IMG/VR virus record: IMGVR_UViG_3300045581_000978
Coordinates: 1-64,000 of that record
Strand: one strand, 5' to 3'
Length of the DNA stretch: 64,000 bases
From: a virus
Shown piece after piece: positions 1-64,000 of the stretch (the first letter of the stretch is position 1; every line of letters starts with the position of its first letter). The translations under genes and the position numbers were made by a program. Under the pieces are notes generated by a model. It worked only from the letters and a program-made list of their open reading frames with translations. It ran no database searches and was not told the DNA's origin.

Positions 1-399
1 TTATGATTTAGGTACATTCCAATCTCTTTCTTCTGGTATATAGTAACAAGTTAATTCTTCTTCTTTCTTTATATCTCTTATTGCAATAAAACGATCATTT
101 TTTGAATCGTAATGCACATTAGGTAGCTCTGAATGATTAAAGTAGTATGCAATATAGATTTCATTTATAGGTTTGTTTAAGTATATTCCTTTATCATCGT
201 TATGAGTAATAGAAGAAATATATGGCTTAGATTCTTCAGTTATATATTTCCATTCTATAAAACTATCTTCTCCGCCTTCAAAAAGAACCGTATCTTTAAC
301 TATATCTGTAACAGCAAAAACACCAATTCCAGCTTTATCTATATTAGATATACCTAGTTTTAATATATGAGAGGATAAAGAATCTTTTATAGATTTCAT
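1..399 (-). CDS. SET-domain lysine methyltransferase-like protein
   Basis: A 132-aa protein with SET-domain signatures in the right order: GIGVFA near residues 24-29, NHSELPN near 88-94 (the NHSxxPN S-adenosylmethionine site) and EELTCYY near 114-120. The family transfers methyl groups from S-adenosylmethionine to lysine side chains. No pre-SET or post-SET cysteines are visible, so this is a minimal SET domain. I start at the ATG at 399. The frame continues two codons upstream to a TTG, but that would overlap the stop of the preceding gene. The gene lies 2 nt downstream of the 402..764 gene on the same strand and is probably co-transcribed with it. The substrate is unknown; host chromatin-like, ribosomal or virion proteins are all possible. 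Confidence 0.75.
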   Translation of the reverse strand: MKSIKDSLSSHILKLGISNIDKAGIGVFAVTDIVKDTVLFEGGEDSFIEWKYITEESKPYISSITHNDDKGIYLNKPINEIYIAYYFNHSELPNVHYDSKNDRFIAIRDIKKEEELTCYYIPEERDWNVPKS

Positions 400-401
400 T
401 A

Positions 402-764
402 TCAAGATTGCTGCAATCTATATATAAGTTGGTTAAACTCTCCCTCAATTTCATCTTGAATATTTTTGAGATCGTTCTCACCTTCAGTAATACTACCTAG
501 ATAAGATAGAACGCTATCTCTCATAGTTTTATATCTGTTAATTGGATCTGGTTTATAAGAATCAGATTTAATACTGTAAGTAATAGATGATTGCGAGATA
601 TCAGGAATACCTTTTTTACCATAATAAATTTCTACAAAAGAATCAAACAGTTCGTCTAATTTTTCATACGCAGTACCGAGTGCTACATGTTCACTATGAG
701 ATTTAGTTTGCCAGTGATCGATTTTTAATTGGTTTAAAACGGTGAATACAGAGCTAAGTTTCAT
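402..764 (-). CDS. Conserved phage protein, Dps/ferritin-like helical (DUF5856-like)
   Basis: A 120-aa, mainly helical protein. The stretch around residues 14-43 (HWQTKSHSEH, then AYEKLDELFDSFVE) resembles the phage DUF5856 family, whose pattern recalls Dps/ferritin helices with an H-W-x-T and E-x-x-D arrangement. Function is not established and iron binding is only an inference. I start at the ATG at 764. The frame runs on to 800, but that overlaps the 3' end of queE and adds an unlikely N-terminus. It lies between queE and the SET gene on one strand, with 2 nt to the next gene. Confidence 0.6.
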   Translation of the reverse strand: MKLSSVFTVLNQLKIDHWQTKSHSEHVALGTAYEKLDELFDSFVEIYYGKKGIPDISQSSITYSIKSDSYKPDPINRYKTMRDSVLSYLGSITEGENDLKNIQDEIEGEFNQLIYRLQQS

Positions 765-783
765 ATTAGTAATTATGTTAAGG

Positions 784-1554
784 TTAGACTTTAAGAGCAA
801 GATCCCAAATTAATAGATGGAGTCGAGGACTAAAGTTAACATGCATCGCTTTAGCATACTCAGCCACAGTAGGTGCTTTTTCAACATGCTCTACTCTTGA
901 ACCACAGCAAGGCATAAACCAAATTCTATGTAATGGTACTTGAATACCTTTATCGTCTTTCACATACTTACGCCAAATTTCTTCAATATCTTCCGATTTA
1001 TTAATAACGAACTTGAAGCCTGAATTATGTTCCTTATGCCATTTAAGCACTTCAGGTTTGTAAGTCTTTTCCTCTGGGTCGCCATTAGTAGTAAGCTTAG
1101 GTGAAGTAGTAAACGTAGCATTAAAATCTTTAACCCATCTTTCATCCGGCATAATTGTAGCATTAGTTTCAAAATCAATTCTAGGCAAGAAACCATAGCG
1201 GTCTTGAAACGCGTGAATAAACTTCAAGAGCTGCTTTTGTCTTACTAACGGTTCACCGCCGGTGAGCTTCATTATTGCACCTTCACGTAGTTTATCTACA
1301 AACTTTTCTCTCTCGATAATGTCAAAGGTTTCTCTAAAGCTCAGTTTATTTTTTTTAGACCACGAAACATACGAATCACAACCATGTGGCGAGTCAACAG
1401 ACGCGAAGCCTTTGCAAGTAAGATTACATCCGAAGAATCTAAAGAATACTGATGGGTAACCAACATACGCCCCTTCTCCCTCAATAGTATAAAAGATTTC
1501 AGGTATGTTATCTTGACCAGCAAAAAGCAGAAACTCGTTATCAATATCAATCAT
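784..1554 (-). CDS. queE: 7-carboxy-7-deazaguanine synthase QueE (radical SAM)
   Basis: A 256-aa radical-SAM enzyme that converts 6-carboxytetrahydropterin to 7-carboxy-7-deazaguanine, the third step of preQ0 synthesis. Visible motifs are IEGEGAYVGYPSVFFR near 24-39, a cluster-binding region with Cys43, Cys47 and Cys59, and KLTGGEPL (the GGEP SAM motif). The cysteine spacing is C-x3-C-x11-C instead of the usual CxxxCxxC, so a short insert separates the second and third cysteines. Its partner genes queD, folE and queC are elsewhere in this window. It has its own sigma-70-like promoter with the same -35 and -10 as queD. That promoter lies inside the coding end of the upstream nuclease gene, which overlaps queE by 8 nt. 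Confidence 0.93.
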   Translation of the reverse strand: MIDIDNEFLLFAGQDNIPEIFYTIEGEGAYVGYPSVFFRFFGCNLTCKGFASVDSPHGCDSYVSWSKKNKLSFRETFDIIEREKFVDKLREGAIMKLTGGEPLVRQKQLLKFIHAFQDRYGFLPRIDFETNATIMPDERWVKDFNATFTTSPKLTTNGDPEEKTYKPEVLKWHKEHNSGFKFVINKSEDIEEIWRKYVKDDKGIQVPLHRIWFMPCCGSRVEHVEKAPTVAEYAKAMHVNFSPRLHLLIWDLALKV

Positions 1555-2290
1555 ATGATGATTGTAAGTCTAAATACTCAAAAATCAACATATCATTTTT
1601 AATAAAGTTATGTCTTGAATTCACTTTAACTTGTTTAATTGTCAGTATTCCTTCCTTTTTTAATTTTCTCAATGTCGGGTCTGGATTGAGATTTAGTTTA
1701 TTTTTAAATTCTGTCTCATTATTAAATACCCAGTACTCACCGGTACGTTTCAAAGTTATCTTGAACGGTCTCTGCTGAGGGTGTACGTACCCTTTGCAAT
1801 ATATTTCATTAAATTTTTTTCCCCTTCTACTATCTACATAGCCTTCACCTAACCGTTCTCTCATTGTCAATCCTAACTGATTCTGTTTCGCAATTAAACC
1901 TACTCTTTTTCGTATTAAGCGACCCCTCTCCGTGCAGTTAAATTCTTTTAGTCTTTGTGACACTACCTCTATACGTTTATCTATATTTTCCGCAAATGCC
2001 CACGTATCTCCTCCGTCTCCTTCTTCAGGTCTTAAATTCATAAATAAGGGATTAGTTCCAACACTCCACACTTTATTATAAAATGCTGCCTTTTGTTTTA
2101 GCTCTGAATTACTAGATGCAATTTCTAAAATAGCAGTGTTGATATCTTTACCATGTTTATGAAGATGGTTCAGCCATCTCTTACCAGAGCCTAGATAAGT
2201 AAACACAGTACGCACATCATTAGTCGTTCTTTTACACAGATAGTATTTTTTTGTTTTATTGTGTTGTTTTAATAAAAGATAAACTGGCAT
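1547..2290 (-). CDS. Putative homing-endonuclease-like protein (GIY-YIG-related)
   Basis: A 247-aa basic protein. The N-terminal half (KKYYLCKRTT near 14-23, TYLGSGKRWLNHLHKHG near 31-47, then RPEEGDGGDTW near 87-97) resembles degenerate GIY-YIG/Seg-like endonucleases and their hosts in T4-like phages, which read 'YLGSGK..L..H..KHG'. The C-terminal third looks like a small DNA-binding module of the NUMOD/HTH kind. It is a free-standing gene between the DUF5872-like gene and queE and overlaps the queE start by 8 nt. A late-type promoter precedes it. The catalytic GIY and YIG tyrosines are not clearly present, so activity is uncertain. Confidence 0.55.
   Translation of the reverse strand: MPVYLLLKQHNKTKKYYLCKRTTNDVRTVFTYLGSGKRWLNHLHKHGKDINTAILEIASSNSELKQKAAFYNKVWSVGTNPLFMNLRPEEGDGGDTWAFAENIDKRIEVVSQRLKEFNCTERGRLIRKRVGLIAKQNQLGLTMRERLGEGYVDSRRGKKFNEIYCKGYVHPQQRPFKITLKRTGEYWVFNNETEFKNKLNLNPDPTLRKLKKEGILTIKQVKVNSRHNFIKNDMLIFEYLDLQSSYD
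1555..1588 (-). promoter_or_regulatory. Early sigma-70-like promoter of queE, leaderless spacing
   Basis: On the minus strand: TTGATT (1583-1588), 16-nt spacer, TACAAT (1561-1566), then exactly 6 nt to the queE ATG (1554). This places the expected +1 on the A of the start codon. Identical elements and spacing precede queD. Confidence 0.75.
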
Positions 2291-2303
2291 AATGATATTT
2301 ATT
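2291..2303 (-). promoter_or_regulatory. Late-type promoter, AATAAATA
   Basis: On the minus strand AATAAATA (2296-2303) stands 5 nt before the ATG at 2290. It resembles the T4 late promoter TATAAATA read by gp55. Confidence 0.55.
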
Positions 2304-2343
2304 CTCCACCTGTCACTTTATTGTTCTAAATTCAACTATATTA

Positions 2344-2583
2344 TTACTTCCACTTAACCCTTTTCGAGCTTTTTTTCTTGTACATCTTACCCTTTATTTT
2401 TCTACACTGAGCCTTTGTAGGTCTGCATGCCGGGTAGGAGCCTTTCGAGGTATCTTTTCTACCGCATGGACCTCCGGTTTTACAGTTAATCCATCCTTTA
2501 AACTTTTTACCTTTTTTATCTACATGAGAAGCAAACCACTTATTTAAATTCTCAAGTAAAACTCTCTGCGACATTTGTTCCAT
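2344..2583 (-). CDS. Small basic Cys-containing phage protein, DUF5872-like
   Basis: A 79-aa protein. WINCKTGGPCGRKDTSKGSY near 31-50, then PACRPTKAQC, is a pattern shared by DUF5872-type small phage proteins (four cysteines, many Lys/Arg). The N-terminus (SQRVLLENLNKWF) contains an L-L-E site like the capsid-targeting peptides found in other proteins here, so it may be packaged in the head. Its ATG overlaps the stop of the upstream 2583..2813 gene by one base (TAATG), so the two are translationally coupled. Biochemical role unknown. Confidence 0.65.
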   Translation of the reverse strand: MEQMSQRVLLENLNKWFASHVDKKGKKFKGWINCKTGGPCGRKDTSKGSYPACRPTKAQCRKIKGKMYKKKSSKRVKWK

Positions 2584-2813
2584 TATTTTATTTTACCTCC
2601 TCTTCTCACACATCTCTGCACATATCCTGAAGCGTAAGCACTAGGCCATACGTCGTATTTAGCTTTCGCTTTAGCTTGACACTTAGATCTAACCTTACTC
2701 TTCTTCTTAGGTTTCGTCTTCTCAATAAGTAAATTATATAATTCATTAAAAGTTATGTCCTCTATAATTTCCTCATTAACATCACTGTCTAAAATACTTT
2801 CACCCTTGCTCAT
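2583..2813 (-). CDS. Small basic phage protein with KYDVWPSAYASGYVQRC motif
   Basis: A 76-aa protein with an acidic N-terminal half and a very basic C-terminal half. The C-terminal segment KAKYDVWPSAYASGYVQRC near 50-68 is a recurrent pattern in small phage and viral proteins, often encoded beside or fused to the DUF5872-like type. It is coupled (TAATG) to the 2344..2583 gene. The pair may be two parts of one function, possibly DNA or capsid binding. Late-type promoter directly upstream. Confidence 0.6.
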   Translation of the reverse strand: MSKGESILDSDVNEEIIEDITFNELYNLLIEKTKPKKKSKVRSKCQAKAKAKYDVWPSAYASGYVQRCVRRGGKIK

Positions 2814-2828
2814 CTAATGTTATTTATT
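2814..2828 (-). promoter_or_regulatory. Late-type promoter, AATAAATA
   Basis: AATAAATA on the minus strand (2821-2828), 7 nt before the ATG at 2813. It faces away from the plus-strand element of phoH (2837-2844). Confidence 0.5.
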
Positions 2829-2836
2829 GTTTTTAG

Positions 2837-2850
2837 CATAAATACTAATG
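2837..2850 (+). promoter_or_regulatory. Late-type promoter of phoH, CATAAATA
   Basis: CATAAATA (2837-2844) is 3 nt before the first and exactly 6 nt before the second of two adjacent ATGs (2848, 2851). The spacing seen at other genes favours the second ATG as the real start. Confidence 0.5.
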
Positions 2851-3600
2851 ATGACCAGCAAATCCCCTGCGCGCAAGCGCAAAAATGCGGGTATAGAGGC
2901 TATATCAGAGATAGAGCATTCTATACAGAAAAACTGGCTTTTTAATTTCAAAATTAAAAAACCTTTCTACTTCAACTCTAACCACAAAGCATTTTATGAT
3001 TGTATCAAAAATGAAGATACAAATATGGTCTTTGTTGATGGACCGGCTGGTAGTGCAAAGTCATATATAGCAGTATTAGCTGGCTTGGAATTAATTAAAG
3101 ATCAGAAAGCAGAGGGTATAACCTACATAAGATCGGTAATTGAATCTGCATCAAGATCGATAGGAGCTTTACCGGGTGAGGTTGAGGATAAATTTTTGCC
3201 TTATGCTATGCCTCTGATTGAAAAGGTAAAAGAAGTTACAGATGACGGTACTTGCAGATTGTTACAAACAAATAATATTATACACGCTGTTCCGGTTAAC
3301 TTTGTCAGAGGTCTTACTTTTAATGATAGTATCGTTATAGTTGATGAGGCTCAAAACCTAACAAAAGGAGAGCTTGTTACTATTCTTACACGTTTTGGTA
3401 AGAATACTAAGTATATTGTGTGCGGCGATCTAAAGCAATCCGATATCGGCAAGGCTTCAGGTTATGATGAAATATTCAATCGCTTTAATAACAAAAAATG
3501 CGTGGATAATAACATCTACGCATTTAAGTTTGGTGAGACGGAAATCGTTAGAAGTAAAATTCTAAGATTTATCGTCGATATATTAGAGGCTAAACATTAA
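2848..3600 (+). CDS. phoH: PhoH-like P-loop ATPase
   Basis: A 250-aa PhoH-family P-loop NTPase. The Walker A motif is DGPAGSAKSY near residues 64-73, the Walker B motif is VIVDEAQNL near 162-170, and GDLKQSDIG near 197-205 is the family's sensor-like motif. PhoH homologues are common in marine phages; their role in infection is not settled (RNA/phosphate-stress ATPase by homology). Two ATGs are in tandem at 2848 and 2851; promoter spacing favours 2851. Its stop codon overlaps the stop of the convergent queD gene within a shared TTAA. Confidence 0.9.
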   Translation: MMTSKSPARKRKNAGIEAISEIEHSIQKNWLFNFKIKKPFYFNSNHKAFYDCIKNEDTNMVFVDGPAGSAKSYIAVLAGLELIKDQKAEGITYIRSVIESASRSIGALPGEVEDKFLPYAMPLIEKVKEVTDDGTCRLLQTNNIIHAVPVNFVRGLTFNDSIVIVDEAQNLTKGELVTILTRFGKNTKYIVCGDLKQSDIGKASGYDEIFNRFNNKKCVDNNIYAFKFGETEIVRSKILRFIVDILEAKH

Positions 3601-4253
3601 TTACCCCATGAGGTTCCTGCGAATGGATTGCCCATTCCCTGAGTTACATGTGAGCCTACTCTTGCAGCACCTGGTGAGTGACTACTAGGTTGCTGTACGG
3701 GTTCTGGAGATCCTACAGGTACAACTGCATCGATAGTCTCTTCTTCTGTAGCTAATGGAGCTGTTTTAGTGTTTGCTGCTTGATATAAACCGTAAATAGC
3801 AGAGTTATCTTCATGCTCAAACACTTCTACCTTTTCTACCCAGCATCTTCCATCGCTTTGTGAGTTTATAAATTCTTGCATTTTCTCAAAGCAAAATTTA
3901 GCAATTTTTTCGATACCAGTACCTTCCGGCATAATTCTAAGATCCAAGCCACCTTTTTCATCTAATTCCTTGAATAGTGGTAATAAAGGATCGTCGAAGG
4001 AAAGACATGTAGTATGATCAAACTGATGCTCAAAAAATTCTTTAATTGGCTTTAGACCTCCAAAATCCTGGACCCAGTTTTTATCATCTAAATGATTACA
4101 CCCAAACCAGAATTTAGCTTTTAATCTATAACCATGAAGTTTACTACATCTTTGCGAATTATTACCAGCATCCTTTCTGTTAAAGGCGGCATTTGGTTGT
4201 CTAAATGCGCATGAACCTAAAGTAATTATTTTAGTTGATTGATATGTATACAT
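3597..4253 (-). CDS. queD: 6-carboxytetrahydropterin synthase QueD-like
   Basis: A 218-aa protein of the 6-pyruvoyl/6-carboxytetrahydropterin synthase family, second step from GTP toward preQ0. It has the marine-phage variant N-terminus GSCAFRQ near 13-19, CSKLHGYRLKAKFWFG near 36-51, WVQDFGGLKPIK near 60-71, EHQFDHTT near 76-83, and PEGTGIEKIAKF plus VFEHEDNSAIY in the C-terminal half. The last 50 residues are a Pro/Gly/Ser-rich tail not needed by the family. The first zinc histidine of the classical F-x-A-A-H motif is absent and the metal site looks altered. Promoter identical to that of queE. Convergent with phoH. Confidence 0.88.
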   Translation of the reverse strand: MYTYQSTKIITLGSCAFRQPNAAFNRKDAGNNSQRCSKLHGYRLKAKFWFGCNHLDDKNWVQDFGGLKPIKEFFEHQFDHTTCLSFDDPLLPLFKELDEKGGLDLRIMPEGTGIEKIAKFCFEKMQEFINSQSDGRCWVEKVEVFEHEDNSAIYGLYQAANTKTAPLATEEETIDAVVPVGSPEPVQQPSSHSPGAARVGSHVTQGMGNPFAGTSWGN

Positions 4254-4287
4254 AAACGTATTGTAAATTAATTTTAGAATAAATCAA
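4254..4287 (-). promoter_or_regulatory. Early sigma-70-like promoter of queD, leaderless spacing
   Basis: On the minus strand: TTGATT (4282-4287), 16-nt spacer, TACAAT (4260-4265), 6 nt to the ATG at 4253. Same boxes and spacing as the queE promoter, suggesting joint expression of the two pathway genes. Confidence 0.75.
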
Positions 4288-4294
4288 CTACCTA

Positions 4295-4307
4295 TATAAA
4301 TAATTAC
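4295..4307 (+). promoter_or_regulatory. Late-type promoter, perfect TATAAATA
   Basis: TATAAATA (4295-4302) lies 5 nt before the ATG at 4308 and matches the T4 late consensus exactly. It is divergent from the queD early promoter 8 bp away. Confidence 0.65.
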
Positions 4308-5099
4308 ATGCAGAAGGCAGCAATGAGATCTAGTTTAATAACTAAAAAAGGTAAAAATAGCATATCTTATAAGTGGGTAGACGGTAAAAGAGTTTCTGTA
4401 TGGTTAGTAGAAAATGGCGGTATAGAAAGAGTAAGAAGACTAATAAAATCCTACATATTGCAAGGTTTAGATCGCCATGAAATTAGAGCTAGGTTTAATG
4501 TAAGTAGTAGTACGATGAAAAATTATATTAACAAATTACCCCTAAATTATATCCTACAGGAGGCTAAATCACGTAAATTAAAATCCAGAATAGCGAAATC
4601 ATTAGCTAATAAGGGCATTACAAAAACCACGAAAGGTAAAACTTACGCAGAGATATATGGTGATAAAATACCTAAATGTGGTTTTAGAAAGGGTATAGAA
4701 AATCCCAACTTTACAAGAAATAAGTATGTTGGGTGCAAGGTGAGTAATAGATCTGGTAAGAAATTCAGAAGTTCGTATGAGGTCATATTTAGTAATGTAT
4801 TAGAAGAAAATAATATTTCTTACGAATACGAAAAACATTTTACACTATTAAACAATAAGGTTAAAATTGTAGATTTTGTTGTTGGAGAGAAATTAATAGA
4901 AGTTACCGGGTATGCTTACGAAAAATGGCAAAAGGATTTTGATGAAAAAATATTTCTTTTACATAAGTCCTACCCTAACCGTGAGCTTATTATTATTTCT
5001 GATGATTCAAAAATTAATATACTTAAAGAGAAACATTCAAAATATAGTAAAATAATAAGTTTAAGTGATATAAACAATATCCTTTATCATCTTTGCTAA
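4308..5099 (+). CDS. Putative homing endonuclease, PD-(D/E)XK/Vsr-like
   Basis: A 263-aa basic protein. An N-terminal helix-turn-helix-like segment (DRHEIRARFNVSSSTMKNYI near 54-73) is followed by a nuclease-like domain: RSSYEVIFSNVLEENNISYEYEK near 163-185, then KIVDFVVGEKLIEVTGY near 194-210. This E...D-F-x(7)-E-V order fits Vsr/EDxHD-type and PD-(D/E)XK endonucleases used as free-standing homing enzymes in phages. It sits alone on the plus strand between the minus-strand genes queD and 5111..5953, behind its own late promoter, as expected for a mobile gene. Target unknown. Confidence 0.65.
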   Translation: MQKAAMRSSLITKKGKNSISYKWVDGKRVSVWLVENGGIERVRRLIKSYILQGLDRHEIRARFNVSSSTMKNYINKLPLNYILQEAKSRKLKSRIAKSLANKGITKTTKGKTYAEIYGDKIPKCGFRKGIENPNFTRNKYVGCKVSNRSGKKFRSSYEVIFSNVLEENNISYEYEKHFTLLNNKVKIVDFVVGEKLIEVTGYAYEKWQKDFDEKIFLLHKSYPNRELIIISDDSKINILKEKHSKYSKIISLSDINNILYHLC

Positions 5100-5107
5100 G
5101 ATGAACT

Positions 5108-5130
5108 GTTTTAATTTAAAATATTAAAAC
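5108..5130. terminator. AT-rich inverted repeat at convergent gene ends
   Basis: GTTTTAAT (5108-5115) and ATTAAAAC (5123-5130) flank a 7-nt loop between the ends of the convergent genes 4308..5099 and 5111..5953. It could act as a weak terminator on either strand, but it is AT-only in the stem apart from one G-C pair. Confidence 0.3.
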
Positions 5131-5953
5131 TTTCTTGTAAGGTTGAAATTTGAGATTTTTTTTCTGAAATTAAAAATTCATTTTTAAGTTCCTGCCTCAA
5201 CTTATCTATATCTGCTTGTGTTAATATGTAGGTATTTAAATCAGAATTGGGTGGTATTATATCTGTAATTATAGTTTTTAAATCCTTTTCACTACCTCTA
5301 GTACCTCTTTTTAGTAGCTTTAACCATGTAGTTGCAGTGTTTCGAGCAGCGGGATTAAAATTTAGCTTTTTATATATATCTGTTAACTTCATTAGAGGTT
5401 CTTCATATCGTTGAGGGCTTATTATTTGACCTTGGCTATCTTTCACCTTCACATCATATTTAAAGGTATTTTTTTCTACTTCAAATACATTGCCATAAAA
5501 AACGCCAGATAATGCAGGTGTAATATCTATTCTCGTAGCGGTAAATGGTATAATATATAGTATGGGGTTTGTAGTATCTTTTTTAGGTAATTTAATATTA
5601 ATTGTATTAACATTAAAGATACGGTTATATTCAGTGTCTAGTTCTTTTTTTAATGCATCGCTAGGAGATTTCGGTATATAATTTAAGAGTTTATCCGGTA
5701 ATGCCATCCCGCCTTTAAATCCTGCTTTTGCGCCGCTGTAAGATGCAGAAAAAAGATCGGAATTAGGATTTAAAAGGTTTTTAGCTACATTACCTACTGC
5801 GCCTAAAGCTGCACCTCCTACTCCTCCCGCTAGTTTAGCGAGACCTTTACCTATATTCTTACCCGTAATTTTTGAGCCAACCGCTCTTCCTATAGTGCGA
5901 ACAGTATCTAGAAATCCTTCCTGTAGTAATTCTTTCTGCGTAAGCTTAGACAT
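5111..5953 (-). CDS. Putative internal head protein with capsid-targeting N-terminus
   Basis: A 280-aa protein without a recognised enzymatic domain. The N-terminus SKLTQKELLQEGFLDT contains an L-Q-E|G site like those cut by the T4 prohead protease gp21, after which the mature protein would begin. Residues 20-60 are rich in Gly, Ala and Lys (GKGLAKLAGGVGGAALGAVG), a possible membrane-active or flexible segment. The C-terminal part is mixed alpha/beta. It lies behind a perfect late promoter and ends head-on against the nuclease gene. Packaging in the virion is an inference from the N-terminus and late expression. Confidence 0.5.
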   Translation of the reverse strand: MSKLTQKELLQEGFLDTVRTIGRAVGSKITGKNIGKGLAKLAGGVGGAALGAVGNVAKNLLNPNSDLFSASYSGAKAGFKGGMALPDKLLNYIPKSPSDALKKELDTEYNRIFNVNTINIKLPKKDTTNPILYIIPFTATRIDITPALSGVFYGNVFEVEKNTFKYDVKVKDSQGQIISPQRYEEPLMKLTDIYKKLNFNPAARNTATTWLKLLKRGTRGSEKDLKTIITDIIPPNSDLNTYILTQADIDKLRQELKNEFLISEKKSQISTLQESFNILN

Positions 5954-5969
5954 ATATTTTATATTTATA
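5954..5969 (-). promoter_or_regulatory. Late-type promoter, perfect TATAAATA
   Basis: TATAAATA on the minus strand (5962-5969), 8 nt before the ATG at 5953. It is divergent from the folE early promoter, whose -35 box begins 2 bp away. Confidence 0.6.
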
Positions 5970-5970
5970 G

Positions 5971-6005
5971 TTGAAAAATGATTTTATTGAGGTTATAATA
6001 ATATT
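5971..6005 (+). promoter_or_regulatory. Early sigma-70-like promoter of folE, leaderless spacing
   Basis: TTGAAA (5971-5976), 17-nt spacer, TATAAT (5994-5999), exactly 6 nt to the ATG at 6006. Transcription is expected to begin on the start codon itself. Confidence 0.8.
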
Positions 6006-6674
6006 ATGGATGATTTTGAAGATAACGAAGTAATGGGCGAAGAGGTTAAGCTACCTAATGCTAATGGTAATGTTCCTCGTTCTGATAAAGAAAAGCATAA
6101 TATCATTAAGAGGGCGGCTAAGGCGTATGAGAGATATCTTGATGCTTTAGGATTTGATTGGAGAAACGATCCTAATTCTTCTAATACGCCTATGCGCGTA
6201 GCTAAGGCTTTTGTTAATGATATTGCATCTGGTTGTTATAATGAACCTCCTGCTGTTACGGCGTTTCCGTCTGACGGCTATGACGGTGTGATTGCTCAAT
6301 GCAATATTCCATTTAAATCACTCTGCTCTCATCATCACCTCGCGTTTACTGGAGTAGCTCACGTTGCGTATATTCCGTCAGTAGAGGGTAAGGTTATTGG
6401 CTTGAGTAAGCTTAATCGTATTGTTGAGTTTTACGCGCGTAGACCTCAAATCCAGGAAGGTGCTACTAAGCAGATTGCTGAAGCTATCGATAAAGTATGT
6501 GAGAAGAATAGAGGGGTTGCTGTTGTTATTAAGGCACAGCATACCTGTGCGTGTCTTCGCGGCGTTAAACATGAAGGATGCTATATGATTACTTCAAAGC
6601 TTACCGGTGATTTCATGGATGATGAAAAGACTCGCACTGAATTCTATAAATTTATCGATATGGCTTCCAAATAG
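6006..6674 (+). CDS. folE: GTP cyclohydrolase I
   Basis: A 222-aa GTP cyclohydrolase I, making 7,8-dihydroneopterin triphosphate from GTP, the entry step to preQ0 (and folate). The zinc and catalytic motifs are intact: [10 protein letters not shown] near 105-114, [17 protein letters not shown] near 132-148, and [13 protein letters not shown] near 180-192. Full family length. In a phage with queD, queE and queC the likely product is a 7-deazaguanine for DNA modification. It has its own strong early promoter, and a second gene follows 24 nt downstream with another -10-like element. Confidence 0.95.
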
Positions 6675-6683
6675 GAACTATAT

Positions 6684-6698
6684 TATAATATAGTTATA
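6684..6698 (+). promoter_or_regulatory. Possible -10 element of 6699 gene
   Basis: TATAAT (6684-6689) stands 9 nt before the ATG at 6699 in a strongly AT-rich gap. The -35 region at about 6661 (TGGCTT) is weak. The gene may also be read through from folE. Confidence 0.4.
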
Positions 6699-7298
6699 AT
6701 GAATATATTTGTAACTGATAAAGATCCCGCGGTAGCGGCACGGGATCTTTGTGATCAACACTGCAGGTCTAAAATGCAAATTGAAGGAGCCATTATGTTG
6801 GCTCATGCTTTTCCGCAAGAGGTTCTAAATCATTCTTCAACTCCTAAGACTAAATCAGGTAAAAGCCGCAAGTCTGGAAAAGGTTATTTTAAGCATCAAT
6901 GCTCTATTTGGGCGCGCGAGTCTAAAGAAAATTTTATATGGCTAGTAAATCATACATTAGAGCAATTTAATGAACGCATGTATAGATGGCCTAATTCAGC
7001 AGAGCATTTTACAAAAGAATTTATTATATGGTGTAGTAAGAATGTTCATAATACTTTGATTGATAAAGTATGTCTTACACCTTTTGTGGTCGCTATTAAT
7101 CAAGATTCTATCTGTAGAAAAGTAATATCAAACTTCGACGACTTATCTGTTATAGAACAGTATAGAGCTTATATTAATTACGATAAAAAATTTGCTACGT
7201 GGACAAAAAGAGAGATTCCTAATTGGTATAATCCACTTCAATCTGATCATCCGCAATATGATTTGACGACACATCAATTAGAGCATCAAGCTGCTTAA
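6699..7298 (+). CDS. Conserved phage protein of unknown function
   Basis: A 199-aa protein that I recognise as a pattern widespread in phages but whose function I cannot name. The N-terminus FVTDKDPAVAARDLCDQHC, the middle HQCSIWARESKENFIWLV and the C-terminal YRAYINYDKKFATWTKR with a final P-x-W-Y are the recurring blocks. A basic insert (KSGKSRKSGKG) lies near 51-61. It follows folE by 24 nt, so a link to deazaguanine metabolism is possible but unproven. Its last 80 nt overlap, in antisense, the 3' end of the minus-strand retropepsin-like gene. Confidence 0.65.
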   Translation: MNIFVTDKDPAVAARDLCDQHCRSKMQIEGAIMLAHAFPQEVLNHSSTPKTKSGKSRKSGKGYFKHQCSIWARESKENFIWLVNHTLEQFNERMYRWPNSAEHFTKEFIIWCSKNVHNTLIDKVCLTPFVVAINQDSICRKVISNFDDLSVIEQYRAYINYDKKFATWTKREIPNWYNPLQSDHPQYDLTTHQLEHQAA

Positions 7299-7659
7299 TA
7301 AAGTCTTTACCTATAAGAACTTTATATTCGTTCTTAGAACGATTACCTATACTAAAGGGTACGTTATCAAACTCTGTATTAGCAAATTTCATTCTAAAAG
7401 AAACCACGGGTCTTTCCTCGACATGACCTGCACCAACGTTAATAGTAATCGTATCTTTAATATCTTTAATTAACCTCTTACCATCAACAGTTGTAAAGGT
7501 TACTTTATTTCCTTGCTTCATAATATCTTCACCATGAAGTACATTAAACGCACCGTTACCAGAGTCTACTTTAGCCTCTAGAGCGCCTATACCTTGTAGC
7601 TCTATTTTTTCAATAAGACCTATTACAGTAGCCTCAAAGAATGTTTTAAAGTTTTTCAT
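7219..7659 (-). CDS. Retropepsin-like aspartic protease (COG4067-like), probable internal head protein
   Basis: A 146-aa protein. ALEAKVDSGNGAF near 27-39 carries the D-S-G motif of retropepsins, and NRSKNEYKVLIGKDFI followed by DALIDVS in the C-terminal part matches the N-R-S-x-Y-x-V-L-I-G-x-x-F pattern of the bacterial COG4067/RimB 'ATP-dependent zinc protease' family. Those are dimeric aspartic proteases. The N-terminus MKNFKTFFEATV resembles a capsid-targeting peptide. I start at the ATG at 7659, one base into the upstream stop (TAATG). An extra 9 residues are possible but have no support. The target is unknown; it could be a packaged protease. Confidence 0.65.
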   Translation of the reverse strand: MKNFKTFFEATVIGLIEKIELQGIGALEAKVDSGNGAFNVLHGEDIMKQGNKVTFTTVDGKRLIKDIKDTITINVGAGHVEERPVVSFRMKFANTEFDNVPFSIGNRSKNEYKVLIGKDFIKQLDALIDVSSNHIADDQIEVDYTN

Positions 7660-8096
7660 TAGTGACAATCGGAACAACCTCCACATTTACATCCTTGAGC
7701 AGCATATTCGCAACCTTCTGCATCCTCATATCCAGAGTTATGCATAGAACTAGTGTTACTGCACGGACAACCTTCATCTCCCCCTTGCTGGCTATATTCT
7801 AACCAGTTATAGGCTGAAGTAATATAATCTGAGGCCTTAGTGATTTTAGATGCTACCCAGCCTTCTAAACCTGGCATACTTTGAACCAACTCTTTTAACT
7901 TAAGAGCTTGATCTGAAATTCTATGAAGTTCGGCTACTGCCATCTCTATCTCGCTACTATCATGATCATCACCATGCTCTATTTCCGCACCTGGCATATC
8001 CATAGTAACGATAACAGGCATACCCTGCGACATATGCATTTCTGTTACTAGTCCATATGCATTAGCTATTCCTAATTGATCCTGTTTTCCGAACAT
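7659..8096 (-). CDS. Conserved virion-type protein with cysteine-rich C-terminus
   Basis: A 145-aa protein. LEGWVASKITKASDYITSAYNWLEY near 79-103 is a module seen at the ends of many T4-like phage head and virion proteins. The C-terminal 35 residues carry eight cysteines (CPC, then C, then CKCGGCSDCH), a likely metal-binding or disulphide cluster. The centre is acidic with several His and Asp. It is coupled to the retropepsin-like gene downstream (TAATG) and follows the NMNAT-like gene by 4 nt. Exact role unknown; packaging is likely from the context. Confidence 0.6.
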   Translation of the reverse strand: MFGKQDQLGIANAYGLVTEMHMSQGMPVIVTMDMPGAEIEHGDDHDSSEIEMAVAELHRISDQALKLKELVQSMPGLEGWVASKITKASDYITSAYNWLEYSQQGGDEGCPCSNTSSMHNSGYEDAEGCEYAAQGCKCGGCSDCH

Positions 8097-8100
8097 AATA

Positions 8101-8703
8101 TTATTTAATACGGCTTCTTATATTTTCGTATGTTTTTTCTTTCAGTTCATCACTAATTAAATCTGACATACCCTGTTTAAATTTATCCAAATCTCCATCA
8201 ACAGCTAACTGTCTTAATTTTGATGCACTCATACCTTCTACCCCCTCTGAATCAGGATCTCTTTCACCTGCTGAAACAAATTCGTAAGTATTGAAGCTGA
8301 AGGGAATAATACCTTTTTTATCAGGCTTACCGTTATATGTTTCTACTACTTTCTCAAACTCAGGAATACGATCGCTACCTGCTACATGGATAATTTTATT
8401 ATATCCTTGTTGTTGCAGGTATTGTAATAAGGAAATAAATGTTTTGCCTTTATCTAATATATTGACACTCTTACTCATTTGTTTAAGAATTTCTTCTTTC
8501 TCACTATATGAAAGAGGATTCTTAACTTTATCTTCCGTGTGAGATGGAGCTATAATAGCATCAGCATTATTTTTAAGAGCTGTTTCACTCACAGTATCTA
8601 TTAGCTTTTGATGACCTATTGTAGGAGGATTGTATCTGCCATAGGCTATTACAGCTACCTTATTGTCAATTTGCTCTAAGAGATACTGCTTAAATGTTTT
8701 CAT
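8101..8703 (-). CDS. Nucleotidyltransferase, NMN adenylyltransferase-like, with capsid-targeting N-terminus
   Basis: A 200-aa HxGH-type nucleotidyltransferase. VIAYGRYNPPTIGHQKLID near 16-34 holds the T-x-G-H nucleotide-binding motif, HVAGSDRIPEFE near 95-106 the family's middle motif, and MSASKLRQLA near 156-165 the I-S-x-S-x-x-R-type motif. Closest familiar families are NMN/FAD adenylyltransferases, which transfer AMP from ATP; the substrate here is an inference. The first ten residues MKTFKQYLLE look like the T4 internal-protein targeting peptide, with L-L-E|Q as a cut site. I use the ATG at 8703, 14 nt inside the upstream gene; an extension to 8814 has no support. Confidence 0.75.
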   Translation of the reverse strand: MKTFKQYLLEQIDNKVAVIAYGRYNPPTIGHQKLIDTVSETALKNNADAIIAPSHTEDKVKNPLSYSEKEEILKQMSKSVNILDKGKTFISLLQYLQQQGYNKIIHVAGSDRIPEFEKVVETYNGKPDKKGIIPFSFNTYEFVSAGERDPDSEGVEGMSASKLRQLAVDGDLDKFKQGMSDLISDELKEKTYENIRSRIK

Positions 8704-9991
8704 TTTGCGGAGGTTGTGATGAGGCTTGTGCAGATCCTGGCTTACCAGTATTAAAGTTAACAGCACTAAATTCCTGTCTATTAACCATTTTTGTAATATC
8801 TGCACCCTGATCATTTACTTTTGAAAGAGCAAATCCCTCTGGTGAGGTTGTCTGCCATACACCGGGTGATTCTTCGAGATAAGTTCCTAATATATCACTC
8901 TTTGTAATATCGTTAAATATTTTTATGAGATTGTTTTTTAAATTTGCTACTGTCTTTGTAATTTCAAAAGCATTTTTAATAGAGCTTTTTAAAGACTTTA
9001 ATTCCGATATCGTTTTTTTAGTCTCTTCTAACTTTTTAGATCTTCCTTTTTCACTTTTAAGACTTTCTAATTCTTTTTGTAATCTAAGAGTCATATAATT
9101 TATAAACTCAGCTGCAGATACAGATGTATCTTCCAGGAATCTACCGGATCTTATCTCTGTGTTTATATAAGTCTTTAATAATGCAGTATAATCATCAAGC
9201 GCGCTAAAGTCAGTTTTCTCAGCAAGACCTAAAACGTACTTTTTCTTCTTCTTAACATCATTTAAGAGAAGTTTACTAAATTTAGATTGACCATTTTTAG
9301 GCTTACTTGCCATTACGTTAAATACAAACACCGTCTTGGAAGGAGAAAATTCTGATGGTGATGAAGTATATTTCTTAACCTTTAAAATACCGTTTTGAAC
9401 TTTATATTCTATATGTATAGCTACTCCTATTTTAGCAGCTAATATATCGCCACCATACGGGCTTTCAGGAGAAACAGCATATTTAATTGTATTAGGTGTG
9501 AAGGTAATAAATCTATTTTCATTCTTAACTCCATCAATTAAAGTAGGTGTTTCAAATTGTTTGAGTCTACTATCAAACATATAATCCATTTGATATATAC
9601 CTTTTAAATTTAAAGAAGGAAGATATCTTAAAGCTAATGTGAGTTTTTCTACTAGACCTGGTGAATTACCATGATTTCTCTTTATGTCCTCTTCTGTATA
9701 GTTAATTTTTGGATTTTTAGCAAACGCTGATTTACTTGCAACAAAAAAGCGATCATTATTATCTAATCCTGCTACTATAGCTGGAGCTCCATCAAATTTC
9801 GTGCTTATGACATAATCTGATTCATCAACGAAATAGGCTATAGAAGATTCGATTTGATTTAATGCCTCTATAACTCCTTGTTTACCTTTATTTAAAATAT
9901 TTTCCTCCAAGTGATCAATATGCTTTACTGCTCCATCGATCGCATCAAAAAATTCTAAAAATAAATTATAATGTTGTTTAAATGTTTTCAT
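8690..9991 (-). CDS. Ligase/nucleotidyltransferase-like phage protein (DUF6267-like) with capsid-targeting N-terminus
   Basis: A 433-aa protein. STKFDGAPAIVAG near 60-72 matches the K-x-D-G-x-x motif I of covalent nucleotidyltransferases (ATP/NAD-dependent ligases), followed by VASKSAFAKNPK near 79-90, GIYQMDYMFD near 131-140 (a motif III-like position) and AVIHIEYKV-like residues near 190. This pattern is the phage DUF6267-type family. Ligase chemistry is an inference. The C-terminal half is coiled-coil-like and Lys-rich. MKTFKQHYNLFLEFF at the N-terminus resembles a head-targeting peptide. It overlaps both the upstream gene (ATGA) and the downstream NMNAT-like gene (14 nt), so the three are one unit. 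Confidence 0.6.
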   Translation of the reverse strand: MKTFKQHYNLFLEFFDAIDGAVKHIDHLEENILNKGKQGVIEALNQIESSIAYFVDESDYVISTKFDGAPAIVAGLDNNDRFFVASKSAFAKNPKINYTEEDIKRNHGNSPGLVEKLTLALRYLPSLNLKGIYQMDYMFDSRLKQFETPTLIDGVKNENRFITFTPNTIKYAVSPESPYGGDILAAKIGVAIHIEYKVQNGILKVKKYTSSPSEFSPSKTVFVFNVMASKPKNGQSKFSKLLLNDVKKKKKYVLGLAEKTDFSALDDYTALLKTYINTEIRSGRFLEDTSVSAAEFINYMTLRLQKELESLKSEKGRSKKLEETKKTISELKSLKSSIKNAFEITKTVANLKNNLIKIFNDITKSDILGTYLEESPGVWQTTSPEGFALSKVNDQGADITKMVNRQEFSAVNFNTGKPGSAQASSQPPQNENI

Positions 9992-11241
9992 ATATTTGAT
10001 AGATTGTCACTCAACTCTTGTTCTGATGAGCTTAGACTTTTAAGATTAATTTTGTTTGCGGTAATTTCTTGATTTGATTTACCCTTTACTAAATTTATTT
10101 GATTAGGTATATCACCGCCAGAAGCGTTTCTTATATCGAAACTATAAACCCCCTTCGTTGTATTTATTATAATAGATATATGCTTTCTTTGATTTTTACT
10201 ATCTTTGTAATAAGGATATTTAACTTCTACTTCTTTTATATCTCCTATAAAATCATAAAGTTTATCTTTATTAGTTAAATCAGCTATTTCTAGGTCGTTT
10301 TTTACGTTTTTTTGCTTAACATATATATAACCGTAATCGAATGCTGACCCCAAAAAGTCAGTAAGCTTATCTATATCGGCCAAATCTGTAGTTTTTATTT
10401 TCTCTTCTTGACCCGGTACTGATGGGGTTTTTGTTATATAATCCTCTAAACCAGCTATAACCCTATCTATATTAACGCCACCAGCTTCTAATAATTTTTT
10501 ACCTATACTGTCACGCTCTCTATTTACAAACTTAACATTATTACTATCAATATCAAACATACCTTTTGCACCTGCATTTGATATGGTCTTACCACCCACA
10601 TTTTTTAAAGATATATAATATGGCTTATCATTAGTATCAATGAGAGTCAAATCAGAAATTTCATCACCTTTTTTAGAAGGACCCTTATCCGTTAAAGGAC
10701 GTCTTACTTGTCTATCAAATCCTCTTCCTTTATCAACATCCTTAAAAGAAACATCTAGAAAATTTTCTAGATTATCAAGTATAGCAGGTTTTTGTTCATC
10801 TTCAGGATTATTAAAATAGTTATTTACACTATTTAAAATATTTCTCTCATACTCCATTCCTTTATTAGAGTGAGCTCCACCACCAAGAGTTATAATAAAC
10901 TCATTATCCGACATATCCCTTACTCTATAAGATTTAAACTTACTCGAAGGAGAACCAGGTTCGCCAGGATTTATAACATCTGTAACAAACAGATTAATTT
11001 CATCTAGCGTGTTAAAGAATTTATTAATAAATTCTTCGTTATCTTTTACCTTTGTTTTAGGCTGGAATCTTATAGCTCCTCTTTTATCAGTACCTACTTT
11101 AAGATCAGGATTTACACTCGTAATAGCTTTCTTTACATCAGCTTTAGTAGTATATTCTCTTACTAAATGACGTGTTAAGCCTATAGGTCCTTTACCACTC
11201 ACTTCTCCAGAATATATTTTTTCTAAGTTCCAACTATGCAT
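9988..11241 (-). CDS. Unknown protein with PD-(D/E)XK-like segment, internal head cluster
   Basis: A 417-aa protein with no firmly recognised domain. GMEYERNILNSVNNYF near 127-142 followed by DEISDLTLIDTNDKPYYISLKN near 193-214 has the order E ... D-x(12)-S-L-K, compatible with a PD-(D/E)XK nuclease fold (S replacing the second acid). That is an inference from pattern only. The N-terminus MHSWNLEKIYSGE is not a clear targeting peptide. It overlaps the next gene by ATGA and the previous by 8 nt, inside the same minus-strand run as the NMNAT-like and ligase-like genes. Confidence 0.5.
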   Translation of the reverse strand: MHSWNLEKIYSGEVSGKGPIGLTRHLVREYTTKADVKKAITSVNPDLKVGTDKRGAIRFQPKTKVKDNEEFINKFFNTLDEINLFVTDVINPGEPGSPSSKFKSYRVRDMSDNEFIITLGGGAHSNKGMEYERNILNSVNNYFNNPEDEQKPAILDNLENFLDVSFKDVDKGRGFDRQVRRPLTDKGPSKKGDEISDLTLIDTNDKPYYISLKNVGGKTISNAGAKGMFDIDSNNVKFVNRERDSIGKKLLEAGGVNIDRVIAGLEDYITKTPSVPGQEEKIKTTDLADIDKLTDFLGSAFDYGYIYVKQKNVKNDLEIADLTNKDKLYDFIGDIKEVEVKYPYYKDSKNQRKHISIIINTTKGVYSFDIRNASGGDIPNQINLVKGKSNQEITANKINLKSLSSSEQELSDNLSNI

Positions 11242-11935
11242 TGCTTAAATTATCTCTTACTTCCTTATCCTCTGTTGATTGTACTAAAAGATTTTGTATT
11301 GCTTCAACTATCTTTTCTGGATCTACATTAGCAAACTCATTAACTACAGGCTTTAATATCATAAGCTCTTCTTCCGTGGGTGTATGCTTTAGAGATTTTA
11401 AAATAAGTTCCTTATAAAGCGGAAAAATTTCCTCTAAAGAAACTTTATTACCCTCACCCTCACTCTGTTCTTTATTAGCTTGTTTTGCTAGTTCAGTATT
11501 CTGATCATTATTATTAGATTGTTGTTCTGTTGCATCAGCTGATTGTTCAGTCAACATAATATATTTTCTCAACAGTGCAATAGTTTTAGATTCAACCTTT
11601 AAACTACTATCAAGAGATATAATATTTTTAACCTCATCAATAACCTTAGATATAGGAATATTAATCATTTTTTTAATTGACTCTATTCTACTATATATAT
11701 ATTTTTGTTTATCCTTATCAAAGACCTTTGGATTAAAAATAAAAGCATTAGTTAGAATCTTAATAACATATTTTTCATTCTCTGATAGATTACTTTCAGG
11801 TGAATTTTCTACAGGTGCAGGGTCTGCAGCAGGTGCTACTTGCGTTTGTGGATCTGCATTAACTACTTCCTCACCTGGTACCTGCTCTTTATACAGACGT
11901 AAATACTTACTCAATAGATTATTGGTTTTTTTCAT
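11234..11935 (-). CDS. Putative internal head protein, acidic
   Basis: A 233-aa protein. The N-terminus MKKTNNLLSKYLRLYKEQ resembles the basic, amphipathic capsid-targeting peptides of its neighbours, with a possible cut after K-E. It is followed by a Pro/Ala-rich acidic linker (residues 20-45), a helical domain near 50-125, a second Gln/Asn-rich linker and another helical domain near 160-230. The two helical domains resemble each other loosely (both read as K-x-L-x-N-x-F-x-x-D and D-K-x-x-x-x-I), suggesting an internal repeat. No catalytic motif. It overlaps the downstream gene by 8 nt. Confidence 0.5.
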   Translation of the reverse strand: MKKTNNLLSKYLRLYKEQVPGEEVVNADPQTQVAPAADPAPVENSPESNLSENEKYVIKILTNAFIFNPKVFDKDKQKYIYSRIESIKKMINIPISKVIDEVKNIISLDSSLKVESKTIALLRKYIMLTEQSADATEQQSNNNDQNTELAKQANKEQSEGEGNKVSLEEIFPLYKELILKSLKHTPTEEELMILKPVVNEFANVDPEKIVEAIQNLLVQSTEDKEVRDNLSNA

Positions 11936-11939
11936 TTAA

Positions 11940-12353
11940 TTATACCCTTGTCATTTGTACAGAAGCTGCGTCTACTTTTTTTCTAAATTGATCAGCTAAT
12001 TTGTCTGCAGCGTCCGCCATTTTTCGCTTTGCACCGCCTAATTTCCGCGCTGTTGGACTTAAAGCTTGTTTAGCTAAGCTTTGATCCGGTATACCTGCAA
12101 TCGCTCCTATAGCTGAAATTACAGTACTGGAATCCTCAGCTTCTTCTTCAGAAGGTTTAGTAACGCTCTTAATTTCAAGCTCAACCGTTCTACCATCTGG
12201 TAATTTTACTAAAAGAATATCTTTAAATACTTTAGCTTCTACTTCAACACCTAATTTAATTAGCATGCGCTGCAATGTTCTTTTTGCATCTATTAAAGAA
12301 TCTAGATCTACATCAGGCGTGTTACCCTCTACAATTTCGAGAAATTTACTCAT
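11940..12353 (-). CDS. Putative prohead core or internal head protein
   Basis: A 137-aa protein beginning MSKFLEIVEGNTPDVD, a short head-targeting-like N-terminus with an I-V-E|G site typical of T4 prohead protease cleavage. Residues 20-60 form a compact alpha/beta unit (RTLQRMLIKLGVEVEAKVF, LPDGRTVELEIKS). The C-terminal 50 residues are helical and Lys/Ala-rich. It has its own late-type promoter and is followed by four genes in tight overlap, so it probably heads the internal-protein operon. Exact role not assigned. Confidence 0.5.
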   Translation of the reverse strand: MSKFLEIVEGNTPDVDLDSLIDAKRTLQRMLIKLGVEVEAKVFKDILLVKLPDGRTVELEIKSVTKPSEEEAEDSSTVISAIGAIAGIPDQSLAKQALSPTARKLGGAKRKMADAADKLADQFRKKVDAASVQMTRV

Positions 12354-12366
12354 GAATATATTTATT
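12354..12366 (-). promoter_or_regulatory. Late-type promoter, AATAAATA
   Basis: AATAAATA on the minus strand (12359-12366), 5 nt before the ATG at 12353. Confidence 0.55.
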
Positions 12367-12784
12367 TAAATAGAGCAAGTTTATTGGATACTTGCTTAAA
12401 GTAAATATCCTTAAGATATTTTAAATCATTCTTTTTTACATATTTCATAAACTTTCGAAAAAAAGCATTACTTTTTTCACTATTAAATATCTCCATAACA
12501 CTAAAAACCTCTTTGATGATGTATAGTTCTTGAAAATCTAATTTAGTTTCATCTATAAAAAATACAGGCTTATTAATCTTGCAGCATTTTTTAAAATTGC
12601 AAATACTAATTATTATATTATTTATTAATAATTTTTTTGTATCCGGATTAGCAATACAATATGGCATATTGTATTTTTGAGTCTCTACAGCTGTTCTTCT
12701 GAACGCGTCTTCAATCGCACTGTTTAAAGATATAGTTCTTTGGCTTTGACACTCTGAGATTAATGATTCCGTTATAATAGTCAT
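12362..12784 (-). CDS. Hypothetical protein
   Basis: A 140-aa Lys/Ile/Phe-rich protein that I do not recognise. From the ATG at 12784 it overlaps the preceding gene (12711..13133) by 74 nt in another frame. A longer version from a TTG at 12808 is possible, and a shorter one from a Met near codon 40 would avoid the overlap. The central part (INNIIISICNFKKCCK and PVFFIDETKLDFQEL) looks globular. No promoter is apparent; it may be co-transcribed with the endonuclease-like gene upstream. Confidence 0.4.
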   Translation of the reverse strand: MTIITESLISECQSQRTISLNSAIEDAFRRTAVETQKYNMPYCIANPDTKKLLINNIIISICNFKKCCKINKPVFFIDETKLDFQELYIIKEVFSVMEIFNSEKSNAFFRKFMKYVKKNDLKYLKDIYFKQVSNKLALFK

Positions 12785-13133
12785 CGCGTAAAAGTACTTC
12801 TTCGTCAAATTGTATTTTAGCTTCTCTATATGCTAGTGCAAATTTAGAATCGCATAGCTCTAATATTTCAAATTTAAAATTTTCTTTACCGTATTTTAAA
12901 ATATCTTCATTTAATTCACGTGATGAGGAGGTATATTCTTTCCAATTTGTTTCAATTACCTCGCAACGCTTATTCTTTTTACCTTTAAGAGGTTTTCTCT
13001 TTAAGATAGATTTACATTGTTTCTTACCGATGTATTTACGGTTATTAGTTAAACATGTTATTTTATATATAAATCCGTAAGGTATATTACCTTCTTCAAT
13101 TATAATATTCGTAGACCAATGACCTAAATCCAT
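12711..13133 (-). CDS. Putative GIY-YIG-like endonuclease
   Basis: A 140-aa protein. YGFIYKITCLTNNRKYIGKKQ near 19-39 is a GIY-YIG-type core (Y-x-I/Y ... Y-I-G-K). EYTSSSRELNEDI then YGKENFKFEILELCDSK then AKIQFDEEVLL follow the usual order for the small T4-like endonuclease family related to Seg proteins. This family is common in T4-like phages and not always mobile. Its start overlaps the upstream stop (TAATG), so it is coupled to the small basic gene 13133..13354. Confidence 0.7.
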   Translation of the reverse strand: MDLGHWSTNIIIEEGNIPYGFIYKITCLTNNRKYIGKKQCKSILKRKPLKGKKNKRCEVIETNWKEYTSSSRELNEDILKYGKENFKFEILELCDSKFALAYREAKIQFDEEVLLRDDYYNGIINLRVSKPKNYIFKQCD

Positions 13134-13354
13134 TATTTTTTATTTATTTTTTTACGCTTTTTACGTTTTTTACGCTTTACTAACCCCGATCGAGAGTAAA
13201 CAGCACTACCTTTAGGTATTCTAGCATCACCTGGTGCATAAAAATCTGAACCAGAAATACTATCAGGCGAAAATCCTCCTGGAGAAGATCCAAGTGCACC
13301 GGCAGCTGTCATACTCTCGTAGAAATATTTTTTAAATGTTACAGTTGATTTCAC
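13133..13354 (-). CDS. Small basic virion-type protein with capsid-targeting N-terminus
   Basis: A 73-aa protein, GTG start. N-terminus MKSTVTFKKYFYESMTAAG is a head-targeting-like peptide with an F-Y-E|S site. The middle GDARIPKGSAVYSRSGLVKR is a conserved block in small T4-like phage proteins. The C-terminal 17 residues are almost entirely Lys and Arg (KRKKRKKRKK), suited to binding DNA inside the head. The late promoter upstream overlaps the uvsY early promoter on the opposite strand. Confidence 0.6.
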   Translation of the reverse strand: MKSTVTFKKYFYESMTAAGALGSSPGGFSPDSISGSDFYAPGDARIPKGSAVYSRSGLVKRKKRKKRKKINKK

Positions 13355-13379
13355 TATATAATGTATTTATAATAATTCT
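13345..13379 (+). promoter_or_regulatory. Early sigma-70-like promoter of uvsY, leaderless spacing
   Basis: TTGATT (13345-13350), 17-nt spacer, TATAAT (13368-13373), exactly 6 nt to the GTG start at 13380. The spacing rule picks out this GTG although no Shine-Dalgarno sequence is present. Confidence 0.8.
13355..13371 (-). promoter_or_regulatory. Late-type promoter overlapping uvsY promoter
   Basis: TATAAATA on the minus strand (13364-13371), 9 nt before the GTG at 13354. Four bases (13368-13371) are shared with the uvsY -10 box on the plus strand. Confidence 0.55.
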
Positions 13380-13775
13380 GTGGAATTGCTAAAAAGATAT
13401 AAAGAAGAAATCGGAGCTGATTTACTTATTACTGATTTTAATATAAAAGATATACAGTTAAAATTACCTTCTCGTAAGCATTTCTGGGCTGCACGGTTAA
13501 TTGATGCTAAAATTACTCTACAAAATCTTCATAAAAGAAAAAAATCTCTGAAAAAAGATTTAGTTGGTAGAATTATTGCTGAGGCTCCTGTTAAAATTAC
13601 TCAACAAACAGCAGAAGCAGCAGCAGAATCTACAGATGAACTAAGTAATATAAACGATTCTATAAAAGAATATGAATTTATTATTGAATACTTGGAGAAA
13701 GTAGAGAAAATAATGGGTGGAATGGGATATGATATTAAAAATATCATTGAGATACAAAAATTAGAGCAATTATGA
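13380..13775 (+). CDS. uvsY: UvsY-like recombination mediator
   Basis: A 131-aa helical protein, GTG start. It matches T4 UvsY in size (137 aa), in general layout and in the C-terminal block YLEKVEKIMGGMGYDIKNII followed by a short charged tail (T4: a similar A-I-K-x-x-G-F-x-I-K-x-I). UvsY loads the UvsX recombinase onto gp32-coated single-stranded DNA. It is followed directly (ATGA overlap) by uvsW, and uvsX and gp32 are in the same window. The start is supported by the promoter spacing. Confidence 0.8.
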   Translation: MELLKRYKEEIGADLLITDFNIKDIQLKLPSRKHFWAARLIDAKITLQNLHKRKKSLKKDLVGRIIAEAPVKITQQTAEAAAESTDELSNINDSIKEYEFIIEYLEKVEKIMGGMGYDIKNIIEIQKLEQL

Positions 13776-15223
13776 TACAGTTTGACTACTCTAAGTCTAC
13801 GCGCAAGTTAATTATTAAGTGCGACGATAGAGATATATTTGAAAATATGCGGGAACATTTTAGTGTTGAAGATAAAAACGCTATTTTTATTCAAAGACGC
13901 TTTAGATCGCGAGGAGTTAAACTTCCTTCACGTAAGTATGTAATTACACCTACAGGTTTATGCGATTTAGGATTATATTGGGAGGTGAGACGTTATCTAA
14001 TAGCTAATCAAATTACAGAAGATATAAAAATATCTGATAAACTGAAAGAAGGTCTGAATATAGGTAGAGATATTGATATATATACTGATTTCTCACTAGA
14101 GTTGAGAGATTATCAGAGTGAGGTCATTAAGAAAGCTATTAAAAACGGTTGGGGTACTTGTGTTTTAGGTACCGGAGCAGGTAAAACATTAACGACAGCA
14201 GCTTTAATTGAAAATTACTACCGCAATTCAAAAAATAAAGATCTGTTTAAGTGTATTATGATTGTACCGGATTTAGGCTTGGTACAGCAGACCTATGATG
14301 AGTTTTTAAAATGTGGTATTTCCTTTAAAGTTACTAGATGGACGGGTAATAATAAACCAGATTTAACTTCTAACGTTATTATTTGCAATATTCAAATACT
14401 ACAATCACAATTCGAAGTTAATGAGTGGGCAAAATTTGTAGATCTTTTAGTAGTTGATGAGTGTCATAAGATAAAACCTTCGAATAAGATTAGTAAAATT
14501 ATTAATTTAATCAAAACAAATCATCGTTATGGGTTTACAGGCACTCTTCCATTAGATAGTATAGAAAAGTGGTATATAGTAGGTAAGCTAGGACCTGTTT
14601 TGTACGAGAAAAATAGTTATGAGCTTAGGTTAGAAAGCTATCTTACTAATGTTGAGATTAAAATATTAAATCTTAAGTATACTAATCAAATAGTACCTCG
14701 ACTTACTGATAGTGCTTACAGAGATGAATTAAATTTTATTTATAATCATGAAGGTCGTAATAAAATTATTGCAGGCTTGGGCAATAAACTACAAAACAAT
14801 ACACTTATACTTGTTAATCATATAGCTCATGGTGAATCTCTGCTTGAGATAGTTAAAAATGTTTGTAAGGATAAGAGAGTATTCTTTATTAGAGGTGAAG
14901 TTAGTGTTGATGAAAGAGAAAACATTAAAAAGCTAATGGAGCTCTATGATAATGTTGTGTGTATAGCTATAAGCGCTATATTTTCAACAGGAGTTAACAT
15001 TAAAAATCTTCATAATATTATGTTTGTATCTGGAGGTAAGTCTTTTATTAGAACCGTACAGTCTATCGGCCGTGGTTTACGGTTACATGATAATAAAACT
15101 AAGCTAGTAATCATCGACATCTGTGATAACCTACATTATAGTAAGCTGCACTCAGAGAAAAGAAAAAATATTTATAAGGCAGAAAAAATACAATATATAG
15201 AAAAAGATATTGATATTTTATAA
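13772..15223 (+). CDS. uvsW: UvsW-like DNA/RNA-DNA helicase
   Basis: A 483-aa superfamily 2 helicase. Motif I GTGAGKTLTT near 131-140, motif II VVDECHKI near 227-234, motif III YGFTGTLP near 250-257 and motif VI SIGRGLRL near 433-440 are clear. T4 UvsW (503 aa) unwinds R-loops and branched DNA and switches replication from origins to recombination. The N-terminal 90 residues form the small domain typical of UvsW. Coupled to uvsY by a 4-nt overlap. Confidence 0.92.
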   Translation: MIQFDYSKSTRKLIIKCDDRDIFENMREHFSVEDKNAIFIQRRFRSRGVKLPSRKYVITPTGLCDLGLYWEVRRYLIANQITEDIKISDKLKEGLNIGRDIDIYTDFSLELRDYQSEVIKKAIKNGWGTCVLGTGAGKTLTTAALIENYYRNSKNKDLFKCIMIVPDLGLVQQTYDEFLKCGISFKVTRWTGNNKPDLTSNVIICNIQILQSQFEVNEWAKFVDLLVVDECHKIKPSNKISKIINLIKTNHRYGFTGTLPLDSIEKWYIVGKLGPVLYEKNSYELRLESYLTNVEIKILNLKYTNQIVPRLTDSAYRDELNFIYNHEGRNKIIAGLGNKLQNNTLILVNHIAHGESLLEIVKNVCKDKRVFFIRGEVSVDERENIKKLMELYDNVVCIAISAIFSTGVNIKNLHNIMFVSGGKSFIRTVQSIGRGLRLHDNKTKLVIIDICDNLHYSKLHSEKRKNIYKAEKIQYIEKDIDIL

Positions 15224-15243
15224 ACGTATATAATAATAAAGGT

Positions 15244-15681
15244 ATGTCTAAAGAGAACTATTATGTGGATCCTACTGAATTTAAAGAGTCATTACGTAGG
15301 TACTATGCTACTGACGTCTTGACAGACGATTTAGCTGAAAATATTAAAAAAATAGCCTACGGTTTAAGTTATAATAGTTCTTTTATTAACTATACTTATA
15401 AAGACGATATGATAGGTGATTCTCTTATTAAGATGTACTCCGCTCTTAAGGGTAAAAAGTATAAATTTAGTGCAGATTCTAATCCGTTCTCTTATTTTAC
15501 AACTATTGCATTTAATGCTTTTGTAAATCGTATTAAGAAAGAAAAGAGACATCATGAGGCTGAGCGTAATTACAGGGATAGAGTATACGAGGATCTAATG
15601 ACCGATCCTAAATCCGGTAGTAGTTCGATTTATGTTAAGCCTATGGGAGGTGAAGACGACGATTTCTATGATCAAGATTAA
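15244..15681 (+). CDS. 55: Late-transcription sigma factor gp55
   Basis: A 145-aa protein. DLAENIKKIAYGLSYNSSFINYTYKDDMIGDSLIKM near 27-62 and SNPFSYFTTIAFNAFVNRIKKE near 79-100 match T4 gp55, the small divergent sigma factor that directs host RNA polymerase to TATAAATA late promoters when bound to the sliding clamp. The acidic C-terminus (GEDDDFYDQD) is a probable clamp contact. A TATAAT-like element lies 9 nt upstream. gp47 starts 14 nt before its stop. The TATAAATA-type elements throughout this window are its likely targets. Confidence 0.9.
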   Translation: MSKENYYVDPTEFKESLRRYYATDVLTDDLAENIKKIAYGLSYNSSFINYTYKDDMIGDSLIKMYSALKGKKYKFSADSNPFSYFTTIAFNAFVNRIKKEKRHHEAERNYRDRVYEDLMTDPKSGSSSIYVKPMGGEDDDFYDQD

Positions 15682-16717
15682 TAAACCTAAAGTTGCAGTC
15701 GTTTCTGACCTGCATTTAGGAGTGCACACTAACAGTACGCAGTGGCACTCTATAGCTATTAGTTGGGCTCGTTGGTTTAGAGACGAGCTAAAGCGACAAA
15801 AGATAAAAGATATCATATTCTGTGGAGATTGGTATCATAATAGAAGTGAGATATCTGTTAATACCTTGCAGGTATCGGCCGATATTATAAAAATATTAGA
15901 AGATTTTAATATTATTGCTTTAGTAGGTAATCACGACATCTACTATAAGAACAGAACAGATGTTAACTCTCTTTCAATCTTTAAAAATAGTAAAAATTTT
16001 ACTGTTATAGATAGATTTACGGTAGTAGAAGCATTTGATAAGGTGATTAGTTTATGCCCTTGGGGTACCGCAGTTGATCAGATAGTAGATTGTGATGTAG
16101 TATTCGGTCATTTTGAGATTGAATCCTTTAAAATGAATACTTTTAAGGATTGTGATCATGGTTTAGGAATAAAAGATCTCTTATCTAAGAGCTCATTGAT
16201 TATTTCTGGGCACTTTCACTTTAGACATGAAAAATCCTTTAAGGATGGTAAGATTTTATATGTAGGTAATCCCTTTCAAATGGATTTTGGTGATTGTGAT
16301 AACTATAAAGGTTACTATACTCTTAATCTTGATGATATGAATTATGAATTTACAGAAAATATTATATCTCCTCACTATAAAAAGATATCTCTTAGTGACC
16401 TCGTAAGAGCAAAGACGATAACACCGGCTATTAGCTCAACTTTTGCTAATAATATAGTTAAATTTAAGATAGATAAGAATATCTCGCAAGAAGATTTGAG
16501 TATATTAATGTCTAAGCTTAATTTACTTAAGCCAGAGTCACTTCACGTAGAATATGATGTATCTGGCACTGCAGTCACAGGAGATAACACAGAAAAGGAT
16601 CTATCGGGTATAGATATTTCGTGCGCTATAGGAGAATTTATAAATTTATTGGAGATTGATAATAAAGAAGATATACTAAGTCATACTTTAGAGTTATATC
16701 ATAAGTGCATTGCATGA
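15668..16717 (+). CDS. 47: Recombination endonuclease subunit gp47 (Mre11-like)
   Basis: A 349-aa metallophosphoesterase. VVSDLHLGVH near 10-19, FCGDWYHN near 50-57, LVGNHDIYY near 82-90 and SGHFHFRH near 179-186 are the Mre11/SbcD motifs binding two metals. With gp46 it forms the nuclease that resects DNA ends for recombination-dependent replication. I start at the ATG at 15668, 14 nt inside gp55; an upstream ATG at 15632 adds a non-conserved extension. ATGA overlap with gp46. Confidence 0.93.
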   Translation: MIKINKPKVAVVSDLHLGVHTNSTQWHSIAISWARWFRDELKRQKIKDIIFCGDWYHNRSEISVNTLQVSADIIKILEDFNIIALVGNHDIYYKNRTDVNSLSIFKNSKNFTVIDRFTVVEAFDKVISLCPWGTAVDQIVDCDVVFGHFEIESFKMNTFKDCDHGLGIKDLLSKSSLIISGHFHFRHEKSFKDGKILYVGNPFQMDFGDCDNYKGYYTLNLDDMNYEFTENIISPHYKKISLSDLVRAKTITPAISSTFANNIVKFKIDKNISQEDLSILMSKLNLLKPESLHVEYDVSGTAVTGDNTEKDLSGIDISCAIGEFINLLEIDNKEDILSHTLELYHKCIA

Positions 16718-18522
16718 AAAAAGTAAATTTTACCAAAATAGTAATTCAAAACTTCTTATCCGTAGGCGAAACTCCGGTTGAGGTTGAATTCCGTAAAGGA
16801 TTACATATTTTAACAGGGGATAACAAGGATAAGCCCGATCGTCAGAACGCTGTAGGTAAGTCTACGGTTGCTGATGCTATTTATTTCGCTGTTTTCGGTG
16901 AGACTCTACGTGAAATTAAGAAAGAACTTATTACTAACAATATTACAGGTGGTAAGGCTCAAGTAGAATTGTTTTTTGACGTTAATTCACCAAAAGGCAA
17001 TAATAAATTTCATATTGTTAGAACTCTCTCCCCTACAAAAGTAAGTGTTTATAAGGATGGAGTTGATAAAACAAGAGATAGTATAGCTAATACAACAAAA
17101 TATATTTGTGAGGTACTTAGTGCATCTCCCGCCATCTTTCAAAACTGTGTCATAATGACTGTAAACAATACTGTTCCTTTTATGGCTAAGAACAAGGTAG
17201 AAAAGCGCAAGTTTATTGAAGATATCTTTGGTATGGAGGTATTTAGTAAAATGACTTCAGCCTTGAGACAGGACTATAACGATATTAAACGAGAGTTTGA
17301 TGTTAGTAATTCTAAGCTTGAAGAGATTAATAAAAACCTTATTAACTATAATGAGCAGAGGCAGAAAATCTTAGATAAGAAGGAAGAAAAGCGTAAATTA
17401 TACCTAGAAAGGCAATCTGCAAATGCTTCTGAATTAGATAAACTTAGATCTGAATTACATGAAGATATAAATCTACCGTCTGTTGACGATATTAAGGAAG
17501 TAATTGATAAATTAGAACAAAAATTAACTGATACGGACGATTTGCTTTCCAATCATATAGATGACCGTTCAAATAAGAAAGCTAATCTACTACATAAGAA
17601 GGATATTTATAAAAAAATAGGAACAGATGATGATACCTGCCCTATATGTCTAAGAGCAGTTCAAGATCATGATAAAAATCATATTGAAAGTGAAAAGGAG
17701 AAATTAAAACTCGAGCTCATCGATATGGCTGGTGAAATAGAGACCGTTAATACAGAGATTAACAATCTTGAAAATCTTAAACAACGAATTAAGAAGGCTA
17801 TTCAAGATAAAAATAAACTAATTAACGAAACCAGTTTAAGTATACAACATAACAATAATATAAAAACAAGAATCAATCAATTATTATTATGGCAGGCAGA
17901 ATTAGTTGAAGATTTAAACGCTTTAAGTAGTACAAGCACTGAGTTTGATGATCTTATAACTGATACAGATAAAAAGCAGGTTGATCTAGCTGATCAAGTT
18001 AAAGAAATATCTAAGAAAATAGGAATCTTAGATGTAGTAAAATTTGTTATTAGTGAAGAGGGTGTCAAGTCATATATCGTTAATAAATTACTCGAACTTC
18101 TTAATAATAGACTATTTTATTATCTCAAACAATTAGATTCTAATTCGATTTGCGTATTTGATGAATATTTCGAGGAACAAATTGTTAACGATAACAATAA
18201 AATATGTTCTTACTTTAACTTCTCCGGCGCCGAGCGTAAGGCTATTGATTTAGCGTGCTTGTTTGCTTTTTCTGATATAAGACGCATGCAAGGCGGCGTT
18301 AGTTATAATATTGCAATATATGATGAGCTTTTTGATTCTTCTTTTGATGAGAAGGGTATTGATCTCATTACCAATATCCTCAAAGCTCGTGTAGAAACGC
18401 TTGATGAATGCTCTATAGTTATATCACACCGCAAAGAATCGATTAAAGAAGTAACCGGAGATGTTATTTATCTTGTTAAGGAGAACGGCATCACGCGTCG
18501 AGTTGACTATCTAGACTATTAA
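16714..18522 (+). CDS. 46: Recombination endonuclease subunit gp46 (Rad50-like)
   Basis: A 602-aa SMC-family ATPase. Walker A NAVGKSTVAD near 45-54, two coiled-coil arms, a zinc-hook CPIC near residue 310, and a C-terminal ATPase half with NFSGAERKAID (signature) and IAIYDELFDSSFDEKG (Walker B) are all in order. Somewhat longer than T4 gp46 (560 aa). Partner of gp47, with which it overlaps by 4 nt. The upstream ATG at 16705 is in frame but the ATG at 16714 gives the normal N-terminus. Confidence 0.94.
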   Translation: MKKVNFTKIVIQNFLSVGETPVEVEFRKGLHILTGDNKDKPDRQNAVGKSTVADAIYFAVFGETLREIKKELITNNITGGKAQVELFFDVNSPKGNNKFHIVRTLSPTKVSVYKDGVDKTRDSIANTTKYICEVLSASPAIFQNCVIMTVNNTVPFMAKNKVEKRKFIEDIFGMEVFSKMTSALRQDYNDIKREFDVSNSKLEEINKNLINYNEQRQKILDKKEEKRKLYLERQSANASELDKLRSELHEDINLPSVDDIKEVIDKLEQKLTDTDDLLSNHIDDRSNKKANLLHKKDIYKKIGTDDDTCPICLRAVQDHDKNHIESEKEKLKLELIDMAGEIETVNTEINNLENLKQRIKKAIQDKNKLINETSLSIQHNNNIKTRINQLLLWQAELVEDLNALSSTSTEFDDLITDTDKKQVDLADQVKEISKKIGILDVVKFVISEEGVKSYIVNKLLELLNNRLFYYLKQLDSNSICVFDEYFEEQIVNDNNKICSYFNFSGAERKAIDLACLFAFSDIRRMQGGVSYNIAIYDELFDSSFDEKGIDLITNILKARVETLDECSIVISHRKESIKEVTGDVIYLVKENGITRRVDYLDY

Positions 18523-18536
18523 GTAAATATCACCAT

Positions 18537-19751
18537 ATGTTAGTACAGCCGTTTGCTAATCCCTTCACATCACCGTTTGTAAATCCGTTTGGAGGTAGTA
18601 TAGCGGCACCTAAAGTCGAATTAAACCCTCAGCCTCGCGAGCTTTCTTTACCTAGATATGTTAATTATTTAGCTGACTATTCAGGATGTGGTTACTGGAG
18701 AATTATTTGGCCTGAAAATCATATTAATGAAATGGGTATAGGTTGTTCTTCCTCTTTAACAGCTATGGTGTTTGATCCTAGATGGTATAGAGGGGTTAAG
18801 GCAGTTAAGTTACAAAGGCAAGCGTCTGACGATCAACGAGAATTTGTTAAATACCTTAAAGAGGTTCAAAAAGAACATAAATTCAGATTAATTTACGAGG
18901 TAGATGATGTTGTCTTTAAGGAAGATATTCCTGATTACAATAAATTTAAATTCGCATTTGATAATGAATCGATTCGTACTAACTGCATTGAAATTATTAA
19001 CTTATGTGATGAAGTAACGGTTACTTGTGAGTATATGAAAAAATTATACCAGGAAAAAACCGGCAAACAGGAAATAACTGTTGTACCTAATTTTGTTCCT
19101 TATAACTGGATGGGTTATGTATATGATAGACGTAAGGTATATGATGCCTATGATAAGCATAAGAAAAAACCACGCATACTTTATACTGGATCTGGAGCTC
19201 ATTATGATGTAGATAATAAAAATGGGGGTATAGATGATTTTTCTCATATTTTAAGTTTGGTAGAAAAAACAATCGACAAATATCAGTGGGTATTCGTTGG
19301 TTCCTTCCCGCCACCTCTGGCTAAGTATGTTCAGCAAGGTAAAATCGAATTTCATAACTGGCAGCCACTAGCTGTATATCCACAATTCATAGCTAATCTT
19401 CAAGCACAGGTTATGATTGCTCCTTTACTAGATAATAGCTTTAATAGGTCTAAATCTGATATTAAATTCATTGAAGCCTGTGTATTAGGTCTTCCATGCT
19501 TTGTGCAGGATATGGAAACCTATAAAAATGCACCAGAGTTCCTTAAGTTTAAGACTGCAGAAGATCTAGAGCATAAATTAGAAATTCTTCTCAAGAATAA
19601 AGCCAAATATTATAGCAACGTTGATATTTATCGTAAAATAGGTGAGCAAAGATTCCTTGAACGCCCAGAAAATATAGGTTGTCACTTAGAAGTTCTTAAT
19701 ACGCCTTACGGATCTCCTGAGAGAAAATATTTAAAGCGATGGAATAGTTGA
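18537..19751 (+). CDS. Glycosyltransferase, GT-B fold (GT4-like)
   Basis: A 404-aa protein. The N-terminal Rossmann half includes FRLIYEVDDVVFKEDIP near 118-134 and VTVTCEYMKKLY near 160-171. The C-terminal half has RILYTGSGAHYDVDN near 212-226, WVFVGSFPPPLA near 254-265 and the donor-site region FNRSKSDIKFIEACVLGLPCFV near 302-323, as in GT4 family enzymes with a conserved Glu. The sugar and acceptor are unknown; modified DNA or a virion surface are both possible. The first 25 residues hold a curious repeated N/S-P-F motif (ANPF, TSPF, VNPF). A late-like AGTAAATA lies 7 nt before the start. Confidence 0.78.
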   Translation: MLVQPFANPFTSPFVNPFGGSIAAPKVELNPQPRELSLPRYVNYLADYSGCGYWRIIWPENHINEMGIGCSSSLTAMVFDPRWYRGVKAVKLQRQASDDQREFVKYLKEVQKEHKFRLIYEVDDVVFKEDIPDYNKFKFAFDNESIRTNCIEIINLCDEVTVTCEYMKKLYQEKTGKQEITVVPNFVPYNWMGYVYDRRKVYDAYDKHKKKPRILYTGSGAHYDVDNKNGGIDDFSHILSLVEKTIDKYQWVFVGSFPPPLAKYVQQGKIEFHNWQPLAVYPQFIANLQAQVMIAPLLDNSFNRSKSDIKFIEACVLGLPCFVQDMETYKNAPEFLKFKTAEDLEHKLEILLKNKAKYYSNVDIYRKIGEQRFLERPENIGCHLEVLNTPYGSPERKYLKRWNS

Positions 19752-19783
19752 ATTTAGATAGAATAAGGTTATAATAATCTTAT
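19748..19783 (+). promoter_or_regulatory. Early sigma-70-like promoter of gene 43
   Basis: TTGAAT (19748-19753), 16-nt spacer, TATAAT (19770-19775), 8 nt to the ATG at 19784, so a leader of at most about 2 nt. Confidence 0.7.
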
Positions 19784-22351
19784 ATGTCTTATCGAAATTG
19801 TGTATATAGCAGCCGAACTCAATCAGTTCGGCTCTTTACCTGGGATGCTGATGGTAAGCGTATTCAGTGTGACGCGTCTGTATCTCCTTACCTGTATGTT
19901 GAGGATAATGCCGGTGATAAAACTACAATTTTTGGTACTAAGGCTAAGAAGAAGACGTTCAATAACGGTTATGAACGTAATAAATTTTTACAGGATTCAG
20001 GAATTAAAAGAGTATATGAGAATCTACCTGTAATTCAGCAATACTTAATTGATTCGTTTTGGACTGAGAATGAAAAACCTGAATTTGCTAAAAACAAGCT
20101 TAAAGTTACCTTTATAGATATTGAGACCTACTCTGTAGATTCATTTCCTAATATTGATGATCCAGATCATACCGTGAACGTTATTACTTGTTATGATAAC
20201 TTCACAGAAAAGTTTCATACGTTTGGCTTAAAGCCTTATAATGGCACTAATAAAAAGATAAAATACACTCACTGTAAAAATGAACGTGATCTGTTTATAA
20301 AATTTATCGAGTATATCGAATCAGATTACCCGGATGTTCTAAGTGGTTGGAACTCAGAATTCTTTGATATACCTTATATTGTTAACAGGTGCGAGAGAAT
20401 ATTAGGTCAAGAGTATGTAAATAGACTCTCACCTACAGGCAATGTATATTATCGCGAGGTAATGGGTAAGTTTGGCCGTCAACAAAAGCGCTATTATATT
20501 GAAGGAGTTGCTTGTATCGACTACTTGGACATTTATAGACGATTCTGTCTTAAGCTTAGAGAATCTTATAAGCTAGATGCAATCGGTGAGATAGAGTTAG
20601 GTGAGCGCAAGGTTGATTATGGTGATATGAATTTATCTACTCTTGCAGATACAGATTGGACTAAGTTTGTTGATTACAACATTCAGGACGTTAATCTTCT
20701 TGTAAGACTAGAGGATAAGCTTCAGTATGTGGTGTTATTAAGAATGTTAGCTTATGTAGGTTTAACTACTCTTGAAGGTGCTATGGGTACTATATCCGTT
20801 ATTAACGGCGCGCTAACCATTAGAGCAAGGAAGCGTAAGGAAGTATTATCGACCTTTATTCGCAATCAAGGAGCTGGTAAAAATCCTGGTGCGTATGTAG
20901 CTGAACCTAAAACCGGATTTAAGAATAACGTAGTTTCATTCGATGCTAACTCGCTATACCCTAACGTTATGATCTCTTTAAACCTATCACCAGAGACAAA
21001 AATCGGTAGAGTAGAAAAGAACGACAATGGTAATGTTAACATATATCATGTCTCAGGAAAGTGTATTGAGCTTACACCGGAGAAGTTTGGTACATTTTTA
21101 AAGTCTGAAGAATGTTCCTTAACCAAAGCAGGATTCTTGTTTACTCAAAAGAAAAAAGGTATTATACCTGAGTTTCTAGATTATTATTATAACGAGCGAG
21201 TTAAGATCAGAGAGGAACTCTTTAAGGTTAAGCAGCAGCTAGCAAGTCTTAAAAAGAGTGATAGTAATTATACTAATTTAAAGTATGAAGTTGAGAGGCT
21301 CAATACAAAGCAGATGGTTATTAAAATTCTTATTAACTCTGCATACGGTTATATGGGTAACAAGCAAGCACCTATCGGTGATGATGACATCGCTTCATCA
21401 GTTACTCTAACAGGGCAAGCAATTATTAAACAAGCTGGTAAGTTGCTCCAAGAATATCTTACTGAAAAATTTAATGTAACGGATCAAAACGTACTGGATG
21501 AAAGCTGGGTATACTCTGATACAGACTCTTGCTATTTCTCCTTAGATTGTATTAAGGATAGAGTACCCATTAAAGCTAATGAGGATATTAACCCTGAGTT
21601 TTATAATGTAGTAGGTGATATTGAAAACTATCTCAATAAAAATATTACTACCTGGGCTGAAAAAACCTTAAGAACAAAAGATAGTAGGTTCGTATTTAAG
21701 CGTGAGTGTATAGCTGATGTAGGATTATTCCTTCAGAAAAAAAGATACGTTATGCATATTCTTGATGACGAAGGTATTAAGGTAGACAAGTTTAAGTATA
21801 CAGGGGTTGAGGTTGTTAGGACGTCTATGCCTAACGCAGTTAAGCCTTATGCAAAGAAGATTATTGAAACAATGCTTTTAACCCAATCTCATCATCAAAC
21901 TAACAAGGTGTTAAAGGAGACATATGAAGTATTTAAAACTCTACCTATCGAAGACATAGCATTTGTTATGGGTGTTAAGGGCTATGAAAAATACGCTACT
22001 CAGTGTAAGGAGTTCAATATAGCGAAGAAGACACCGGTTCATGTTAAGGCTGCATATCTTCATAACTTTATTAATAAGAAGCTTGAAGTAGACAAGAAAT
22101 ATGAGGAGATATCTTCCGGTGACAAAATTCGTTTTTACTATACCTTACAACCTAATAGATATGGTATTGATGTAATTGGATTCAAATATAATAGACCGGA
22201 TGAATATGAGGAGTATTTTAAGGTCGACTATGAGAAGATGTTTGAAAAGATTCTATATAATTCTATTGAAAGGTTCTATGACAACGTTAAGTGGCAGATT
22301 AGAAAACCTACCGATAATGTTCAAACAGAGCTTTTCGACTTGTTTAACTGA
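19784..22351 (+). CDS. 43: DNA polymerase gp43 (family B)
   Basis: An 855-aa family B polymerase, close to T4 gp43 (898 aa). Exonuclease motifs IDIETYSVDSFPNIDD near 109-124, LSGWNSEFFDIPYIVNR near 186-202 and YNIQDVNLLVRLED near 293-306, then polymerase motif A FDANSLYPNVM near 386-396, motif B KILINSAYGYMGN near 515-527 and motif C YSDTDSCYF near 579-587 are all intact, so both proofreading and synthesis should work. The C-terminus QTELFDLFN is a typical sliding-clamp-binding tail. The 3' end overlaps a convergent homing-endonuclease gene by 8 nt; no intron or intein interrupts it. Confidence 0.97.
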   Translation: MSYRNCVYSSRTQSVRLFTWDADGKRIQCDASVSPYLYVEDNAGDKTTIFGTKAKKKTFNNGYERNKFLQDSGIKRVYENLPVIQQYLIDSFWTENEKPEFAKNKLKVTFIDIETYSVDSFPNIDDPDHTVNVITCYDNFTEKFHTFGLKPYNGTNKKIKYTHCKNERDLFIKFIEYIESDYPDVLSGWNSEFFDIPYIVNRCERILGQEYVNRLSPTGNVYYREVMGKFGRQQKRYYIEGVACIDYLDIYRRFCLKLRESYKLDAIGEIELGERKVDYGDMNLSTLADTDWTKFVDYNIQDVNLLVRLEDKLQYVVLLRMLAYVGLTTLEGAMGTISVINGALTIRARKRKEVLSTFIRNQGAGKNPGAYVAEPKTGFKNNVVSFDANSLYPNVMISLNLSPETKIGRVEKNDNGNVNIYHVSGKCIELTPEKFGTFLKSEECSLTKAGFLFTQKKKGIIPEFLDYYYNERVKIREELFKVKQQLASLKKSDSNYTNLKYEVERLNTKQMVIKILINSAYGYMGNKQAPIGDDDIASSVTLTGQAIIKQAGKLLQEYLTEKFNVTDQNVLDESWVYSDTDSCYFSLDCIKDRVPIKANEDINPEFYNVVGDIENYLNKNITTWAEKTLRTKDSRFVFKRECIADVGLFLQKKRYVMHILDDEGIKVDKFKYTGVEVVRTSMPNAVKPYAKKIIETMLLTQSHHQTNKVLKETYEVFKTLPIEDIAFVMGVKGYEKYATQCKEFNIAKKTPVHVKAAYLHNFINKKLEVDKKYEEISSGDKIRFYYTLQPNRYGIDVIGFKYNRPDEYEEYFKVDYEKMFEKILYNSIERFYDNVKWQIRKPTDNVQTELFDLFN

Positions 22352-22967
22352 GTGAACAGTGCTTACCTCTTCTATGTTGCCATAATCCTTTTGTATTCAT
22401 AACTCTACCGCAGATTGAACATTCTATAGTCATTCGAGGTGTCCTAACAGCATTTTTCATTGCTTGTTTATGAGCTTTGGACTTAGGCTTTCCTTTATGT
22501 GCAAGACTTTTTTTCTTTTTTGTCTCTTTTGACTCTTTCAAACCTTTATGACTATCACTCATTCGACGCCTTACCTCTTCAGACATTTTTTGACCTTTTT
22601 TAGCCCTACTTATTTTATGCTTAACTTCTGCAGTTTGCATAATAGCTTTACTATCTGTTAAATTTAACCAATGATCCATGTAGATGATACCACTTCGACT
22701 TATAAACTTCTTCTCCCATCTAGCTGCATCTTCCGCGCTGGTAAACGTCTTTCTTATCTGTTTAACATCTGGATTACCATACTCTTCTAGTAGTTTATGA
22801 ACATTTTTTGAGGACGTCATATAAGTCACTAATAGATCATCCGGATGACATCCACTATCATACAAGCACTTATCTTTACGCGCATATCTCACACCATAAT
22901 AGTGTTTGTTTAATTTAGACCAAGAGAGATAATAGCAATAAGGTGTATAAATATGTTTATGCTTCAT
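22344..22967 (-). CDS. Putative homing endonuclease with NUMOD3 motifs and a zinc finger
   Basis: A 207-aa very basic protein. N-terminal GIY-YIG-like region (HIYTPYCYYLSWSKLNKHYYGVRYAR near 4-29, then SAEDAARWEKKFI near 75-87) is followed by NUMOD3-type DNA-binding repeats (HKISRAKKGQKMSEEVRRRMS and KSLAHKGKPKS) and a C-terminal C2H2-like finger CSICGRVMNTKGLWQHRRGKH. This layout is typical of free-standing phage homing endonucleases. It is inserted antisense just after the polymerase gene. A stable hairpin (22991-23020) lies 24 nt upstream of its start and may control it. Confidence 0.75.
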   Translation of the reverse strand: MKHKHIYTPYCYYLSWSKLNKHYYGVRYARKDKCLYDSGCHPDDLLVTYMTSSKNVHKLLEEYGNPDVKQIRKTFTSAEDAARWEKKFISRSGIIYMDHWLNLTDSKAIMQTAEVKHKISRAKKGQKMSEEVRRRMSDSHKGLKESKETKKKKSLAHKGKPKSKAHKQAMKNAVRTPRMTIECSICGRVMNTKGLWQHRRGKHCSLS

Positions 22968-22990
22968 AATTTGTAATTTTTTTGTGAAGA

Positions 22991-23020
22991 GTAGTTAGGG
23001 GTTGCAGCCCCGTGAACTAC
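22991..23020. promoter_or_regulatory. GC-rich bulged hairpin between homing endonuclease and 23104 gene
   Basis: An outer stem GTAGTT/AACTAC (22991-22996 with 23015-23020) encloses an inner stem GGGG/CCCC (22998-23001 with 23008-23011) plus a T-G wobble and a TGCA tetraloop. The internal loop is A on one side and GTG on the other. No T-run follows on either strand, so it is not a simple terminator. It falls in the 5' leaders of both divergent genes. Confidence 0.5.
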
Positions 23021-23103
23021 AATTATTTAATCAATCAGTAAAGAACTTCGATTAAATTCGATCTTTTTAGTTGATTTACGATTAAGGTAAAATAAGTAAT
23101 TTT

Positions 23104-23352
23104 ATGGAATACTTAGATAAACCCGCCCTAGATGATACGCCGAGAGCACACCCTGCATACTTTAGGGGGAAAGCTAAAGGTATAAATGACGTTCTCAAAA
23201 TTGTTTCTGATATTATGTTAGGTCTAGACAATGGAACTGGAGCTAATAACCATCCGGGTATTGAGCAAATGAGACAAGCTTTATTAGTATGGAGAGAAGA
23301 AATTAATAGTTCATTCGGTAAAAAGAGTGGAAAAGATAAACAACCTAGTTAA
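23104..23352 (+). CDS. Hypothetical protein
   Basis: An 82-aa protein, unknown function. HPAYFRGKAKGINDVLKIV near 17-35 looks like a short conserved helix-forming block found in small T4-like phage proteins; the C-terminus is Lys/Ser-rich. TTGATT at 23071-23076 with a weak TAAGTA at 23093 could be its promoter (5 nt before ATG), but the -10 is poor. Followed 8 nt later by 23361..23708. Confidence 0.55.
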   Translation: MEYLDKPALDDTPRAHPAYFRGKAKGINDVLKIVSDIMLGLDNGTGANNHPGIEQMRQALLVWREEINSSFGKKSGKDKQPS

Positions 23353-23360
23353 TATAAATT

Positions 23361-23708
23361 ATGCACAAAATTAAAACTATTATCGATCATATCGGTAGAA
23401 CAGTAGTCGGCGGTGAGGTTAGTCAAGATGAAAAAACCATCACTCTTAACAATCCAGTTATTATTCACGTTCAACCTAATGCACAAACTGGTCAGCTGCA
23501 AGTACAATCCTTTCCATATATTTTTATGGAATTTTTGACTACAGCTTCTCGTGAAAAAAATCATTGGACGTTTAATAAATCAAGTGTTGTACTTTCCGAA
23601 GTAGAGCTTGACGAAAAGATTATTACACAATACAATAATATTAATAATCCTCCTGCGGTTGCTCCTGCACAAAGCGAACCAGAAGTAATTAAGCTTTTTG
23701 AAGATTAA
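23361..23708 (+). CDS. Conserved phage protein, small beta-rich
   Basis: A 115-aa protein. Residues 8-60 (IDHIGRTVVGGEVSQDEKTITLNNPVIIHV and QLQVQSFPYIFMEFL) have the alternating pattern of a small beta barrel, faintly Sm/Hfq-like, followed by ASREKNHWTFNKSSVVLSEVELDEKII. The C-terminal tail is Pro/Ala-rich and ends VIKLFED, hydrophobic-acidic like sliding-clamp-binding tails. The gene ends at a clear terminator before uvsX. Function not known. Confidence 0.6.
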   Translation: MHKIKTIIDHIGRTVVGGEVSQDEKTITLNNPVIIHVQPNAQTGQLQVQSFPYIFMEFLTTASREKNHWTFNKSSVVLSEVELDEKIITQYNNINNPPAVAPAQSEPEVIKLFED

Positions 23709-23730
23709 TTAAAATTAAAAAAACTAATTA

Positions 23731-23763
23731 AAAAGCGGGCCTTAAACTGGTCCGCTTTTTTTT
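23731..23763 (+). terminator. Rho-independent terminator
   Basis: GCGGGCC (23735-23741) pairs with GGTCCGC (23749-23755, one G-T wobble) around a TTAAACT loop, preceded by four A and followed by eight T. It separates 23361..23708 from the uvsX promoter immediately downstream. Confidence 0.88.
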
Positions 23764-23767
23764 GTTA

Positions 23768-23801
23768 TTGATTATGATATGTTATATACTATAATACTGT
23801 T
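23768..23801 (+). promoter_or_regulatory. Early sigma-70-like promoter of uvsX, leaderless spacing
   Basis: TTGATT (23768-23773), 16-nt spacer, TATAAT (23790-23795), 6 nt to the ATG at 23802. It starts right after the upstream terminator. Confidence 0.8.
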
Positions 23802-24896
23802 ATGGAAAAAGATGTTAAGAGTGCTTTAGATGAAATTGATGATGTTAATCCTTTCGCGACTTATCTTAGTGATAGTACGCTTAGTAGAGTTGGAGGTTGG
23901 GTGGATACAGGTAGTTACGTTCTTAACGCAATTATATCAGGCTCCCTTCACGGAGGTATACCAAAAGGTAGGGTAACCATGCTAGCAGGTGAATCAATGA
24001 CCGGTAAATCTCTCTTCGTGCAGAAAATTCTCGCTAAAGCGCAAGCAGAAGGCCTTACACCGGTAATTTTTGATACGGAAAACGCTATCGATCCGGAAGG
24101 TGCTGCTAGACTTGGATTAGATATTACTAAAGTAAAGTATGTTCCTTGTGTTAGTATAGAGCAAACTCGTAATGCACTGTTTAAGTTTTTATCTGCAGTA
24201 AAAGAGAAAAAACTAGAAGGTAAATTTATTGTTGCTATCGACTCACTCGGTAACCTTCAATCAGAATTAGAGTTAGCTAGAATGGGTAAAGATAGTACAT
24301 CTTCTGATATGGGTACTAAAGCTCGTGCAATGAAATCGTTAATGCAAACCTGTACTAATTTAGGTGCAGTTACTCAGACAACTATTCTATGTACTAATCA
24401 CGTTTATGATGACCCATCTGCAATGTTTCCTTCTATTGAAAAGCATATGCCGGGTGGTAAGGCGTGTGTTTACCTACCATCTGTAACAGTACAACTAGCT
24501 CGTAAGCCAATGAAATCTGACGACGGTAAAACTACAGATGGTGAATTGGCTGTTGGTCAAAAATCGTATGCAGGTATTATTATTAGAGCTCTTACTCGTA
24601 AGAATAGATTTATTAAGCAGTATCTTGAAGGAGAGATGTATCTATCTTTTGCTAATGGATTAGATAGATATTACGGTCTACTTGATCTCGCTGTAGGTCT
24701 TGGAGCTGTAATTCAGAACGGATCAACTTATGCTCTTGAAGATGGTACTAAGCTCGGTTATTATAAATCGTGGCGCAAGGATTCTAAGCTTTGGGAAGAA
24801 ACTATTTTACCTAAAATAGAGGATAGAATTAAGAAGGAATGGTCCTATAGTAATCTAGAAGAAGAAACTCCTGAAGAAATAGACACGGTAGATTAA
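23802..24896 (+). CDS. uvsX: RecA-like recombinase UvsX
   Basis: A 364-aa RecA-family recombinase (T4 UvsX 393 aa). Walker A GESMTGKS near 67-74, DTENAIDPEGAARLG near 93-107, the Walker B strand FIVAIDSLGNLQSE near 143-156 and the L2-region TTILCTNHVYDDPS near 194-207 are clear. It forms filaments on single-stranded DNA for strand exchange with UvsY and gp32. Strong own promoter after a terminator; convergent with 24899..25207. Confidence 0.95.
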   Translation: MEKDVKSALDEIDDVNPFATYLSDSTLSRVGGWVDTGSYVLNAIISGSLHGGIPKGRVTMLAGESMTGKSLFVQKILAKAQAEGLTPVIFDTENAIDPEGAARLGLDITKVKYVPCVSIEQTRNALFKFLSAVKEKKLEGKFIVAIDSLGNLQSELELARMGKDSTSSDMGTKARAMKSLMQTCTNLGAVTQTTILCTNHVYDDPSAMFPSIEKHMPGGKACVYLPSVTVQLARKPMKSDDGKTTDGELAVGQKSYAGIIIRALTRKNRFIKQYLEGEMYLSFANGLDRYYGLLDLAVGLGAVIQNGSTYALEDGTKLGYYKSWRKDSKLWEETILPKIEDRIKKEWSYSNLEEETPEEIDTVD

Positions 24897-24898
24897 AA

Positions 24899-25207
24899 TT
24901 AACCTACAGCTACTAAAGCAGTTTGGGTAAAATCAGTTGGTCTATTGAACACATAAACCCCTTTTGGATCAACTGATCCCATACCCAACTCTACAAGATC
25001 TTGTCCCATTGCTATATACTTTGTTTGTAAAGGACGATCTCTTTGTATCCAGTTCTTTACTTTGATATTATCATAGTCAGCATAAAACATTACATCATCT
25101 TCGTAATTTCCATTAAATTCAACAAAATCTGATCCTAAATTATAGTTTTCGTTTAAAGTTAAATTTGCATACAAGCTTTCTAACAAGAACATATCTCTCT
25201 TTTTCAT
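24899..25207 (-). CDS. Hypothetical, possible internal head protein
   Basis: A 102-aa acidic protein of unknown function. I start at the ATG at 25207; a GTG at 25228 would add seven residues. The N-terminus MKKRDMFLLESLYANLTLNEN contains L-L-E|S and L-N-E|N sites like the prohead-protease sites of other internal proteins. The remainder is beta-rich (FVEFNGNYEDDVMFYADYD, KGVYVFNRPTDFTQTALVAVG). It is a lone minus-strand gene among early genes. Confidence 0.5.
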   Translation of the reverse strand: MKKRDMFLLESLYANLTLNENYNLGSDFVEFNGNYEDDVMFYADYDNIKVKNWIQRDRPLQTKYIAMGQDLVELGMGSVDPKGVYVFNRPTDFTQTALVAVG

Positions 25208-25297
25208 ATAGGTATTTAATCTCAACACAGTAAATACTATTTATTTTTTTTTCTTTTATATTTTTCGAAATCTGCTGGAATTACTTTCATTATAGGT

Positions 25298-25310
25298 TAT
25301 AATAGTATTT
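25298..25310 (+). promoter_or_regulatory. Early -10 element of queC, leaderless spacing
   Basis: TATAAT (25298-25303), 7 nt to the ATG at 25311. The -35 position (CTGGAA, 25275-25280, spacer 17) matches poorly. Confidence 0.6.
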
Positions 25311-26096
25311 ATGGAAATGGACAGTAAAAATATGGATTCTGAGGTGAAAGGCTCAAAAAAGTTAGTACTGTCATTTAGTGGAGGTGCTGACTCATCTGTT
25401 CTGTTGTTTATGGCAGCAGATAGAGGATATGAAGAGATTCATACCGTTACTTTCGATTACGGCCAAAGACATCGCCGTGAGATGCAGTGTGTACCTCTCC
25501 AAAAGTGGAATCTGAAAGAGAAATACCCTAACGTTAAATTTACTAATAAAGTACTTGATGTTACATATCTTAAAGACATATCGCCAACCTCATCTCTTAC
25601 GAATTTAGATATTGATAATCCAGATATTAGTCAAATTGCAGGTGATGCGCAACCGGTTTCTTATGTACCGTTTCGTAATCAGATGTTTTTAACGATCTGC
25701 TGTGCATATGCGGAGAGTTTAGGTGCTAGTTCTGTTTGGTATGGAGCAGCTCAGGTAGATTCTTTAGCAGGCTACTGGGATGGATCAACAGAATTCGTTG
25801 ATTCTATAAATAACTTAATACAACTCAACAGAGAACATAGAATTTTTATTGAAGCTCCATTGCTCTCCATGTCGAAAGCAGATATTATACTAGAAGGTAT
25901 AAGACTAGGTGTTAACTTTAGAGATACGTGGACGTGTTATAGCAATCGAAAGGATGAATTAGCAGACGCAACAACACCATCAAGTAGTTTACGCGTTCAA
26001 GGGTTCATTAGCGCTGGATACAGAGATCCTATCAAGTATATTCAGCAAGATAAGCTTGATAGGATATATGAAGAAAATAACTGTATAGAATTATAA
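25311..26096 (+). CDS. queC: 7-cyano-7-deazaguanine synthase QueC, zinc site degenerate
   Basis: A 261-aa member of the QueC family, the ATP-dependent enzyme turning 7-carboxy-7-deazaguanine into its amide (ADG) and then preQ0. The PP-loop SFSGGADSSVLL near 22-33, FDYGQRHRREM near 48-58, YVPFRNQMFL near 114-123 and YGAAQVDSLAGYWDGS near 143-158 are intact. The usual C-terminal zinc motif C-x(n)-C-G-x-C-x-x-C keeps only the first Cys (TCYSNRKDELADATTPSSS); the other three positions read as T/P/S. So structure or end product may differ from ordinary QueC. Complete pathway partners are in this window. Confidence 0.9.
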   Translation: MEMDSKNMDSEVKGSKKLVLSFSGGADSSVLLFMAADRGYEEIHTVTFDYGQRHRREMQCVPLQKWNLKEKYPNVKFTNKVLDVTYLKDISPTSSLTNLDIDNPDISQIAGDAQPVSYVPFRNQMFLTICCAYAESLGASSVWYGAAQVDSLAGYWDGSTEFVDSINNLIQLNREHRIFIEAPLLSMSKADIILEGIRLGVNFRDTWTCYSNRKDELADATTPSSSLRVQGFISAGYRDPIKYIQQDKLDRIYEENNCIEL

Positions 26097-27458
26097 ACCG
26101 TAACGTCTCAATTCATCTAATTGATACGATGTTTTAGGTTTATATCTCTCTTTGAAAGATATACTCTTTTTATCAGACTTAGCTTTATATGAGTCTTTAC
26201 GAGTTTGTTCTACAATATAGGAAGCAGTATAACTTTCAGTTACTGTTTCTTTTTCTGTAAAGCCTCTTTTCTTAGCTATCCCTCTCTCCCAATCCTCTAA
26301 TTCGCCATCGTCATCAAGATCTGCTTTTTTAGCATTGAAAGTTTCATTATCCTCTTCTTTTGGACCATTAAAATAAAGTTTAGCATCCGCAAGTGCATCA
26401 GCTTTATAATCGCTATTATATTGAGGGCTATTAATTATATAATCGATATAATATTCATCTACTTTAGATGCTGGGTTATAACCAGTAGCATGACCACCTG
26501 TTAAGTCGACAGATATCTCACCAGTAGAAGGGTCTCTTCTAGCAGTATAGGTAAGAATACCATCCACCTCTTCACCGTCATCACCTATCCATACAGTTTC
26601 GACTTCACCATCATACTCATCGCCTCGCATTGCTGCATTATAATCCTCCTCACTCACATCCTTACCTGTAAGACTAGGGTCATAGAACTCCTCAGGCCCT
26701 ATTTCTTCATCTTCAGACATCTCACTATCTTCCATTTCTTCATCTTCTGTACCTTGCGAAATAGGCTTAACAGCCGACGATAAATAAGCTGCAATTTTTT
26801 CATAACCAGGTTCGTTAGAGATTTGACCAATAAATGATTTTAATGTAGCAATATCTTTAATTCTATTAGCTACTCCCATTACCTCATTAAGAGCTTCCTC
26901 CTCAATATCGAATCCAGGCTCTCCTAAATTTGAAGCTATTTTTGCAAGTATATTAGCAACAGCTGTTTTGACGAGAATAGTTTCATCAGAAACAATATCC
27001 GTTAACGCGTCGTCCATTTGTTTACCGGACTTAACCTGTCTCATTTGATTTGCAATCTCCTGTGAAGCAGCTTGTGCAGCATATTTTTCTTCCTTACCTC
27101 TATTAACACCTACACCACTAATAAAGTCATCTAGTGTTGAAGAAACTCTTTCAGATATTTCATCAGATTTAGCATTAATTTCTTGCTGTTTCTTTTTTAG
27201 AACATTAAGCATTGCTTGTTTTTTGCCAGTAAATCCAGGAGCTTTTTTAATCATTACAAGTTCTTGATCATCAATAATGTCCAGCATGTAGAGAATCTCT
27301 CTAATAAACTTAATTGTATCAAGAGGTGCGGAGCTCAATCCTCCTGCTCTCATCTTTGATGTTATATTTCCAAATGAAGGATGCGCTCCAGCGTAAGGAG
27401 ACATTTTAGCCTCATTTAAAATACTTACCCTGGCTAGTAGATCTTTGAACGAACTCAT
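26091..27458 (-). CDS. Acidic virion protein with EF-hand loop and capsid-targeting N-terminus
   Basis: A 455-aa protein. N-terminus SSFKDLLARVSILNEAKMS resembles a head-targeting peptide with an L-N-E|A site. A helical region (25-230) is followed by a strongly acidic linker (EDEEMEDSEMSEDEEIGPEE, near 235-255), a small beta domain near 270-330 and, near 380-391, a perfect EF-hand calcium loop DLDDDGELEDWE. The C-terminus is basic. Similar EF-hand/acidic mosaics occur in T4-like internal virion proteins. It has a perfect late promoter and overlaps the end of queC by 6 nt on the opposite strand. Confidence 0.6.
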   Translation of the reverse strand: MSSFKDLLARVSILNEAKMSPYAGAHPSFGNITSKMRAGGLSSAPLDTIKFIREILYMLDIIDDQELVMIKKAPGFTGKKQAMLNVLKKKQQEINAKSDEISERVSSTLDDFISGVGVNRGKEEKYAAQAASQEIANQMRQVKSGKQMDDALTDIVSDETILVKTAVANILAKIASNLGEPGFDIEEEALNEVMGVANRIKDIATLKSFIGQISNEPGYEKIAAYLSSAVKPISQGTEDEEMEDSEMSEDEEIGPEEFYDPSLTGKDVSEEDYNAAMRGDEYDGEVETVWIGDDGEEVDGILTYTARRDPSTGEISVDLTGGHATGYNPASKVDEYYIDYIINSPQYNSDYKADALADAKLYFNGPKEEDNETFNAKKADLDDDGELEDWERGIAKKRGFTEKETVTESYTASYIVEQTRKDSYKAKSDKKSISFKERYKPKTSYQLDELRRYGL

Positions 27459-27472
27459 ATACTATATTTATA
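27459..27472 (-). promoter_or_regulatory. Late promoter, perfect TATAAATA, leaderless spacing
   Basis: TATAAATA on the minus strand (27465-27472), exactly 6 nt before the ATG at 27458; a model example of the late element in this genome. Confidence 0.7.
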
Positions 27473-27476
27473 CAAT

Positions 27477-27794
27477 ATGGAACTAAATTGGCAGGATTTT
27501 AACGAAATGTCTCATAGTAAGTTGTGTAAAATACCAGGCATTGGTAAAAAAGCAGCAGATCGAATTATAGCTTGTAGACCCTTTAGATCTAATAACGATC
27601 TATTTAAGGTTAGAGGGCTAGGTAAGAAAACCTTAAGCAACCTAGGTATAGAGAAAACTAAAAAAGAGCGAAAGTCTTGGTATCTTATGGAAGATGGTAT
27701 TGAATATCCTAACTCCGCATTAGCTAGGAATAAGATTACAGGTAAAATAGATTTTTTCTGGAGGATGCCTCGTGAACAACGTGAATACTTATAA
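27477..27794 (+). CDS. Helix-hairpin-helix DNA-binding protein (ComEA-like)
   Basis: A 105-aa protein. Two helix-hairpin-helix motifs in a row: LCKIPGIGKKAADRIIACRPF near 16-36 and LFKVRGLGKKTLSNLG near 42-57, as in ComEA/UvrC-type non-specific DNA binding domains. The C-terminal 45 residues (Trp/Tyr/Arg-rich) are not recognised. Its ATG is 18 bp from the divergent late gene start, and the two promoters share the intervening bases. It lies between queC and the amidotransferase gene. Confidence 0.75.
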   Translation: MELNWQDFNEMSHSKLCKIPGIGKKAADRIIACRPFRSNNDLFKVRGLGKKTLSNLGIEKTKKERKSWYLMEDGIEYPNSALARNKITGKIDFFWRMPREQREYL

Positions 27795-27795
27795 G

Positions 27796-27828
27796 TTGCT
27801 TTTTAAATGTACCTATTATAATAATTTT
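27796..27828 (+). promoter_or_regulatory. Sigma-70-like promoter upstream of amidotransferase
   Basis: TTGCTT (27796-27801), 15-nt spacer, TATAAT (27817-27822), then 6 nt to the ATG (27829) of a 16-codon leader frame. Confidence 0.6.
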
Positions 27829-27879
27829 ATGGCTAAACACTATATAGAGAGATCGGAGGTTAATTTATGTGTGCTATAA
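27829..27879 (+). CDS. Possible 16-aa leader peptide
   Basis: A short frame (MAKHYIERSEVNLCVL) begins at the predicted transcription start and ends 13 nt inside the amidotransferase gene. Its path crosses the GGAGG ribosome binding site of that gene (27856-27860), so its translation could affect initiation there. No other support for its being made. Confidence 0.3.
   Translation: MAKHYIERSEVNLCVL
27856..27860 (+). promoter_or_regulatory. Shine-Dalgarno GGAGG of amidotransferase
   Basis: GGAGG, 6 nt before the ATG at 27867. It stands out because most operon-first genes here have no such site. Confidence 0.7.
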
Positions 27880-28547
27880 TGGGCTCTAGTAAGCTCTCTA
27901 TGTTTGAGGTAATGTATCAAGCTAATCTACCTAGAGGTAATTTTGCTTCTGGATTAATGGGATTAACTAGCAATTGTGATCAATTAATCTTAAAACAAAA
28001 AGGTACATTAAATTTTGAATCGATGAAGCTGGATGATTTCAGCTTAGATAAGCACGTGGATTATTATATCGGTCATGTACAAGCTCCAACTTCTGCAAAA
28101 AGAGAATGGGCTCCCGATACATCTCATCCTTTTGAGTCGTTGTCCTGGGCTGTTTTTCATAACGGCGTGTTAACAAATTACGAAAAAATACGCGCTAATT
28201 ATATAGACTGGGACGTTAATCCTGTTGATACAGCTGTAATACCTAATCTTCTTCAGCATTATACTGAAGAATGCCGAGGTGAATGTCCAGGTCATGAAAT
28301 TATTAAAAAAGTTCTTAATATGCTTGAAGGTACTTTTGCTCTATGTATGGTTGATACAGATAGCAATGATGTATATCTTGCAAGACAAGGCTCTATCCTA
28401 CACTATAATGACAAAGGAGATTTCTCTACACTTAGCGGTGAAGGATTTAAGTTACTCCCTGAAGGAGTAATTTTAATGCTACGTGATAATAAGGAGTGGG
28501 TAGAGGTAAATCGCTTTGATGTTAAATCACCATTTTTATTTTTATGA
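27867..28547 (+). CDS. Class II glutamine amidotransferase, stand-alone
   Basis: A 226-aa Ntn-type glutaminase domain. Cys2 (MCAIMG) becomes the N-terminal nucleophile once Met is removed; YIGHVQAPTSAK near 72-83 and FHNGVLTNYEKIR near 98-110 are the glutamine-site motifs of the GlmS/PurF/AsnB type. It lacks a synthetase domain, so it should supply ammonia to another protein. QueC (1.8 kb upstream), which uses ammonia and is fused to such a domain in archaeal and some phage Gat-QueC proteins, is an attractive partner. The glycosyltransferase overlapping its 3' end by ATGA is another. Confidence 0.85.
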   Translation: MCAIMGSSKLSMFEVMYQANLPRGNFASGLMGLTSNCDQLILKQKGTLNFESMKLDDFSLDKHVDYYIGHVQAPTSAKREWAPDTSHPFESLSWAVFHNGVLTNYEKIRANYIDWDVNPVDTAVIPNLLQHYTEECRGECPGHEIIKKVLNMLEGTFALCMVDTDSNDVYLARQGSILHYNDKGDFSTLSGEGFKLLPEGVILMLRDNKEWVEVNRFDVKSPFLFL

Positions 28548-29194
28548 GAACATTTTATTTTTCAGCAACTAAAGGATTAAAGAAAAACACTCTGCTTTTT
28601 AAAACCGGGAGCGAGGAGTTTTTCTTTAAAACAAAAAATACTGATGCAATAGCTAAAGTATATAATAAAGCTATTGATTTCGCTATTCAAGAAAACGCAG
28701 ATTCGTTAGTATTATGTCATGACGATGTAATAATAGAATCTAATTTAGAGAAAAAAATTCCTCAAATGTTTGACAAATACGATGTGTTCGGAGTAGCAGG
28801 AACAAAAGAATGTAAACTCGAAAAACCTATTTTATGGCATATAATGGGTGGTGGTTTTACTGGTAATAATCTTAGAGGTGCAGTAGCCCATGGCTCTCAA
28901 GAAAAAAAATCTATGACTTTCTTCGGACCCTATCCATCTCGCGTCATCATGATAGATGGAGTCTTTATGGCTATAAAGAGAGAGGTATTTACACAAATTA
29001 GATTTGATGAATCATGCCCAGCAAAATTTCATATGTATGATTTAGATTACTCTTTACAAGCTCATAAAGCTGGATTTAAGGTAGGTGTAAGCGATATTAT
29101 GATTACACACGCTTCACCCGGGCTTAAAGAGTTTACCTCTGAGTTCAATGAGGGACAAGAATGGTTTGTGAATAAATGGAAAGGTAAATTATAA
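28544..29194 (+). CDS. Glycosyltransferase, GT2-like
   Basis: A 216-aa GT-A fold protein. SLVLCHDDVIIES near 54-66 is the metal/donor D-D motif; PSRVIMIDGVFMAIKREVF near 126-144 then FHMYDLDYSLQAHKAGFKVGV near 157-177 match the acceptor-side region of GT2 transferases. Short for the family and without membrane segments, so cytoplasmic. ATGA overlap with the amidotransferase gene suggests shared function. Modified DNA bases or a virion protein are the plausible acceptors; neither is shown. Confidence 0.75.
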   Translation: MRTFYFSATKGLKKNTLLFKTGSEEFFFKTKNTDAIAKVYNKAIDFAIQENADSLVLCHDDVIIESNLEKKIPQMFDKYDVFGVAGTKECKLEKPILWHIMGGGFTGNNLRGAVAHGSQEKKSMTFFGPYPSRVIMIDGVFMAIKREVFTQIRFDESCPAKFHMYDLDYSLQAHKAGFKVGVSDIMITHASPGLKEFTSEFNEGQEWFVNKWKGKL

Positions 29195-29198
29195 GAAA

Positions 29199-30515
29199 GT
29201 GATTAAATTAGACTTAGATTATTTCGAGAGAGTTATCTGTTATAAAGCTCTACTCGATTCTACATATCTTGCTTCGATAGTTGACTATGTTAAGCCTGCT
29301 TATTTTAAAGATAAGAATATAGCAAACGTATTCAATATTATTTCTACGTTTTATGAAAATCGTAACAAGCTACCTACCTTAACAGAAGTCAAAACATATC
29401 TTACTACTGACGAGCTTAAAGAGTCATTTAAGAGTCTTGTTGATACTTTAAAGGATATTGATAAGAATATCGATAAAGACGAGCTTTACTCTAATACAGA
29501 GCGGTTTTTAAAAGAGAAGGCCGTTTACACATCTATGCTCGATGTAGCTAGCGATATAGCAAAAGGTAATATTGATACTTCGCAGATCTTAGATAAAATA
29601 GAAAAGTCCTGCAATATAAATCTCGTTACTGATACTGGGTTCGATCTTCATAACGATGTAGAGGTTCTTATCGACGATCTTTGTAATGTTCAGCGCTCTA
29701 TACCTAGTAATTGGGAATGGTTAGATGATGCACTTAACGGAGGGTTCCTTGAAAACGGTAGATCTCTTTATGTATTTGCAGGAGAAACCAATATCGGTAA
29801 ATCTATCTTCTTAGGTAACATTGCATCTAATATAGCTAATCAAGGTAAGAATGTTCTCCTAATAACTTTAGAGATGTCAGAGCTTCTTTACGCTAGACGT
29901 ATTTGTACGAACGTAAGTAAAATACCTCTCAAAGACCTTTCATCTAACACACACTCTTTAAGACAAGCTATTAAGGAACAGAAAGAAGGAGGTTCAGGTA
30001 GAATCTTTATTAAAGAGTTTCCACCCTCTACTATTACACCGAACCAACTTAAAGCATTTGTAAAAAAGCTAACAGATACTGGTGTTCCTATTCATGCTAT
30101 TGTATTAGATTATCTTAACCTGTTACACTCAACAGTAGGTTCTAACTCCTATGAGAGAATTAAGAACGTAACCGAACAGGTGAGAGCCATGTCTTATATT
30201 TTCAATTGCCCTATCATTTCTGCAACTCAGCTTAATAGATCAGGCTTTAATACTGACAATCCTGATCTAGCTACTATATCCGAATCAGTAGGATTAGCCG
30301 CTACTGCAGATGTTATTGTCTCTATCTTCCAGAACGAGGAAGATAGGGATTTAGGAATTATTAGATTAGGTATGATGAAGAATAGATACGGACCGAGAGG
30401 ACATACTCAAGCGATGCGTATTGATTATTCTACTCTTACTATTACTCAAGCAGCAGATGCAGCTGTTAGTAGTGATGACCTGACTCTCAATGCGTTGCAG
30501 CTATTAGCGGGTTGA
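29199..30515 (+). CDS. 41: Replicative DNA helicase gp41 (DnaB-like)
   Basis: A 438-aa DnaB-family helicase, GTG start, 4 nt after the glycosyltransferase. The N-terminal helical domain (1-130) is followed by a RecA-like motor: Walker A AGETNIGKSIF near 198-208, LLITLEMSELLYARR near 221-235, Walker B AIVLDYLNLL near 300-309 and SATQLNRSGF near 344-353, then NRYGPRG near 390-396. It unwinds the fork with primase gp61 (also present). Slightly shorter than T4 gp41 (475 aa). A loader of the gp59 type was not recognised. Confidence 0.93.
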   Translation: MIKLDLDYFERVICYKALLDSTYLASIVDYVKPAYFKDKNIANVFNIISTFYENRNKLPTLTEVKTYLTTDELKESFKSLVDTLKDIDKNIDKDELYSNTERFLKEKAVYTSMLDVASDIAKGNIDTSQILDKIEKSCNINLVTDTGFDLHNDVEVLIDDLCNVQRSIPSNWEWLDDALNGGFLENGRSLYVFAGETNIGKSIFLGNIASNIANQGKNVLLITLEMSELLYARRICTNVSKIPLKDLSSNTHSLRQAIKEQKEGGSGRIFIKEFPPSTITPNQLKAFVKKLTDTGVPIHAIVLDYLNLLHSTVGSNSYERIKNVTEQVRAMSYIFNCPIISATQLNRSGFNTDNPDLATISESVGLAATADVIVSIFQNEEDRDLGIIRLGMMKNRYGPRGHTQAMRIDYSTLTITQAADAAVSSDDLTLNALQLLAG

Positions 30516-30531
30516 TTAAGTTCCTTATGAG

Positions 30532-30544
30532 TATAAATATGTAA
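30532..30544 (+). promoter_or_regulatory. Late promoter, perfect TATAAATA
   Basis: TATAAATA (30532-30539), 5 nt before the GTG at 30545. Confidence 0.6.
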
Positions 30545-30988
30545 GTGACTCAAGAAGATAGAGACAAATATAAGAAGATTAAGGCTAATCTCGAATTATA
30601 TAGAAAAGGTAAAACAGATTTTTCTATAGAAGAGCTTAACGACTTAAAAATCCATCTACTCAAATATAAAGATACCTTACAAACTACTCAGTTTTTTGAA
30701 GGTGCTCTTAAAGAGTATAAAATTGTCAGTTGCTTTGCAGAACAATTTCATGATGAGTTGCAAGATCATATGATTAATAAGTACGGAGCGGCGATTGTAA
30801 TAGTTGTTGTACTTAAAGATAAAAAAATATTATTGAAGAAAAATCCTAAGACCTGTAGTTTGGATTTATGTGCGTTAGCTAAGCTTTTAAGTGACGGAGG
30901 ATGCATAGATTCTACAGCTAATGTAGCTGAAGGAAATATTACAGAAAAGTTTTTAAACTTAACCAAAACCTTTAAGCCATGTATATAA
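30545..30988 (+). CDS. Hypothetical protein with DHHA1-like C-terminus
   Basis: A 147-aa protein, GTG start fixed by a perfect TATAAATA 5 nt upstream. The N-terminal 75 residues are helical and charged. The C-terminal half (AAIVIVVVLKDKKILLKKN then CSLDLCALAKLLSDGGCIDSTANVAEG) recalls the DHHA1 substrate-binding domain of DHH phosphoesterases, where the last part reads G-G-G-H-x-x-A-A-G. The DHH catalytic domain is absent, so it cannot be an active enzyme of that type. The resemblance is tentative. It overlaps the next gene by 10 nt. Confidence 0.5.
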   Translation: MTQEDRDKYKKIKANLELYRKGKTDFSIEELNDLKIHLLKYKDTLQTTQFFEGALKEYKIVSCFAEQFHDELQDHMINKYGAAIVIVVVLKDKKILLKKNPKTCSLDLCALAKLLSDGGCIDSTANVAEGNITEKFLNLTKTFKPCI

Positions 30989-31293
30989 AATCTATCTCTG
31001 TAAATCCTTCGCAAGACATAATTGATAGAGAAAGCGAACATATATTATTATCGTTTTGTTCTTTCTGTACTCTTTTAAAAGGAAAAAAACTATCATTTCA
31101 AAATGTCTTTATTTTAATACTACAAGACGAGAAATTAAAAAACATACTAAAAGACCTTTTAGGAGTTGATTCTACTTATGAAATAGTTAAAATATTCTTG
31201 GAATACGATCCCACAATTACTAAAAGTAAATACATTACAAAATATCTCAATAATCGAAATAAAAATAATTTAAAAGCAATAAGAAATAATTAA
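30979..31293 (+). CDS. Hypothetical protein
   Basis: A 104-aa, Lys/Ile/Leu-rich helical protein of unknown function. It lies between the helicase and gp32 genes, where T4-like phages may carry helicase-loader or assembly factors, but I see no sequence match to gp59. It overlaps the preceding gene by 10 nt and is followed 17 nt later by 31311..31973. Confidence 0.5.
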   Translation: MYIKSISVNPSQDIIDRESEHILLSFCSFCTLLKGKKLSFQNVFILILQDEKLKNILKDLLGVDSTYEIVKIFLEYDPTITKSKYITKYLNNRNKNNLKAIRNN

Positions 31294-31310
31294 AACGGTT
31301 TTAAACCAAA

Positions 31311-31973
31311 ATGTCTCTCACAGAAAAAGAAAAAAGCATTTATAACTCTTACCTAATAGCTAGTAGAACAGTACAAAACAAGCCCTTTAAGCTTCGACAG
31401 GATTTTACTTCTATTGATAGTCAGGTATATACAACTCTTAAAAAGTTGGGTCTCTTTTTTAATAAAAATAACAATATTAAACAAGTAGACTTTTTTACTG
31501 CACCGTTTAGCTATTATGGCGCAGATAATTTCTTCGACATACACTTTTTCTTAACACCAAAAGCTATAAAGTGTTACTCTCTGTATATAAAGAAAAAAGA
31601 GACACAAGATCCGGACAACGCAGACACCATAACTAGTACTAAAAATTGCTGTGTATTTATATATAAGTACTGTAAAGAAAATAATCTAACACTACACGAA
31701 TATAAAAATATTATCAACGGTACAACTCCGTTAGTATTACAGCATTTGCGTGATCACAGTATTAACTTTTATACCCTGCACGGACTACAATGCGACAGAA
31801 CAATAAGGCAGGTAGAACCTGACTTGCTTGAGTTCTTTATATCCAATTTTGAAAACTTGTTAAATGAAACAAGAATAAATTTTCAGCGCTCTATTAAACT
31901 TAAAGTGATAGTTCGCGAAGCTCTTTCAATAATTGAAAATCAACTGTTGAAAAACAAAACAAATAAACTATAA
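31311..31973 (+). CDS. Hypothetical protein upstream of gp32
   Basis: A 220-aa protein, length close to T4 gp59 (217 aa) and in a gp41-to-gp32 position, but with no motif I can match. It is rich in Phe/Tyr/Lys; FFTAPFSYYGADNFFDIHFFLTPKAIKCYSLYI near 61-93 may be a globular core. Function therefore open; a helicase-loader analogue is a positional guess. The gp32 promoter lies within its last 9 codons and stop. Confidence 0.5.
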   Translation: MSLTEKEKSIYNSYLIASRTVQNKPFKLRQDFTSIDSQVYTTLKKLGLFFNKNNNIKQVDFFTAPFSYYGADNFFDIHFFLTPKAIKCYSLYIKKKETQDPDNADTITSTKNCCVFIYKYCKENNLTLHEYKNIINGTTPLVLQHLRDHSINFYTLHGLQCDRTIRQVEPDLLEFFISNFENLLNETRINFQRSIKLKVIVREALSIIENQLLKNKTNKL

Positions 31974-31974
31974 T
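31947..31974 (+). promoter_or_regulatory. Early sigma-70-like promoter of gene 32 with a short leader
   Basis: TTGAAA (31947-31952), 16-nt spacer, TATAAT (31969-31974). Here the ATG (31997) is 22 nt away, so gp32 mRNA would have about 16 nt of leader, unlike the leaderless genes. The leader is A-rich (AGAGAATAAC). Confidence 0.75.
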
Positions 31975-31996
31975 AAGAGAATAACAAATAAAAATT

Positions 31997-32851
31997 ATGA
32001 GTACATTTAATACATCGATGTTTCAATCAATCAAAGACGCACTAGCTAAATCAGATAACGAAAACGCACCAGCAGTTTATAACGAAATTATGAAGACCTC
32101 TCCAGGTAATACATATACCGTTAGACTGCTACCATTCGCTAAAGACCCTAAAAATACATTTTTCCATTATTACAATCATGGTTGGGTATCTTTTGCATCC
32201 GGCCAATACGTTCAGGCCCTCTCTCCGTTGACTTATGGAGAGCGTGATCCAATCGCAGAAGAAAGATTCCGTATTCTCCGTACCGGAACTGAAGACGAGA
32301 AAGAGAAAGTAAAAGCGATTAAGAGAGTTGAAAAATATCTCGTTAATGTTTATGTTATTGACGATCCGAGTAATCCAGATAACAACGGTAAAGTTAAATT
32401 ACTTAGATACGGTAAGCAGCTTCATAAAATTATCATGGAAGCTATTGAAGGTGAAGACGCAGAAGAATTCGGTCCACGTATCTTCGATCTTGGATCTAAT
32501 GGTGTCAACTTTAAGATTAAATGCGAGAATCAAGGAGAATATCCTACATATGTTTCATCTCGTTTTACATCAGCAGGTAAGCTCAGCTTAAGTGAAGATG
32601 AGCAGAAGAAGATTTACGATAGTGTGTTTGATCTTACCAAAGTATATAGTCTTAAATCATACGACGAGCTTAAGCAAATGCTTGATGAGCATTTCTATGT
32701 AAAAGGAACTTCAGAAGAAACTGCTAATGTATCTACTTCATATAGTACTCCTTCTTATACTTCAACTTCACAAACTAAAGCTGAGCCTGTTACCTCGACA
32801 TACACCTCGTCAGAGGATGAGATTGATGAACTACTTAAAGACCTAGTATGA
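31997..32851 (+). CDS. 32: Single-stranded DNA-binding protein gp32
   Basis: A 284-aa protein matching the gp32 core: NTYTVRLLPF near 37-46, WVSFASGQYVQALSPLTYGERDP near 59-81, VNVYVIDDPSNPDNNGKVKLLRYGKQL near 115-141 and GVNFKIKCENQGEYPTY near 174-190. The Cys/His zinc site of T4 gp32 (C-x-x-C region) is absent, as in several marine relatives. The C-terminal tail is Ser/Thr-rich then acidic (SSEDEIDELLKDLV), the protein-protein contact segment. Coupled to the next gene by ATGA. Confidence 0.9.
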   Translation: MSTFNTSMFQSIKDALAKSDNENAPAVYNEIMKTSPGNTYTVRLLPFAKDPKNTFFHYYNHGWVSFASGQYVQALSPLTYGERDPIAEERFRILRTGTEDEKEKVKAIKRVEKYLVNVYVIDDPSNPDNNGKVKLLRYGKQLHKIIMEAIEGEDAEEFGPRIFDLGSNGVNFKIKCENQGEYPTYVSSRFTSAGKLSLSEDEQKKIYDSVFDLTKVYSLKSYDELKQMLDEHFYVKGTSEETANVSTSYSTPSYTSTSQTKAEPVTSTYTSSEDEIDELLKDLV

Positions 32852-33285
32852 ACCTTACCCCAGACGAACAAAATGCATTAGTTCAGTTCTTCGGGACGAT
32901 GCATGCCCAGGCCAAACAAACAGATGAGATGATTGTCGGGTCGTCTAAGTTTGTCAACCCGGTAAGCCCTACTATTAGAAGAGAGCTCGAACAAGTCCTT
33001 AGAAGTAATGTAGAAGCTCCACAACCAGCTCCACAGCCGGTATATGTTCCACAAGAGCCTATACCGGCCTATGTCGAGCCTGTTACTCCGCAGCTTACTC
33101 CTAATGTAAATACAGTACCAGAAGGATATAAATTACCTAGTGCACCTGTTGTAGTATACAAAACTGTAGAGGTTGATATACTGGAAGTATTAAAAGAAAT
33201 AAACTTGAATTTAGGTAGGATAGCTACTACAATAGAAAAACACAATGGCAGTACAAAGAGAACTAAAGCTACCAAATCGGCTTGA
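32848..33285 (+). CDS. Hypothetical Pro-rich protein between gp32 and gp45
   Basis: A 145-aa protein with a helical N-terminus (residues 1-50), a long Pro/Val/Glu linker (PQPAPQPVYVPQEPIPAY near 56-73) and a helical C-terminus (VDILEVLKEINLNLGRIATTIEKH near 107-130). It is translationally coupled to gp32 (ATGA) and its 3' end overlaps the clamp gene by 41 nt. The two-helix-plus-linker layout suggests an adaptor between replication proteins, but that is only inference. Confidence 0.55.
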   Translation: MNLTPDEQNALVQFFGTMHAQAKQTDEMIVGSSKFVNPVSPTIRRELEQVLRSNVEAPQPAPQPVYVPQEPIPAYVEPVTPQLTPNVNTVPEGYKLPSAPVVVYKTVEVDILEVLKEINLNLGRIATTIEKHNGSTKRTKATKSA

Positions 33286-33982
33286 CTGGATACGGTTTCT
33301 AGAGTCGATATCAAAAATAAACGAATCTACAATACTAACAACACAAGAAGGCGATCCTGGTTTAGTAACCTCATTAGTTTCTTCAGCCGATAATACTCTA
33401 ATATTATACGGTGAGATGTCTGGTGTTACAGCAAACTATAACGGCAGTATTAACATACCCGATATTAAAAAGCTAGTTAGAGTTGTTGATTCTATTGATA
33501 CGCAAGACCTGCTACTTACTATAAACAGTAATAGTATTGAGTATCGAGGTAAGTCTCTTAAATTTAAATATCACCTATATGAGGATGGGTTTCTTTCAAA
33601 GCCATCTATTAATGTAGATAAGATAAAAGGCTTTACCTACGATATTAAATTTACTCTTAAGAAGGAATCTATTAATTCTATTATTAAGGGTAGTACGTTT
33701 GCTACTGAAACTAATAAGCTATATCTTTATACTCAAGACGGTAGATTAAAGGGAGAATTAACAGATAGAGCTAGACATAATACAGATGTATTTGCTTTAG
33801 ACCTTGGTGAAGCTGATTTTGATCTATCACCTCTACCCGTTAACTTTGATAATATTAAGTTACTTTCATTTATCGGTGAAGATATTAACTTCGGTATTAA
33901 TACAGAATACGGTGTTACTGTCATTGATATTTTAAACAACAATATTAAATTAAAGTATATTATAACATCTCTTACTCAATGA
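33245..33982 (+). CDS. 45: Sliding clamp gp45
   Basis: A 245-aa protein of the gp45/PCNA type (T4 gp45 228 aa). KLPNRLDWIRFLESISKINES, DNTLILYGEM, then the repeating beta pattern (IPDIKKLVRVVDSI, IEYRGKSLKFKYHLYEDGF, LYLYTQDGRLKGEL, and FDNIKLLSFIGEDINFGI) follow gp45 order. It tethers the polymerase and activates late transcription through gp55. It overlaps the preceding gene by 41 nt and the next by ATGA. The clamp-loader gene 44 is 28 kb away, not adjacent as in T4. Confidence 0.85.
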   Translation: MAVQRELKLPNRLDWIRFLESISKINESTILTTQEGDPGLVTSLVSSADNTLILYGEMSGVTANYNGSINIPDIKKLVRVVDSIDTQDLLLTINSNSIEYRGKSLKFKYHLYEDGFLSKPSINVDKIKGFTYDIKFTLKKESINSIIKGSTFATETNKLYLYTQDGRLKGELTDRARHNTDVFALDLGEADFDLSPLPVNFDNIKLLSFIGEDINFGINTEYGVTVIDILNNNIKLKYIITSLTQ

Positions 33983-34320
33983 ACCATATTAAAAATAAAA
34001 TAACGACACTTTCATACTTTGTTAAACGCTTAAAAGATTGCGGCTTTAATGTTTGGAAGATATGCAATAACTATGCTCATTCAGACCCTCGTAAGTGGAC
34101 TGTTATGATTGATCCTGGTAATGCATCTATTTTTGTAACTTGTTATGAGAATAGAGATTTTAAGAGTGAAAAAATGTTTGAGTTTAATGATGGTGGTAGA
34201 TTATTTCCTAAGAACTTTTCATTAAAGACATCTTCTATCGAAGTGGTAGTTACAACTCTTATTCAAAGAGGTGTTACACAAATAGAAGATACCAATAAAT
34301 ATAGTAATGAGCCAGGATGA
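33979..34320 (+). CDS. Conserved T4-like phage protein
   Basis: A 113-aa protein. YFVKRLKDCGFNVWKI near 13-28, DPRKWTVMIDPGNASIFVTCYEN near 36-58 and TSSIEVVVTTLIQRGV near 81-96 are blocks I recognise as conserved in T4-like marine phages, where the function remains unknown. It is coupled to gp45 by ATGA and overlaps the next gene by 14 nt, so it is part of the replication operon. Confidence 0.65.
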   Translation: MNHIKNKITTLSYFVKRLKDCGFNVWKICNNYAHSDPRKWTVMIDPGNASIFVTCYENRDFKSEKMFEFNDGGRLFPKNFSLKTSSIEVVVTTLIQRGVTQIEDTNKYSNEPG

Positions 34321-34594
34321 TGAATCGTTTACAGATGAGGACATTAGAGAGCTTATAAAGGATGCTCTTAAGCAAGGGTATGAAAATAAAAAAGCATTTA
34401 ATAAGGAACTAAAAATCAATTCTGCACTCGCTTCAACCCTAAAAGAGTTTTTAGGCAACTTTATAGTTATAGGATACGATCTTAATGACAATCCTCTAAT
34501 AATAAAGTACGCCAAGACTCAAATGGAGAAGGATGCATTAACTTCATTAGCAATAAAATATATATCTAGGTTGATATATGAAAATGACAAATAA
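34307..34594 (+). CDS. Hypothetical protein
   Basis: A 95-aa protein, acidic at the N-terminus (DDESFTDEDIRELIKDAL) with a short beta unit (FLGNFIVIGYDLNDNPLIIKYA) and helical C-terminus. Unknown function. It overlaps both neighbours (14 and 17 nt), an operon arrangement with gp45. A late-transcription coactivator (gp33-type) might be expected in this position, but no gp33 motif is visible. Confidence 0.55.
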   Translation: MSQDDESFTDEDIRELIKDALKQGYENKKAFNKELKINSALASTLKEFLGNFIVIGYDLNDNPLIIKYAKTQMEKDALTSLAIKYISRLIYENDK

Positions 34595-34877
34595 TAAGCC
34601 AGTACCAGGCCGAGTGTATGCCGTACATACTGGAACTTATGCGGGTCAAATGCTACTATTTATAAAGACAGAATCTGTTGATTATTGTTTTTTGTCTATA
34701 CCTGAAATGAATAACTTAACTATCCCCCATGCGATATTCGAGCATGGTTTAAAAAATAATATAGTAAAGTATGCTGAGACTGTTCCTAGTTATGTTTTAA
34801 AAGTATCTACAGCGCAATACAAACAAAATGAGCGTAAAGGCGTTATTAATAAGTTTAATAAGCAGCAAAACGCTTAA
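34578..34877 (+). CDS. Hypothetical protein
   Basis: A 99-aa protein. PGRVYAVHTGTYAGQMLLFIKTE near 9-31 then YCFLSIPEMNNLTIPHAIF suggests a small beta-barrel (SH3/KOW-like) domain followed by a basic helical tail. Unknown function. A second ATG at 34584 is equally possible as the start. It ends the gp32-gp45 operon; a new promoter follows. Confidence 0.55.
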   Translation: MKMTNNKPVPGRVYAVHTGTYAGQMLLFIKTESVDYCFLSIPEMNNLTIPHAIFEHGLKNNIVKYAETVPSYVLKVSTAQYKQNERKGVINKFNKQQNA

Positions 34878-34882
34878 TTAAA

Positions 34883-34917
34883 TTGATTTTAAAAGGAACT
34901 ATGTTATATTTAATTAT
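34883..34917 (+). promoter_or_regulatory. Early promoter of 5'-exonuclease gene, extended -10
   Basis: TTGATT (34883-34888), 16-nt spacer, TATATT (34905-34910) preceded by TGT (extended -10), 7 nt to the ATG at 34918. Confidence 0.7.
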
Positions 34918-35796
34918 ATGGCAGGTACTTTAATAATAGATGGAAACAATCTTGTGCATCGAACGTATTGGGTAGCTAAAAATCAAGCTATTCGTACCAA
35001 TACAGCTAATACTCCTGAGCAAATTAATAATTTCCATATTTACTTTACTTTAAATGCTATTTTTTCCTATGTAACTAAATTTCAGCCTGATAAAACCATC
35101 GTGGTATGGGATGAAAAACTAGTTTATAGGGTTAACGAGCGCAAAACCATGTTCGGTGATTATAAAGGTGGTAGATCTACCGATAATTCACCACATCAAA
35201 ACAACAATACCATTAAAAGTATGTTGCGTTCACTAGGAATCGCTTCTATTTTTCCTAGTGAATTAGAAGCTGATGATATTGTAGCGTATATCTGTAAAAA
35301 TTATGATGGTCATAAGATGATTGTGTCAGTAGATAAGGATTTTATACAGTTAATTGATAAAACTACCTCATTATATGACCCTATTCGAAAAATAGAGTAC
35401 AATTATCAAAATTTATATTCTTTAATTGGATATTCTGACGTATCATTATGGTTTAAGGCTAAATGCCTCGCTGGTGATAAGTCAGATAATGTACCCGGTA
35501 TTCCTAAATTTGGTAAAGCTAAGATTAAGAAGTATCTTGAGGGTCAGATAGAACTATCTGAAGACGAACAGGCCATTTTTGATCGTAATAACTCTCTTTT
35601 TAATCTTAATAAAATAACAGATAACGAAGCTGAGCAAGAATATTACAAAACGCAATTAGAAGTAAAAGTTGAAAGTAATTGGGATGAATTTATAATGGAG
35701 TGCAAGAACAGAGCGTTTAATTCTATTCTTAATAAGAAAGAATCTTGGTATTCTCTGTTCTTCCTTCGCAATAAACTTCAATCACTATTTACATGA
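34918..35796 (+). CDS. rnh: 5'-3' exonuclease / RNase H (FEN-like)
   Basis: A 292-aa member of the FEN/5'-exonuclease family, matching T4 RNase H (305 aa). LIIDGNNLVHRTYW near 5-18, TIVVWDEK near 61-68, ELEADDIVAYICK near 117-129, MIVSVDKDFIQLID near 138-151 and LAGDKSDNVPGIPKFGKAK near 181-199 (helix-3-turn-helix) show all metal-binding acids. It removes RNA primers from lagging strands. The C-terminus LQSLFT is hydrophobic, as in clamp-bound enzymes. ATGA overlap with the primase gene. Confidence 0.9.
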   Translation: MAGTLIIDGNNLVHRTYWVAKNQAIRTNTANTPEQINNFHIYFTLNAIFSYVTKFQPDKTIVVWDEKLVYRVNERKTMFGDYKGGRSTDNSPHQNNNTIKSMLRSLGIASIFPSELEADDIVAYICKNYDGHKMIVSVDKDFIQLIDKTTSLYDPIRKIEYNYQNLYSLIGYSDVSLWFKAKCLAGDKSDNVPGIPKFGKAKIKKYLEGQIELSEDEQAIFDRNNSLFNLNKITDNEAEQEYYKTQLEVKVESNWDEFIMECKNRAFNSILNKKESWYSLFFLRNKLQSLFT

Positions 35797-36848
35797 TCAA
35801 TGTTCCAGAAGAGTATGTAGTAAGTAAGTTCTTTCAATACATTTACCAGCCTAGATTTAATAAGTTTAATAATACATATCAGGGCGGGTGCTGTATATGC
35901 AGAGAGGGAGGCTCTTTAGGTAAGAAGCGTAGGTGTTATTACATACCTAAAAACGATAATATATTTTGCCATAACTGCGGATGGTCGAGCAAGCCTCTTA
36001 AGTGGGTTATGGAGGTATCAGGTAAGACTAATGCTGAAGTTATTGAGGAAGTAAAGCATTATATCGATGAGGATGATATAATTGAATCTACTGAAGAAGA
36101 GCCTATTAAAATAGTTACCGAGACTCTTCCTAAGAACTCTATTAACCTATCTGACCCTGTGCAGAAGAGGTTTTATCAGAATAACCCTATAGTATCCAGC
36201 TGTTTAAAATTGATTTTAGATCGTAGGCTTGATACTGCTGTTAATAGACCTGATGCTCTTTATGTATCACTTACAGATAAAGTGCATAAGAATAGACTTA
36301 TACTTCCATTTATAAATGAAAAGAAAGAGATAGAGTTTTATCAATCACGTACCGTATTGCCAGGAGATAGTAAAAGTAAGCCTAAGTATATCTCAAGAAT
36401 AGGCGCAGAAAAGACTCTATTTAATATAGATCGTTTGGATAGTAATTACCCTGACGTTTTTATCTTTGAAGGACCGATTAATGCGTTCTTTACAAAAAAT
36501 AGTGTAGCTGTAGCAGGTATTACTGACAAAGGTACAGCTACGTTTACAAAGAGACAACAGCAGCAAGTAGATACAGTATTAAGATGGTATAATAAAGTGT
36601 GGGTATTAGATAGTCAATGGACAGATACTGCATCGTTAAACAAGAGTGAGATTTTATTAAATGCTGGTGAAAAGGTGTTTATATGGCCTGAAAAAATAGG
36701 TAAGCGCTTTAAAGATTTTAACGATATTTGTATCGCTGGTAAGATAGACGAAATAACTCACGAATTTATAAATAAAAATTCATATACCGGTCTAGAAGGT
36801 ATTATTAGACTATCAGAGATAAAGCGTTTTGCTAATTCAAAAACGTAA
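35793..36848 (+). CDS. 61: DNA primase gp61
   Basis: A 351-aa primase (T4 gp61 342 aa). The N-terminal zinc ribbon (CCICREGGSLGKKRRCYYI and IFCHNCGWSSK near 30-70) is followed by a TOPRIM domain with VFIFEGPINAFF near 222-233 and KVWVLDSQWTD near 269-279. It makes RNA primers with helicase gp41. Coupled by ATGA to the 5'-exonuclease. It ends 5 nt before a convergent late gene. Confidence 0.9.
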   Translation: MINVPEEYVVSKFFQYIYQPRFNKFNNTYQGGCCICREGGSLGKKRRCYYIPKNDNIFCHNCGWSSKPLKWVMEVSGKTNAEVIEEVKHYIDEDDIIESTEEEPIKIVTETLPKNSINLSDPVQKRFYQNNPIVSSCLKLILDRRLDTAVNRPDALYVSLTDKVHKNRLILPFINEKKEIEFYQSRTVLPGDSKSKPKYISRIGAEKTLFNIDRLDSNYPDVFIFEGPINAFFTKNSVAVAGITDKGTATFTKRQQQQVDTVLRWYNKVWVLDSQWTDTASLNKSEILLNAGEKVFIWPEKIGKRFKDFNDICIAGKIDEITHEFINKNSYTGLEGIIRLSEIKRFANSKT

Positions 36849-36853
36849 TGCAT

Positions 36854-37288
36854 CTATACATATTTGAACGAAGGATTCTCTGTCTGTGAGATATAACCTC
36901 TAAAGGACTCTGTAAGAGCAGCAAGTTCAGTAGCAACACGGGCAATTTTACGCTGCTCTGATTGTTTCATTCTATCAAAAATGGTATCTGGCTCTGCATT
37001 TGCTAGTTTAGTTTGAATAGAGTCGCCACTTGTACCATTTAAGAATTCAAGAAACTGATCACACTGATCAACCCATCCCTGCAACTCTTGCGACATGGCT
37101 TGCGACTGTGCAGTTTTAATTTTCGCAGCTTGTGCCGTTAAATCAGCTGCAGCAGAACCTTCCGGTGAGGCTGTCTGTACATCGAATTCGCTAGGATCAG
37201 TACCCTTATCAAGTGTAGATACCATCGCAGCTCTTTCATCATCCTGCTCATTTAAAATTTTGTAAAATTTACTAGCAAACTTATTCAT
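36854..37288 (-). CDS. Putative internal head protein with capsid-targeting N-terminus
   Basis: A 144-aa Ala/Gln-rich helical protein. MNKFASKFYKILNEQDDE is a head-targeting-like N-terminus with an I-L-N-E|Q prohead protease-like site. The rest (residues 45-140) reads as long amphipathic helices (LTAQAAKIKTAQSQAM, MKQSEQRKIARVATELAAL). No enzymatic motif. A late promoter lies 5 nt upstream, back to back with the CATAAATA of 37322..37648. Confidence 0.55.
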   Translation of the reverse strand: MNKFASKFYKILNEQDDERAAMVSTLDKGTDPSEFDVQTASPEGSAAADLTAQAAKIKTAQSQAMSQELQGWVDQCDQFLEFLNGTSGDSIQTKLANAEPDTIFDRMKQSEQRKIARVATELAALTESFRGYISQTENPSFKYV

Positions 37289-37301
37289 ATGTTTATTTAT
37301 T
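37289..37301 (-). promoter_or_regulatory. Late-type promoter, AATAAATA
   Basis: AATAAATA on the minus strand (37294-37301), 5 nt before the ATG at 37288. Confidence 0.55.
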
Positions 37302-37307
37302 CTCTAA

Positions 37308-37321
37308 CATAAATATTTATA
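37308..37321 (+). promoter_or_regulatory. Late-type promoter, CATAAATA
   Basis: CATAAATA (37308-37315), exactly 6 nt before the ATG at 37322; divergent from the late element at 37294-37301. Confidence 0.55.
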
Positions 37322-37648
37322 ATGAATAGTGCAAATAATCCATATAGTACAACCACAACAAATTCTCCTAGTTTAAATATGGATGTTACAAATCAATTTA
37401 AACAATATAAGCAGGATGAAAAACTACATGCTTCTAAAAAAGTGCTGCCACACCCTTCAGAAGTACTTCAAGAATATGTAAGTGAGTTATATATAGATTT
37501 GTTAAAGATCAAACAGACTATTAAAAATACTGAAAACGAGCCCGGTATTAAACAAGAAGATATCAATGAGATTTACAGCATTATTGAGGAAATAGCCCAA
37601 AAAATTACAATGGAACTACCTAATTCTATTGATAAGTTATATCTATAG
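37322..37648 (+). CDS. Hypothetical protein
   Basis: A 108-aa protein. The N-terminal 25 residues are Asn/Thr/Ser-rich and low in complexity; the rest is helical and charged (EVLQEYVSELYIDLLKIKQTI near 43-63, then GIKQEDINEIYSIIEEIAQKI). It has a late-type promoter, so perhaps a small structural or assembly protein. Not recognised. Confidence 0.5.
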   Translation: MNSANNPYSTTTTNSPSLNMDVTNQFKQYKQDEKLHASKKVLPHPSEVLQEYVSELYIDLLKIKQTIKNTENEPGIKQEDINEIYSIIEEIAQKITMELPNSIDKLYL

Positions 37649-37662
37649 CTTATAATAGATAT
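37629..37662 (+). promoter_or_regulatory. Early sigma-70-like promoter, leaderless spacing
   Basis: TTGATA (37629-37634), 16-nt spacer, TATAAT (37651-37656), exactly 6 nt to the ATG at 37663. Confidence 0.75.
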
Positions 37663-38079
37663 ATGAGAACAGTATTGCTATCTTTAGCTATAGTCGCGTT
37701 AATAAGTGTTGGTGCAGGTTTTGTATTGAAAGACTTTATAGGTTTTTGGCAAGGCGTGGTAGGTGCTACTATAATTCAATTTTTAGCTTTCTATCTACCA
37801 TTTACAGGAACGGCCCCTAAAAATAACCAAGCAGCAGATGATGCTGCAGAGAGTATAAAAGAAATTATTGATCTACAGACTATACCTATTAACTGCCCTT
37901 GCGGTAAAAATACATTTACCGCGCCTATATTTTTTAATATCGAAAATGAATTTACCTGTGAGAAGTGTGGCAGCGGATTTAAAGTGGAACCTACCTATGA
38001 TGTTGTACTGGTTACCGAACCGGTTAACATTGAGAATATTTTTAATAAGCTAAAGGAACAGAGCGATAATAAGGTATGA
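37663..38079 (+). CDS. Membrane protein with zinc-ribbon-like domain
   Basis: A 138-aa protein with two predicted membrane helices (VLLSLAIVALISVGAGFVL near 4-22 and VVGATIIQFLAFYLPF near 32-47) and then a cytoplasmic domain with CPCGKNTF near 78-85 and CEKCGSGF near 98-105, a zinc-ribbon pattern. A small inner-membrane protein made early could act on host membranes or defence, but nothing specific is shown. Coupled to the next gene by ATGA. Confidence 0.65.
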   Translation: MRTVLLSLAIVALISVGAGFVLKDFIGFWQGVVGATIIQFLAFYLPFTGTAPKNNQAADDAAESIKEIIDLQTIPINCPCGKNTFTAPIFFNIENEFTCEKCGSGFKVEPTYDVVLVTEPVNIENIFNKLKEQSDNKV

Positions 38080-38318
38080 ATACATTTAAATTTAAACTAA
38101 AAGATGGCTCCGTAAAGGAGATGACTATTGATGAACTTACCAGATGGGCTTGTTTGCTAGAAGGAATAGATCAAGTAGCTAAAAAATATGAAGATCTAGG
38201 TGAGAGTATGGATACAGATGACTGGATTAAGCCACTAGCTTTTCAGAAGTATATCGAAGAGAGATTTCACTCTATGCGACATGATCTTGTGGTTGAAGCC
38301 TCGCTTGGTAGATTGTAG
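38076..38318 (+). CDS. Hypothetical protein
   Basis: An 80-aa protein, unknown. KFKLKDGSVKEMTIDELTRWACLLEGIDQVAKKYEDLG near 4-41 looks like a beta hairpin followed by helices. It is coupled by ATGA to the membrane-protein gene and likely works with it. It ends 1 nt before the stop of the convergent 38320..40638 gene. Confidence 0.55.
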   Translation: MNTFKFKLKDGSVKEMTIDELTRWACLLEGIDQVAKKYEDLGESMDTDDWIKPLAFQKYIEERFHSMRHDLVVEASLGRL

Positions 38319-38319
38319 T

Positions 38320-40638
38320 CTATCGTACATCGGTAATACCAAAAGCTAGATCACAATCTGAACCCGTAAAGGCTATTTCTAGTACAGTTCCAGCTATAGG
38401 CTGTGGTATGTTAATAGTACATGAAGAATTAGTTACTAAAATAGGATCTAGAACCGCGGAAGTAATAAGATTTCCATTTACATATACGGAATATTGTGTG
38501 CTACCCGCTATACCACCTATTACGTTAAATTCTAAATCTATTTCCTCCACACAATTAAATCCAAATATAACGCTATTTATTGGTCCAAAACCTGGTATAA
38601 ACTGCCAATCATCTTCACCTGTAGATATAATAGAGTTTGCAAAATAATCAGCAATAATATCTTCCGTTCTCCATGGTGCATAACCTAAAGTATATGTATC
38701 CTTACCACTTAATATACTAAATACACTATCTAAAAAAGGAATATATACTTCTACGTCACATCCACAAAAAGTCCCGCCGAAGTTTAATACTTGTGCATCA
38801 ACGCTCATTATACCATCTTGATAACTAATAGAAGCGTTTACGGGATTACATCTATCTGTGGCTCCAGTAATAACAGCCATAGACCCGTCTCCAGTTATAA
38901 GAGGTGTATTATTATAGAAAAACTCCCAACTACCCAAACTATCATTCCACTCTATACTTACAGGATAAGTAAGTGAGTTAAATCCATTGTATATACCAGA
39001 AATAAGAGAGCCAGATAACGTAAGATATTCAACTCCATAACCAACGTCTTCAAACTGAAGACAAATATTTGTCTGCTCTGTACTACATATAGTTTCTGAT
39101 TGCGGTATTCTTGTATCAAGAATTACTTTCCAGGATGTACCTGTGAAAGGAGAGTTAACAACTAGATCGATATAGTCATTACCTGGATATGCAGATACAT
39201 TAGTTAAAATAGTATTTCCAGAGATAGAACCAACTATACTTTGATTATTAGCAGAATATAATCTAGCGTTATAATAATTAAGGGAATCTAGAGGCGTATT
39301 AATATAATCCCAAGACTGTGTTGTATCAGGAAATACATATCCAGTATCTCTAATTGCGTCATTATTACTGTTATATACTAAGACTCTATACGGGCTAGGT
39401 CCATAAGGGAAAGCAGTTTTATCAATTTGTGAGGTAAAATAACTTATATCTATTTTTTCAAAAAATGTAGAACCTTTTAAATTTACACGTATTCTTGTAG
39501 TATTACCATCTACGTTTGGTGTAGTATAAGTATTACTAAAGAGAGTTATAAAGCTATCAGGGTATAGATCTACTTCTTGATCTATATTACATGGTATTAG
39601 CTGAGGCGCTGAAAGATTAAATGTTAACGGAGTTGTAAAAGGAGATTCTATATTCTCCCCCCATGTATATTGGTAATATAGAGAAATTAAATTACTAGTA
39701 TTAGCAGAAGTTATATCGGTATATAGAGTTGTATTATATAGTGCTAGAGGAAACGCAAATCTAGTTACATGAAACGCTAGATCATTATAGGTGAGTACTG
39801 CACTATTAATATTATTAAATATACCTGAATCAAATGGGGCGGATATATTATTATAAAGAGTTATAACACTATACTGCTTAGTAGTATCATCAATCCCACT
39901 ATATACAGTAGATGGTTTAAAGCGAGATAGATTAGTTGAACTACCTACACCACATACTAGGGGTTTTTTTACATCTGGGTAGGTATCACCAAAGGCTGGA
40001 AATTCATCATTGTTTTGAACTAATAGCAGATTATATTCATCTACTAATCTACCAACTTGATTAGTATTTTCTATATTAGGAATATTGAAAGTCTTAGAAG
40101 TAACAGGTAAATAAAAACTTGTATTATCTGGAGTTTTAAATTCTACATTAGAATCATATTCACCGGAATGATCGACTGAAACTCTGTATTCAAAATTTAC
40201 GTTCTGCCCTACTCTTACACCTACTGCTTCTGGAAAAACTGCTCGAGCAAAACCTGTCTTATTGAAGGTCTTAATACAAAACTCATTTATAGTTTCATTC
40301 TGAAGAGAAATAGGTGGCGAACTGTATATAGAATAATAAACTTGCGTACTTGTATCAACAGTATATAATTGTATATTACCACTAGGAATATCTAATAACG
40401 AACTATTTATACACGGAGTTAAGACACCAGATAAAGTATAATCGTTACTAGAGGAAGAATTGGTACCAAAATCTACAAATGAAACAGCGCTTAAAATAGA
40501 ATTAGTAGATAAAAACTCTAACCCCCCTGATAAAATAGTATTTTTACACCACCCTGTATCATTAACGACAACATCGTTATCGCGTACTACGAGTCTATAC
40601 TCTCCACATAATCCAATATTGTAATTAATTTCACTCAT
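38320..40638 (-). CDS. Large tail fibre/adhesin-like structural protein
   Basis: A 772-aa beta-rich, Ser/Thr/Asn/Tyr-rich protein at the end of the tail gene block. The N-terminal block GEYRLVVRDNDVVVNDTGWCKNTILSGGLEFL near 12-43 is a recurrent start in phage tail-associated proteins. Several Cys are scattered in the C-terminal half. No enzymatic motif. Its position after the tail-collar proteins and its composition suggest a distal fibre or adhesin. Its start overlaps the upstream gene's end by 8 nt. Confidence 0.55.
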   Translation of the reverse strand: MSEINYNIGLCGEYRLVVRDNDVVVNDTGWCKNTILSGGLEFLSTNSILSAVSFVDFGTNSSSSNDYTLSGVLTPCINSSLLDIPSGNIQLYTVDTSTQVYYSIYSSPPISLQNETINEFCIKTFNKTGFARAVFPEAVGVRVGQNVNFEYRVSVDHSGEYDSNVEFKTPDNTSFYLPVTSKTFNIPNIENTNQVGRLVDEYNLLLVQNNDEFPAFGDTYPDVKKPLVCGVGSSTNLSRFKPSTVYSGIDDTTKQYSVITLYNNISAPFDSGIFNNINSAVLTYNDLAFHVTRFAFPLALYNTTLYTDITSANTSNLISLYYQYTWGENIESPFTTPLTFNLSAPQLIPCNIDQEVDLYPDSFITLFSNTYTTPNVDGNTTRIRVNLKGSTFFEKIDISYFTSQIDKTAFPYGPSPYRVLVYNSNNDAIRDTGYVFPDTTQSWDYINTPLDSLNYYNARLYSANNQSIVGSISGNTILTNVSAYPGNDYIDLVVNSPFTGTSWKVILDTRIPQSETICSTEQTNICLQFEDVGYGVEYLTLSGSLISGIYNGFNSLTYPVSIEWNDSLGSWEFFYNNTPLITGDGSMAVITGATDRCNPVNASISYQDGIMSVDAQVLNFGGTFCGCDVEVYIPFLDSVFSILSGKDTYTLGYAPWRTEDIIADYFANSIISTGEDDWQFIPGFGPINSVIFGFNCVEEIDLEFNVIGGIAGSTQYSVYVNGNLITSAVLDPILVTNSSCTINIPQPIAGTVLEIAFTGSDCDLAFGITDVR

Positions 40639-41833
40639 TTATGTATATAACGCTTAAATTTTGTACACCAGTATATAGACCTATAGGGGTTTGACTACTG
40701 TTAGAATATGAAGTAAGACCATCATTAAGTGTCCATCCTGATATATAGTCTGTAAGTTGCACTATACTACTTAATCCATCTGTATAGGTAAAATAGCCTG
40801 TTCTAGTTAAAATGGTATTAGTTTCTACAACTTTAATCTTATAACCAAAGTTATAAAGATCTGGCAAAACAGCAATGTTTTCACATTTAGGAATCTCAAT
40901 AGTGTTCACACCTGCAACACTACCACCTAAAACATTAACTTTTAATCCTATTAAATCGCTACCTGACTTTCTTGCTGGGTATGGATCCGTAACCGGAGGG
41001 TATACAGATATACCCGGTTCTTCTAGTTCAAATATCTCCGGAACTGACGTAATACCAGGTACTAAGGTATTTTCATTTAAAGGTAATATAACAGAGGTAT
41101 TTGTAAAAGTTGTTGAACTCAAATTAGGATTAATAGTACCTTCAATACTTAAATTTTTAAGATATATATTTCCTATAGAGTTAACATTACTTGAACTAAT
41201 AGGAGTAGCAAAAGATACACCAACTTTAACATAAGAGGAAACAGGCACACTGAGCGTAATATTTCTTTTAAAAATAGGCTGGAAGTCTTCGTCTGGACTA
41301 TTTCTATAATCTATATAAAGCGTACTACCTACATTCCCCAGTCTCGCACGTACAGTTTTAAAAATAGCGGCACTCTCAACAATTGAAAATGTAGTATTAA
41401 GAGAAGTAAGTGGAACATTATACGAAAAATCAGAATACTTATAATCTGGCGTACCGCCACGCATAATTACAGAGTTTTTAGATATGCTTGAACTACCTAC
41501 ACCATCACGTATAAAGCTTCCATCGAAAGCAGATGCAGCGAATAATCCTGTAGTATCAAATCCTACTGCTAATATAGCTCCAGATATACCCGGCTTTACA
41601 CTATACGGTAAATTAGTGCTTGATAAGCCAGAATAACCTAGATCTATACCAGTGCTTCCTCCAGAAAGCTCGTAATTTTCTGACATCAAAAATACAGTAA
41701 ATCCTGCTTCGGTGCTAGGATTGCCGCTTATAGCGTAATCAAATGACCATACAATATCATATAAACAAGAATAACTATCCTTAGATGCTAAGTTAATAGC
41801 TTTAGAGTTGTTATTCAAAAGTGGATACTGCAT
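40631..41833 (-). CDS. Structural protein of the tail block
   Basis: A 400-aa beta-rich protein with a probable lectin-like N-terminal half: DIVWSFDYAISGNPSTEAGFTVFLMSENYELSG near 27-59 and VGFDTTGLFAASAFDG near 91-106 resemble concanavalin A-like beta-sandwich folds (legume-lectin type) seen in fibre proteins. Inference from pattern. The late-type GATAAATA stands 6 nt before its ATG. Coupled to the next fibre gene. Confidence 0.55.
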   Translation of the reverse strand: MQYPLLNNNSKAINLASKDSYSCLYDIVWSFDYAISGNPSTEAGFTVFLMSENYELSGGSTGIDLGYSGLSSTNLPYSVKPGISGAILAVGFDTTGLFAASAFDGSFIRDGVGSSSISKNSVIMRGGTPDYKYSDFSYNVPLTSLNTTFSIVESAAIFKTVRARLGNVGSTLYIDYRNSPDEDFQPIFKRNITLSVPVSSYVKVGVSFATPISSSNVNSIGNIYLKNLSIEGTINPNLSSTTFTNTSVILPLNENTLVPGITSVPEIFELEEPGISVYPPVTDPYPARKSGSDLIGLKVNVLGGSVAGVNTIEIPKCENIAVLPDLYNFGYKIKVVETNTILTRTGYFTYTDGLSSIVQLTDYISGWTLNDGLTSYSNSSQTPIGLYTGVQNLSVIYINE

Positions 41834-41847
41834 ATTATATATTTATC
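41834..41847 (-). promoter_or_regulatory. Late-type promoter, GATAAATA
   Basis: GATAAATA on the minus strand (41840-41847), exactly 6 nt before the ATG at 41833. Confidence 0.5.
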
Positions 41848-42060
41848 CTACAGTCCTTTTACAAAGACACAAGTCATCCCTTTCTCTTCATCCTTAAATT
41901 TAGTTACGTGTACTAATTTAAACCCCATCTTTTTATACTCACGAAAAACTACCTTAAAATACTTAACATCTATATTAATAATGACGCTATTACGCTTCTC
42001 ATCTACTAACACAAAATCAGTAAACTCTTCACCAAAGCTATATATACGTGCACTGGCCAC
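41848..42060 (-). CDS. Small hypothetical protein, GTG start
   Basis: A 70-aa protein (SARIYSFGEEFTDFVLVDEKRNSVIINI near 2-29, then a basic helical and beta part). Unknown. The GTG start at 42060 is supported by AATAAATA exactly 6 nt upstream (42067-42074). Confidence 0.5.
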   Translation of the reverse strand: MASARIYSFGEEFTDFVLVDEKRNSVIINIDVKYFKVVFREYKKMGFKLVHVTKFKDEEKGMTCVFVKGL

Positions 42061-42074
42061 GTATAATATTTATT
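42061..42074 (-). promoter_or_regulatory. Late-type promoter, AATAAATA
   Basis: AATAAATA on the minus strand (42067-42074), 6 nt before the GTG at 42060. Confidence 0.5.
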
Positions 42075-42231
42075 ATTTTAAATGGTCTTGAACCTGTTTT
42101 ATCTTATCATATAAGATTTTAACCTCTTCATAAGATATATCTCCACCTATAGTAATATTATAAGTTTTGAGTATCTTTTCCAATAGATCAAAGTCCTTAG
42201 GCTCTAATCCCTCTACAATTAATTCATTCAT
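42073..42231 (-). CDS. Small hypothetical protein (52 aa)
   Basis: A 52-aa frame (MNELIVEGLEPKDFDLLE at the start, YEEVKILYDKIKQVQDHLK at the end) fills the gap between 41848..42060 and 42233..43906 on the same strand. Its predicted protein is a clean, helical, charged sequence with normal composition. The ATG directly abuts the stop of the fibre gene. Function unknown. Confidence 0.5.
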   Translation of the reverse strand: MNELIVEGLEPKDFDLLEKILKTYNITIGGDISYEEVKILYDKIKQVQDHLK

Positions 42232-42232
42232 A

Positions 42233-43906
42233 TTAAAGAGTATAACCTATAACACGTATATTATAACTTTCACTTGATGATGTTGAATCATTAACTCTAA
42301 ATGCAGCGGTTAAGTCACCTGTAGATTTTGCTGAAAGCGGTATAAAGCTTTGCTGCGCATTACTAATTCTATCACCACCACCTGAAGCTTCTGCTATACC
42401 AATAACATATTCCGTTGAACCCACAGTTTGCGGTGATCCAGTATTGAGTAGACTTATATTAGGAGCAGCAGTAATAATACGTTTACGATTACCGCTATTA
42501 GGATCCTGCTTAGTTATAACCGTATCAACAATAAGGTTTTTAGCGTTTGAAGGTATACTATAAAAATTAGGTGAACCTACTCTAGCACCAGAATAATCCG
42601 TAAGGTAAGGATAAGCGGAAATAGTAAATGTAACGTTGTTTATATTAGAGAGGATTTCAGCAGGAGTTTGAAAGAATCCAATAGGTGAACATGATCCGTT
42701 ATAAACAGGTCTCGTACCAGGTCCAGGGGTGGTAGTGGTACCGGCTGGATCTGTAACCTCGCCTGTTACTCTACCATATTCATCTGCTTCAAAACCGCCT
42801 AGAAAAGTAGTAGCGGCTGTTAGAGTTTGGGTTATACCTATATTTACTGTACCGGAAAGTGGATTAAAGTTTCCTACTTGCTGAATACCGTTAACGGATG
42901 CACAAAGCGGGGAACTTACAGACATAGAGACATTTATAACTCCATCTGGTTTAGCTTTAATAATATAAAGCGCACCTGTAGCGCTAAGAGAAGAATTAGT
43001 ACCAGAAGATACGCTATATAATGTAGAGCTGCCAGGTGAGTTCGATACCCCGTAAAGTGTTTTATTGATTAAATTAGGTACATTAAAATTAGTACTATTA
43101 CCACCGAATGTTGTTCCAATAACAGCAGAGAGCTCGGGGTAAGCAGATCCAGCAACACTTTGACCATTACATAATAACCACCCACCAGGAGCGTTTGCAG
43201 AAGAAACAAAAGGCATTATAGAACCTACAGGAACTATACCTGCTGAAGTATAAACAAAGTTTGTTGTTTCAATGTTTATAAATGGTACCCAGCTTAAATT
43301 ACCTGATATATCGGATTTAAGGTAGCTATTGTTAGTTATACCTGCCTGCGGCCAATTATAACCTACAGAATTAATGTTTAGAGTTCCTGGTAGGCTTAAG
43401 AAAGAACTATCTAAACCTTTAATGCTGTTAACAGCTATTTCCGAAGAAAGAGTTATTTTATTCGTATTACTAAATGTAATATTAGGCCCTACTATATCAG
43501 ATGTTAAATTAGCAGAAGAAATTGTACCTACTGATACACCGTTGTTAACTATATTAATAGTGTCATCAGCTGAATAATATACGCCTCCTATTACTGACCA
43601 ATTATTAATATCAGTATAATCACCACCTAAAAACTCATACAACTTAAAAGTTGTAGTGGAGTAAGCTAAATCGCCTATACTCGCATCAAACAACGTAGTA
43701 ACACTAGCTACACTACCTAAAAATTTACTACCACCGACAAGTATACCTCCTAAAGTTTGACCGTCTCCTACGTAGAGTTTTTTGGTATCTGTAGTATACC
43801 CTAGCTCCCCTTCAGTGAGGACTACGCTTTGACGATCTGCATCTAAGCCTCTTCTAATTAAGAGCTTTAAGAGCGTATTTTCAAATATTTCAATTTTTTT
43901 AGCCAT
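42233..43906 (-). CDS. Tail fibre protein with Mtd-N-like start and tail-collar domain
   Basis: A 557-aa protein. Residues 10-57 (LLKLLIRRGLDADRQSVVL and GELGYTTDTKKLYVGDG) match the N-terminal knob found in phage tail-fibre and receptor-binding proteins (major tropism determinant N-type). Residues 225-290 carry a phage tail-collar domain (VGSIMPFVSSANAPGGWLLCNGQ then YPELSAVIGTTFGG). The C-terminal 200 residues are beta-rich. It is a likely receptor-binding fibre. Its N-terminus is paralogous to 43910..44980. Confidence 0.75.
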   Translation of the reverse strand: MAKKIEIFENTLLKLLIRRGLDADRQSVVLTEGELGYTTDTKKLYVGDGQTLGGILVGGSKFLGSVASVTTLFDASIGDLAYSTTTFKLYEFLGGDYTDINNWSVIGGVYYSADDTINIVNNGVSVGTISSANLTSDIVGPNITFSNTNKITLSSEIAVNSIKGLDSSFLSLPGTLNINSVGYNWPQAGITNNSYLKSDISGNLSWVPFINIETTNFVYTSAGIVPVGSIMPFVSSANAPGGWLLCNGQSVAGSAYPELSAVIGTTFGGNSTNFNVPNLINKTLYGVSNSPGSSTLYSVSSGTNSSLSATGALYIIKAKPDGVINVSMSVSSPLCASVNGIQQVGNFNPLSGTVNIGITQTLTAATTFLGGFEADEYGRVTGEVTDPAGTTTTPGPGTRPVYNGSCSPIGFFQTPAEILSNINNVTFTISAYPYLTDYSGARVGSPNFYSIPSNAKNLIVDTVITKQDPNSGNRKRIITAAPNISLLNTGSPQTVGSTEYVIGIAEASGGGDRISNAQQSFIPLSAKSTGDLTAAFRVNDSTSSSESYNIRVIGYTL

Positions 43907-43909
43907 GTT

Positions 43910-44980
43910 TTATATATATTTAAAGATCGGTATAGCTACTACCCCTATAGAGGAATCAATAGACATATAACCTGCTGAAGTTAAAGATGTCTTTAAGGTA
44001 CCGCCGTTAGGGTTACTGGATATTGCTGTTAATAGGGTTTGATTGGTAAATGTAGTTTGATCCCAGGCCCCGTTAAATATCGTATTAGAAGCTGTATTGT
44101 TGCCGGAGAGAGTATTGTACACTGCTGTATCTACTGCACTTATTTGACCGAAAGTATTAAAGGTTATGTTGCTAAAGTTAGTTGAACTAGGTGAAATTAT
44201 AGGCTTTAATTTCAATGTTGTAACATCAACATCAAATGAACCTGAATCGTATGTCTGTATTGACGTCGCTAGAGTATCACCTTGTATTATTAATCCTGGT
44301 CCTATAATTCCTGAACTCAAAGTATCAACAGTAACGGTATTATTAGGAAGAGCCGTTAAAGTTAATACACTTGAATTAAATCCGAATAGACTCGTATCTG
44401 CATTAACGGATAACTTAGTACCATCACCACCTGCTAGCCCGTTTCCTAGAGAACTTGAACTAATCCTATTTTCGTTAATAGGATTGAGTGAAATTTTATT
44501 AGAGCTTATACTAATATATGTATTATCTACATTAGCAGATAACCCACCACTACTTACACTTAAACCACCTTGCGCATATACTACACTATCAGCTAATCTT
44601 GAAGGAGTAATACTATTTGACTTTATGGTTAATAAATTATTAACACCTGTAGATATATAGATTTCATCACCTTTTGTATTAACAGAGGCCCAGGATGATA
44701 AGCTACTATAATCACTAGCGGTTAACTGCCATAAGACAGAATTATCATAAACAAAATCCCCTACTGCAGCATCAGTTTGACTGGTTCTAGTATTAGGAAC
44801 CGGGAGAGGTAGATGATTAATGTTACTTACTGGTACACCACCAAGTGCGACACCATTACCTATATAGAGACGTTGTGTATCTATAGCAAATCCTAACTCT
44901 CCCTGCTCAAGCACAACAGTTTTGCGCTGAGCATCAGGACCTCTTCTAATTTTAAGCTTTACTATAGTAACATCTGGCAT
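43910..44980 (-). CDS. Tail fibre protein, paralogue of N-terminal knob
   Basis: A 356-aa protein. VKLKIRRGPDAQRKTVVL near 7-24 and GELGFAIDTQRLYIGNG near 27-43 repeat the N-terminal knob of its neighbour 42233..43906 with about half the residues the same. The rest is Ser/Asn/Thr-rich beta repeats with L-S-x-x-x motifs, as in trimeric fibre shafts. No tail-collar domain. Tandem paralogues suggest a duplicated fibre gene. Confidence 0.7.
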   Translation of the reverse strand: MPDVTIVKLKIRRGPDAQRKTVVLEQGELGFAIDTQRLYIGNGVALGGVPVSNINHLPLPVPNTRTSQTDAAVGDFVYDNSVLWQLTASDYSSLSSWASVNTKGDEIYISTGVNNLLTIKSNSITPSRLADSVVYAQGGLSVSSGGLSANVDNTYISISSNKISLNPINENRISSSSLGNGLAGGDGTKLSVNADTSLFGFNSSVLTLTALPNNTVTVDTLSSGIIGPGLIIQGDTLATSIQTYDSGSFDVDVTTLKLKPIISPSSTNFSNITFNTFGQISAVDTAVYNTLSGNNTASNTIFNGAWDQTTFTNQTLLTAISSNPNGGTLKTSLTSAGYMSIDSSIGVVAIPIFKYI

Positions 44981-45001
44981 ATTATTTTAAATATTTAGTA
45001 A

Positions 45002-45664
45002 TTAAGCAGTTCTTTGCCATACATACAAGCCAAACCCTGGTGGGGTTGTATTATGAGGTTGATTGCCTCCAGCTGACTGTGTACTTAGAGGATTGGTAAT
45101 AGTAGTGCTTTTATTTGTTTCAATACCGGTATTATTATCATCACTTGTTGTATCAGCACTTTTATTATTTCCAATACCATGAGTGTGGGAAGGCAATTCT
45201 AATTGAGTTAAAATATGATTATACTCACCAGTGTTATTACCAGGTATAAAAGTTTTAGATTCTCCTCTAGAATCAGTACCGGTACCAACACCTACGATAA
45301 ATCTACCCTGTGATATTAACGTCCAAGTAGTGCTACCCCATCCTGATCTAGTATCAGGATTAACATTATTATAAGTAAACAATACCGAATTTACAGGATA
45401 CATTACATTAAGTAAATTATAGATATCAAAATCGGTGCTTGCAGAAAGCTTTTGCGTTAAAGTTACACTAGTAGCTGAAAGAGTACCGCATATAGTAGCA
45501 CCATTGCAGTTTGCCCCTAACTGTAAAGCTGTAGGAGTTCCATACCCGTCATAGATTTGTACTTGTCCGATGGGAGGTATACTCTGACCCCCAGCATGAA
45601 GTAATCCGTAAAACGTATCACTAGCGTTGACATTAGTTAAATTTGTAGCTGCTATACCTGCCAT
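45002..45664 (-). CDS. Short tail fibre/collar-type protein
   Basis: A 220-aa protein whose C-terminal half has the receptor-tip pattern of phage tail fibres: SGWGSTTWTLISQGRFIVGVG near 108-128, EYNHILTQLELPSHTHGIG near 148-166 and GNQPHNTTPPGFGLYVWQRTA at the very end (the common NMPPY-x-x-x-x-W ending). The N-terminal 90 residues are a shaft-like segment. A perfect TATAAATA lies 6 nt upstream of the ATG. Confidence 0.75.
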   Translation of the reverse strand: MAGIAATNLTNVNASDTFYGLLHAGGQSIPPIGQVQIYDGYGTPTALQLGANCNGATICGTLSATSVTLTQKLSASTDFDIYNLLNVMYPVNSVLFTYNNVNPDTRSGWGSTTWTLISQGRFIVGVGTGTDSRGESKTFIPGNNTGEYNHILTQLELPSHTHGIGNNKSADTTSDDNNTGIETNKSTTITNPLSTQSAGGNQPHNTTPPGFGLYVWQRTA

Positions 45665-45678
45665 TGTATATATTTATA
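45665..45678 (-). promoter_or_regulatory. Late promoter, perfect TATAAATA, leaderless spacing
   Basis: TATAAATA on the minus strand (45671-45678), exactly 6 nt before the ATG at 45664. Confidence 0.65.
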
Positions 45679-47706
45679 TTAGCTTATCTTTATTGCACTA
45701 TCAAACGGAGTTATGTATAGCTCTTTTTTAACCGATGTATTATCTATAGTGGTTAAACTTATAAGTTGTTCCTGTAAATTAAAAATATTATTAAATACTC
45801 TGTTTAAAACAGTAACTAAAGATTTTTCATTCTCGTGAACATAATAATCCTGTGGTTGTATAAGCTTAAAGCTATTAAAGTCAAGATTATAATTATAATC
45901 ATCTAAGGTCAGTATATTATCCACATCATAATAACCTGTAAATCTTCCTATTAAGTTATTTTTAAGAGTTAATATATCTCTAACTACTTTATAGAGTTCC
46001 TTATTAATAGTAGATGTTTGGATATATTCCTCAGAATTTAACGTCATATTAACACTACCAAAAGCCTGAAGTTTATCAGTTTTTATAACCTGCTTAAATG
46101 TATTAGTTTCGTTAAAGAAATAAACTCTACCATCTGTAATAAAGACTACCGAATCATATTCATTTTGAGTTGGTAAAAACGATATACCTTTATATGTATC
46201 ATTAAATAATACAAGATTAGGTACAGTTCTTTCTTCAGTAGAATACACATCTCTTACATCATATATATCAATAAAGTTAGTATTTTCTAAAGAACCCCAA
46301 TTCCAGGTAGACTCGATAAAGGGTCTAGCTAGTAATCTCCATTGATTACTAGGCGTAATAGATATTCGCTCTTTTACATACTCTTCAGTACCTATTTTAT
46401 CACCCACTTTTATGGTTTTGGTACCAGAAACGTAATCTAATTGTAATTCTTGATAACGACCTATAAGAACCTTTGGTTTATTAACAAATAACTTATAAAC
46501 ATTTCTATCAGTACATATATAATAGTAGTCAGTGTTAACCTTAGAAAACTCTACTGTATTTATAACTTCAGTATTTTGTAACGGAACTTCTACTGCTTTA
46601 TGAACCTCGAGAATTTTATAACAATTTAAATCTATAATATATAAATTAAGCTGTCTGCTTTGTAAATCTCTAGTAAAAACATAGAGAGTATTGAAGAAAT
46701 TATTTATTTGTAAGGCAGCAACCGGCTCCTTAGATAAAGGTAAGCTAGTAATACGAGTAATATAATTAAAGTTAGTATCGAATACCTTTAATACATTATT
46801 ACCCGAATCGTTAATAATAATAACACTCTCGTTAGAAGTTATATGTTTAGGTGTCTTAAATAAATTTTTTGAACCTTGAGGACCATCTCCACCTAATATC
46901 TCTATTAGATTGCGTTTATTAGCTAACGCTAAATCACCATTATAATAACCTGAAACGTCATACTTATATATAACGCTATTTAATTCATCTGTAATAAAAG
47001 CATATCCGTTAGAAAGAGTAATATCATTAAGCAAGCCAAATGCTAGCTCATTTTCATTACTTTCTATAAAGGGAGAATAAGTCTCGAGAATTTCACATTC
47101 ATTTTTATTACCGGAAAGAGTAGTAAAACCAGAGTCGGTAATAGCAAATACCGCGTAGTCAGTTGGAATATCATCTTTAAGTCTTGCAACAAAACGCTTA
47201 ATATTACCAAGTTCTTTTATAGACTCAACCGAACTAGTAGAGAACGGAACACTTTGTACTAAGCTCGATACAGCAGTGAGTTTAGGAGTATTGCTATTAG
47301 GAATACATGCGTAGGAATAATCCATAACTTCTCCACCTGATAGTAATTTAACTGGTAAATCATTATTAGCCATGAATAGCTTAGTATATACAAATATATT
47401 ATTATCGTGAAGTTTTTTCAACTTATCTAAAAATAAGTTATAAGTCAAAAAATCATTACCACCAAACAATATACTATCTGCATTAAAAGGTAAAGTTAAT
47501 ATTTCGTTTACATCTCTATCTTTTGAATAATTAGATAATAAGTAATTACACTCGAAAGTCGCAGTACTTGAGAGTGGTATCGATGTATTATCTACATAAG
47601 GAACTCCACTCAACACAGTAACATAACCTACATAATCACTACCAGATAATGTATTAAAAACCTGACCTTTAGTATAGAATCGTTTTTTTGATGTATAGTC
47701 TATCAT
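45679..47706 (-). CDS. Structural protein with beta-propeller-like repeats
   Basis: A 675-aa protein. The middle (residues about 270-420) has repeats such as FKTPKHITSNESVIIINDSGN then VLKVFDTNFNYI, typical of NHL/YVTN-like propeller blades, followed by NTLYVFTRDLQSRQLNLYIIDL. The N-terminus (1-60) resembles other tail proteins in this block. It lies within the tail cluster and overlaps the next gene by ATGA. It may be an adhesin or tail-tip protein. No enzymatic motif. Confidence 0.55.
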   Translation of the reverse strand: MIDYTSKKRFYTKGQVFNTLSGSDYVGYVTVLSGVPYVDNTSIPLSSTATFECNYLLSNYSKDRDVNEILTLPFNADSILFGGNDFLTYNLFLDKLKKLHDNNIFVYTKLFMANNDLPVKLLSGGEVMDYSYACIPNSNTPKLTAVSSLVQSVPFSTSSVESIKELGNIKRFVARLKDDIPTDYAVFAITDSGFTTLSGNKNECEILETYSPFIESNENELAFGLLNDITLSNGYAFITDELNSVIYKYDVSGYYNGDLALANKRNLIEILGGDGPQGSKNLFKTPKHITSNESVIIINDSGNNVLKVFDTNFNYITRITSLPLSKEPVAALQINNFFNTLYVFTRDLQSRQLNLYIIDLNCYKILEVHKAVEVPLQNTEVINTVEFSKVNTDYYYICTDRNVYKLFVNKPKVLIGRYQELQLDYVSGTKTIKVGDKIGTEEYVKERISITPSNQWRLLARPFIESTWNWGSLENTNFIDIYDVRDVYSTEERTVPNLVLFNDTYKGISFLPTQNEYDSVVFITDGRVYFFNETNTFKQVIKTDKLQAFGSVNMTLNSEEYIQTSTINKELYKVVRDILTLKNNLIGRFTGYYDVDNILTLDDYNYNLDFNSFKLIQPQDYYVHENEKSLVTVLNRVFNNIFNLQEQLISLTTIDNTSVKKELYITPFDSAIKIS

Positions 47707-50700
47707 TTATAATCAATAAATTGAATGTCATTTATATTTACACCTATAGGCAATATAGATGCAGATTCTTGCAATATTAAATTTTTAATATTTGCCTGCA
47801 TATCAGCGTTTGTAATTCCAGCGTTTTTTACATAAACATTAACCTTCTTAGCAGAACTGTCTTTTACGCGGAACTTAAAGTATTGTATAATTTCTTCAAT
47901 ATTATTTCTCTGACCGGCAGGTATCGATAATACTAAATCATTTATAGGAGTATCGTAAATATTTAAAGCTAATATCTCATCATCAGAGAGAGGTCTGTTA
48001 TATATAAACACATTCTTTAATTGTGTGTCTGTTAAATAATAATATCCCGGTTGTTTTAAGTAGGTTGCTAGATCTGTATTGTTATAAAATCCCGCCGTAC
48101 CAGCATAAAAATTATCATTAAGCACATCTTGAATAGCGTATTTACCAGGCTGAACAGTTAAATTTTCATATAAAACACCATCAACAAATAAAGTAATATT
48201 ACCTTGTATAGGATCAAAGCGATAAGTAAATGTATGATACCCTTTATCTAATGTCGAATAATCGAAAGTTATATTTTTTTGTAAGATATCTTCAGTAGAT
48301 AAGTAATTAGTTAATGTAAGGTTAAACCCTAAAGAATTTGTGTTTTTAGTTTGGTTTAAATAACTAAAATTAGTAGCAACATAACCTGTTTTTAGGCGCG
48401 ATCCGTCTGCTCTATCTGGAACAAATCCTTTAAGTTCGGTATTTATGTTTAAATCATTTGATGGTATATATAACCCTATGTTATCATTATTATCTATATA
48501 AACAATAACAATATCCCTATTAAGCTTATTACTAGATATTACACCAACGTACTGATTAATAATGTCGACACTTGCAAGACCCTTTAAGTTAGGTATAATG
48601 TCTAATAAATTTAAGGAGGTTACTAAATCTAAACCATGAGTATATACTGAAATTTTATTAGTATTATGAATAATATAGATATTTTTATCATCAACAGCAA
48701 TATCTATAATAGTACTATCGCTCTTAATTACAAATGTAACCTCATCTTTCTTTAAATCGTGTTTTGCTAGACCACCGCTACCGAGAATATAGTACACTAT
48801 ATCAGGCGTATAGTACTTTACCTCGTAAGTTGGTAAGTTACGAACTATTCCATCATATACTAATATACTGTTCTTAATATTATATAAATTATTATCTTTC
48901 TCGTAGCTACTCTCATATGGAGTAGAAGTTAAAGTATCAACTACTTCTAATGTGTTTTTATCTATTTTTATAACATCATTTTCAGTATTAGAGTTTACAA
49001 AATATACATATGAACCATCAAAAAAATAATTTATATAACCAACAATTTCTGGAATTACTTCCATCTTAACTTTTACGCCCAGTGTATTTACCTTATAAAC
49101 CCTACCCCCATTACATACGACATAGTAATCATCTAATCCTTCACCTTTTATAATGTCTAAAATATCAGTATCAAAAACCGTAGTATAGAGTAAAACTAAA
49201 TCTGTATTATAAACTTTAAGAACTCTACCGCTATATGAATTAATAAATGGAGTTATTTTCGTATCACTAACTACACCAAATCCCTTATTGGTTATATTGC
49301 CGAATATCTGATAACCATAACTACCTTCAGGATCAACATACAGATCAAAAGAAACCGTGAAAGAATTACTATCGTTTATGGACTTTGCTACCTCAAAGAC
49401 ATTGTATCTCGTACCATCATAGGTAATACTATTAGAGCTATACTGCTGAATATTATTATTAAAATCGTAAAACTCAGTAAATCCACTTACTGTAGGTAAA
49501 GTAGCAGATACAAACTCATTTATATCTTGACTACCTACCCTAACATATTTGTAAGTACAGTTCGGCTCAATACATAAATCGCTTTTTTTATCAAAAAACG
49601 CCTCAGCAGCGACGTTATGATCCCTCGCGAAGGTCATAGAGTCGATAGGGTCTATATAAGATGGAGAAAAAACTGATTGTGATGATAGAGCTGCTCTTTT
49701 ACTAATATAATCAGGATAGTAATATCTATCAACCCATATACCCTTGTTTAAAGTACCGCCTGATAACCAAGTTACTAGATACCTCCCATTATTAAACCCC
49801 GAAGTATTTTTTCTTAACTGATAAATATTATCAGCAAGTCTTGGTGTTAAGCCTGCTAAACTACCGTTATCAGCGAATTTTGTATCGTTTATATTGATCT
49901 TAGTATAAGGATATAAAGTAGAGGGGGCAGTAAAAACGGTATCAAAACCATTTCTAATCTTAACATCTTTATCATACCATACATAGGTGAGAGCTATATT
50001 ATCATTACCTAGCTCTTGACTATTACCCGTTTGTAAGGACATGTATTCTCTAAACTCAACACCTGGCAATCCTTGAGGTGCATTAATCATATTAGTACCT
50101 CTTTTAATATAATTTTTTTCAGAGCGAATATTATTGAGAGTTATATAATTTAAATTAAGTGCATCTTTAGACTCATTTATATTAGCATGAAGCAAATATT
50201 GATCAGATCTATCAAATACACTTTTTTCTTGATTAATGGTTAAATCATTTTGTTTTTTAATATCGTAACTAATCCAAGATGAATACTCTTTCGGAGCAAG
50301 CTCTTTAATACTATAGTTTACCTTTATAACATTATCAATACCAGCTACCAACCCAGCACTGGTAATAGGAGTAAACGATAATATAGTCTTACCCTCACTA
50401 AAACTAGTACTAGATAAACTTAATACTTTGTTGCCAGTTGATGTATTCTTGTATAGTTGTAAAAATCCGTCTGTATCGAGAACATAACGAAACATATCAT
50501 TCTGCTCCGCACTTATTATACTAACATCAGAATAATAATTTAAAAACGCAACTGAATTTTCTTCCGGTAGATAATTTAAGTAGTAATCTGACCTACCAGT
50601 ATTATGCTTAACGCGTAAAAATAAATCATCAAGTATTTCTAACTCAAAAAAAGAATTATTGACAATAGATATTGCACTAGATAAAACAGCCCTACAAGCT

Positions 50701-51041
50701 GTTACTTTTGGATTTTTATTAACGGTATTATTATAAAAATATAGATATCTAGGACTCGAACCGTAAAGTGAGTTGAAAACTAATTGAGTAGTTAGTGTGC
50801 GTATCGGTTCCTCTTTTGTATCTAAAACAAACATATTACCTATATTTGTCTTAGATGTAAGATACTGAACTGTGTAGTTATTTATTGAACTATCAACAAT
50901 ATTATTTAAAGCATTAATTTTATTAAAAGCAAATCCCTGTTCATAATTTTCTTTATATTGCTTAAATCGATAGAAGGGATCATAATAACTCGCACTAAGA
51001 GTATTAATTGCAGAGACACTATTTATTTCAAAATTTACCAC
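47703..51041 (-). CDS. Large tail-associated protein with LamG-like and propeller-like regions
   Basis: The largest protein of the window, 1112 aa, GTG start. Residues about 640-860 form a series of short beta repeats with VYKVNTLGVKVK, NDVIKIDKNTLEVV and KNIYIIHNTNKISVYTHG, propeller-like. Near the C-terminus, KGYHTFTYRFDPIQGNITLFVDG and VFIYNRPLSDDEILAL are the signature of LamG/concanavalin A-like sugar-binding domains. Together these suggest a carbohydrate-binding adhesin of the tail. AATAAATA lies 7 nt upstream. Confidence 0.65.
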   Translation of the reverse strand: MVNFEINSVSAINTLSASYYDPFYRFKQYKENYEQGFAFNKINALNNIVDSSINNYTVQYLTSKTNIGNMFVLDTKEEPIRTLTTQLVFNSLYGSSPRYLYFYNNTVNKNPKVTACRAVLSSAISIVNNSFFELEILDDLFLRVKHNTGRSDYYLNYLPEENSVAFLNYYSDVSIISAEQNDMFRYVLDTDGFLQLYKNTSTGNKVLSLSSTSFSEGKTILSFTPITSAGLVAGIDNVIKVNYSIKELAPKEYSSWISYDIKKQNDLTINQEKSVFDRSDQYLLHANINESKDALNLNYITLNNIRSEKNYIKRGTNMINAPQGLPGVEFREYMSLQTGNSQELGNDNIALTYVWYDKDVKIRNGFDTVFTAPSTLYPYTKININDTKFADNGSLAGLTPRLADNIYQLRKNTSGFNNGRYLVTWLSGGTLNKGIWVDRYYYPDYISKRAALSSQSVFSPSYIDPIDSMTFARDHNVAAEAFFDKKSDLCIEPNCTYKYVRVGSQDINEFVSATLPTVSGFTEFYDFNNNIQQYSSNSITYDGTRYNVFEVAKSINDSNSFTVSFDLYVDPEGSYGYQIFGNITNKGFGVVSDTKITPFINSYSGRVLKVYNTDLVLLYTTVFDTDILDIIKGEGLDDYYVVCNGGRVYKVNTLGVKVKMEVIPEIVGYINYFFDGSYVYFVNSNTENDVIKIDKNTLEVVDTLTSTPYESSYEKDNNLYNIKNSILVYDGIVRNLPTYEVKYYTPDIVYYILGSGGLAKHDLKKDEVTFVIKSDSTIIDIAVDDKNIYIIHNTNKISVYTHGLDLVTSLNLLDIIPNLKGLASVDIINQYVGVISSNKLNRDIVIVYIDNNDNIGLYIPSNDLNINTELKGFVPDRADGSRLKTGYVATNFSYLNQTKNTNSLGFNLTLTNYLSTEDILQKNITFDYSTLDKGYHTFTYRFDPIQGNITLFVDGVLYENLTVQPGKYAIQDVLNDNFYAGTAGFYNNTDLATYLKQPGYYYLTDTQLKNVFIYNRPLSDDEILALNIYDTPINDLVLSIPAGQRNNIEEIIQYFKFRVKDSSAKKVNVYVKNAGITNADMQANIKNLILQESASILPIGVNINDIQFIDYK

Positions 51042-51056
51042 TTTAATATATTTATT
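51042..51056 (-). promoter_or_regulatory. Late-type promoter, AATAAATA
   Basis: AATAAATA on the minus strand (51049-51056), 7 nt before the GTG at 51041. Confidence 0.5.
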
Positions 51057-51101
51057 TGATAATTCGTTTACTAGTAGAAAATACAGTAAAGGTAATATAA
51101 A

Positions 51102-51620
51102 TTAAAGATTAGCTGCAAATATAGAACCATCTCCACCTTCTAGGCTTACAAACCCGCTATTACCTGTAAGCGGCAAGACTTGCATATCTAGAATAGATAG
51201 ACCAGATAAGCTATCGTAAAAAGAACTCCAATAGCAACGAACTGGTTGTTCAATATATACATACTTACCGTTATTCTTCTGTATGACAACATTTAAAGTG
51301 TATATTGCCTCGTAAGAATCGCTTTGATTTCTATAATCATGATTATAGACTCCTAAAATACTACCACCAAGCTTTCCATATAATACTTCATTAAATATCG
51401 AACTAGTTCTATAGTTAAAAAATACATCGCGCTTATAAGTTTCTTGCTTAGAAGAATCACCCCAATTTATAGTAAGTAAATCTACTCTAAAATCACTCTC
51501 TGATACTCCTGTTAGAGATACAGATAGTGTAGTAGATCCTTTTAGTAAAATAGGATCAGCTACAAAAGTAATATCATTAGGAGAGCTGCTTATATTATAG
51601 CTTACAGTAACAGTATTCAT
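51102..51620 (-). CDS. Small structural protein, Ig-like
   Basis: A 172-aa, beta-rich protein. VTVSYNISSSPNDITFVADP near 3-22, then INWGDSSKQE near 49-58 (a W-G-D-x-S as in PKD/Ig-like strands) and YTLNVVIQKNNGKYVYIEQP near 107-126 fit a PKD/Ig-like beta sandwich. Probably a small baseplate or fibre component. It overlaps the 970-aa gene upstream by ATGA. Confidence 0.5.
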   Translation of the reverse strand: MNTVTVSYNISSSPNDITFVADPILLKGSTTLSVSLTGVSESDFRVDLLTINWGDSSKQETYKRDVFFNYRTSSIFNEVLYGKLGGSILGVYNHDYRNQSDSYEAIYTLNVVIQKNNGKYVYIEQPVRCYWSSFYDSLSGLSILDMQVLPLTGNSGFVSLEGGDGSIFAANL

Positions 51621-54529
51621 ATAGAAAGGATTCCATCAGTAGAGGTTATAGAATAGGTGCCAGAAACACTATTTATAGAGGTGAAAATAGTACTCACACT
51701 AGCGAAGTTAGTAGTTAAACATGCTTTATCTGACTTATAGAACTTAATACCTAAGAAGCGCGCTTCTTTATCTATTATATCAAACGTTATATCAAACAAA
51801 TGGAATAGATTGTTATTATCGATGCCTATATAGGTTAGTTTATATATATCACTAAATGAATTATAAGATAGAACTGGTTTATCTATACTTACGATATTTA
51901 CGTTAAAGTCATTATCGAATACCGCGCTAATATTAAAGGTATAAGAAAGAACCTCGTCTGTAGTGTTTTTAGGGTATATATTCTCCGAAACTCCTGTATC
52001 AAAGTTATATCTAGTAATATTAGGATAAAAAGCTTTTGTGTTAGTAGCAGAAAGAGAATTTACTTGTTGTATAGTACAGAAAACAAGAGAATTGTCTTTC
52101 TCATTATAGAATTTATTGGAGAAAGGGCTAAAATCCTTATCAGTTAAAGAAAATACATTATTTTTTGTAGAAGGAGATACAAACTCACCATCTTCATAAC
52201 TAATTTTATCTATAACTATATAATTATCTGTTTCAACACATATATTATCATAGAATATCTCTATATTCTTAGGTGTGTTATAAACTTCTGCTTGTACTAG
52301 CTGTGAATACTTACCAAATATTACATTTAATGCACTAGATAAAGGTTGAGAGGAAGACTTAACCGCATTTTTAACAAAAATCTTACCCTCTAAGCTATCT
52401 TTATACGACATTAACCTGTAAACATCAGTACCTGTAACTGAACTCAGTATAGTTTCACTACCCGGTAGTATATTATCATAATACTGATATGAACTACCAT
52501 AATTATAGTCATTAGTTAGTTCTACTATATCACTAAAGTAACCACAATCGTAATTATTTACTTGTCCTAGTTCGGTCTCTATCTCAAATAAATTTTCCGT
52601 TAAAAGAGGTTCAGCTCCTGGTTCAGTGATAAGAATACCGTTAGTAGGCTTATCACCTACCGCATTAACTAACAAGCTATAGTAGTAAATGTTGTCATCC
52701 GACCCGGGATAACCTGGGTCAGTAGAAGATAAAGGATCAGGAAGGGGAGACCCATCTACAAACGTAAAGCTACCAGCATCTCGAAATGCACCTATATAAT
52801 TTCTATTGTCTAATGAACTGGTATAAAATCCTCCAAAATAATTAAGCTCTTGATATGGTTGAAACTCTCTAAAATACAGGTAATATGGTGAACCGCTTAA
52901 AAGAAAACTAGGGGTAGACGGATAATTTACGGTTAATGTTGATAGACCTGACCTTATCGTGTTTCCGCTTACACCGGTTAACGAATAATTAAAATTATAA
53001 CCGTCTTCGAAGTCATAAAATACATGGCCGTTTAATAATAAATTTAAAATAGGTTGAGTTTCAATCTCTTCTATTTGTTTAAATGATTGACCAAAACTAT
53101 CTTTAAACATGGCATATTCATTACCGTAAATATCTGTTTGATACTTGGTAATATAACCTTGGTTATATAGATCATTAAAGTTAAAACTATATTGATCTGC
53201 ACTGACATCAGCTGATCTTATAGTTTGCTCTTTCGTATAATAAGGAGAGAAGGTTTGTTCTGTTCCTCTTATGTATGGGTCACCCGAAGCAAAGGAAGAA
53301 GAAGCATTCCTAATATCAGGTCTGTTGTCAAATATATAAACTAAGGGGTAATCTTCACTACTGTTTATAGAAACGTTGCCATAAATTTTAGGATCTGGAA
53401 AAACGTAAATTTTATCTAGTTCTAGATCTTGTTTTATCTCATAGGTAAAGTTATTAGCATTAATCTGAAATATACCCATCTTGTCTGGTTTGAAGAACAA
53501 ACCTATATCTCTCAATAACTTTATTTGATTAGATTCCGCAGTAGGGGTATATATGTTTTGAAGGTTCTGTATATTATTAGTAGGGGTATCGGCTGTAAAT
53601 AATAAACCAGATGTAGCCGGTGTTGTAGTAGTATCGATATAATACATATCTACACCAGCATACTTGTTCAGATATTTTACTTTTAGAGAAGCTTTTTGAT
53701 CTTCAGAGAAACCATCAAGATTTTCGCAGTTATTTCTAAGTAATTCTAGCGGATTTGTTGGATCACAAACCGCGCTATAAGTCACTACCGCATTAACAGC
53801 AAGAGGTATTTCTGTTAAAAATACATTACTCTTAAATACAGTAAAAGGATCTTCAAAAAATAAATCTACGGGTATACTTTCTCTGTTTACTTCAACAAAT
53901 GGTGTATCTATTGCACGTATATCAAAGTATTCAGAGTAAACATCAACAAACTCTAATATATCAATCTTGAGATTAGATTGCAACGAAGATAAAGAATAGT
54001 TAAGAGCAGAATATGTTGGGCTATCTTGAGAGGAAAAAACGTAATCATATATTTTTTCATATAATGCTTTTTCTACAGATAAAGCTGTACCTTTTATTTT
54101 GTTTCGCTCTATCGCAAATTTAGCTGTATCACGCTTTTCTTTATAAAATAAAATAATTTGCCTAATTTTTTCTACATAAAAAGGAATAGCTACATCTAGA
54201 TCTACGGGGTTATTAAAATCGAGAGTAGATAAAAATTTAAGCTCCTGCTGAGTAGAGTAGGTTAAGGTAAGCTCTCTTAGGAAATCTACATATAGATTAA
54301 TAAAATCGATTTCCCTATCTTGCGTTATACTATTTTTATATTCAGCCCACTGCTCTAGGTAATAGAGATAAAATTTATTATACAGCTCAGGTGTATAATC
54401 TACACCCGTATTAGTAATAAACTCTAAAAAACTAAACGGAGCGGTATTGTCCTTAGTAACAGAATTATTCGTACTGCCTACTACAGAGCCTTTTATTATA
54501 GCATTACTAAAGACGATCTCACTACTCAT
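51617..54529 (-). CDS. Large baseplate-wedge-like protein
   Basis: A 970-aa protein. Its first 170 residues (FSFLEFITNTGVDYTPELYNKFYLYYLEQWAEYKN near 33-67 and DLDVAIPFYVEKIRQIILFYKEKRDTAKFAIERNKIKGT near 113-151) resemble a conserved helical N-terminal domain of large T4-like baseplate wedge proteins. The rest is beta-rich. It follows gp25, gp6 and the PKD protein in the order where T4 carries gp7/gp8. I assign the class, not a specific T4 gene. AATAAATA stands 6 nt before its ATG. Confidence 0.6.
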   Translation of the reverse strand: MSSEIVFSNAIIKGSVVGSTNNSVTKDNTAPFSFLEFITNTGVDYTPELYNKFYLYYLEQWAEYKNSITQDREIDFINLYVDFLRELTLTYSTQQELKFLSTLDFNNPVDLDVAIPFYVEKIRQIILFYKEKRDTAKFAIERNKIKGTALSVEKALYEKIYDYVFSSQDSPTYSALNYSLSSLQSNLKIDILEFVDVYSEYFDIRAIDTPFVEVNRESIPVDLFFEDPFTVFKSNVFLTEIPLAVNAVVTYSAVCDPTNPLELLRNNCENLDGFSEDQKASLKVKYLNKYAGVDMYYIDTTTTPATSGLLFTADTPTNNIQNLQNIYTPTAESNQIKLLRDIGLFFKPDKMGIFQINANNFTYEIKQDLELDKIYVFPDPKIYGNVSINSSEDYPLVYIFDNRPDIRNASSSFASGDPYIRGTEQTFSPYYTKEQTIRSADVSADQYSFNFNDLYNQGYITKYQTDIYGNEYAMFKDSFGQSFKQIEEIETQPILNLLLNGHVFYDFEDGYNFNYSLTGVSGNTIRSGLSTLTVNYPSTPSFLLSGSPYYLYFREFQPYQELNYFGGFYTSSLDNRNYIGAFRDAGSFTFVDGSPLPDPLSSTDPGYPGSDDNIYYYSLLVNAVGDKPTNGILITEPGAEPLLTENLFEIETELGQVNNYDCGYFSDIVELTNDYNYGSSYQYYDNILPGSETILSSVTGTDVYRLMSYKDSLEGKIFVKNAVKSSSQPLSSALNVIFGKYSQLVQAEVYNTPKNIEIFYDNICVETDNYIVIDKISYEDGEFVSPSTKNNVFSLTDKDFSPFSNKFYNEKDNSLVFCTIQQVNSLSATNTKAFYPNITRYNFDTGVSENIYPKNTTDEVLSYTFNISAVFDNDFNVNIVSIDKPVLSYNSFSDIYKLTYIGIDNNNLFHLFDITFDIIDKEARFLGIKFYKSDKACLTTNFASVSTIFTSINSVSGTYSITSTDGILSI

Positions 54530-54543
54530 CTTATATATTTATT
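54530..54543 (-). promoter_or_regulatory. Late-type promoter, AATAAATA, leaderless spacing
   Basis: AATAAATA on the minus strand (54536-54543), exactly 6 nt before the ATG at 54529. Confidence 0.55.
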
Positions 54544-54554
54544 TGCGAAAACTA

Positions 54555-56753
54555 TCACACAAACAAATTTAACTTACTATATAGTTTTTGAGCTACGATA
54601 TTAGAAATTATACCGCTTTCTTCAGCCCACGCATCATATGATGAATTATAAAAACTTAAAGTTGTATTTGTATCATTAAAATTAATAACACTATTAGTAA
54701 TAATACCATCTATTTCAGGATTATAGGTATAGAATAAGTAGTAAAGAGGCATTGTAGTTACCGGTGCACCGCTAGGTAGAAGTAGATTCCATCCCCACGT
54801 GTCATTGTAACTAGATAAAGCGTAAGTATTGTTAGCAGATAATGCTATAGAGGAAGCTGATAAAGGTAGATATGTATTAAGTAGTTTATAATTACCACTA
54901 AATTTTTCAAAAGCTACAATATCTTGACCAGCTGTAACAGTGTAATTAATTGTAATTTCTTGACCTAAATTTTTACCGTATAATGAATTATCTAGGTAAC
55001 CAAAAGTTTTAAAGTTTTCTTTAAACTTGTTTTGAGTACCGAATAGTCTTGAGTGATTTATAGATAGTAAATCAACAAGACGCTTTAATTCTTTTGGTAC
55101 GTTAAAGTTATTACTACTAAATCTTAGATCTTCTGTATTTAGGGTAATCAATATTGATAATAATTGATCTATATTACTATAATCGAGAACAGCATTATTA
55201 TCTACAAAGTTAGTAATTTTTTCGTAAGTCACCTTACCTATTGTATCCTGTAAGGAGTCAATATTACCAAATATAGATCCAAGGAAATCATTAAATAATA
55301 CTTTCTTATCTAAAAATAAAGGCTGTATAGCTATGTCTTTAAAAACAGCTTCAAAATCAACATCTTCACCTTTTTTAGCTATGTTGTAGTAGCCTCCAGA
55401 CGGATATACATTAAAAGTATTAGATACACCTGATACTATATTACCTTCTATATTGGCAGCTGCAGACAAGTATACGTTTTCTACAAGATTATTTGTTCTA
55501 GGTATTATATAACCCTTCCAAAAGCCTCCAGCTTCAAGAGAAGATAAAGAACCAAAATCAGAAAAGATATCAATACTATATTGTGTAACTCCATCCGTTA
55601 GTACTAAAGTCGTAAAATCAGATGGATATTGTAATAGTGGAATGTCTTTAACAGTAAAATTATCGCTATCTTTTACCTTTATAACAATACCTATTTTACT
55701 CCCAGCAAATTTATTTTTATCGATAGGAAATAGTGTTGGAAGAGTACCTTCACCGTCTAGACCGTTTGAAGTTATAGATAGTTCAGCATAATCAGTATTT
55801 TTAGCTACTGTAGTCTTATACCCTACCGTAGAAGTGTTTGCATGCGGCTTAAGATAACCACCATCGTAACCTAGTAATATATTTGTAAGAGTAGAAGGAA
55901 AATCATCTTTATAATACAATAGCTGGGTACCAGTTGTACCGCAGAAAAAAGAATCTTGATCGTCTTTATCTGTATGTATTATAGAGGTTCCTGACAGTTT
56001 AATGTAAATAGGTGAAGACGAAGTATTTATAGAAGAGACTTCAACAAACTCTGTTACTCCATTAATACCCTCGCTTAATATAAAGGTAGAAGAATAAGGG
56101 TAGAGATGACCGTAGTGAGTATTGCTTAAATTATTATCAAAATAATCCATCGCACTCCCACCTGATACAAAAGTTATAATACTTACCGGCTTCTCAACAT
56201 TAAAATTATATTTGTTAGCTGGTATTGGTTCTGGAGCTTTAACTGAAGTAGGCGGAGCAAAAAAATCATCATTTTTTGAAACTTGTTCCTCTGGTATAGT
56301 ATAATATTGCCAAGAAGTTGATCTAGTAACCAAAACAGGGCTAGTATATTTACCTGCAGTTAAAAATATATTGGTTGAATTAGAAGCAGATAACGAAATA
56401 GCATCAGGAAGATAATTATAAACGTTTACTTTTTGGGTAAATATATCATAATAACCTTCACCGTTTCTATCATATAAGTAGCAAGTAACTTTATATTGTC
56501 CTGGCTCTTCATAGCTATGAGAAGCTGTTACAGCTTCGGTAACAGTACCATCTCCAAAGTCCCACACTATTCTCTTTCGCGAAAGAGTGTTTTGAGGTAT
56601 AGGTATAAAATTAGGGCTAAAATAATCTGTTAGTAAGTCTAATCTAGGTCTAAAGCTAAAAGGAGTAAAAGGTAAGGCATAGCTACTAGTTGATGTAGTG
56701 CCTGTAAAGTTATAGGTATCAAAATAACTATATATGGTGTTTATATCACTCAT
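54555..56753 (-). CDS. Baseplate-region protein with N-terminal PKD domain
   Basis: A 732-aa protein. Residues 58-112 form a PKD/Ig-like domain with IVWDFGDGTVTEA and ASHSYEEPGQYKVTCYLYD, the strand-loop pattern typical of PKD. The remainder is beta-rich with a helical stretch near 460-560. It lies directly after gp6 (8-nt overlap), so it is likely part of the baseplate wedge. PKD domains in tail proteins usually mediate weak binding to cell surfaces. Confidence 0.65.
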   Translation of the reverse strand: MSDINTIYSYFDTYNFTGTTSTSSYALPFTPFSFRPRLDLLTDYFSPNFIPIPQNTLSRKRIVWDFGDGTVTEAVTASHSYEEPGQYKVTCYLYDRNGEGYYDIFTQKVNVYNYLPDAISLSASNSTNIFLTAGKYTSPVLVTRSTSWQYYTIPEEQVSKNDDFFAPPTSVKAPEPIPANKYNFNVEKPVSIITFVSGGSAMDYFDNNLSNTHYGHLYPYSSTFILSEGINGVTEFVEVSSINTSSSPIYIKLSGTSIIHTDKDDQDSFFCGTTGTQLLYYKDDFPSTLTNILLGYDGGYLKPHANTSTVGYKTTVAKNTDYAELSITSNGLDGEGTLPTLFPIDKNKFAGSKIGIVIKVKDSDNFTVKDIPLLQYPSDFTTLVLTDGVTQYSIDIFSDFGSLSSLEAGGFWKGYIIPRTNNLVENVYLSAAANIEGNIVSGVSNTFNVYPSGGYYNIAKKGEDVDFEAVFKDIAIQPLFLDKKVLFNDFLGSIFGNIDSLQDTIGKVTYEKITNFVDNNAVLDYSNIDQLLSILITLNTEDLRFSSNNFNVPKELKRLVDLLSINHSRLFGTQNKFKENFKTFGYLDNSLYGKNLGQEITINYTVTAGQDIVAFEKFSGNYKLLNTYLPLSASSIALSANNTYALSSYNDTWGWNLLLPSGAPVTTMPLYYLFYTYNPEIDGIITNSVINFNDTNTTLSFYNSSYDAWAEESGIISNIVAQKLYSKLNLFV

Positions 56754-58557
56754 TCTCTACTATAATTTTGTTCTTTAACTTACTTATTTCGTAAAAGAAA
56801 GCATATTGAAAAGCTTCTAGAGTATAGTTTTGTGATGTAAATACTACATCATTAACACCGCATACCGGATTCCAAAAAACTAAATTAAGTTTAGGTACAT
56901 TAAAATTAACATCGGTACGTCTTGTTTCGATATCCTTTACACCATCTACATTTTTAATGTTATTACTCAATTCACCTAAATCTATTATCTGACCTAGTTG
57001 TATGTTATTAAAATAATCCTTTATAGTGTTAATCACTCTATCAATTATTCTATCATTGCTTATTCTCGTATTAGCAGATTTTTTAATAACTAATGATGTA
57101 TTATCTTTTAAAGTTACTGTATCCTTTTCTCCTGCTAACTGCAATCCTATATCAACCGCTTTATAAACAGGATCAGCACAAACTATATTATGTGTAATAT
57201 CTTTTTTGTTATTGGCTTGATTTACTATTAACTGCTTTTGAGAAAAGTTCAGATAATTAGGTAGAGTTTCATTAATAATTGTAGCTGTTTTAGGAACGCA
57301 AAATAGATATACATTATTAAATGAAGTTGAGTTGGAAAAGGAAACCTGGTTAAAGAGTACTCTAGCGTCATCATTCGGTTTATTTAACCCAATAGAGTAA
57401 AAATATTTTAGATAAGTAGATGTATATTCATTGTTATCTAGAACACTTACACTTTTAACTATAACATTATAGTCTCTTTCTACGAAGTTTTTATAATCGT
57501 CTTTAGTAACCAATCTATTTTGCGCTGCAAATAGTTTAGGAGCATTTATTCTAATATCATCAACTGTTTCTGCATCTGAGATAGGCGAAGAAGAATTAGG
57601 ATTGTTTGCTAGTAAGTTAGGTAACTGTGATACCGGTAGAAAAGTTACAGTTGAGTCATATATGTTATTGGATATGCTATTAAATGTAGGAGAGTTATAT
57701 AGTACAAATTGATTACCGCCCATTAAGTTGGCACCCACAACACCATTTTCACCGTTAGATACAACATAATATATTTGTACGACATCACCTACCTTTAATT
57801 TCTTACCATTAACGTCATTACCAAATTTAAACTCAAAGTTACCGTTCTCGTTTAATCTCTTTTCATATTTTCTTGACGTACTATTCTCTAAGAACAAAGA
57901 TGCTGTCTCTTCCCACTCAGACCAGGTTTGAGTACCTGTATCAAATACAAATACAGAAAAAGAATTATCAGAAATAAAAGTATTGCTATCATTAATAGGT
58001 GAGTTATCAGCAATAGTAACTACTTCAAATGACTCGCCAGTAGCAGTATATGCAGGATATTCGCCTATATTACCTTGATATACGAAATTATTATCTGGGA
58101 AGATTTTTTCAACTACACCTGTCGTTGTCTTTTCAAAATTTACATCTCGTGTTACTACAAATGGCTGACCTCCCGCATTGATAGAAGAAAATCTCTTTAA
58201 TGTATAAACTCCAGCCGGCATAGAAGCATTTCCGGATAAAGACATTACCGCGAGCGATGTTTGTTTGCCTATAGGCTTATATCCTATATTACTAACAATC
58301 TTATTCATATTTTCATATAAAGAAGCTGTTGTAAAGGTTGATTCAGTAGAAGTAGTGTTTAAATAAAACAACAGAACATGATACATGTAAGCTACTACAT
58401 CTATAAAAGCGTTGATGTTAGATCCTTCATATACTTGATCTCTAAATACCTCATTTTCATTTAAACGAGATATAATTAGATCCTTTAATGTCGTAGCATC
58501 AAAAGTTGCGTAAGCGTCCCTAGGGAGATTGAATTCTGTAAAGTTTTTAATATTCAT
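56746..58557 (-). CDS. 6: Baseplate wedge protein gp6
   Basis: A 603-aa protein (T4 gp6 660 aa). NIKNFTEFNLPRDAYATFDATTLKDLIISRLNE near 2-34, FIDVVAYMYHVLLFYLNTTSTESTFTTASLYENM near 51-84 and AAQNRLVTKDDYKNFVERDY near 343-362 are the gp6/baseplate J blocks; the end near 545-560 (VDGVKDIETRRTD) is also typical. It forms the dimeric arm of the wedge and sits next to gp25 as in T4. Coupled to gp25 (TAATG). Confidence 0.9.
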   Translation of the reverse strand: MNIKNFTEFNLPRDAYATFDATTLKDLIISRLNENEVFRDQVYEGSNINAFIDVVAYMYHVLLFYLNTTSTESTFTTASLYENMNKIVSNIGYKPIGKQTSLAVMSLSGNASMPAGVYTLKRFSSINAGGQPFVVTRDVNFEKTTTGVVEKIFPDNNFVYQGNIGEYPAYTATGESFEVVTIADNSPINDSNTFISDNSFSVFVFDTGTQTWSEWEETASLFLENSTSRKYEKRLNENGNFEFKFGNDVNGKKLKVGDVVQIYYVVSNGENGVVGANLMGGNQFVLYNSPTFNSISNNIYDSTVTFLPVSQLPNLLANNPNSSSPISDAETVDDIRINAPKLFAAQNRLVTKDDYKNFVERDYNVIVKSVSVLDNNEYTSTYLKYFYSIGLNKPNDDARVLFNQVSFSNSTSFNNVYLFCVPKTATIINETLPNYLNFSQKQLIVNQANNKKDITHNIVCADPVYKAVDIGLQLAGEKDTVTLKDNTSLVIKKSANTRISNDRIIDRVINTIKDYFNNIQLGQIIDLGELSNNIKNVDGVKDIETRRTDVNFNVPKLNLVFWNPVCGVNDVVFTSQNYTLEAFQYAFFYEISKLKNKIIVENE

Positions 58558-59042
58558 TATGCAAAGACGTATCCATCATTATTTAGTACACCGTTCAGAG
58601 TTATGCTTGGTATATTCAGAGATGGAATGCCTATATCAAGATCAATAACATATTCTTGATCATCCGGTCTCACTAATACCTTAATTCTGTTTACCACAAG
58701 TCTATCATCCTGTAAAGGCAACTCTGTTAATATTCTTTCACCTAGAAAGAATCCAGCTGTTTCAGAAACAGCATCAAACAAAAAATCTCTTAAATCTAAA
58801 CCGAAATTAGGATTAAGTATCTTTTCACCTGGAGAAGTGGTTAATATGTTCTTAATAGCATTTAAAACAGAATTAACATCGTATATAGCAACTAAATCTT
58901 TTTTTTCTGATGCAGAATACAGTTCACTGTTAGTAGTATAACCATACTTTAAGTCAAAATTAATATCTTTATATAAGTACCCCTGCTTTAAAGCAGATGA
59001 TACCTGAGATGAAGGTTTAAAAGTATTTAAATTAATTGCCAT
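58557..59042 (-). CDS. 25: Baseplate wedge protein gp25
   Basis: A 161-aa gp25/T4 lysozyme-like wedge protein. KDLVAIYDVNSVLNAIKNILTTSPGEKILNPNFGLDLRDFLFD (taken in parts, near 47-90) is the family core (T-x-x-G-E-x-x-x-x-P-x-F-G), followed by VLVRPDDQEYVIDLDI near 127-142. T4 gp25 has 132 aa; this one has a longer N-terminus. Upstream is a small 55-aa gene overlapping it by 11 nt. Confidence 0.92.
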   Translation of the reverse strand: MAINLNTFKPSSQVSSALKQGYLYKDINFDLKYGYTTNSELYSASEKKDLVAIYDVNSVLNAIKNILTTSPGEKILNPNFGLDLRDFLFDAVSETAGFFLGERILTELPLQDDRLVVNRIKVLVRPDDQEYVIDLDIGIPSLNIPSITLNGVLNNDGYVFA

Positions 59043-59199
59043 ATTGCTCCATTAAGATATTAAAAGTTTCATTAAAAGATGATTCAACCATATAAAGTTT
59101 TTTAATGTATTTCTTAGCTTTATCTACGCTAGTAGAACAGCCTACCTTTTTACCAGTATCTTTTCTATAAACACATTTACCTTTTCGTTTATACGGCAT
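59032..59199 (-). CDS. Small basic protein (55 aa) before gp25
   Basis: A 55-aa frame, MPYKRKGKCVYRKDTGKKVG then C-S-T-S, with KKYIKKLYMVE in the middle. The GKCVYRKDTGKKVGCS pattern is seen in small T4-like phage proteins. It overlaps the gp25 start by 11 nt and is preceded by 59203..59475 at 3 nt, so it fits the run of genes. Function unknown. Confidence 0.6.
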   Translation of the reverse strand: MPYKRKGKCVYRKDTGKKVGCSTSVDKAKKYIKKLYMVESSFNETFNILMEQYGN

Positions 59200-59202
59200 A
59201 AC

Positions 59203-59475
59203 TTACCAATTTTTGCAAGAATAGTAACGCGGAGTTCCTGGCTTAGCAGTAGAGCATTTATGTCTTGCTCTAAAAGACTTTCTCTTTTTAGGATTAGATT
59301 TTTTAATACGTAAGTTAGGATCACCGTAATGCACTCGTTTATAACCGGTTTTGGTCTTAACGCATCTCATATATTTTTTATCTGCTCTCGTAGAAGACTG
59401 TTGTTTAGTAGTTTTTGTGCATCTAGCTCCTGCTTTTTCTTCGAGAATTTCTTCAACTAATAGGTTAAATTCCAT
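59203..59475 (-). CDS. Small basic virion-type protein
   Basis: A 90-aa Lys/Arg-rich protein with six cysteines. YKRVHYGDPNLRIKKSNPKK near 48-67, then SFRARHKC near 69-76, is a pattern common to small proteins near gp25 in T4-like phages. The N-terminus MEFNLLVEEILEEKAG contains L-V-E|E sites like prohead-protease targets. Function unknown; likely a packaged or structural protein. TATAAATA lies 5 nt before the ATG. Confidence 0.6.
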   Translation of the reverse strand: MEFNLLVEEILEEKAGARCTKTTKQQSSTRADKKYMRCVKTKTGYKRVHYGDPNLRIKKSNPKKRKSFRARHKCSTAKPGTPRYYSCKNW

Positions 59476-59488
59476 ATAATTATTTATA
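59476..59488 (-). promoter_or_regulatory. Late promoter, perfect TATAAATA
   Basis: TATAAATA on the minus strand (59481-59488), 5 nt before the ATG at 59475; back to back with the plus-strand copy at 59494-59501. Confidence 0.6.
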
Positions 59489-59493
59489 TCGAG

Positions 59494-59506
59494 TATAAAT
59501 AATAGT
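59494..59506 (+). promoter_or_regulatory. Late promoter, perfect TATAAATA
   Basis: TATAAATA (59494-59501), 5 nt before the ATG at 59507. Confidence 0.6.
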
Positions 59507-60088
59507 ATGACTAAAAAGTATCTAACGCTCGTAGAGGCGTATCTCAGCAGATATCAACGTGGTGGCTTTCTCGTTGGTGATGTTTTTAAATTTAATGATA
59601 ACTTTAAAACTACTGAGCAATATAAGAAACTAGGGCTCAACACTAAAGAGATGATCGATCAGATGATTGAAACTGGTCTCAATGTCCGTGTTGTAGGTAT
59701 TAAAGATACTACTTCTCCTAGATTTCCAGGTAACCCTCAAACTTCATCTAACGATGTTGAGCTCACAATAGCTCTCGACACAGGCGGTGGTAGATATACA
59801 CACTATGTAAATATCTCACCGGAAATGGGTCAACCACTTGATATTTACCCTAATTTACCGCCAATCCCAGATGAAGTTCGTCGTAAGAGCAAAGTTAATA
59901 TTAAGCCAGAGGAGTTAGAGAAGATGGATAATATCTCTAATAAGACAGATAGAGGTACTGGTAGCTATACTGATACAGAAAGATCACTTCCTACTAAAAA
60001 CACAGAAATTCCTTCTATGCCAGCAACTCCATCTATGGAAGTTAACTCATATACTAAGGAGTATATGTCTGAGCTACAGAAGTATTAA
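59507..60088 (+). CDS. Putative virion protein with targeting-like N-terminus
   Basis: A 193-aa protein. MTKKYLTLVEAYLSRYQRGGF at the N-terminus has an L-V-E|A site and a basic patch as in capsid-targeted proteins. The middle (FLVGDVFKFNDNFKTTEQYKKLG near 21-43 and NDVELTIALDTGGGRYTHYV near 84-103) is beta-rich; the C-terminal 60 residues are Pro/Ser/Thr-rich and disordered. Unknown function. Its stop is 3 nt from the recoded clamp-loader remnant on the opposite strand. Confidence 0.5.
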   Translation: MTKKYLTLVEAYLSRYQRGGFLVGDVFKFNDNFKTTEQYKKLGLNTKEMIDQMIETGLNVRVVGIKDTTSPRFPGNPQTSSNDVELTIALDTGGGRYTHYVNISPEMGQPLDIYPNLPPIPDEVRRKSKVNIKPEELEKMDNISNKTDRGTGSYTDTERSLPTKNTEIPSMPATPSMEVNSYTKEYMSELQKY

Positions 60089-60129
60089 TTTACTCTCTCG
60101 AGATTGATCCAACACGCAAAGCAGTTAAT
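60085..60129 (-). pseudogene. Orphaned 3' end of the clamp-loader gene (14 codons + stop)
   Basis: The minus-strand sequence after the homing-endonuclease stop codon reads INCFACWINLERVN and a stop. The first 11 residues are identical to the C-terminus of gp44 at 61001 (INCFACWINLEKS). Nine of the eleven shared codons differ, with 10 base changes in 33. So the original end of gene 44 lies here, cut off by the inserted endonuclease gene, and the functional gene carries a replacement end. The remnant abuts the stop of 59507..60088, as a compact convergent gene end would. Confidence 0.8.
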
Positions 60130-60966
60130 TTAATCAGAAAGAACTTTTAAAAGTTCTTTCCAACTTGTAACATTAAACACCTCCCTATATTTGTGTATTA
60201 TACATCTCTTGCTTAGTTGCAGCTCTGTTGCTATTTTAGTAAGATTGGCTCCTTCTTTTACTAGAGTAGTAAATAGTTTAACCGGAAATTGTTTGTAATT
60301 ACCGTTTTTAGTATTTTGTTGTGTATTAAAGTAAGCAATATTATTATTTTTACAAAATTTTTTTAAGGTAATACCAGGGTAAAAATTACTTTTAAAAAAA
60401 TTTATATTTACTTTTAATATTTTCGCTATCTCTTTATTAGATTTACCTTCACGCAATAAGGCTAAATATTTTTGTTGTGATATGTTTTTTGCCATGTGAT
60501 TATTTTTCTTAATAGATTTTCTCTTACAGTACTCAGCTAACGACTCATTTTTATAAAATCTCTTTTTAAGAAGTGACTTACTGCAGTTTAATTTTAACGC
60601 TATATTTTTAAGTAAAACATTTCTCTCTAGATAATATAAAAACTCATTCTCGTATATTTTCTTTTTACAGCCAGACCTACCACCTTTACCACCTTCACAA
60701 ATATTTAACAGCTTTTCATTATTGTATAGAGATATATATTTTTTCTCTAAATCATAAGCTACTAGCTCGTCTTCTATATCTGCTACTAAATATATACTTA
60801 TATCTAACCAGTTATACCCCGCTGCTAATAATTTATTTAATTTATTAAGATGGTGTTTATTTCTACATGATAGTGAACGAGCCCTACCCCTCACACCTTT
60901 ACCTATATAAAATATATTTTTTGTTGTAGGGTCTATGTGAGCATAAATATAATACTTATTTTCCAT
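60130..60966 (-). CDS. GIY-YIG homing endonuclease inserted in the gene 44 3' end
   Basis: A 278-aa basic protein. YYIYAHIDPTTKNIFYIGKGVRGRARSLSCRN near 5-36 (in parts) is a GIY-YIG core with its Arg and N-G-like residues, then EKKYISLYNNEKLLNICEGGKGG near 74-96. The C-terminal 170 residues contain three helix-turn-helix-like repeats (LSKLNCSKSLLKKRF, IAKILKVNINFFKS, IATELQLSKRCIIHK patterns) for DNA recognition. It has its own late-type promoter and directly follows the functional gp44 gene. The original gp44 end lies on its far side, which marks it as a recent mobile insertion. Confidence 0.85.
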   Translation of the reverse strand: MENKYYIYAHIDPTTKNIFYIGKGVRGRARSLSCRNKHHLNKLNKLLAAGYNWLDISIYLVADIEDELVAYDLEKKYISLYNNEKLLNICEGGKGGRSGCKKKIYENEFLYYLERNVLLKNIALKLNCSKSLLKKRFYKNESLAEYCKRKSIKKNNHMAKNISQQKYLALLREGKSNKEIAKILKVNINFFKSNFYPGITLKKFCKNNNIAYFNTQQNTKNGNYKQFPVKLFTTLVKEGANLTKIATELQLSKRCIIHKYREVFNVTSWKELLKVLSD

Positions 60967-60979
60967 ACAAGTATTTATC
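60967..60979 (-). promoter_or_regulatory. Late-type promoter of homing endonuclease, GATAAATA
   Basis: GATAAATA on the minus strand (60972-60979), 5 nt before the ATG at 60966, in the 34-bp gap after gene 44. Confidence 0.55.
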
Positions 60980-61000
60980 TCTTAATCGACTTTTTTTTAA

Positions 61001-61939
61001 TCAACTTTTTTCCAAATTTATCCAGCATGCGAAACAATTTATCTCTTTATCTAATACGTGTGCAGAACGCCAAAGATGATCAGCAATAATAGCGATCATC
61101 TCTTTCTTTTTAAGGTCTTGAACTGGTTGCTGATATAGATAATTAAGATAATCTCTCATAAGCGTATCGTAATCGCCATAGAAAGCGCTTTCATTCTCAA
61201 TAAGATGCTTTCTCAGCGAAAGTACATCCTTCTGCTCAATAGCAGAAAATATAGCTTTAAGCAAAGCATTATCTACACTAACCGTATTAATAGATAGAGT
61301 ACCATCAATACAGTTCTTCTGAATTTCGTTAATAGTCTTGCGAAGATCGGGGAAGTTAGCCTTTACTAACTCAACAAATTTCTTCTTCTGTACTTCGTCT
61401 ATTTCAATACCTTCCTGCTTTAAGATATTATAAACTCTCTTTACACCATCTTCAATAGTAGGTTTAATATCAAGAAACTGACATCTAGACTGCAGAGCAG
61501 GTATAATCTTATGCTTATAGTTAGCAGTAAGTATGAATCTAGTATACTTCGCGAAAGACTCCATTGTATTACGCAAAGCAGCTTGCGCTTGACCCGTTAG
61601 ACCATCACACTCGTCAAGTATTACTACTTTTACCTTACCATCAAACGATTTAGTTTGTGAAAAGTTAGTGACTTTATGTCTAATAGTATCAATACCAGAT
61701 TCATCCGAAGCGTTAATATAAAGGTAGTTACACTTCAATACATCGTTAACGATGATACGCGCCAAACTAGTTTTACCAGTTCCAGGCGTACCTACAAACA
61801 GTAGGTTTGGTATCTCATCGGTAAATCCGTTAATGATCTCACGCGTTCTATCTGACAATATAATGTCATCTAACTTCTGCGGTCTATACTTTTCCGTCCA
61901 GATCCCTTGTAGGAAACCACCTTTAATTACACTTTCCAT
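61001..61939 (-). CDS. 44: Clamp-loader ATPase gp44
   Basis: A 312-aa AAA+ clamp-loader subunit (T4 gp44 319 aa). WTEKYRPQKLDDIIL near 14-28, Walker A GTPGTGKTSLAR near 50-61, Walker B VVILDECDGL near 103-112, sensor 1 FILTANYKHKI near 134-144 and SRCQFLD near 150-156 are all present. It loads gp45 onto DNA. A gp62 partner was not found. The last 13 codons are a replacement delivered beside the homing endonuclease (see remnant at 60085..60129). The -10-like TATAAA sits 5 nt before the ATG. Confidence 0.95.
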   Translation of the reverse strand: MESVIKGGFLQGIWTEKYRPQKLDDIILSDRTREIINGFTDEIPNLLFVGTPGTGKTSLARIIVNDVLKCNYLYINASDESGIDTIRHKVTNFSQTKSFDGKVKVVILDECDGLTGQAQAALRNTMESFAKYTRFILTANYKHKIIPALQSRCQFLDIKPTIEDGVKRVYNILKQEGIEIDEVQKKKFVELVKANFPDLRKTINEIQKNCIDGTLSINTVSVDNALLKAIFSAIEQKDVLSLRKHLIENESAFYGDYDTLMRDYLNYLYQQPVQDLKKKEMIAIIADHLWRSAHVLDKEINCFACWINLEKS

Positions 61940-61950
61940 ATTATTTTATA

Positions 61951-62382
61951 TTACTTACCAGATGAACCAAATCCACTAGCACCTCTATCGGATTCTTCAG
62001 TTTCACCTTCTTCAACTACTACATCATAGTTTTTATATACAACGAACTGAGCAATTCTATCGCCTTTTTTAACTTCATAAGCAACATCTGTGTTATTATA
62101 AAGCTTAATACCTGCGTTAGAACGATATCCATTATCAATGATACCTGGATGAGCTGAAATCCCGTGCAAAAATCCCATGCCACTGCGGCTTTCTACTTTT
62201 ACCCAGTAACCAGGTGTGATATATGCGAAATCTAAACCAACATCTACTACAGCACTACCTCTACCAGGAATAGTTTTATCCTCTACACAATAGACATCGA
62301 ACCCGGTATCAGACACATTGTTCTTTGTAGGGAGCTTAGCGTCTACACTAGTCTTTTTAAATTTTAACGTTACTACACTCAT
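61951..62382 (-). CDS. dut: dUTP diphosphatase
   Basis: A 143-aa trimeric dUTPase. All five motifs are seen: DTGFDVY near 26-32, RSGMGFLHGI near 72-81, GIIDNGYRSNAGIKLYN near 85-101, GDRIAQFVVY near 110-119 and RGASGFGSSG near 133-142. It removes dUTP from the nucleotide pool and supplies dUMP for thymidylate synthesis. It has a textbook early promoter; 11 nt separate its stop from gp44's start, so both may be co-transcribed. Confidence 0.95.
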   Translation of the reverse strand: MSVVTLKFKKTSVDAKLPTKNNVSDTGFDVYCVEDKTIPGRGSAVVDVGLDFAYITPGYWVKVESRSGMGFLHGISAHPGIIDNGYRSNAGIKLYNNTDVAYEVKKGDRIAQFVVYKNYDVVVEEGETEESDRGASGFGSSGK

Positions 62383-62416
62383 AATAGTATTATAATATTT
62401 GATATATGGAAATCAA
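62383..62416 (-). promoter_or_regulatory. Early sigma-70-like promoter of dut, leaderless spacing
   Basis: On the minus strand: TTGATT (62411-62416), 16-nt spacer, TATAAT (62389-62394), exactly 6 nt to the ATG at 62382. Confidence 0.8.
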
Positions 62417-62417
62417 G

Positions 62418-62431
62418 ACTAAATATATAGT
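62418..62431 (+). promoter_or_regulatory. Late-type promoter of gp16, ACTAAATA
   Basis: ACTAAATA (62418-62425), exactly 6 nt before the ATG at 62432; a weaker variant of TATAAATA. Divergent from the dut promoter. Confidence 0.45.
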
Positions 62432-62878
62432 ATGGAAGAAGATTTAGATGTTGTAGTAAACGACATTATAGCACAATTAAAAGGAACTACCGCACTTGCA
62501 AAGAAGGAAGTGACTGAAGATCTTGATAAGGATAAGCTCGAAGATTTCATTATTAAGAATTCTGGAAGACTTATTACTAAGACCTTAGGTATTGTAGATG
62601 ATGTACAGACATATATCTCTTCTGCACCTGACGCTAAAGACGTTGCAGCATTAGCAGAACTTCTTAAGGCAGCTTCTTCATCTATTGAAGCTCTTAATAA
62701 GGTCTATACTTCAATTGAGAAGAATAAGACTGTTAAAGAGATTAAACAAATGGATATTGAATCAAAAGAAAAGATCAATACTCAAGATACTACAGCTTTC
62801 CTCTTAACTAGAAAAGAACTAATGCAAGAGCTTATAGGTAAGTCTAAGCAAGAGGATGCTAAGATAGTTGATGTTTAA
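62432..62878 (+). CDS. 16: Small terminase subunit gp16
   Basis: A 148-aa helical protein (T4 gp16 164 aa). The C-terminal block TTAFLLTRKELMQELIGKSKQEDA near 121-144 matches the end of T4 gp16 (a T-x-F-x-x-S-P-T-E-L-M-D-E-I-G pattern), and residues 65-105 form the long helical core (VAALAELLKAASSSIEALNKVY). It regulates the large terminase during DNA packaging. A late-type promoter is consistent. The large subunit gp17 is not in this window. Confidence 0.8.
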   Translation: MEEDLDVVVNDIIAQLKGTTALAKKEVTEDLDKDKLEDFIIKNSGRLITKTLGIVDDVQTYISSAPDAKDVAALAELLKAASSSIEALNKVYTSIEKNKTVKEIKQMDIESKEKINTQDTTAFLLTRKELMQELIGKSKQEDAKIVDV

Positions 62879-64000
62879 GGAAAAATACTATAAGTTTCAC
62901 GAAATTTAATAGCTTCATTAGGATATCTCGGTCTACCTATAGGTTGATTTGACTCGGTTTTTAATGGTCCCCAATAAGCCGCGAGACCTTTCCATATTTC
63001 ATTACCCTTTTTATCGTAACCTGCAAGACGACCTATACTCCTCTGAGGGTTATCTTTATTTAAAAAATTAGTCTCGGCTATAATTATCGCTGCTTTAGTG
63101 TTTATATCAGGGTCAAAAAGCTGATTGAAAGAAAACGCAGGTTTACCATTTATAGTAGTTTCATTTCTTATTCCTGCCTTACTTAAAACGTCTTTATAAT
63201 TAGCATAATCTAAAGGCGATAATTGATAAAGCCCATTAGAATCGCCTACAAACCTATTTATATCTCCTTTTTTATCTGGTTGAAACGTTGATTCAACATT
63301 AGCTAGAGCTGTAAAAAACCTTGCCCATTCCTCAACAGAACCGTTTGTAAATCCGTATTTTCTTGCATCCTCGGCATTAGGTATTTTACCTATAAGTGGC
63401 GAGCCTTGAAGAGCTTTTAATACTCTTTCATATTGATCACGAGCACTTAAAACTGTATTCTGACTAGGAGGTGAAACGGTTGGCGTTACACCTGAAGATG
63501 TAGAAGATGAGTCACCACCCGAGCAGCTTAAGTCAATATCTCTTCTTTCATAATCAAAAGGCCACATTCCCCCTGTTGTTCTTGAACCACCTCTACCATC
63601 TACGTTCTCTTGAATAGGCTCTCTACTAGTAACACTCAAATTCTGATTAGGATCATAAGGCGAGTATCTAGCGAGATGCTGATATTTTCTAAAGCATCCC
63701 CCTAAATCCGAAGCAACCTGCGAAAGAACAGAAGCACCAAACCCCTCTATACTAGTAATAGCCTCAATATCTGGAACATATACATACCCTGTAGTATCAT
63801 AATCTAGAGCTTTTCCTGCTAAGGCGTCAGCTATTAGTTTATCTTTTTTAGCTTTATCTTTCTCATAAATAATGCCAACAGATTGATTAAAAGCATCCTG
63901 CCCTAAAATCGCCATCTTACCTATCATATCAGATACTGCATCTGGTACTTGTTTTATCAAAGTATTTTTAATACCACCGTAAGTAGTTTTAAATAGATCT
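62875..64000 (-). CDS. Virion-associated protein with lysozyme/transglycosylase domain (partial)
   Basis: The frame stays open to the right edge, so the N-terminus lies outside the window; a TTG near 63960 is unlikely to be the true start because conserved-looking sequence continues before it. The C-terminal 200 residues contain WARFFTALANVESTF with Glu, then SNGLYQLSPLDY and AAYWGPL, the pattern of goose-type/SLT transglycosylases (E-S ... G-L-x-Q). A Ser/Thr/Pro linker precedes it. Likely a tail or baseplate protein that opens peptidoglycan during entry. The 3' end overlaps gp16 in antisense by 4 nt. Confidence 0.72.
   Translation of the reverse strand, partial: DLFKTTYGGIKNTLIKQVPDAVSDMIGKMAILGQDAFNQSVGIIYEKDKAKKDKLIADALAGKALDYDTTGYVYVPDIEAITSIEGFGASVLSQVASDLGGCFRKYQHLARYSPYDPNQNLSVTSREPIQENVDGRGGSRTTGGMWPFDYERRDIDLSCSGGDSSSTSSGVTPTVSPPSQNTVLSARDQYERVLKALQGSPLIGKIPNAEDARKYGFTNGSVEEWARFFTALANVESTFQPDKKGDINRFVGDSNGLYQLSPLDYANYKDVLSKAGIRNETTINGKPAFSFNQLFDPDINTKAAIIIAETNFLNKDNPQRSIGRLAGYDKKGNEIWKGLAAYWGPLKTESNQPIGRPRYPNEAIKFRETYSIFP

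Follow-up and report, generated by a model that had tools for sequence, protein, structure and literature searches.

In phage T4, the internal proteins IPI, IPII and IPIII and the protein Alt share an N-terminal label, cut off by gp21, with aromatic residues at positions 4 and 7, a hydrophobic residue at position 8 and Glu at position 10. Mutagenesis has assigned residues 4 and 7 of this tag to targeting and residues 8 and 10 to processing (PMC9026906). Alt, an ADP-ribosyltransferase of the Alt/ModA type, and IPI, which acts against restriction, are packaged effectors that act at once in the cell. The head ejection proteins of the giant phages phiKZ and SPN3US offer a second likeness, in that a prohead protease removes their propeptides after Glu and many proteins are delivered together with the DNA; their propeptides are longer and have a different motif, unlike the short T4-type label. 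A third comes from the T4-like cyanophages S-CREM2, S-SZBM1 and S-SCSM1, together with S-CBWM1, in which NMNAT-like proteins, a kinase, a SAM hydrolase and a Cas9-like nuclease are virion-associated, NMNAT-like proteins having been found in the virions of four cyanophages. The S-CREM2 report was undecided between packaging and co-purification for its virion enzymes, and we found no discussion of a capsid-targeting label in cyanophages in the literature searched.

The DNA analyzed here (the window) is a stretch of 64,000 nucleotides from a marine T4-like virus that infects bacteria. The original prediction held that at least ten of its genes begin with targeting peptides like those of the T4 internal proteins, and listed eight. 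All eight N-termini and their Glu positions are present in the translated sequence, with two gene starts corrected (8703 instead of 8814 for the NMNAT-like gene and 7659 instead of 7686 for the retropepsin-like gene). These eight genes are as follows, a slash marking the predicted cut.

5111..5953, minus strand: Gly/Ala-rich protein, tag MSKLTQKELLQE/G
7219..7659, minus strand: retropepsin-like (RimK-associated 'ATP-dependent zinc protease') protein, predicted head cargo, tag MKNFKTFFE/A
8101..8703, minus strand: NMNAT/cytidylyltransferase-like enzyme, predicted head cargo, tag MKTFKQYLLE/Q, predicted cut after residue 10
8690..9991, minus strand: DUF6267 protein, predicted head cargo, tag MKTFKQHYNLFLE/F, KxDG motif at K65, D67 and G68
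11940..12353, minus strand: protein with no function assigned, tag MSKFLEIVE/G
13133..13354, minus strand: 73-aa protein with a GTG start, tag (M)KSTVTFKKYFYE/S, then a capsid-N-arm-like stretch, then a KKRKKRKKRKK-type tail
26091..27458, minus strand: late protein with no function assigned, tag MSSFKDLLARVSILNE/A
36854..37288, minus strand: late protein with no function assigned, tag MNKFASKFYKILNE/Q

About six further genes look similar and are plausible additions; 2344..2583, 59203..59475 and 59507..60088 were absent from the original prediction. They are given here together with a gene whose tag is degenerate (9988..11241).

2344..2583, minus strand: basic protein, tag MEQMSQRVLLE/N
9988..11241, minus strand: phrog_8438 protein that may be a nuclease or nucleotidyltransferase, tag degenerate (NLEKIYSGE)
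11234..11935, minus strand: protein with no function assigned, tag MKKTNNLLSKYLRLYKE/Q (site LYKE/Q)
12711..13133, minus strand: GIY-YIG endonuclease-like gene in the tagged operon, site of a different style, MDLGHW...IIIEE/G
24899..25207: plausible tagged gene, site FLLE/S
59203..59475, minus strand: basic protein (phrog_7595), tag MEFNLLVEEILEE/K
59507..60088, plus strand: late gene, tag MTKKYLTLVE/A

The window labels are 9-17 residues long, in keeping with the 10-19 residues that precede the mature protein in T4-type capsid-targeting sequences (CTSs), and they sit on at least eight unrelated families in the window's lineage. The label of the NMNAT-like protein (8101..8703) fits the IPIII CTS, MKTYQEFIAE, at all four positions defined by mutagenesis; it has the exact key residues (aromatic 4 and 7, hydrophobic 8, Glu 10), as do 41 of the 49 families from the viral-contig scan described below, and the other window tags have shifted spacing. 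The expected cutting rule for the T4 head protease gp21, (L/I)-x-E, fits five of the eight listed sites, the other three having F at P3 (TFFE, LFLE and YFYE). Such an F may be tolerated, because the major capsid protein of a relative (G002) has a CFRE/A site at the expected place. Seven of ten relatives (G001, G002 and G006 among them) encode a gp21 homologue (PF03420), and the capsid proteins of the relatives carry similar sites; PF03420 and the head genes are absent from the window's own record, a 66.7-kb fragment. The likeness to the T4 internal proteins and Alt extends to late promoters, unrelated cargo sharing one label and gp21 (here in the relatives). The differences from T4 lie in the predicted cargo, which is of other kinds and holds more likely enzymes; in P3, where F, Y, V or M may stand besides L or I; in labels of up to 17 residues; and in fusions between some cargo genes, with the site placed at the junction.

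Exact copies of the T4 late promoter, TATAAATA, stand 13-17 bases upstream of the tagged genes that start at 5953 (16 bases), 13354 (17 bases before the GTG), 27458 (14 bases), 59475 and 59507 (13 bases each), and another lies about 33 bases upstream of the tagged gene that starts at 37288. With this promoter directly upstream, we infer late expression for six tagged genes or operons. The gene at 13133..13354 is the first of a late operon extending to 7219.

Under a loose definition, in which hydrophobic-x-Glu falls within residues 8-18 after an aromatic residue and the net charge is not negative, 16 of 74 curated window genes bear a tag, compared with 7.2 +/- 2.5 when the N-termini are shuffled (P = 0.0015); an [FY]-type regular expression gives 10 matches in the 74, compared with 2.8 (P = 0.0005). 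Matches are concentrated in the minus-strand genes below 38 kb (9/20 vs 7/54, p = 0.005). Across orthologs, 9 of 14 minus-strand families of the window, compared with 1 of 13 plus-strand families, retain the site in at least 80% of the distinct sequences. The hydrophobic-x-Glu site is likewise retained by the UvsY gene (13380..13775, PF11056), whose product is presumably not packaged, so the motif by itself is not specific, and we rejected it as sufficient evidence of packaging.

Might such N-termini merely reflect a bias of AT-rich phage proteins, in composition or at helix starts, or one ancestral gene start copied many times, with no targeting at all? K, F and N are frequent in this 33% GC genome and gene duplication occurs in T4-like phages, yet we consider this explanation highly improbable. 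A scan of viral contigs with the pattern M-K-T-F-K-[QE]-[FY]-hydrophobic, in which residue 10 was left unspecified, retrieved 89 genes from 49 unrelated families, 74 of 80 loci lying in T4-like DNA. Glu stood at residue 10 in 76 of the 89 genes and in 41 of the 49 families (binomial p ~1e-39), whereas cellular genes sharing the first eight residues, from genomes outside T4-like contigs, mostly lacked it (Glu in 9/51; Fisher p ~1e-15). The label has thus passed between unrelated proteins, among them CTP transferase, SAM lyase, ADP-ribosyltransferase, GNAT, RimK, NUDIX and lytic transglycosylase families. Together with the two- to threefold fewer matches among shuffled N-termini, the family scan and the cellular control led us to reject chance or composition as the source; the association of the tag with a virion proteome, described below, also argues against it.

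The three predicted enzymes of the listed set were assessed individually. At the Pfam level the NMNAT-like assignment of 8101..8703 was borne out (PF01467, E 1.6e-5, 25.6 bits with a cut-off of 21, placing it in the superfamily), with a phrog_3041 cytidyltransferase match (E 4.5e-48) and PPTIGH [(H/T)xGH type] and SASKLR motifs spotted by eye; its tag is retained in ~80% of distinct homologs. The retropepsin-like protease (7219..7659; Zn_protease/RimB type) also proved correctly named (PF05618, E 2.7e-7, 31 bits with a cut-off of 27, the catalytic D-S-G motif lying in VDSGNGAF), and 86% of its distinct orthologs bear the tag (e.g., MIKFKQYFQE/K, MKKFKEFFIE/K). The third protein (8690..9991), described originally as a KxDG ligase-like protein, matches PF19782 (E 3.2e-76). 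Its KxDG motif is indeed invariant in 19 DUF6267 orthologs, as are tag residues F4, K5 and E13, at identities down to 29%, and its AlphaFold model (pLDDT 82) is disordered at residues 12-23. The ligase fold fared less well: Foldseek matches were largely ligases, none of them significant (best E 0.34), and a search of the sequence profile against the PDB found no relative. The ligase reading is therefore suggestive only, and we do not regard DUF6267 as a proven ligase. Fusions of DUF6267 and NMNAT have a hydrophobic-x-Glu site 10-14 residues ahead of the second domain in 15 of 15 distinct cases. Counting against the targeting proposal, these families occur without the tag in some cyanophages (DUF6267 and NMNAT in S-PM2, DUF6267 in S-SZBM1), and the NMNAT tag of HTVC008M is degraded.

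Tags are similarly kept among other genes of the operon. Each of the 9-10 distinct orthologs of 11940..12353 carries its tag, at identities as low as ~31%, and orthologs of 11234..11935 begin with MHKTNKIFAKYLNVLEE/Q, MKTLKLIEQYKSLLE/Q and MKTLKLIDRYLHIIE/Q. For the 73-aa protein (13133..13354) the tag occurs in 92-94% of distinct orthologs, and its best non-orthologous match in the relatives is the major capsid protein; among other small tagged proteins (L248, L268, L291 and S-SZBM1_134), comparison with distant genomes gave no clear support for capsid N-arm mimicry. Elsewhere in the window, the site of 2344..2583 is found in 14 of 14 distinct orthologs (e.g., MNFDELYEFYVNE/A and MITFAEFFTE/N) and that of 59203..59475 in 88% of 16 (e.g., MTFDKLYSSLME/A and MNFNELYNSLLE/A). 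The G002 ortholog of 59507..60088 begins MEKKFIKLFE/S, and orthologs of 36854..37288 carry MSLYQKRFKKFLSE/Q (L131) and MSSFTKKFFTLLE/Q (L140). The protein of 26091..27458 has no match in Pfam or PHROG.

There is an even chance that the list is only partly cargo, and that four genes with a weak or differently styled tag (9988..11241, 12711..13133, 5111..5953 and 24899..25207) are late or homing genes of the usual sort, with chance matches to a short motif that UvsY matches as well. The window copy of phrog_8438 (9988..11241) has lost the site, but orthologs have clear tags (MDYNLTKLYE/, MQWSLEKIYE/) and a distant member bears a perfect one, MKTFKQYFFE/S. The invariant residues of this family (E132, D197, S211 and K213) would suit a PD-(D/E)XK nuclease, with an invariant E, D and SxK, but Foldseek points weakly toward polymerase-beta-type nucleotidyltransferases (best matches E >= 0.018, mostly nucleotidyltransferases). 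GIY-YIG proteins are typical homing endonucleases, but the site of 12711..13133 (phrog_447/7363) is present in 90% of 39-40 orthologs. The gene at 5111..5953 has no orthologs among the relatives' loci compared.

An association between tag and particle is found in the published virion proteome of S-CREM2, where five of six tagged non-structural proteins were detected, compared with 23 of 189 untagged (p = 2.4e-4), under a tight template written after some of its N-termini had been seen and hence partly post hoc; a regular expression fixed beforehand gave 5/12 vs 23/183 (p = 0.017). The detected proteins include a cytidylyltransferase of the NMNAT-like family (MKNFSSFLTE/A), a SAM hydrolase (MKDFDSFLEE/F) and a kinase (MKRFDAFLTE/E). 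These cyanophage enzymes thus resemble the window's in having the same NMNAT-like family in the particle and, where tagged, the same label. The S-SZBM1 proteome agrees weakly (one of three tagged proteins detected, p = 0.10), the cytidylyltransferase (MRFRQFIIE/A) being present in virions; it is too shallow to serve as an independent replicate and was rejected as such. Pooled, the two proteomes give p = 2.4e-5 with the partly post hoc template. No virion proteomics for the window's lineage was found in the literature.

Drawing on the 49 tagged families, the conservation among orthologs and the S-CREM2 proteome, which uphold the central proposal of T4-like targeting peptides with a Glu cut site on enzyme cargo, we consider it very probable that the window peptides serve as capsid-targeting sequences like those of the T4 internal proteins. 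The proteins would be made late in infection, from T4-type late promoters, with a 9-17 residue N-terminal label whose two aromatic residues would bind the prohead core, so that the protein would be caught within the assembling head. Most likely the prohead protease trims the tagged proteins there: a serine protease homologous to gp21 would cut after Glu, leaving the mature protein free amid the DNA. If T4 IPI and Alt are a guide, the cargo (here probably the NMNAT-like nucleotidyltransferase, the KxDG DUF6267 protein and the retropepsin-like protease) may then pass into the cell alongside the genome and be active ahead of all phage gene expression. The tagged ART-PolyVal and SAM lyase families suggest the same roles as Alt and IPI, whereas the cargo enzymes of the window belong to other families.

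A different fate, less likely but of some weight, is that the tags take proteins to the head as core or scaffold helpers, consumed or retained there and never injected. T4 gp22, gp67 and gp68 are core components cut by the same protease (PMC9026906), a number of the tagged proteins are small basic ones, and we found no ejection data for these phages. Set against this, the tag is found on folded enzymes from families that have no part in scaffolding (CTP transferase, SAM lyase, NUDIX and others), and the cargo turns over rapidly between phages, which is ill-suited to scaffolds.

The label itself has precedent in T4, but its application to these enzymes appears to be new. Returning to targeted cargo, we lean toward a broader proposal in which marine and freshwater T4-like phages use one transferable label to fill their heads with enzymes from an open set that changes quickly, some as fusions cut apart by the head protease. 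On this view the cargo would comprise NMNAT-like, KxDG/DUF6267, RimK and its retropepsin partner, SAM lyase, ADP-ribosyltransferase, GNAT and NUDIX proteins and even a Cas9-like nuclease.

The proteins that phages inject are mostly unknown beyond a few laboratory models. Since related viruses bear the same label on dozens of proteins that are unrelated to one another, packaged proteins become predictable from sequence. Should the label hold, ten residues would be enough to predict head cargo across the T4-like phages, a group abundant in the sea, so that head cargo and candidate injected proteins could be read from the genomes of uncultured phages. It would settle whether the enzymes that recur in virion preparations of cyanophages are packaged there or merely contaminate them, and would provide natural labels with which proteins could be loaded into phage heads. 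DUF6267, the NMNAT-like and RimK/retropepsin proteins and other families would then be candidates for a part in counter-defence or in taking over the host early.

T4 internal proteins already provide the precedent for the label and its role: the ten N-terminal residues of IPIII suffice to bring it into the head, targeting depends on label residues 4 and 7 and processing on residues 8 and 10, and the prohead protease gp21 cuts after (L/I)-x-E (review on Lindsay Black's work, PMC9026906). CTS-like sequences are also known on further basic proteins of T-even phages. In the T4 genome, IPII and IPIII begin MKTYQEFIAE and gp61.1 begins MKTFKEFIKE. The window, 64 kb from a 66.7-kb virus record that is a fragment of a T4-like phage, encodes the following genes (cut sites are marked ↓ throughout):

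7219-7659, minus strand, retropepsin-like protein
8101-8703, minus strand, NMNAT-like enzyme, MKTFKQYLLE↓Q
8690-9991, minus strand, DUF6267 protein
9988-11241, phrog_8438 protein
13133-13354, minus strand, 73-residue tagged protein

All N-termini quoted for the tagged genes in the original prediction were present after retranslation, with two starts moved, to 8703 for the NMNAT-like gene and to 7659 for the retropepsin-like gene. MKTFKQYLLE matches the T4 IPIII label in having aromatic residues at 4 and 7, a hydrophobic one at 8 and Glu at 10; the remaining window labels are shifted or longer. At 3/8 of the listed sites the third residue before the cut (P3) is F instead of the L/I of the T4 rule. 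Capsid proteins of relatives have a comparable site where one would expect it (T4 FLTE↓A, S-CREM2 LLTE↓A, Melnitz FLSE↓A and, in two relatives of the window phage, G001 CLNE↓A and G002 CFRE↓A; positions in the relatives were inferred from T4), which suggests that this lineage tolerates F at P3. The window's own 66.7-kb record, a fragment, yielded no prohead protease.

Inside the window the excess of tag-like starts over chance is modest: with the N-terminal 40 residues shuffled in 74 window genes, 16 were observed versus 7.2 shuffled and 10 versus 2.8 (2-3 fold, P about 0.001). Relatives were found at 62 viral loci for DUF6267 and 56 for NMNAT. Residues F4, K5 and E13 of the DUF6267 tag are invariant across 19 orthologs with identity down to 29%, the tag persisting although the downstream sequence diverges, and distant phages start this protein MLDFKSYLIE↓S, MINFKAYLTE↓A, MKSFKSFIRE↓Q or MMKFTQFLAE↓S. 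In 9/14 minus-strand families versus 1/13 plus-strand families, 80% or more of the distinct orthologs retain a site (p = 0.003); the lone plus-strand family is UvsY (PF11056), so hydrophobic-x-Glu by itself is not specific.

We then scanned viral contigs for DNA encoding M-K-T-F-K-[QE]-[FY]-hydrophobic, leaving residues 9 and 10 unconstrained, and defined families by the lack of detectable homology after removal of the first 14 residues. At least 80 loci held at least 89 matches in at least 49 families. Among the matches listed, Glu occupied residue 10 in 76/89 matches and 41/49 families (binomial p ~1e-39), and 74/80 loci carried other T4-like genes. The control, the same scan on bacterial and archaeal genomes, gave Glu-10 in 9/51 matches outside T4-like contigs and 3/3 inside (Fisher p ~1e-15). 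Scan and control together indicate that a label with a fixed-place Glu transfers among unrelated proteins, specifically in T4-like phages.

The plus strand of the window carries most genes for replication (among them DNA polymerase, UvsX, a helicase and a clamp) and the minus strand most late genes (tail fibres, baseplate); minus-strand genes are scattered between early genes, and many are members of the tagged set. The exact T4 late promoter TATAAATA lies 13-17 bases upstream of tagged genes starting at 5953, 13354, 27458, 59475 and 59507, and ~33 bases upstream of the one starting at 37288. From 13354 to 7219 there appears to be a single late operon. Elsewhere, 7-deazaguanine pathway genes (784-1554, 3597-4253, 6006-6674, 25311-26096 and 27867-28547) comprise QueC (PF06508), PTPS/QueD-like (PF01242), GTP cyclohydrolase I (PF01227), a QueE-like radical-SAM candidate and a glutamine amidotransferase, with a possible role in DNA base modification, and a SET-domain protein (PF00856, E 3e-11) is encoded in the phage genome at 1-405.

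The set had been predicted to include three enzymes. Matches of the NMNAT-like protein to PF01467 and phrog_3041 (cytidylyltransferase-like) and of the retropepsin-like protein to PF05618 bear out two of them. For the third, the KxDG ligase-like protein, the KxDG motif is invariant in DUF6267, but PDB matches of its structure model (pLDDT 82), mainly DNA and RNA ligases, have non-significant E-values, so 'ligase-like' is a lead. PF05618 proteins are linked to RimK. The RimK ATP-grasp protein of phage Melnitz (locus L188, 82-1131) is labelled MTQKFSQFITE↓E, and a retropepsin-like match lies within a Mosig EXVC030M gene annotated as glutathione synthetase (record H102, 3354-3764); these make a phage-encoded RimK/retropepsin pair whose target is possibly ribosomal protein S6. 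In the phrog_8438 protein, to which no fold was assigned, E132, D197 and SxK213 are invariant, and a distant member starts MKTFKQYFFE↓S. Outside the window, the tag also occurs on families such as SAM lyase, ADP-ribosyltransferase, GNAT, lytic transglycosylase and NUDIX, and on a HAD-like protein.

In the window, DUF6267 and the NMNAT-like enzyme are encoded by two genes that overlap, each with its own label; in many relatives (loci L075, L086, L067, L089, L108, L066, L065 and others) they are fused into one protein. A hydrophobic-x-Glu site lies 10-14 residues ahead of the second domain in 15/15 distinct fusions, mostly with aromatic residues ahead, e.g., FGEKFNDLYNKLIAE↓DENTETIALYPGG. Such a junction would be expected of a polyprotein that the head protease cleaves, or of a label persisting from a recent fusion.

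We found no virion proteome for the window phage's lineage. In the cyanophage S-CREM2, mass spectrometry detected 52 virion proteins (PMC10665884), which we matched onto its 219 genes. The non-structural ones include a cytidylyltransferase (MKNFSSFLTE↓A), a SAM hydrolase (MKDFDSFLEE↓F), a kinase (MKRFDAFLTE↓E), gp13 (MKDLHSFLTE↓Q) and gp136 (MQTFSMFFSE↓D). Under a template derived from the T4 positions, 5/6 tagged versus 23/189 untagged non-structural proteins were detected (p = 2.4e-4, the template having been set after some N-termini were seen); a regex fixed before they were seen gave p = 0.017. The virion-detected S-CREM2 gp12 (locus L235, 7704-10313), annotated as a Cas9-like nuclease, bears a T4-type RFASFMAE↓A at residues 18-25, which reads as if it were a packaging signal. 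S-SZBM1, with 30 proteins detected in the virion (PMC9146016), encodes three tagged proteins, and one of them, a cytidylyltransferase (MRFRQFIIE↓A), was among those detected (p = 0.10); its DUF6267 protein lacks the tag and went undetected. Virions of S-SCSM1 and S-CBWM1 are likewise reported to contain NMNAT-like proteins. The S-CREM2 authors allowed that such enzymes might merely be co-purified (PMC10665884); the packaging label favours true packaging. In the literature covered, mostly other than subscription papers, no paper tied the label to the enzymes that marine T4-like phages carry, a single review mentioned both 'capsid targeting' and 'cyanophage', and DUF6267 appeared in none.

The 13133-13354 protein, T4 gp61.1 (locus L241, record 18966-19130) and S-CREM2 gp160, itself detected in virions, are small tagged proteins with a common layout, in which the cut is followed first by a part similar to the N-arm of that phage's major capsid protein and then by a polybasic tail. 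When gp61.1 is compared with every T4 ORF, gp23 gives the top score, across its cleavage site (82; the runner-up has 50); for the 13133-type protein in G002 the capsid protein does so (76; runner-up 50). Either score was reached by 0/500 shuffles. Such proteins perhaps tether the shell to the DNA.

Beside the observed label, its conservation, its spread across unrelated proteins, the late promoter sequences and the virion-protein association in a relative, we propose a route in which the label would bind the prohead core and gp21 would cut it, releasing the cargo within the head; by analogy, the cargo may be ejected and act early in the host. At L267 (2357-3910) and L297 (6505-9422), two further viral loci, four close, unrelated genes per run start MKTFKEYxxE or MKTFKQFxxE; these runs are cargo islands, useful for mining more head cargo.
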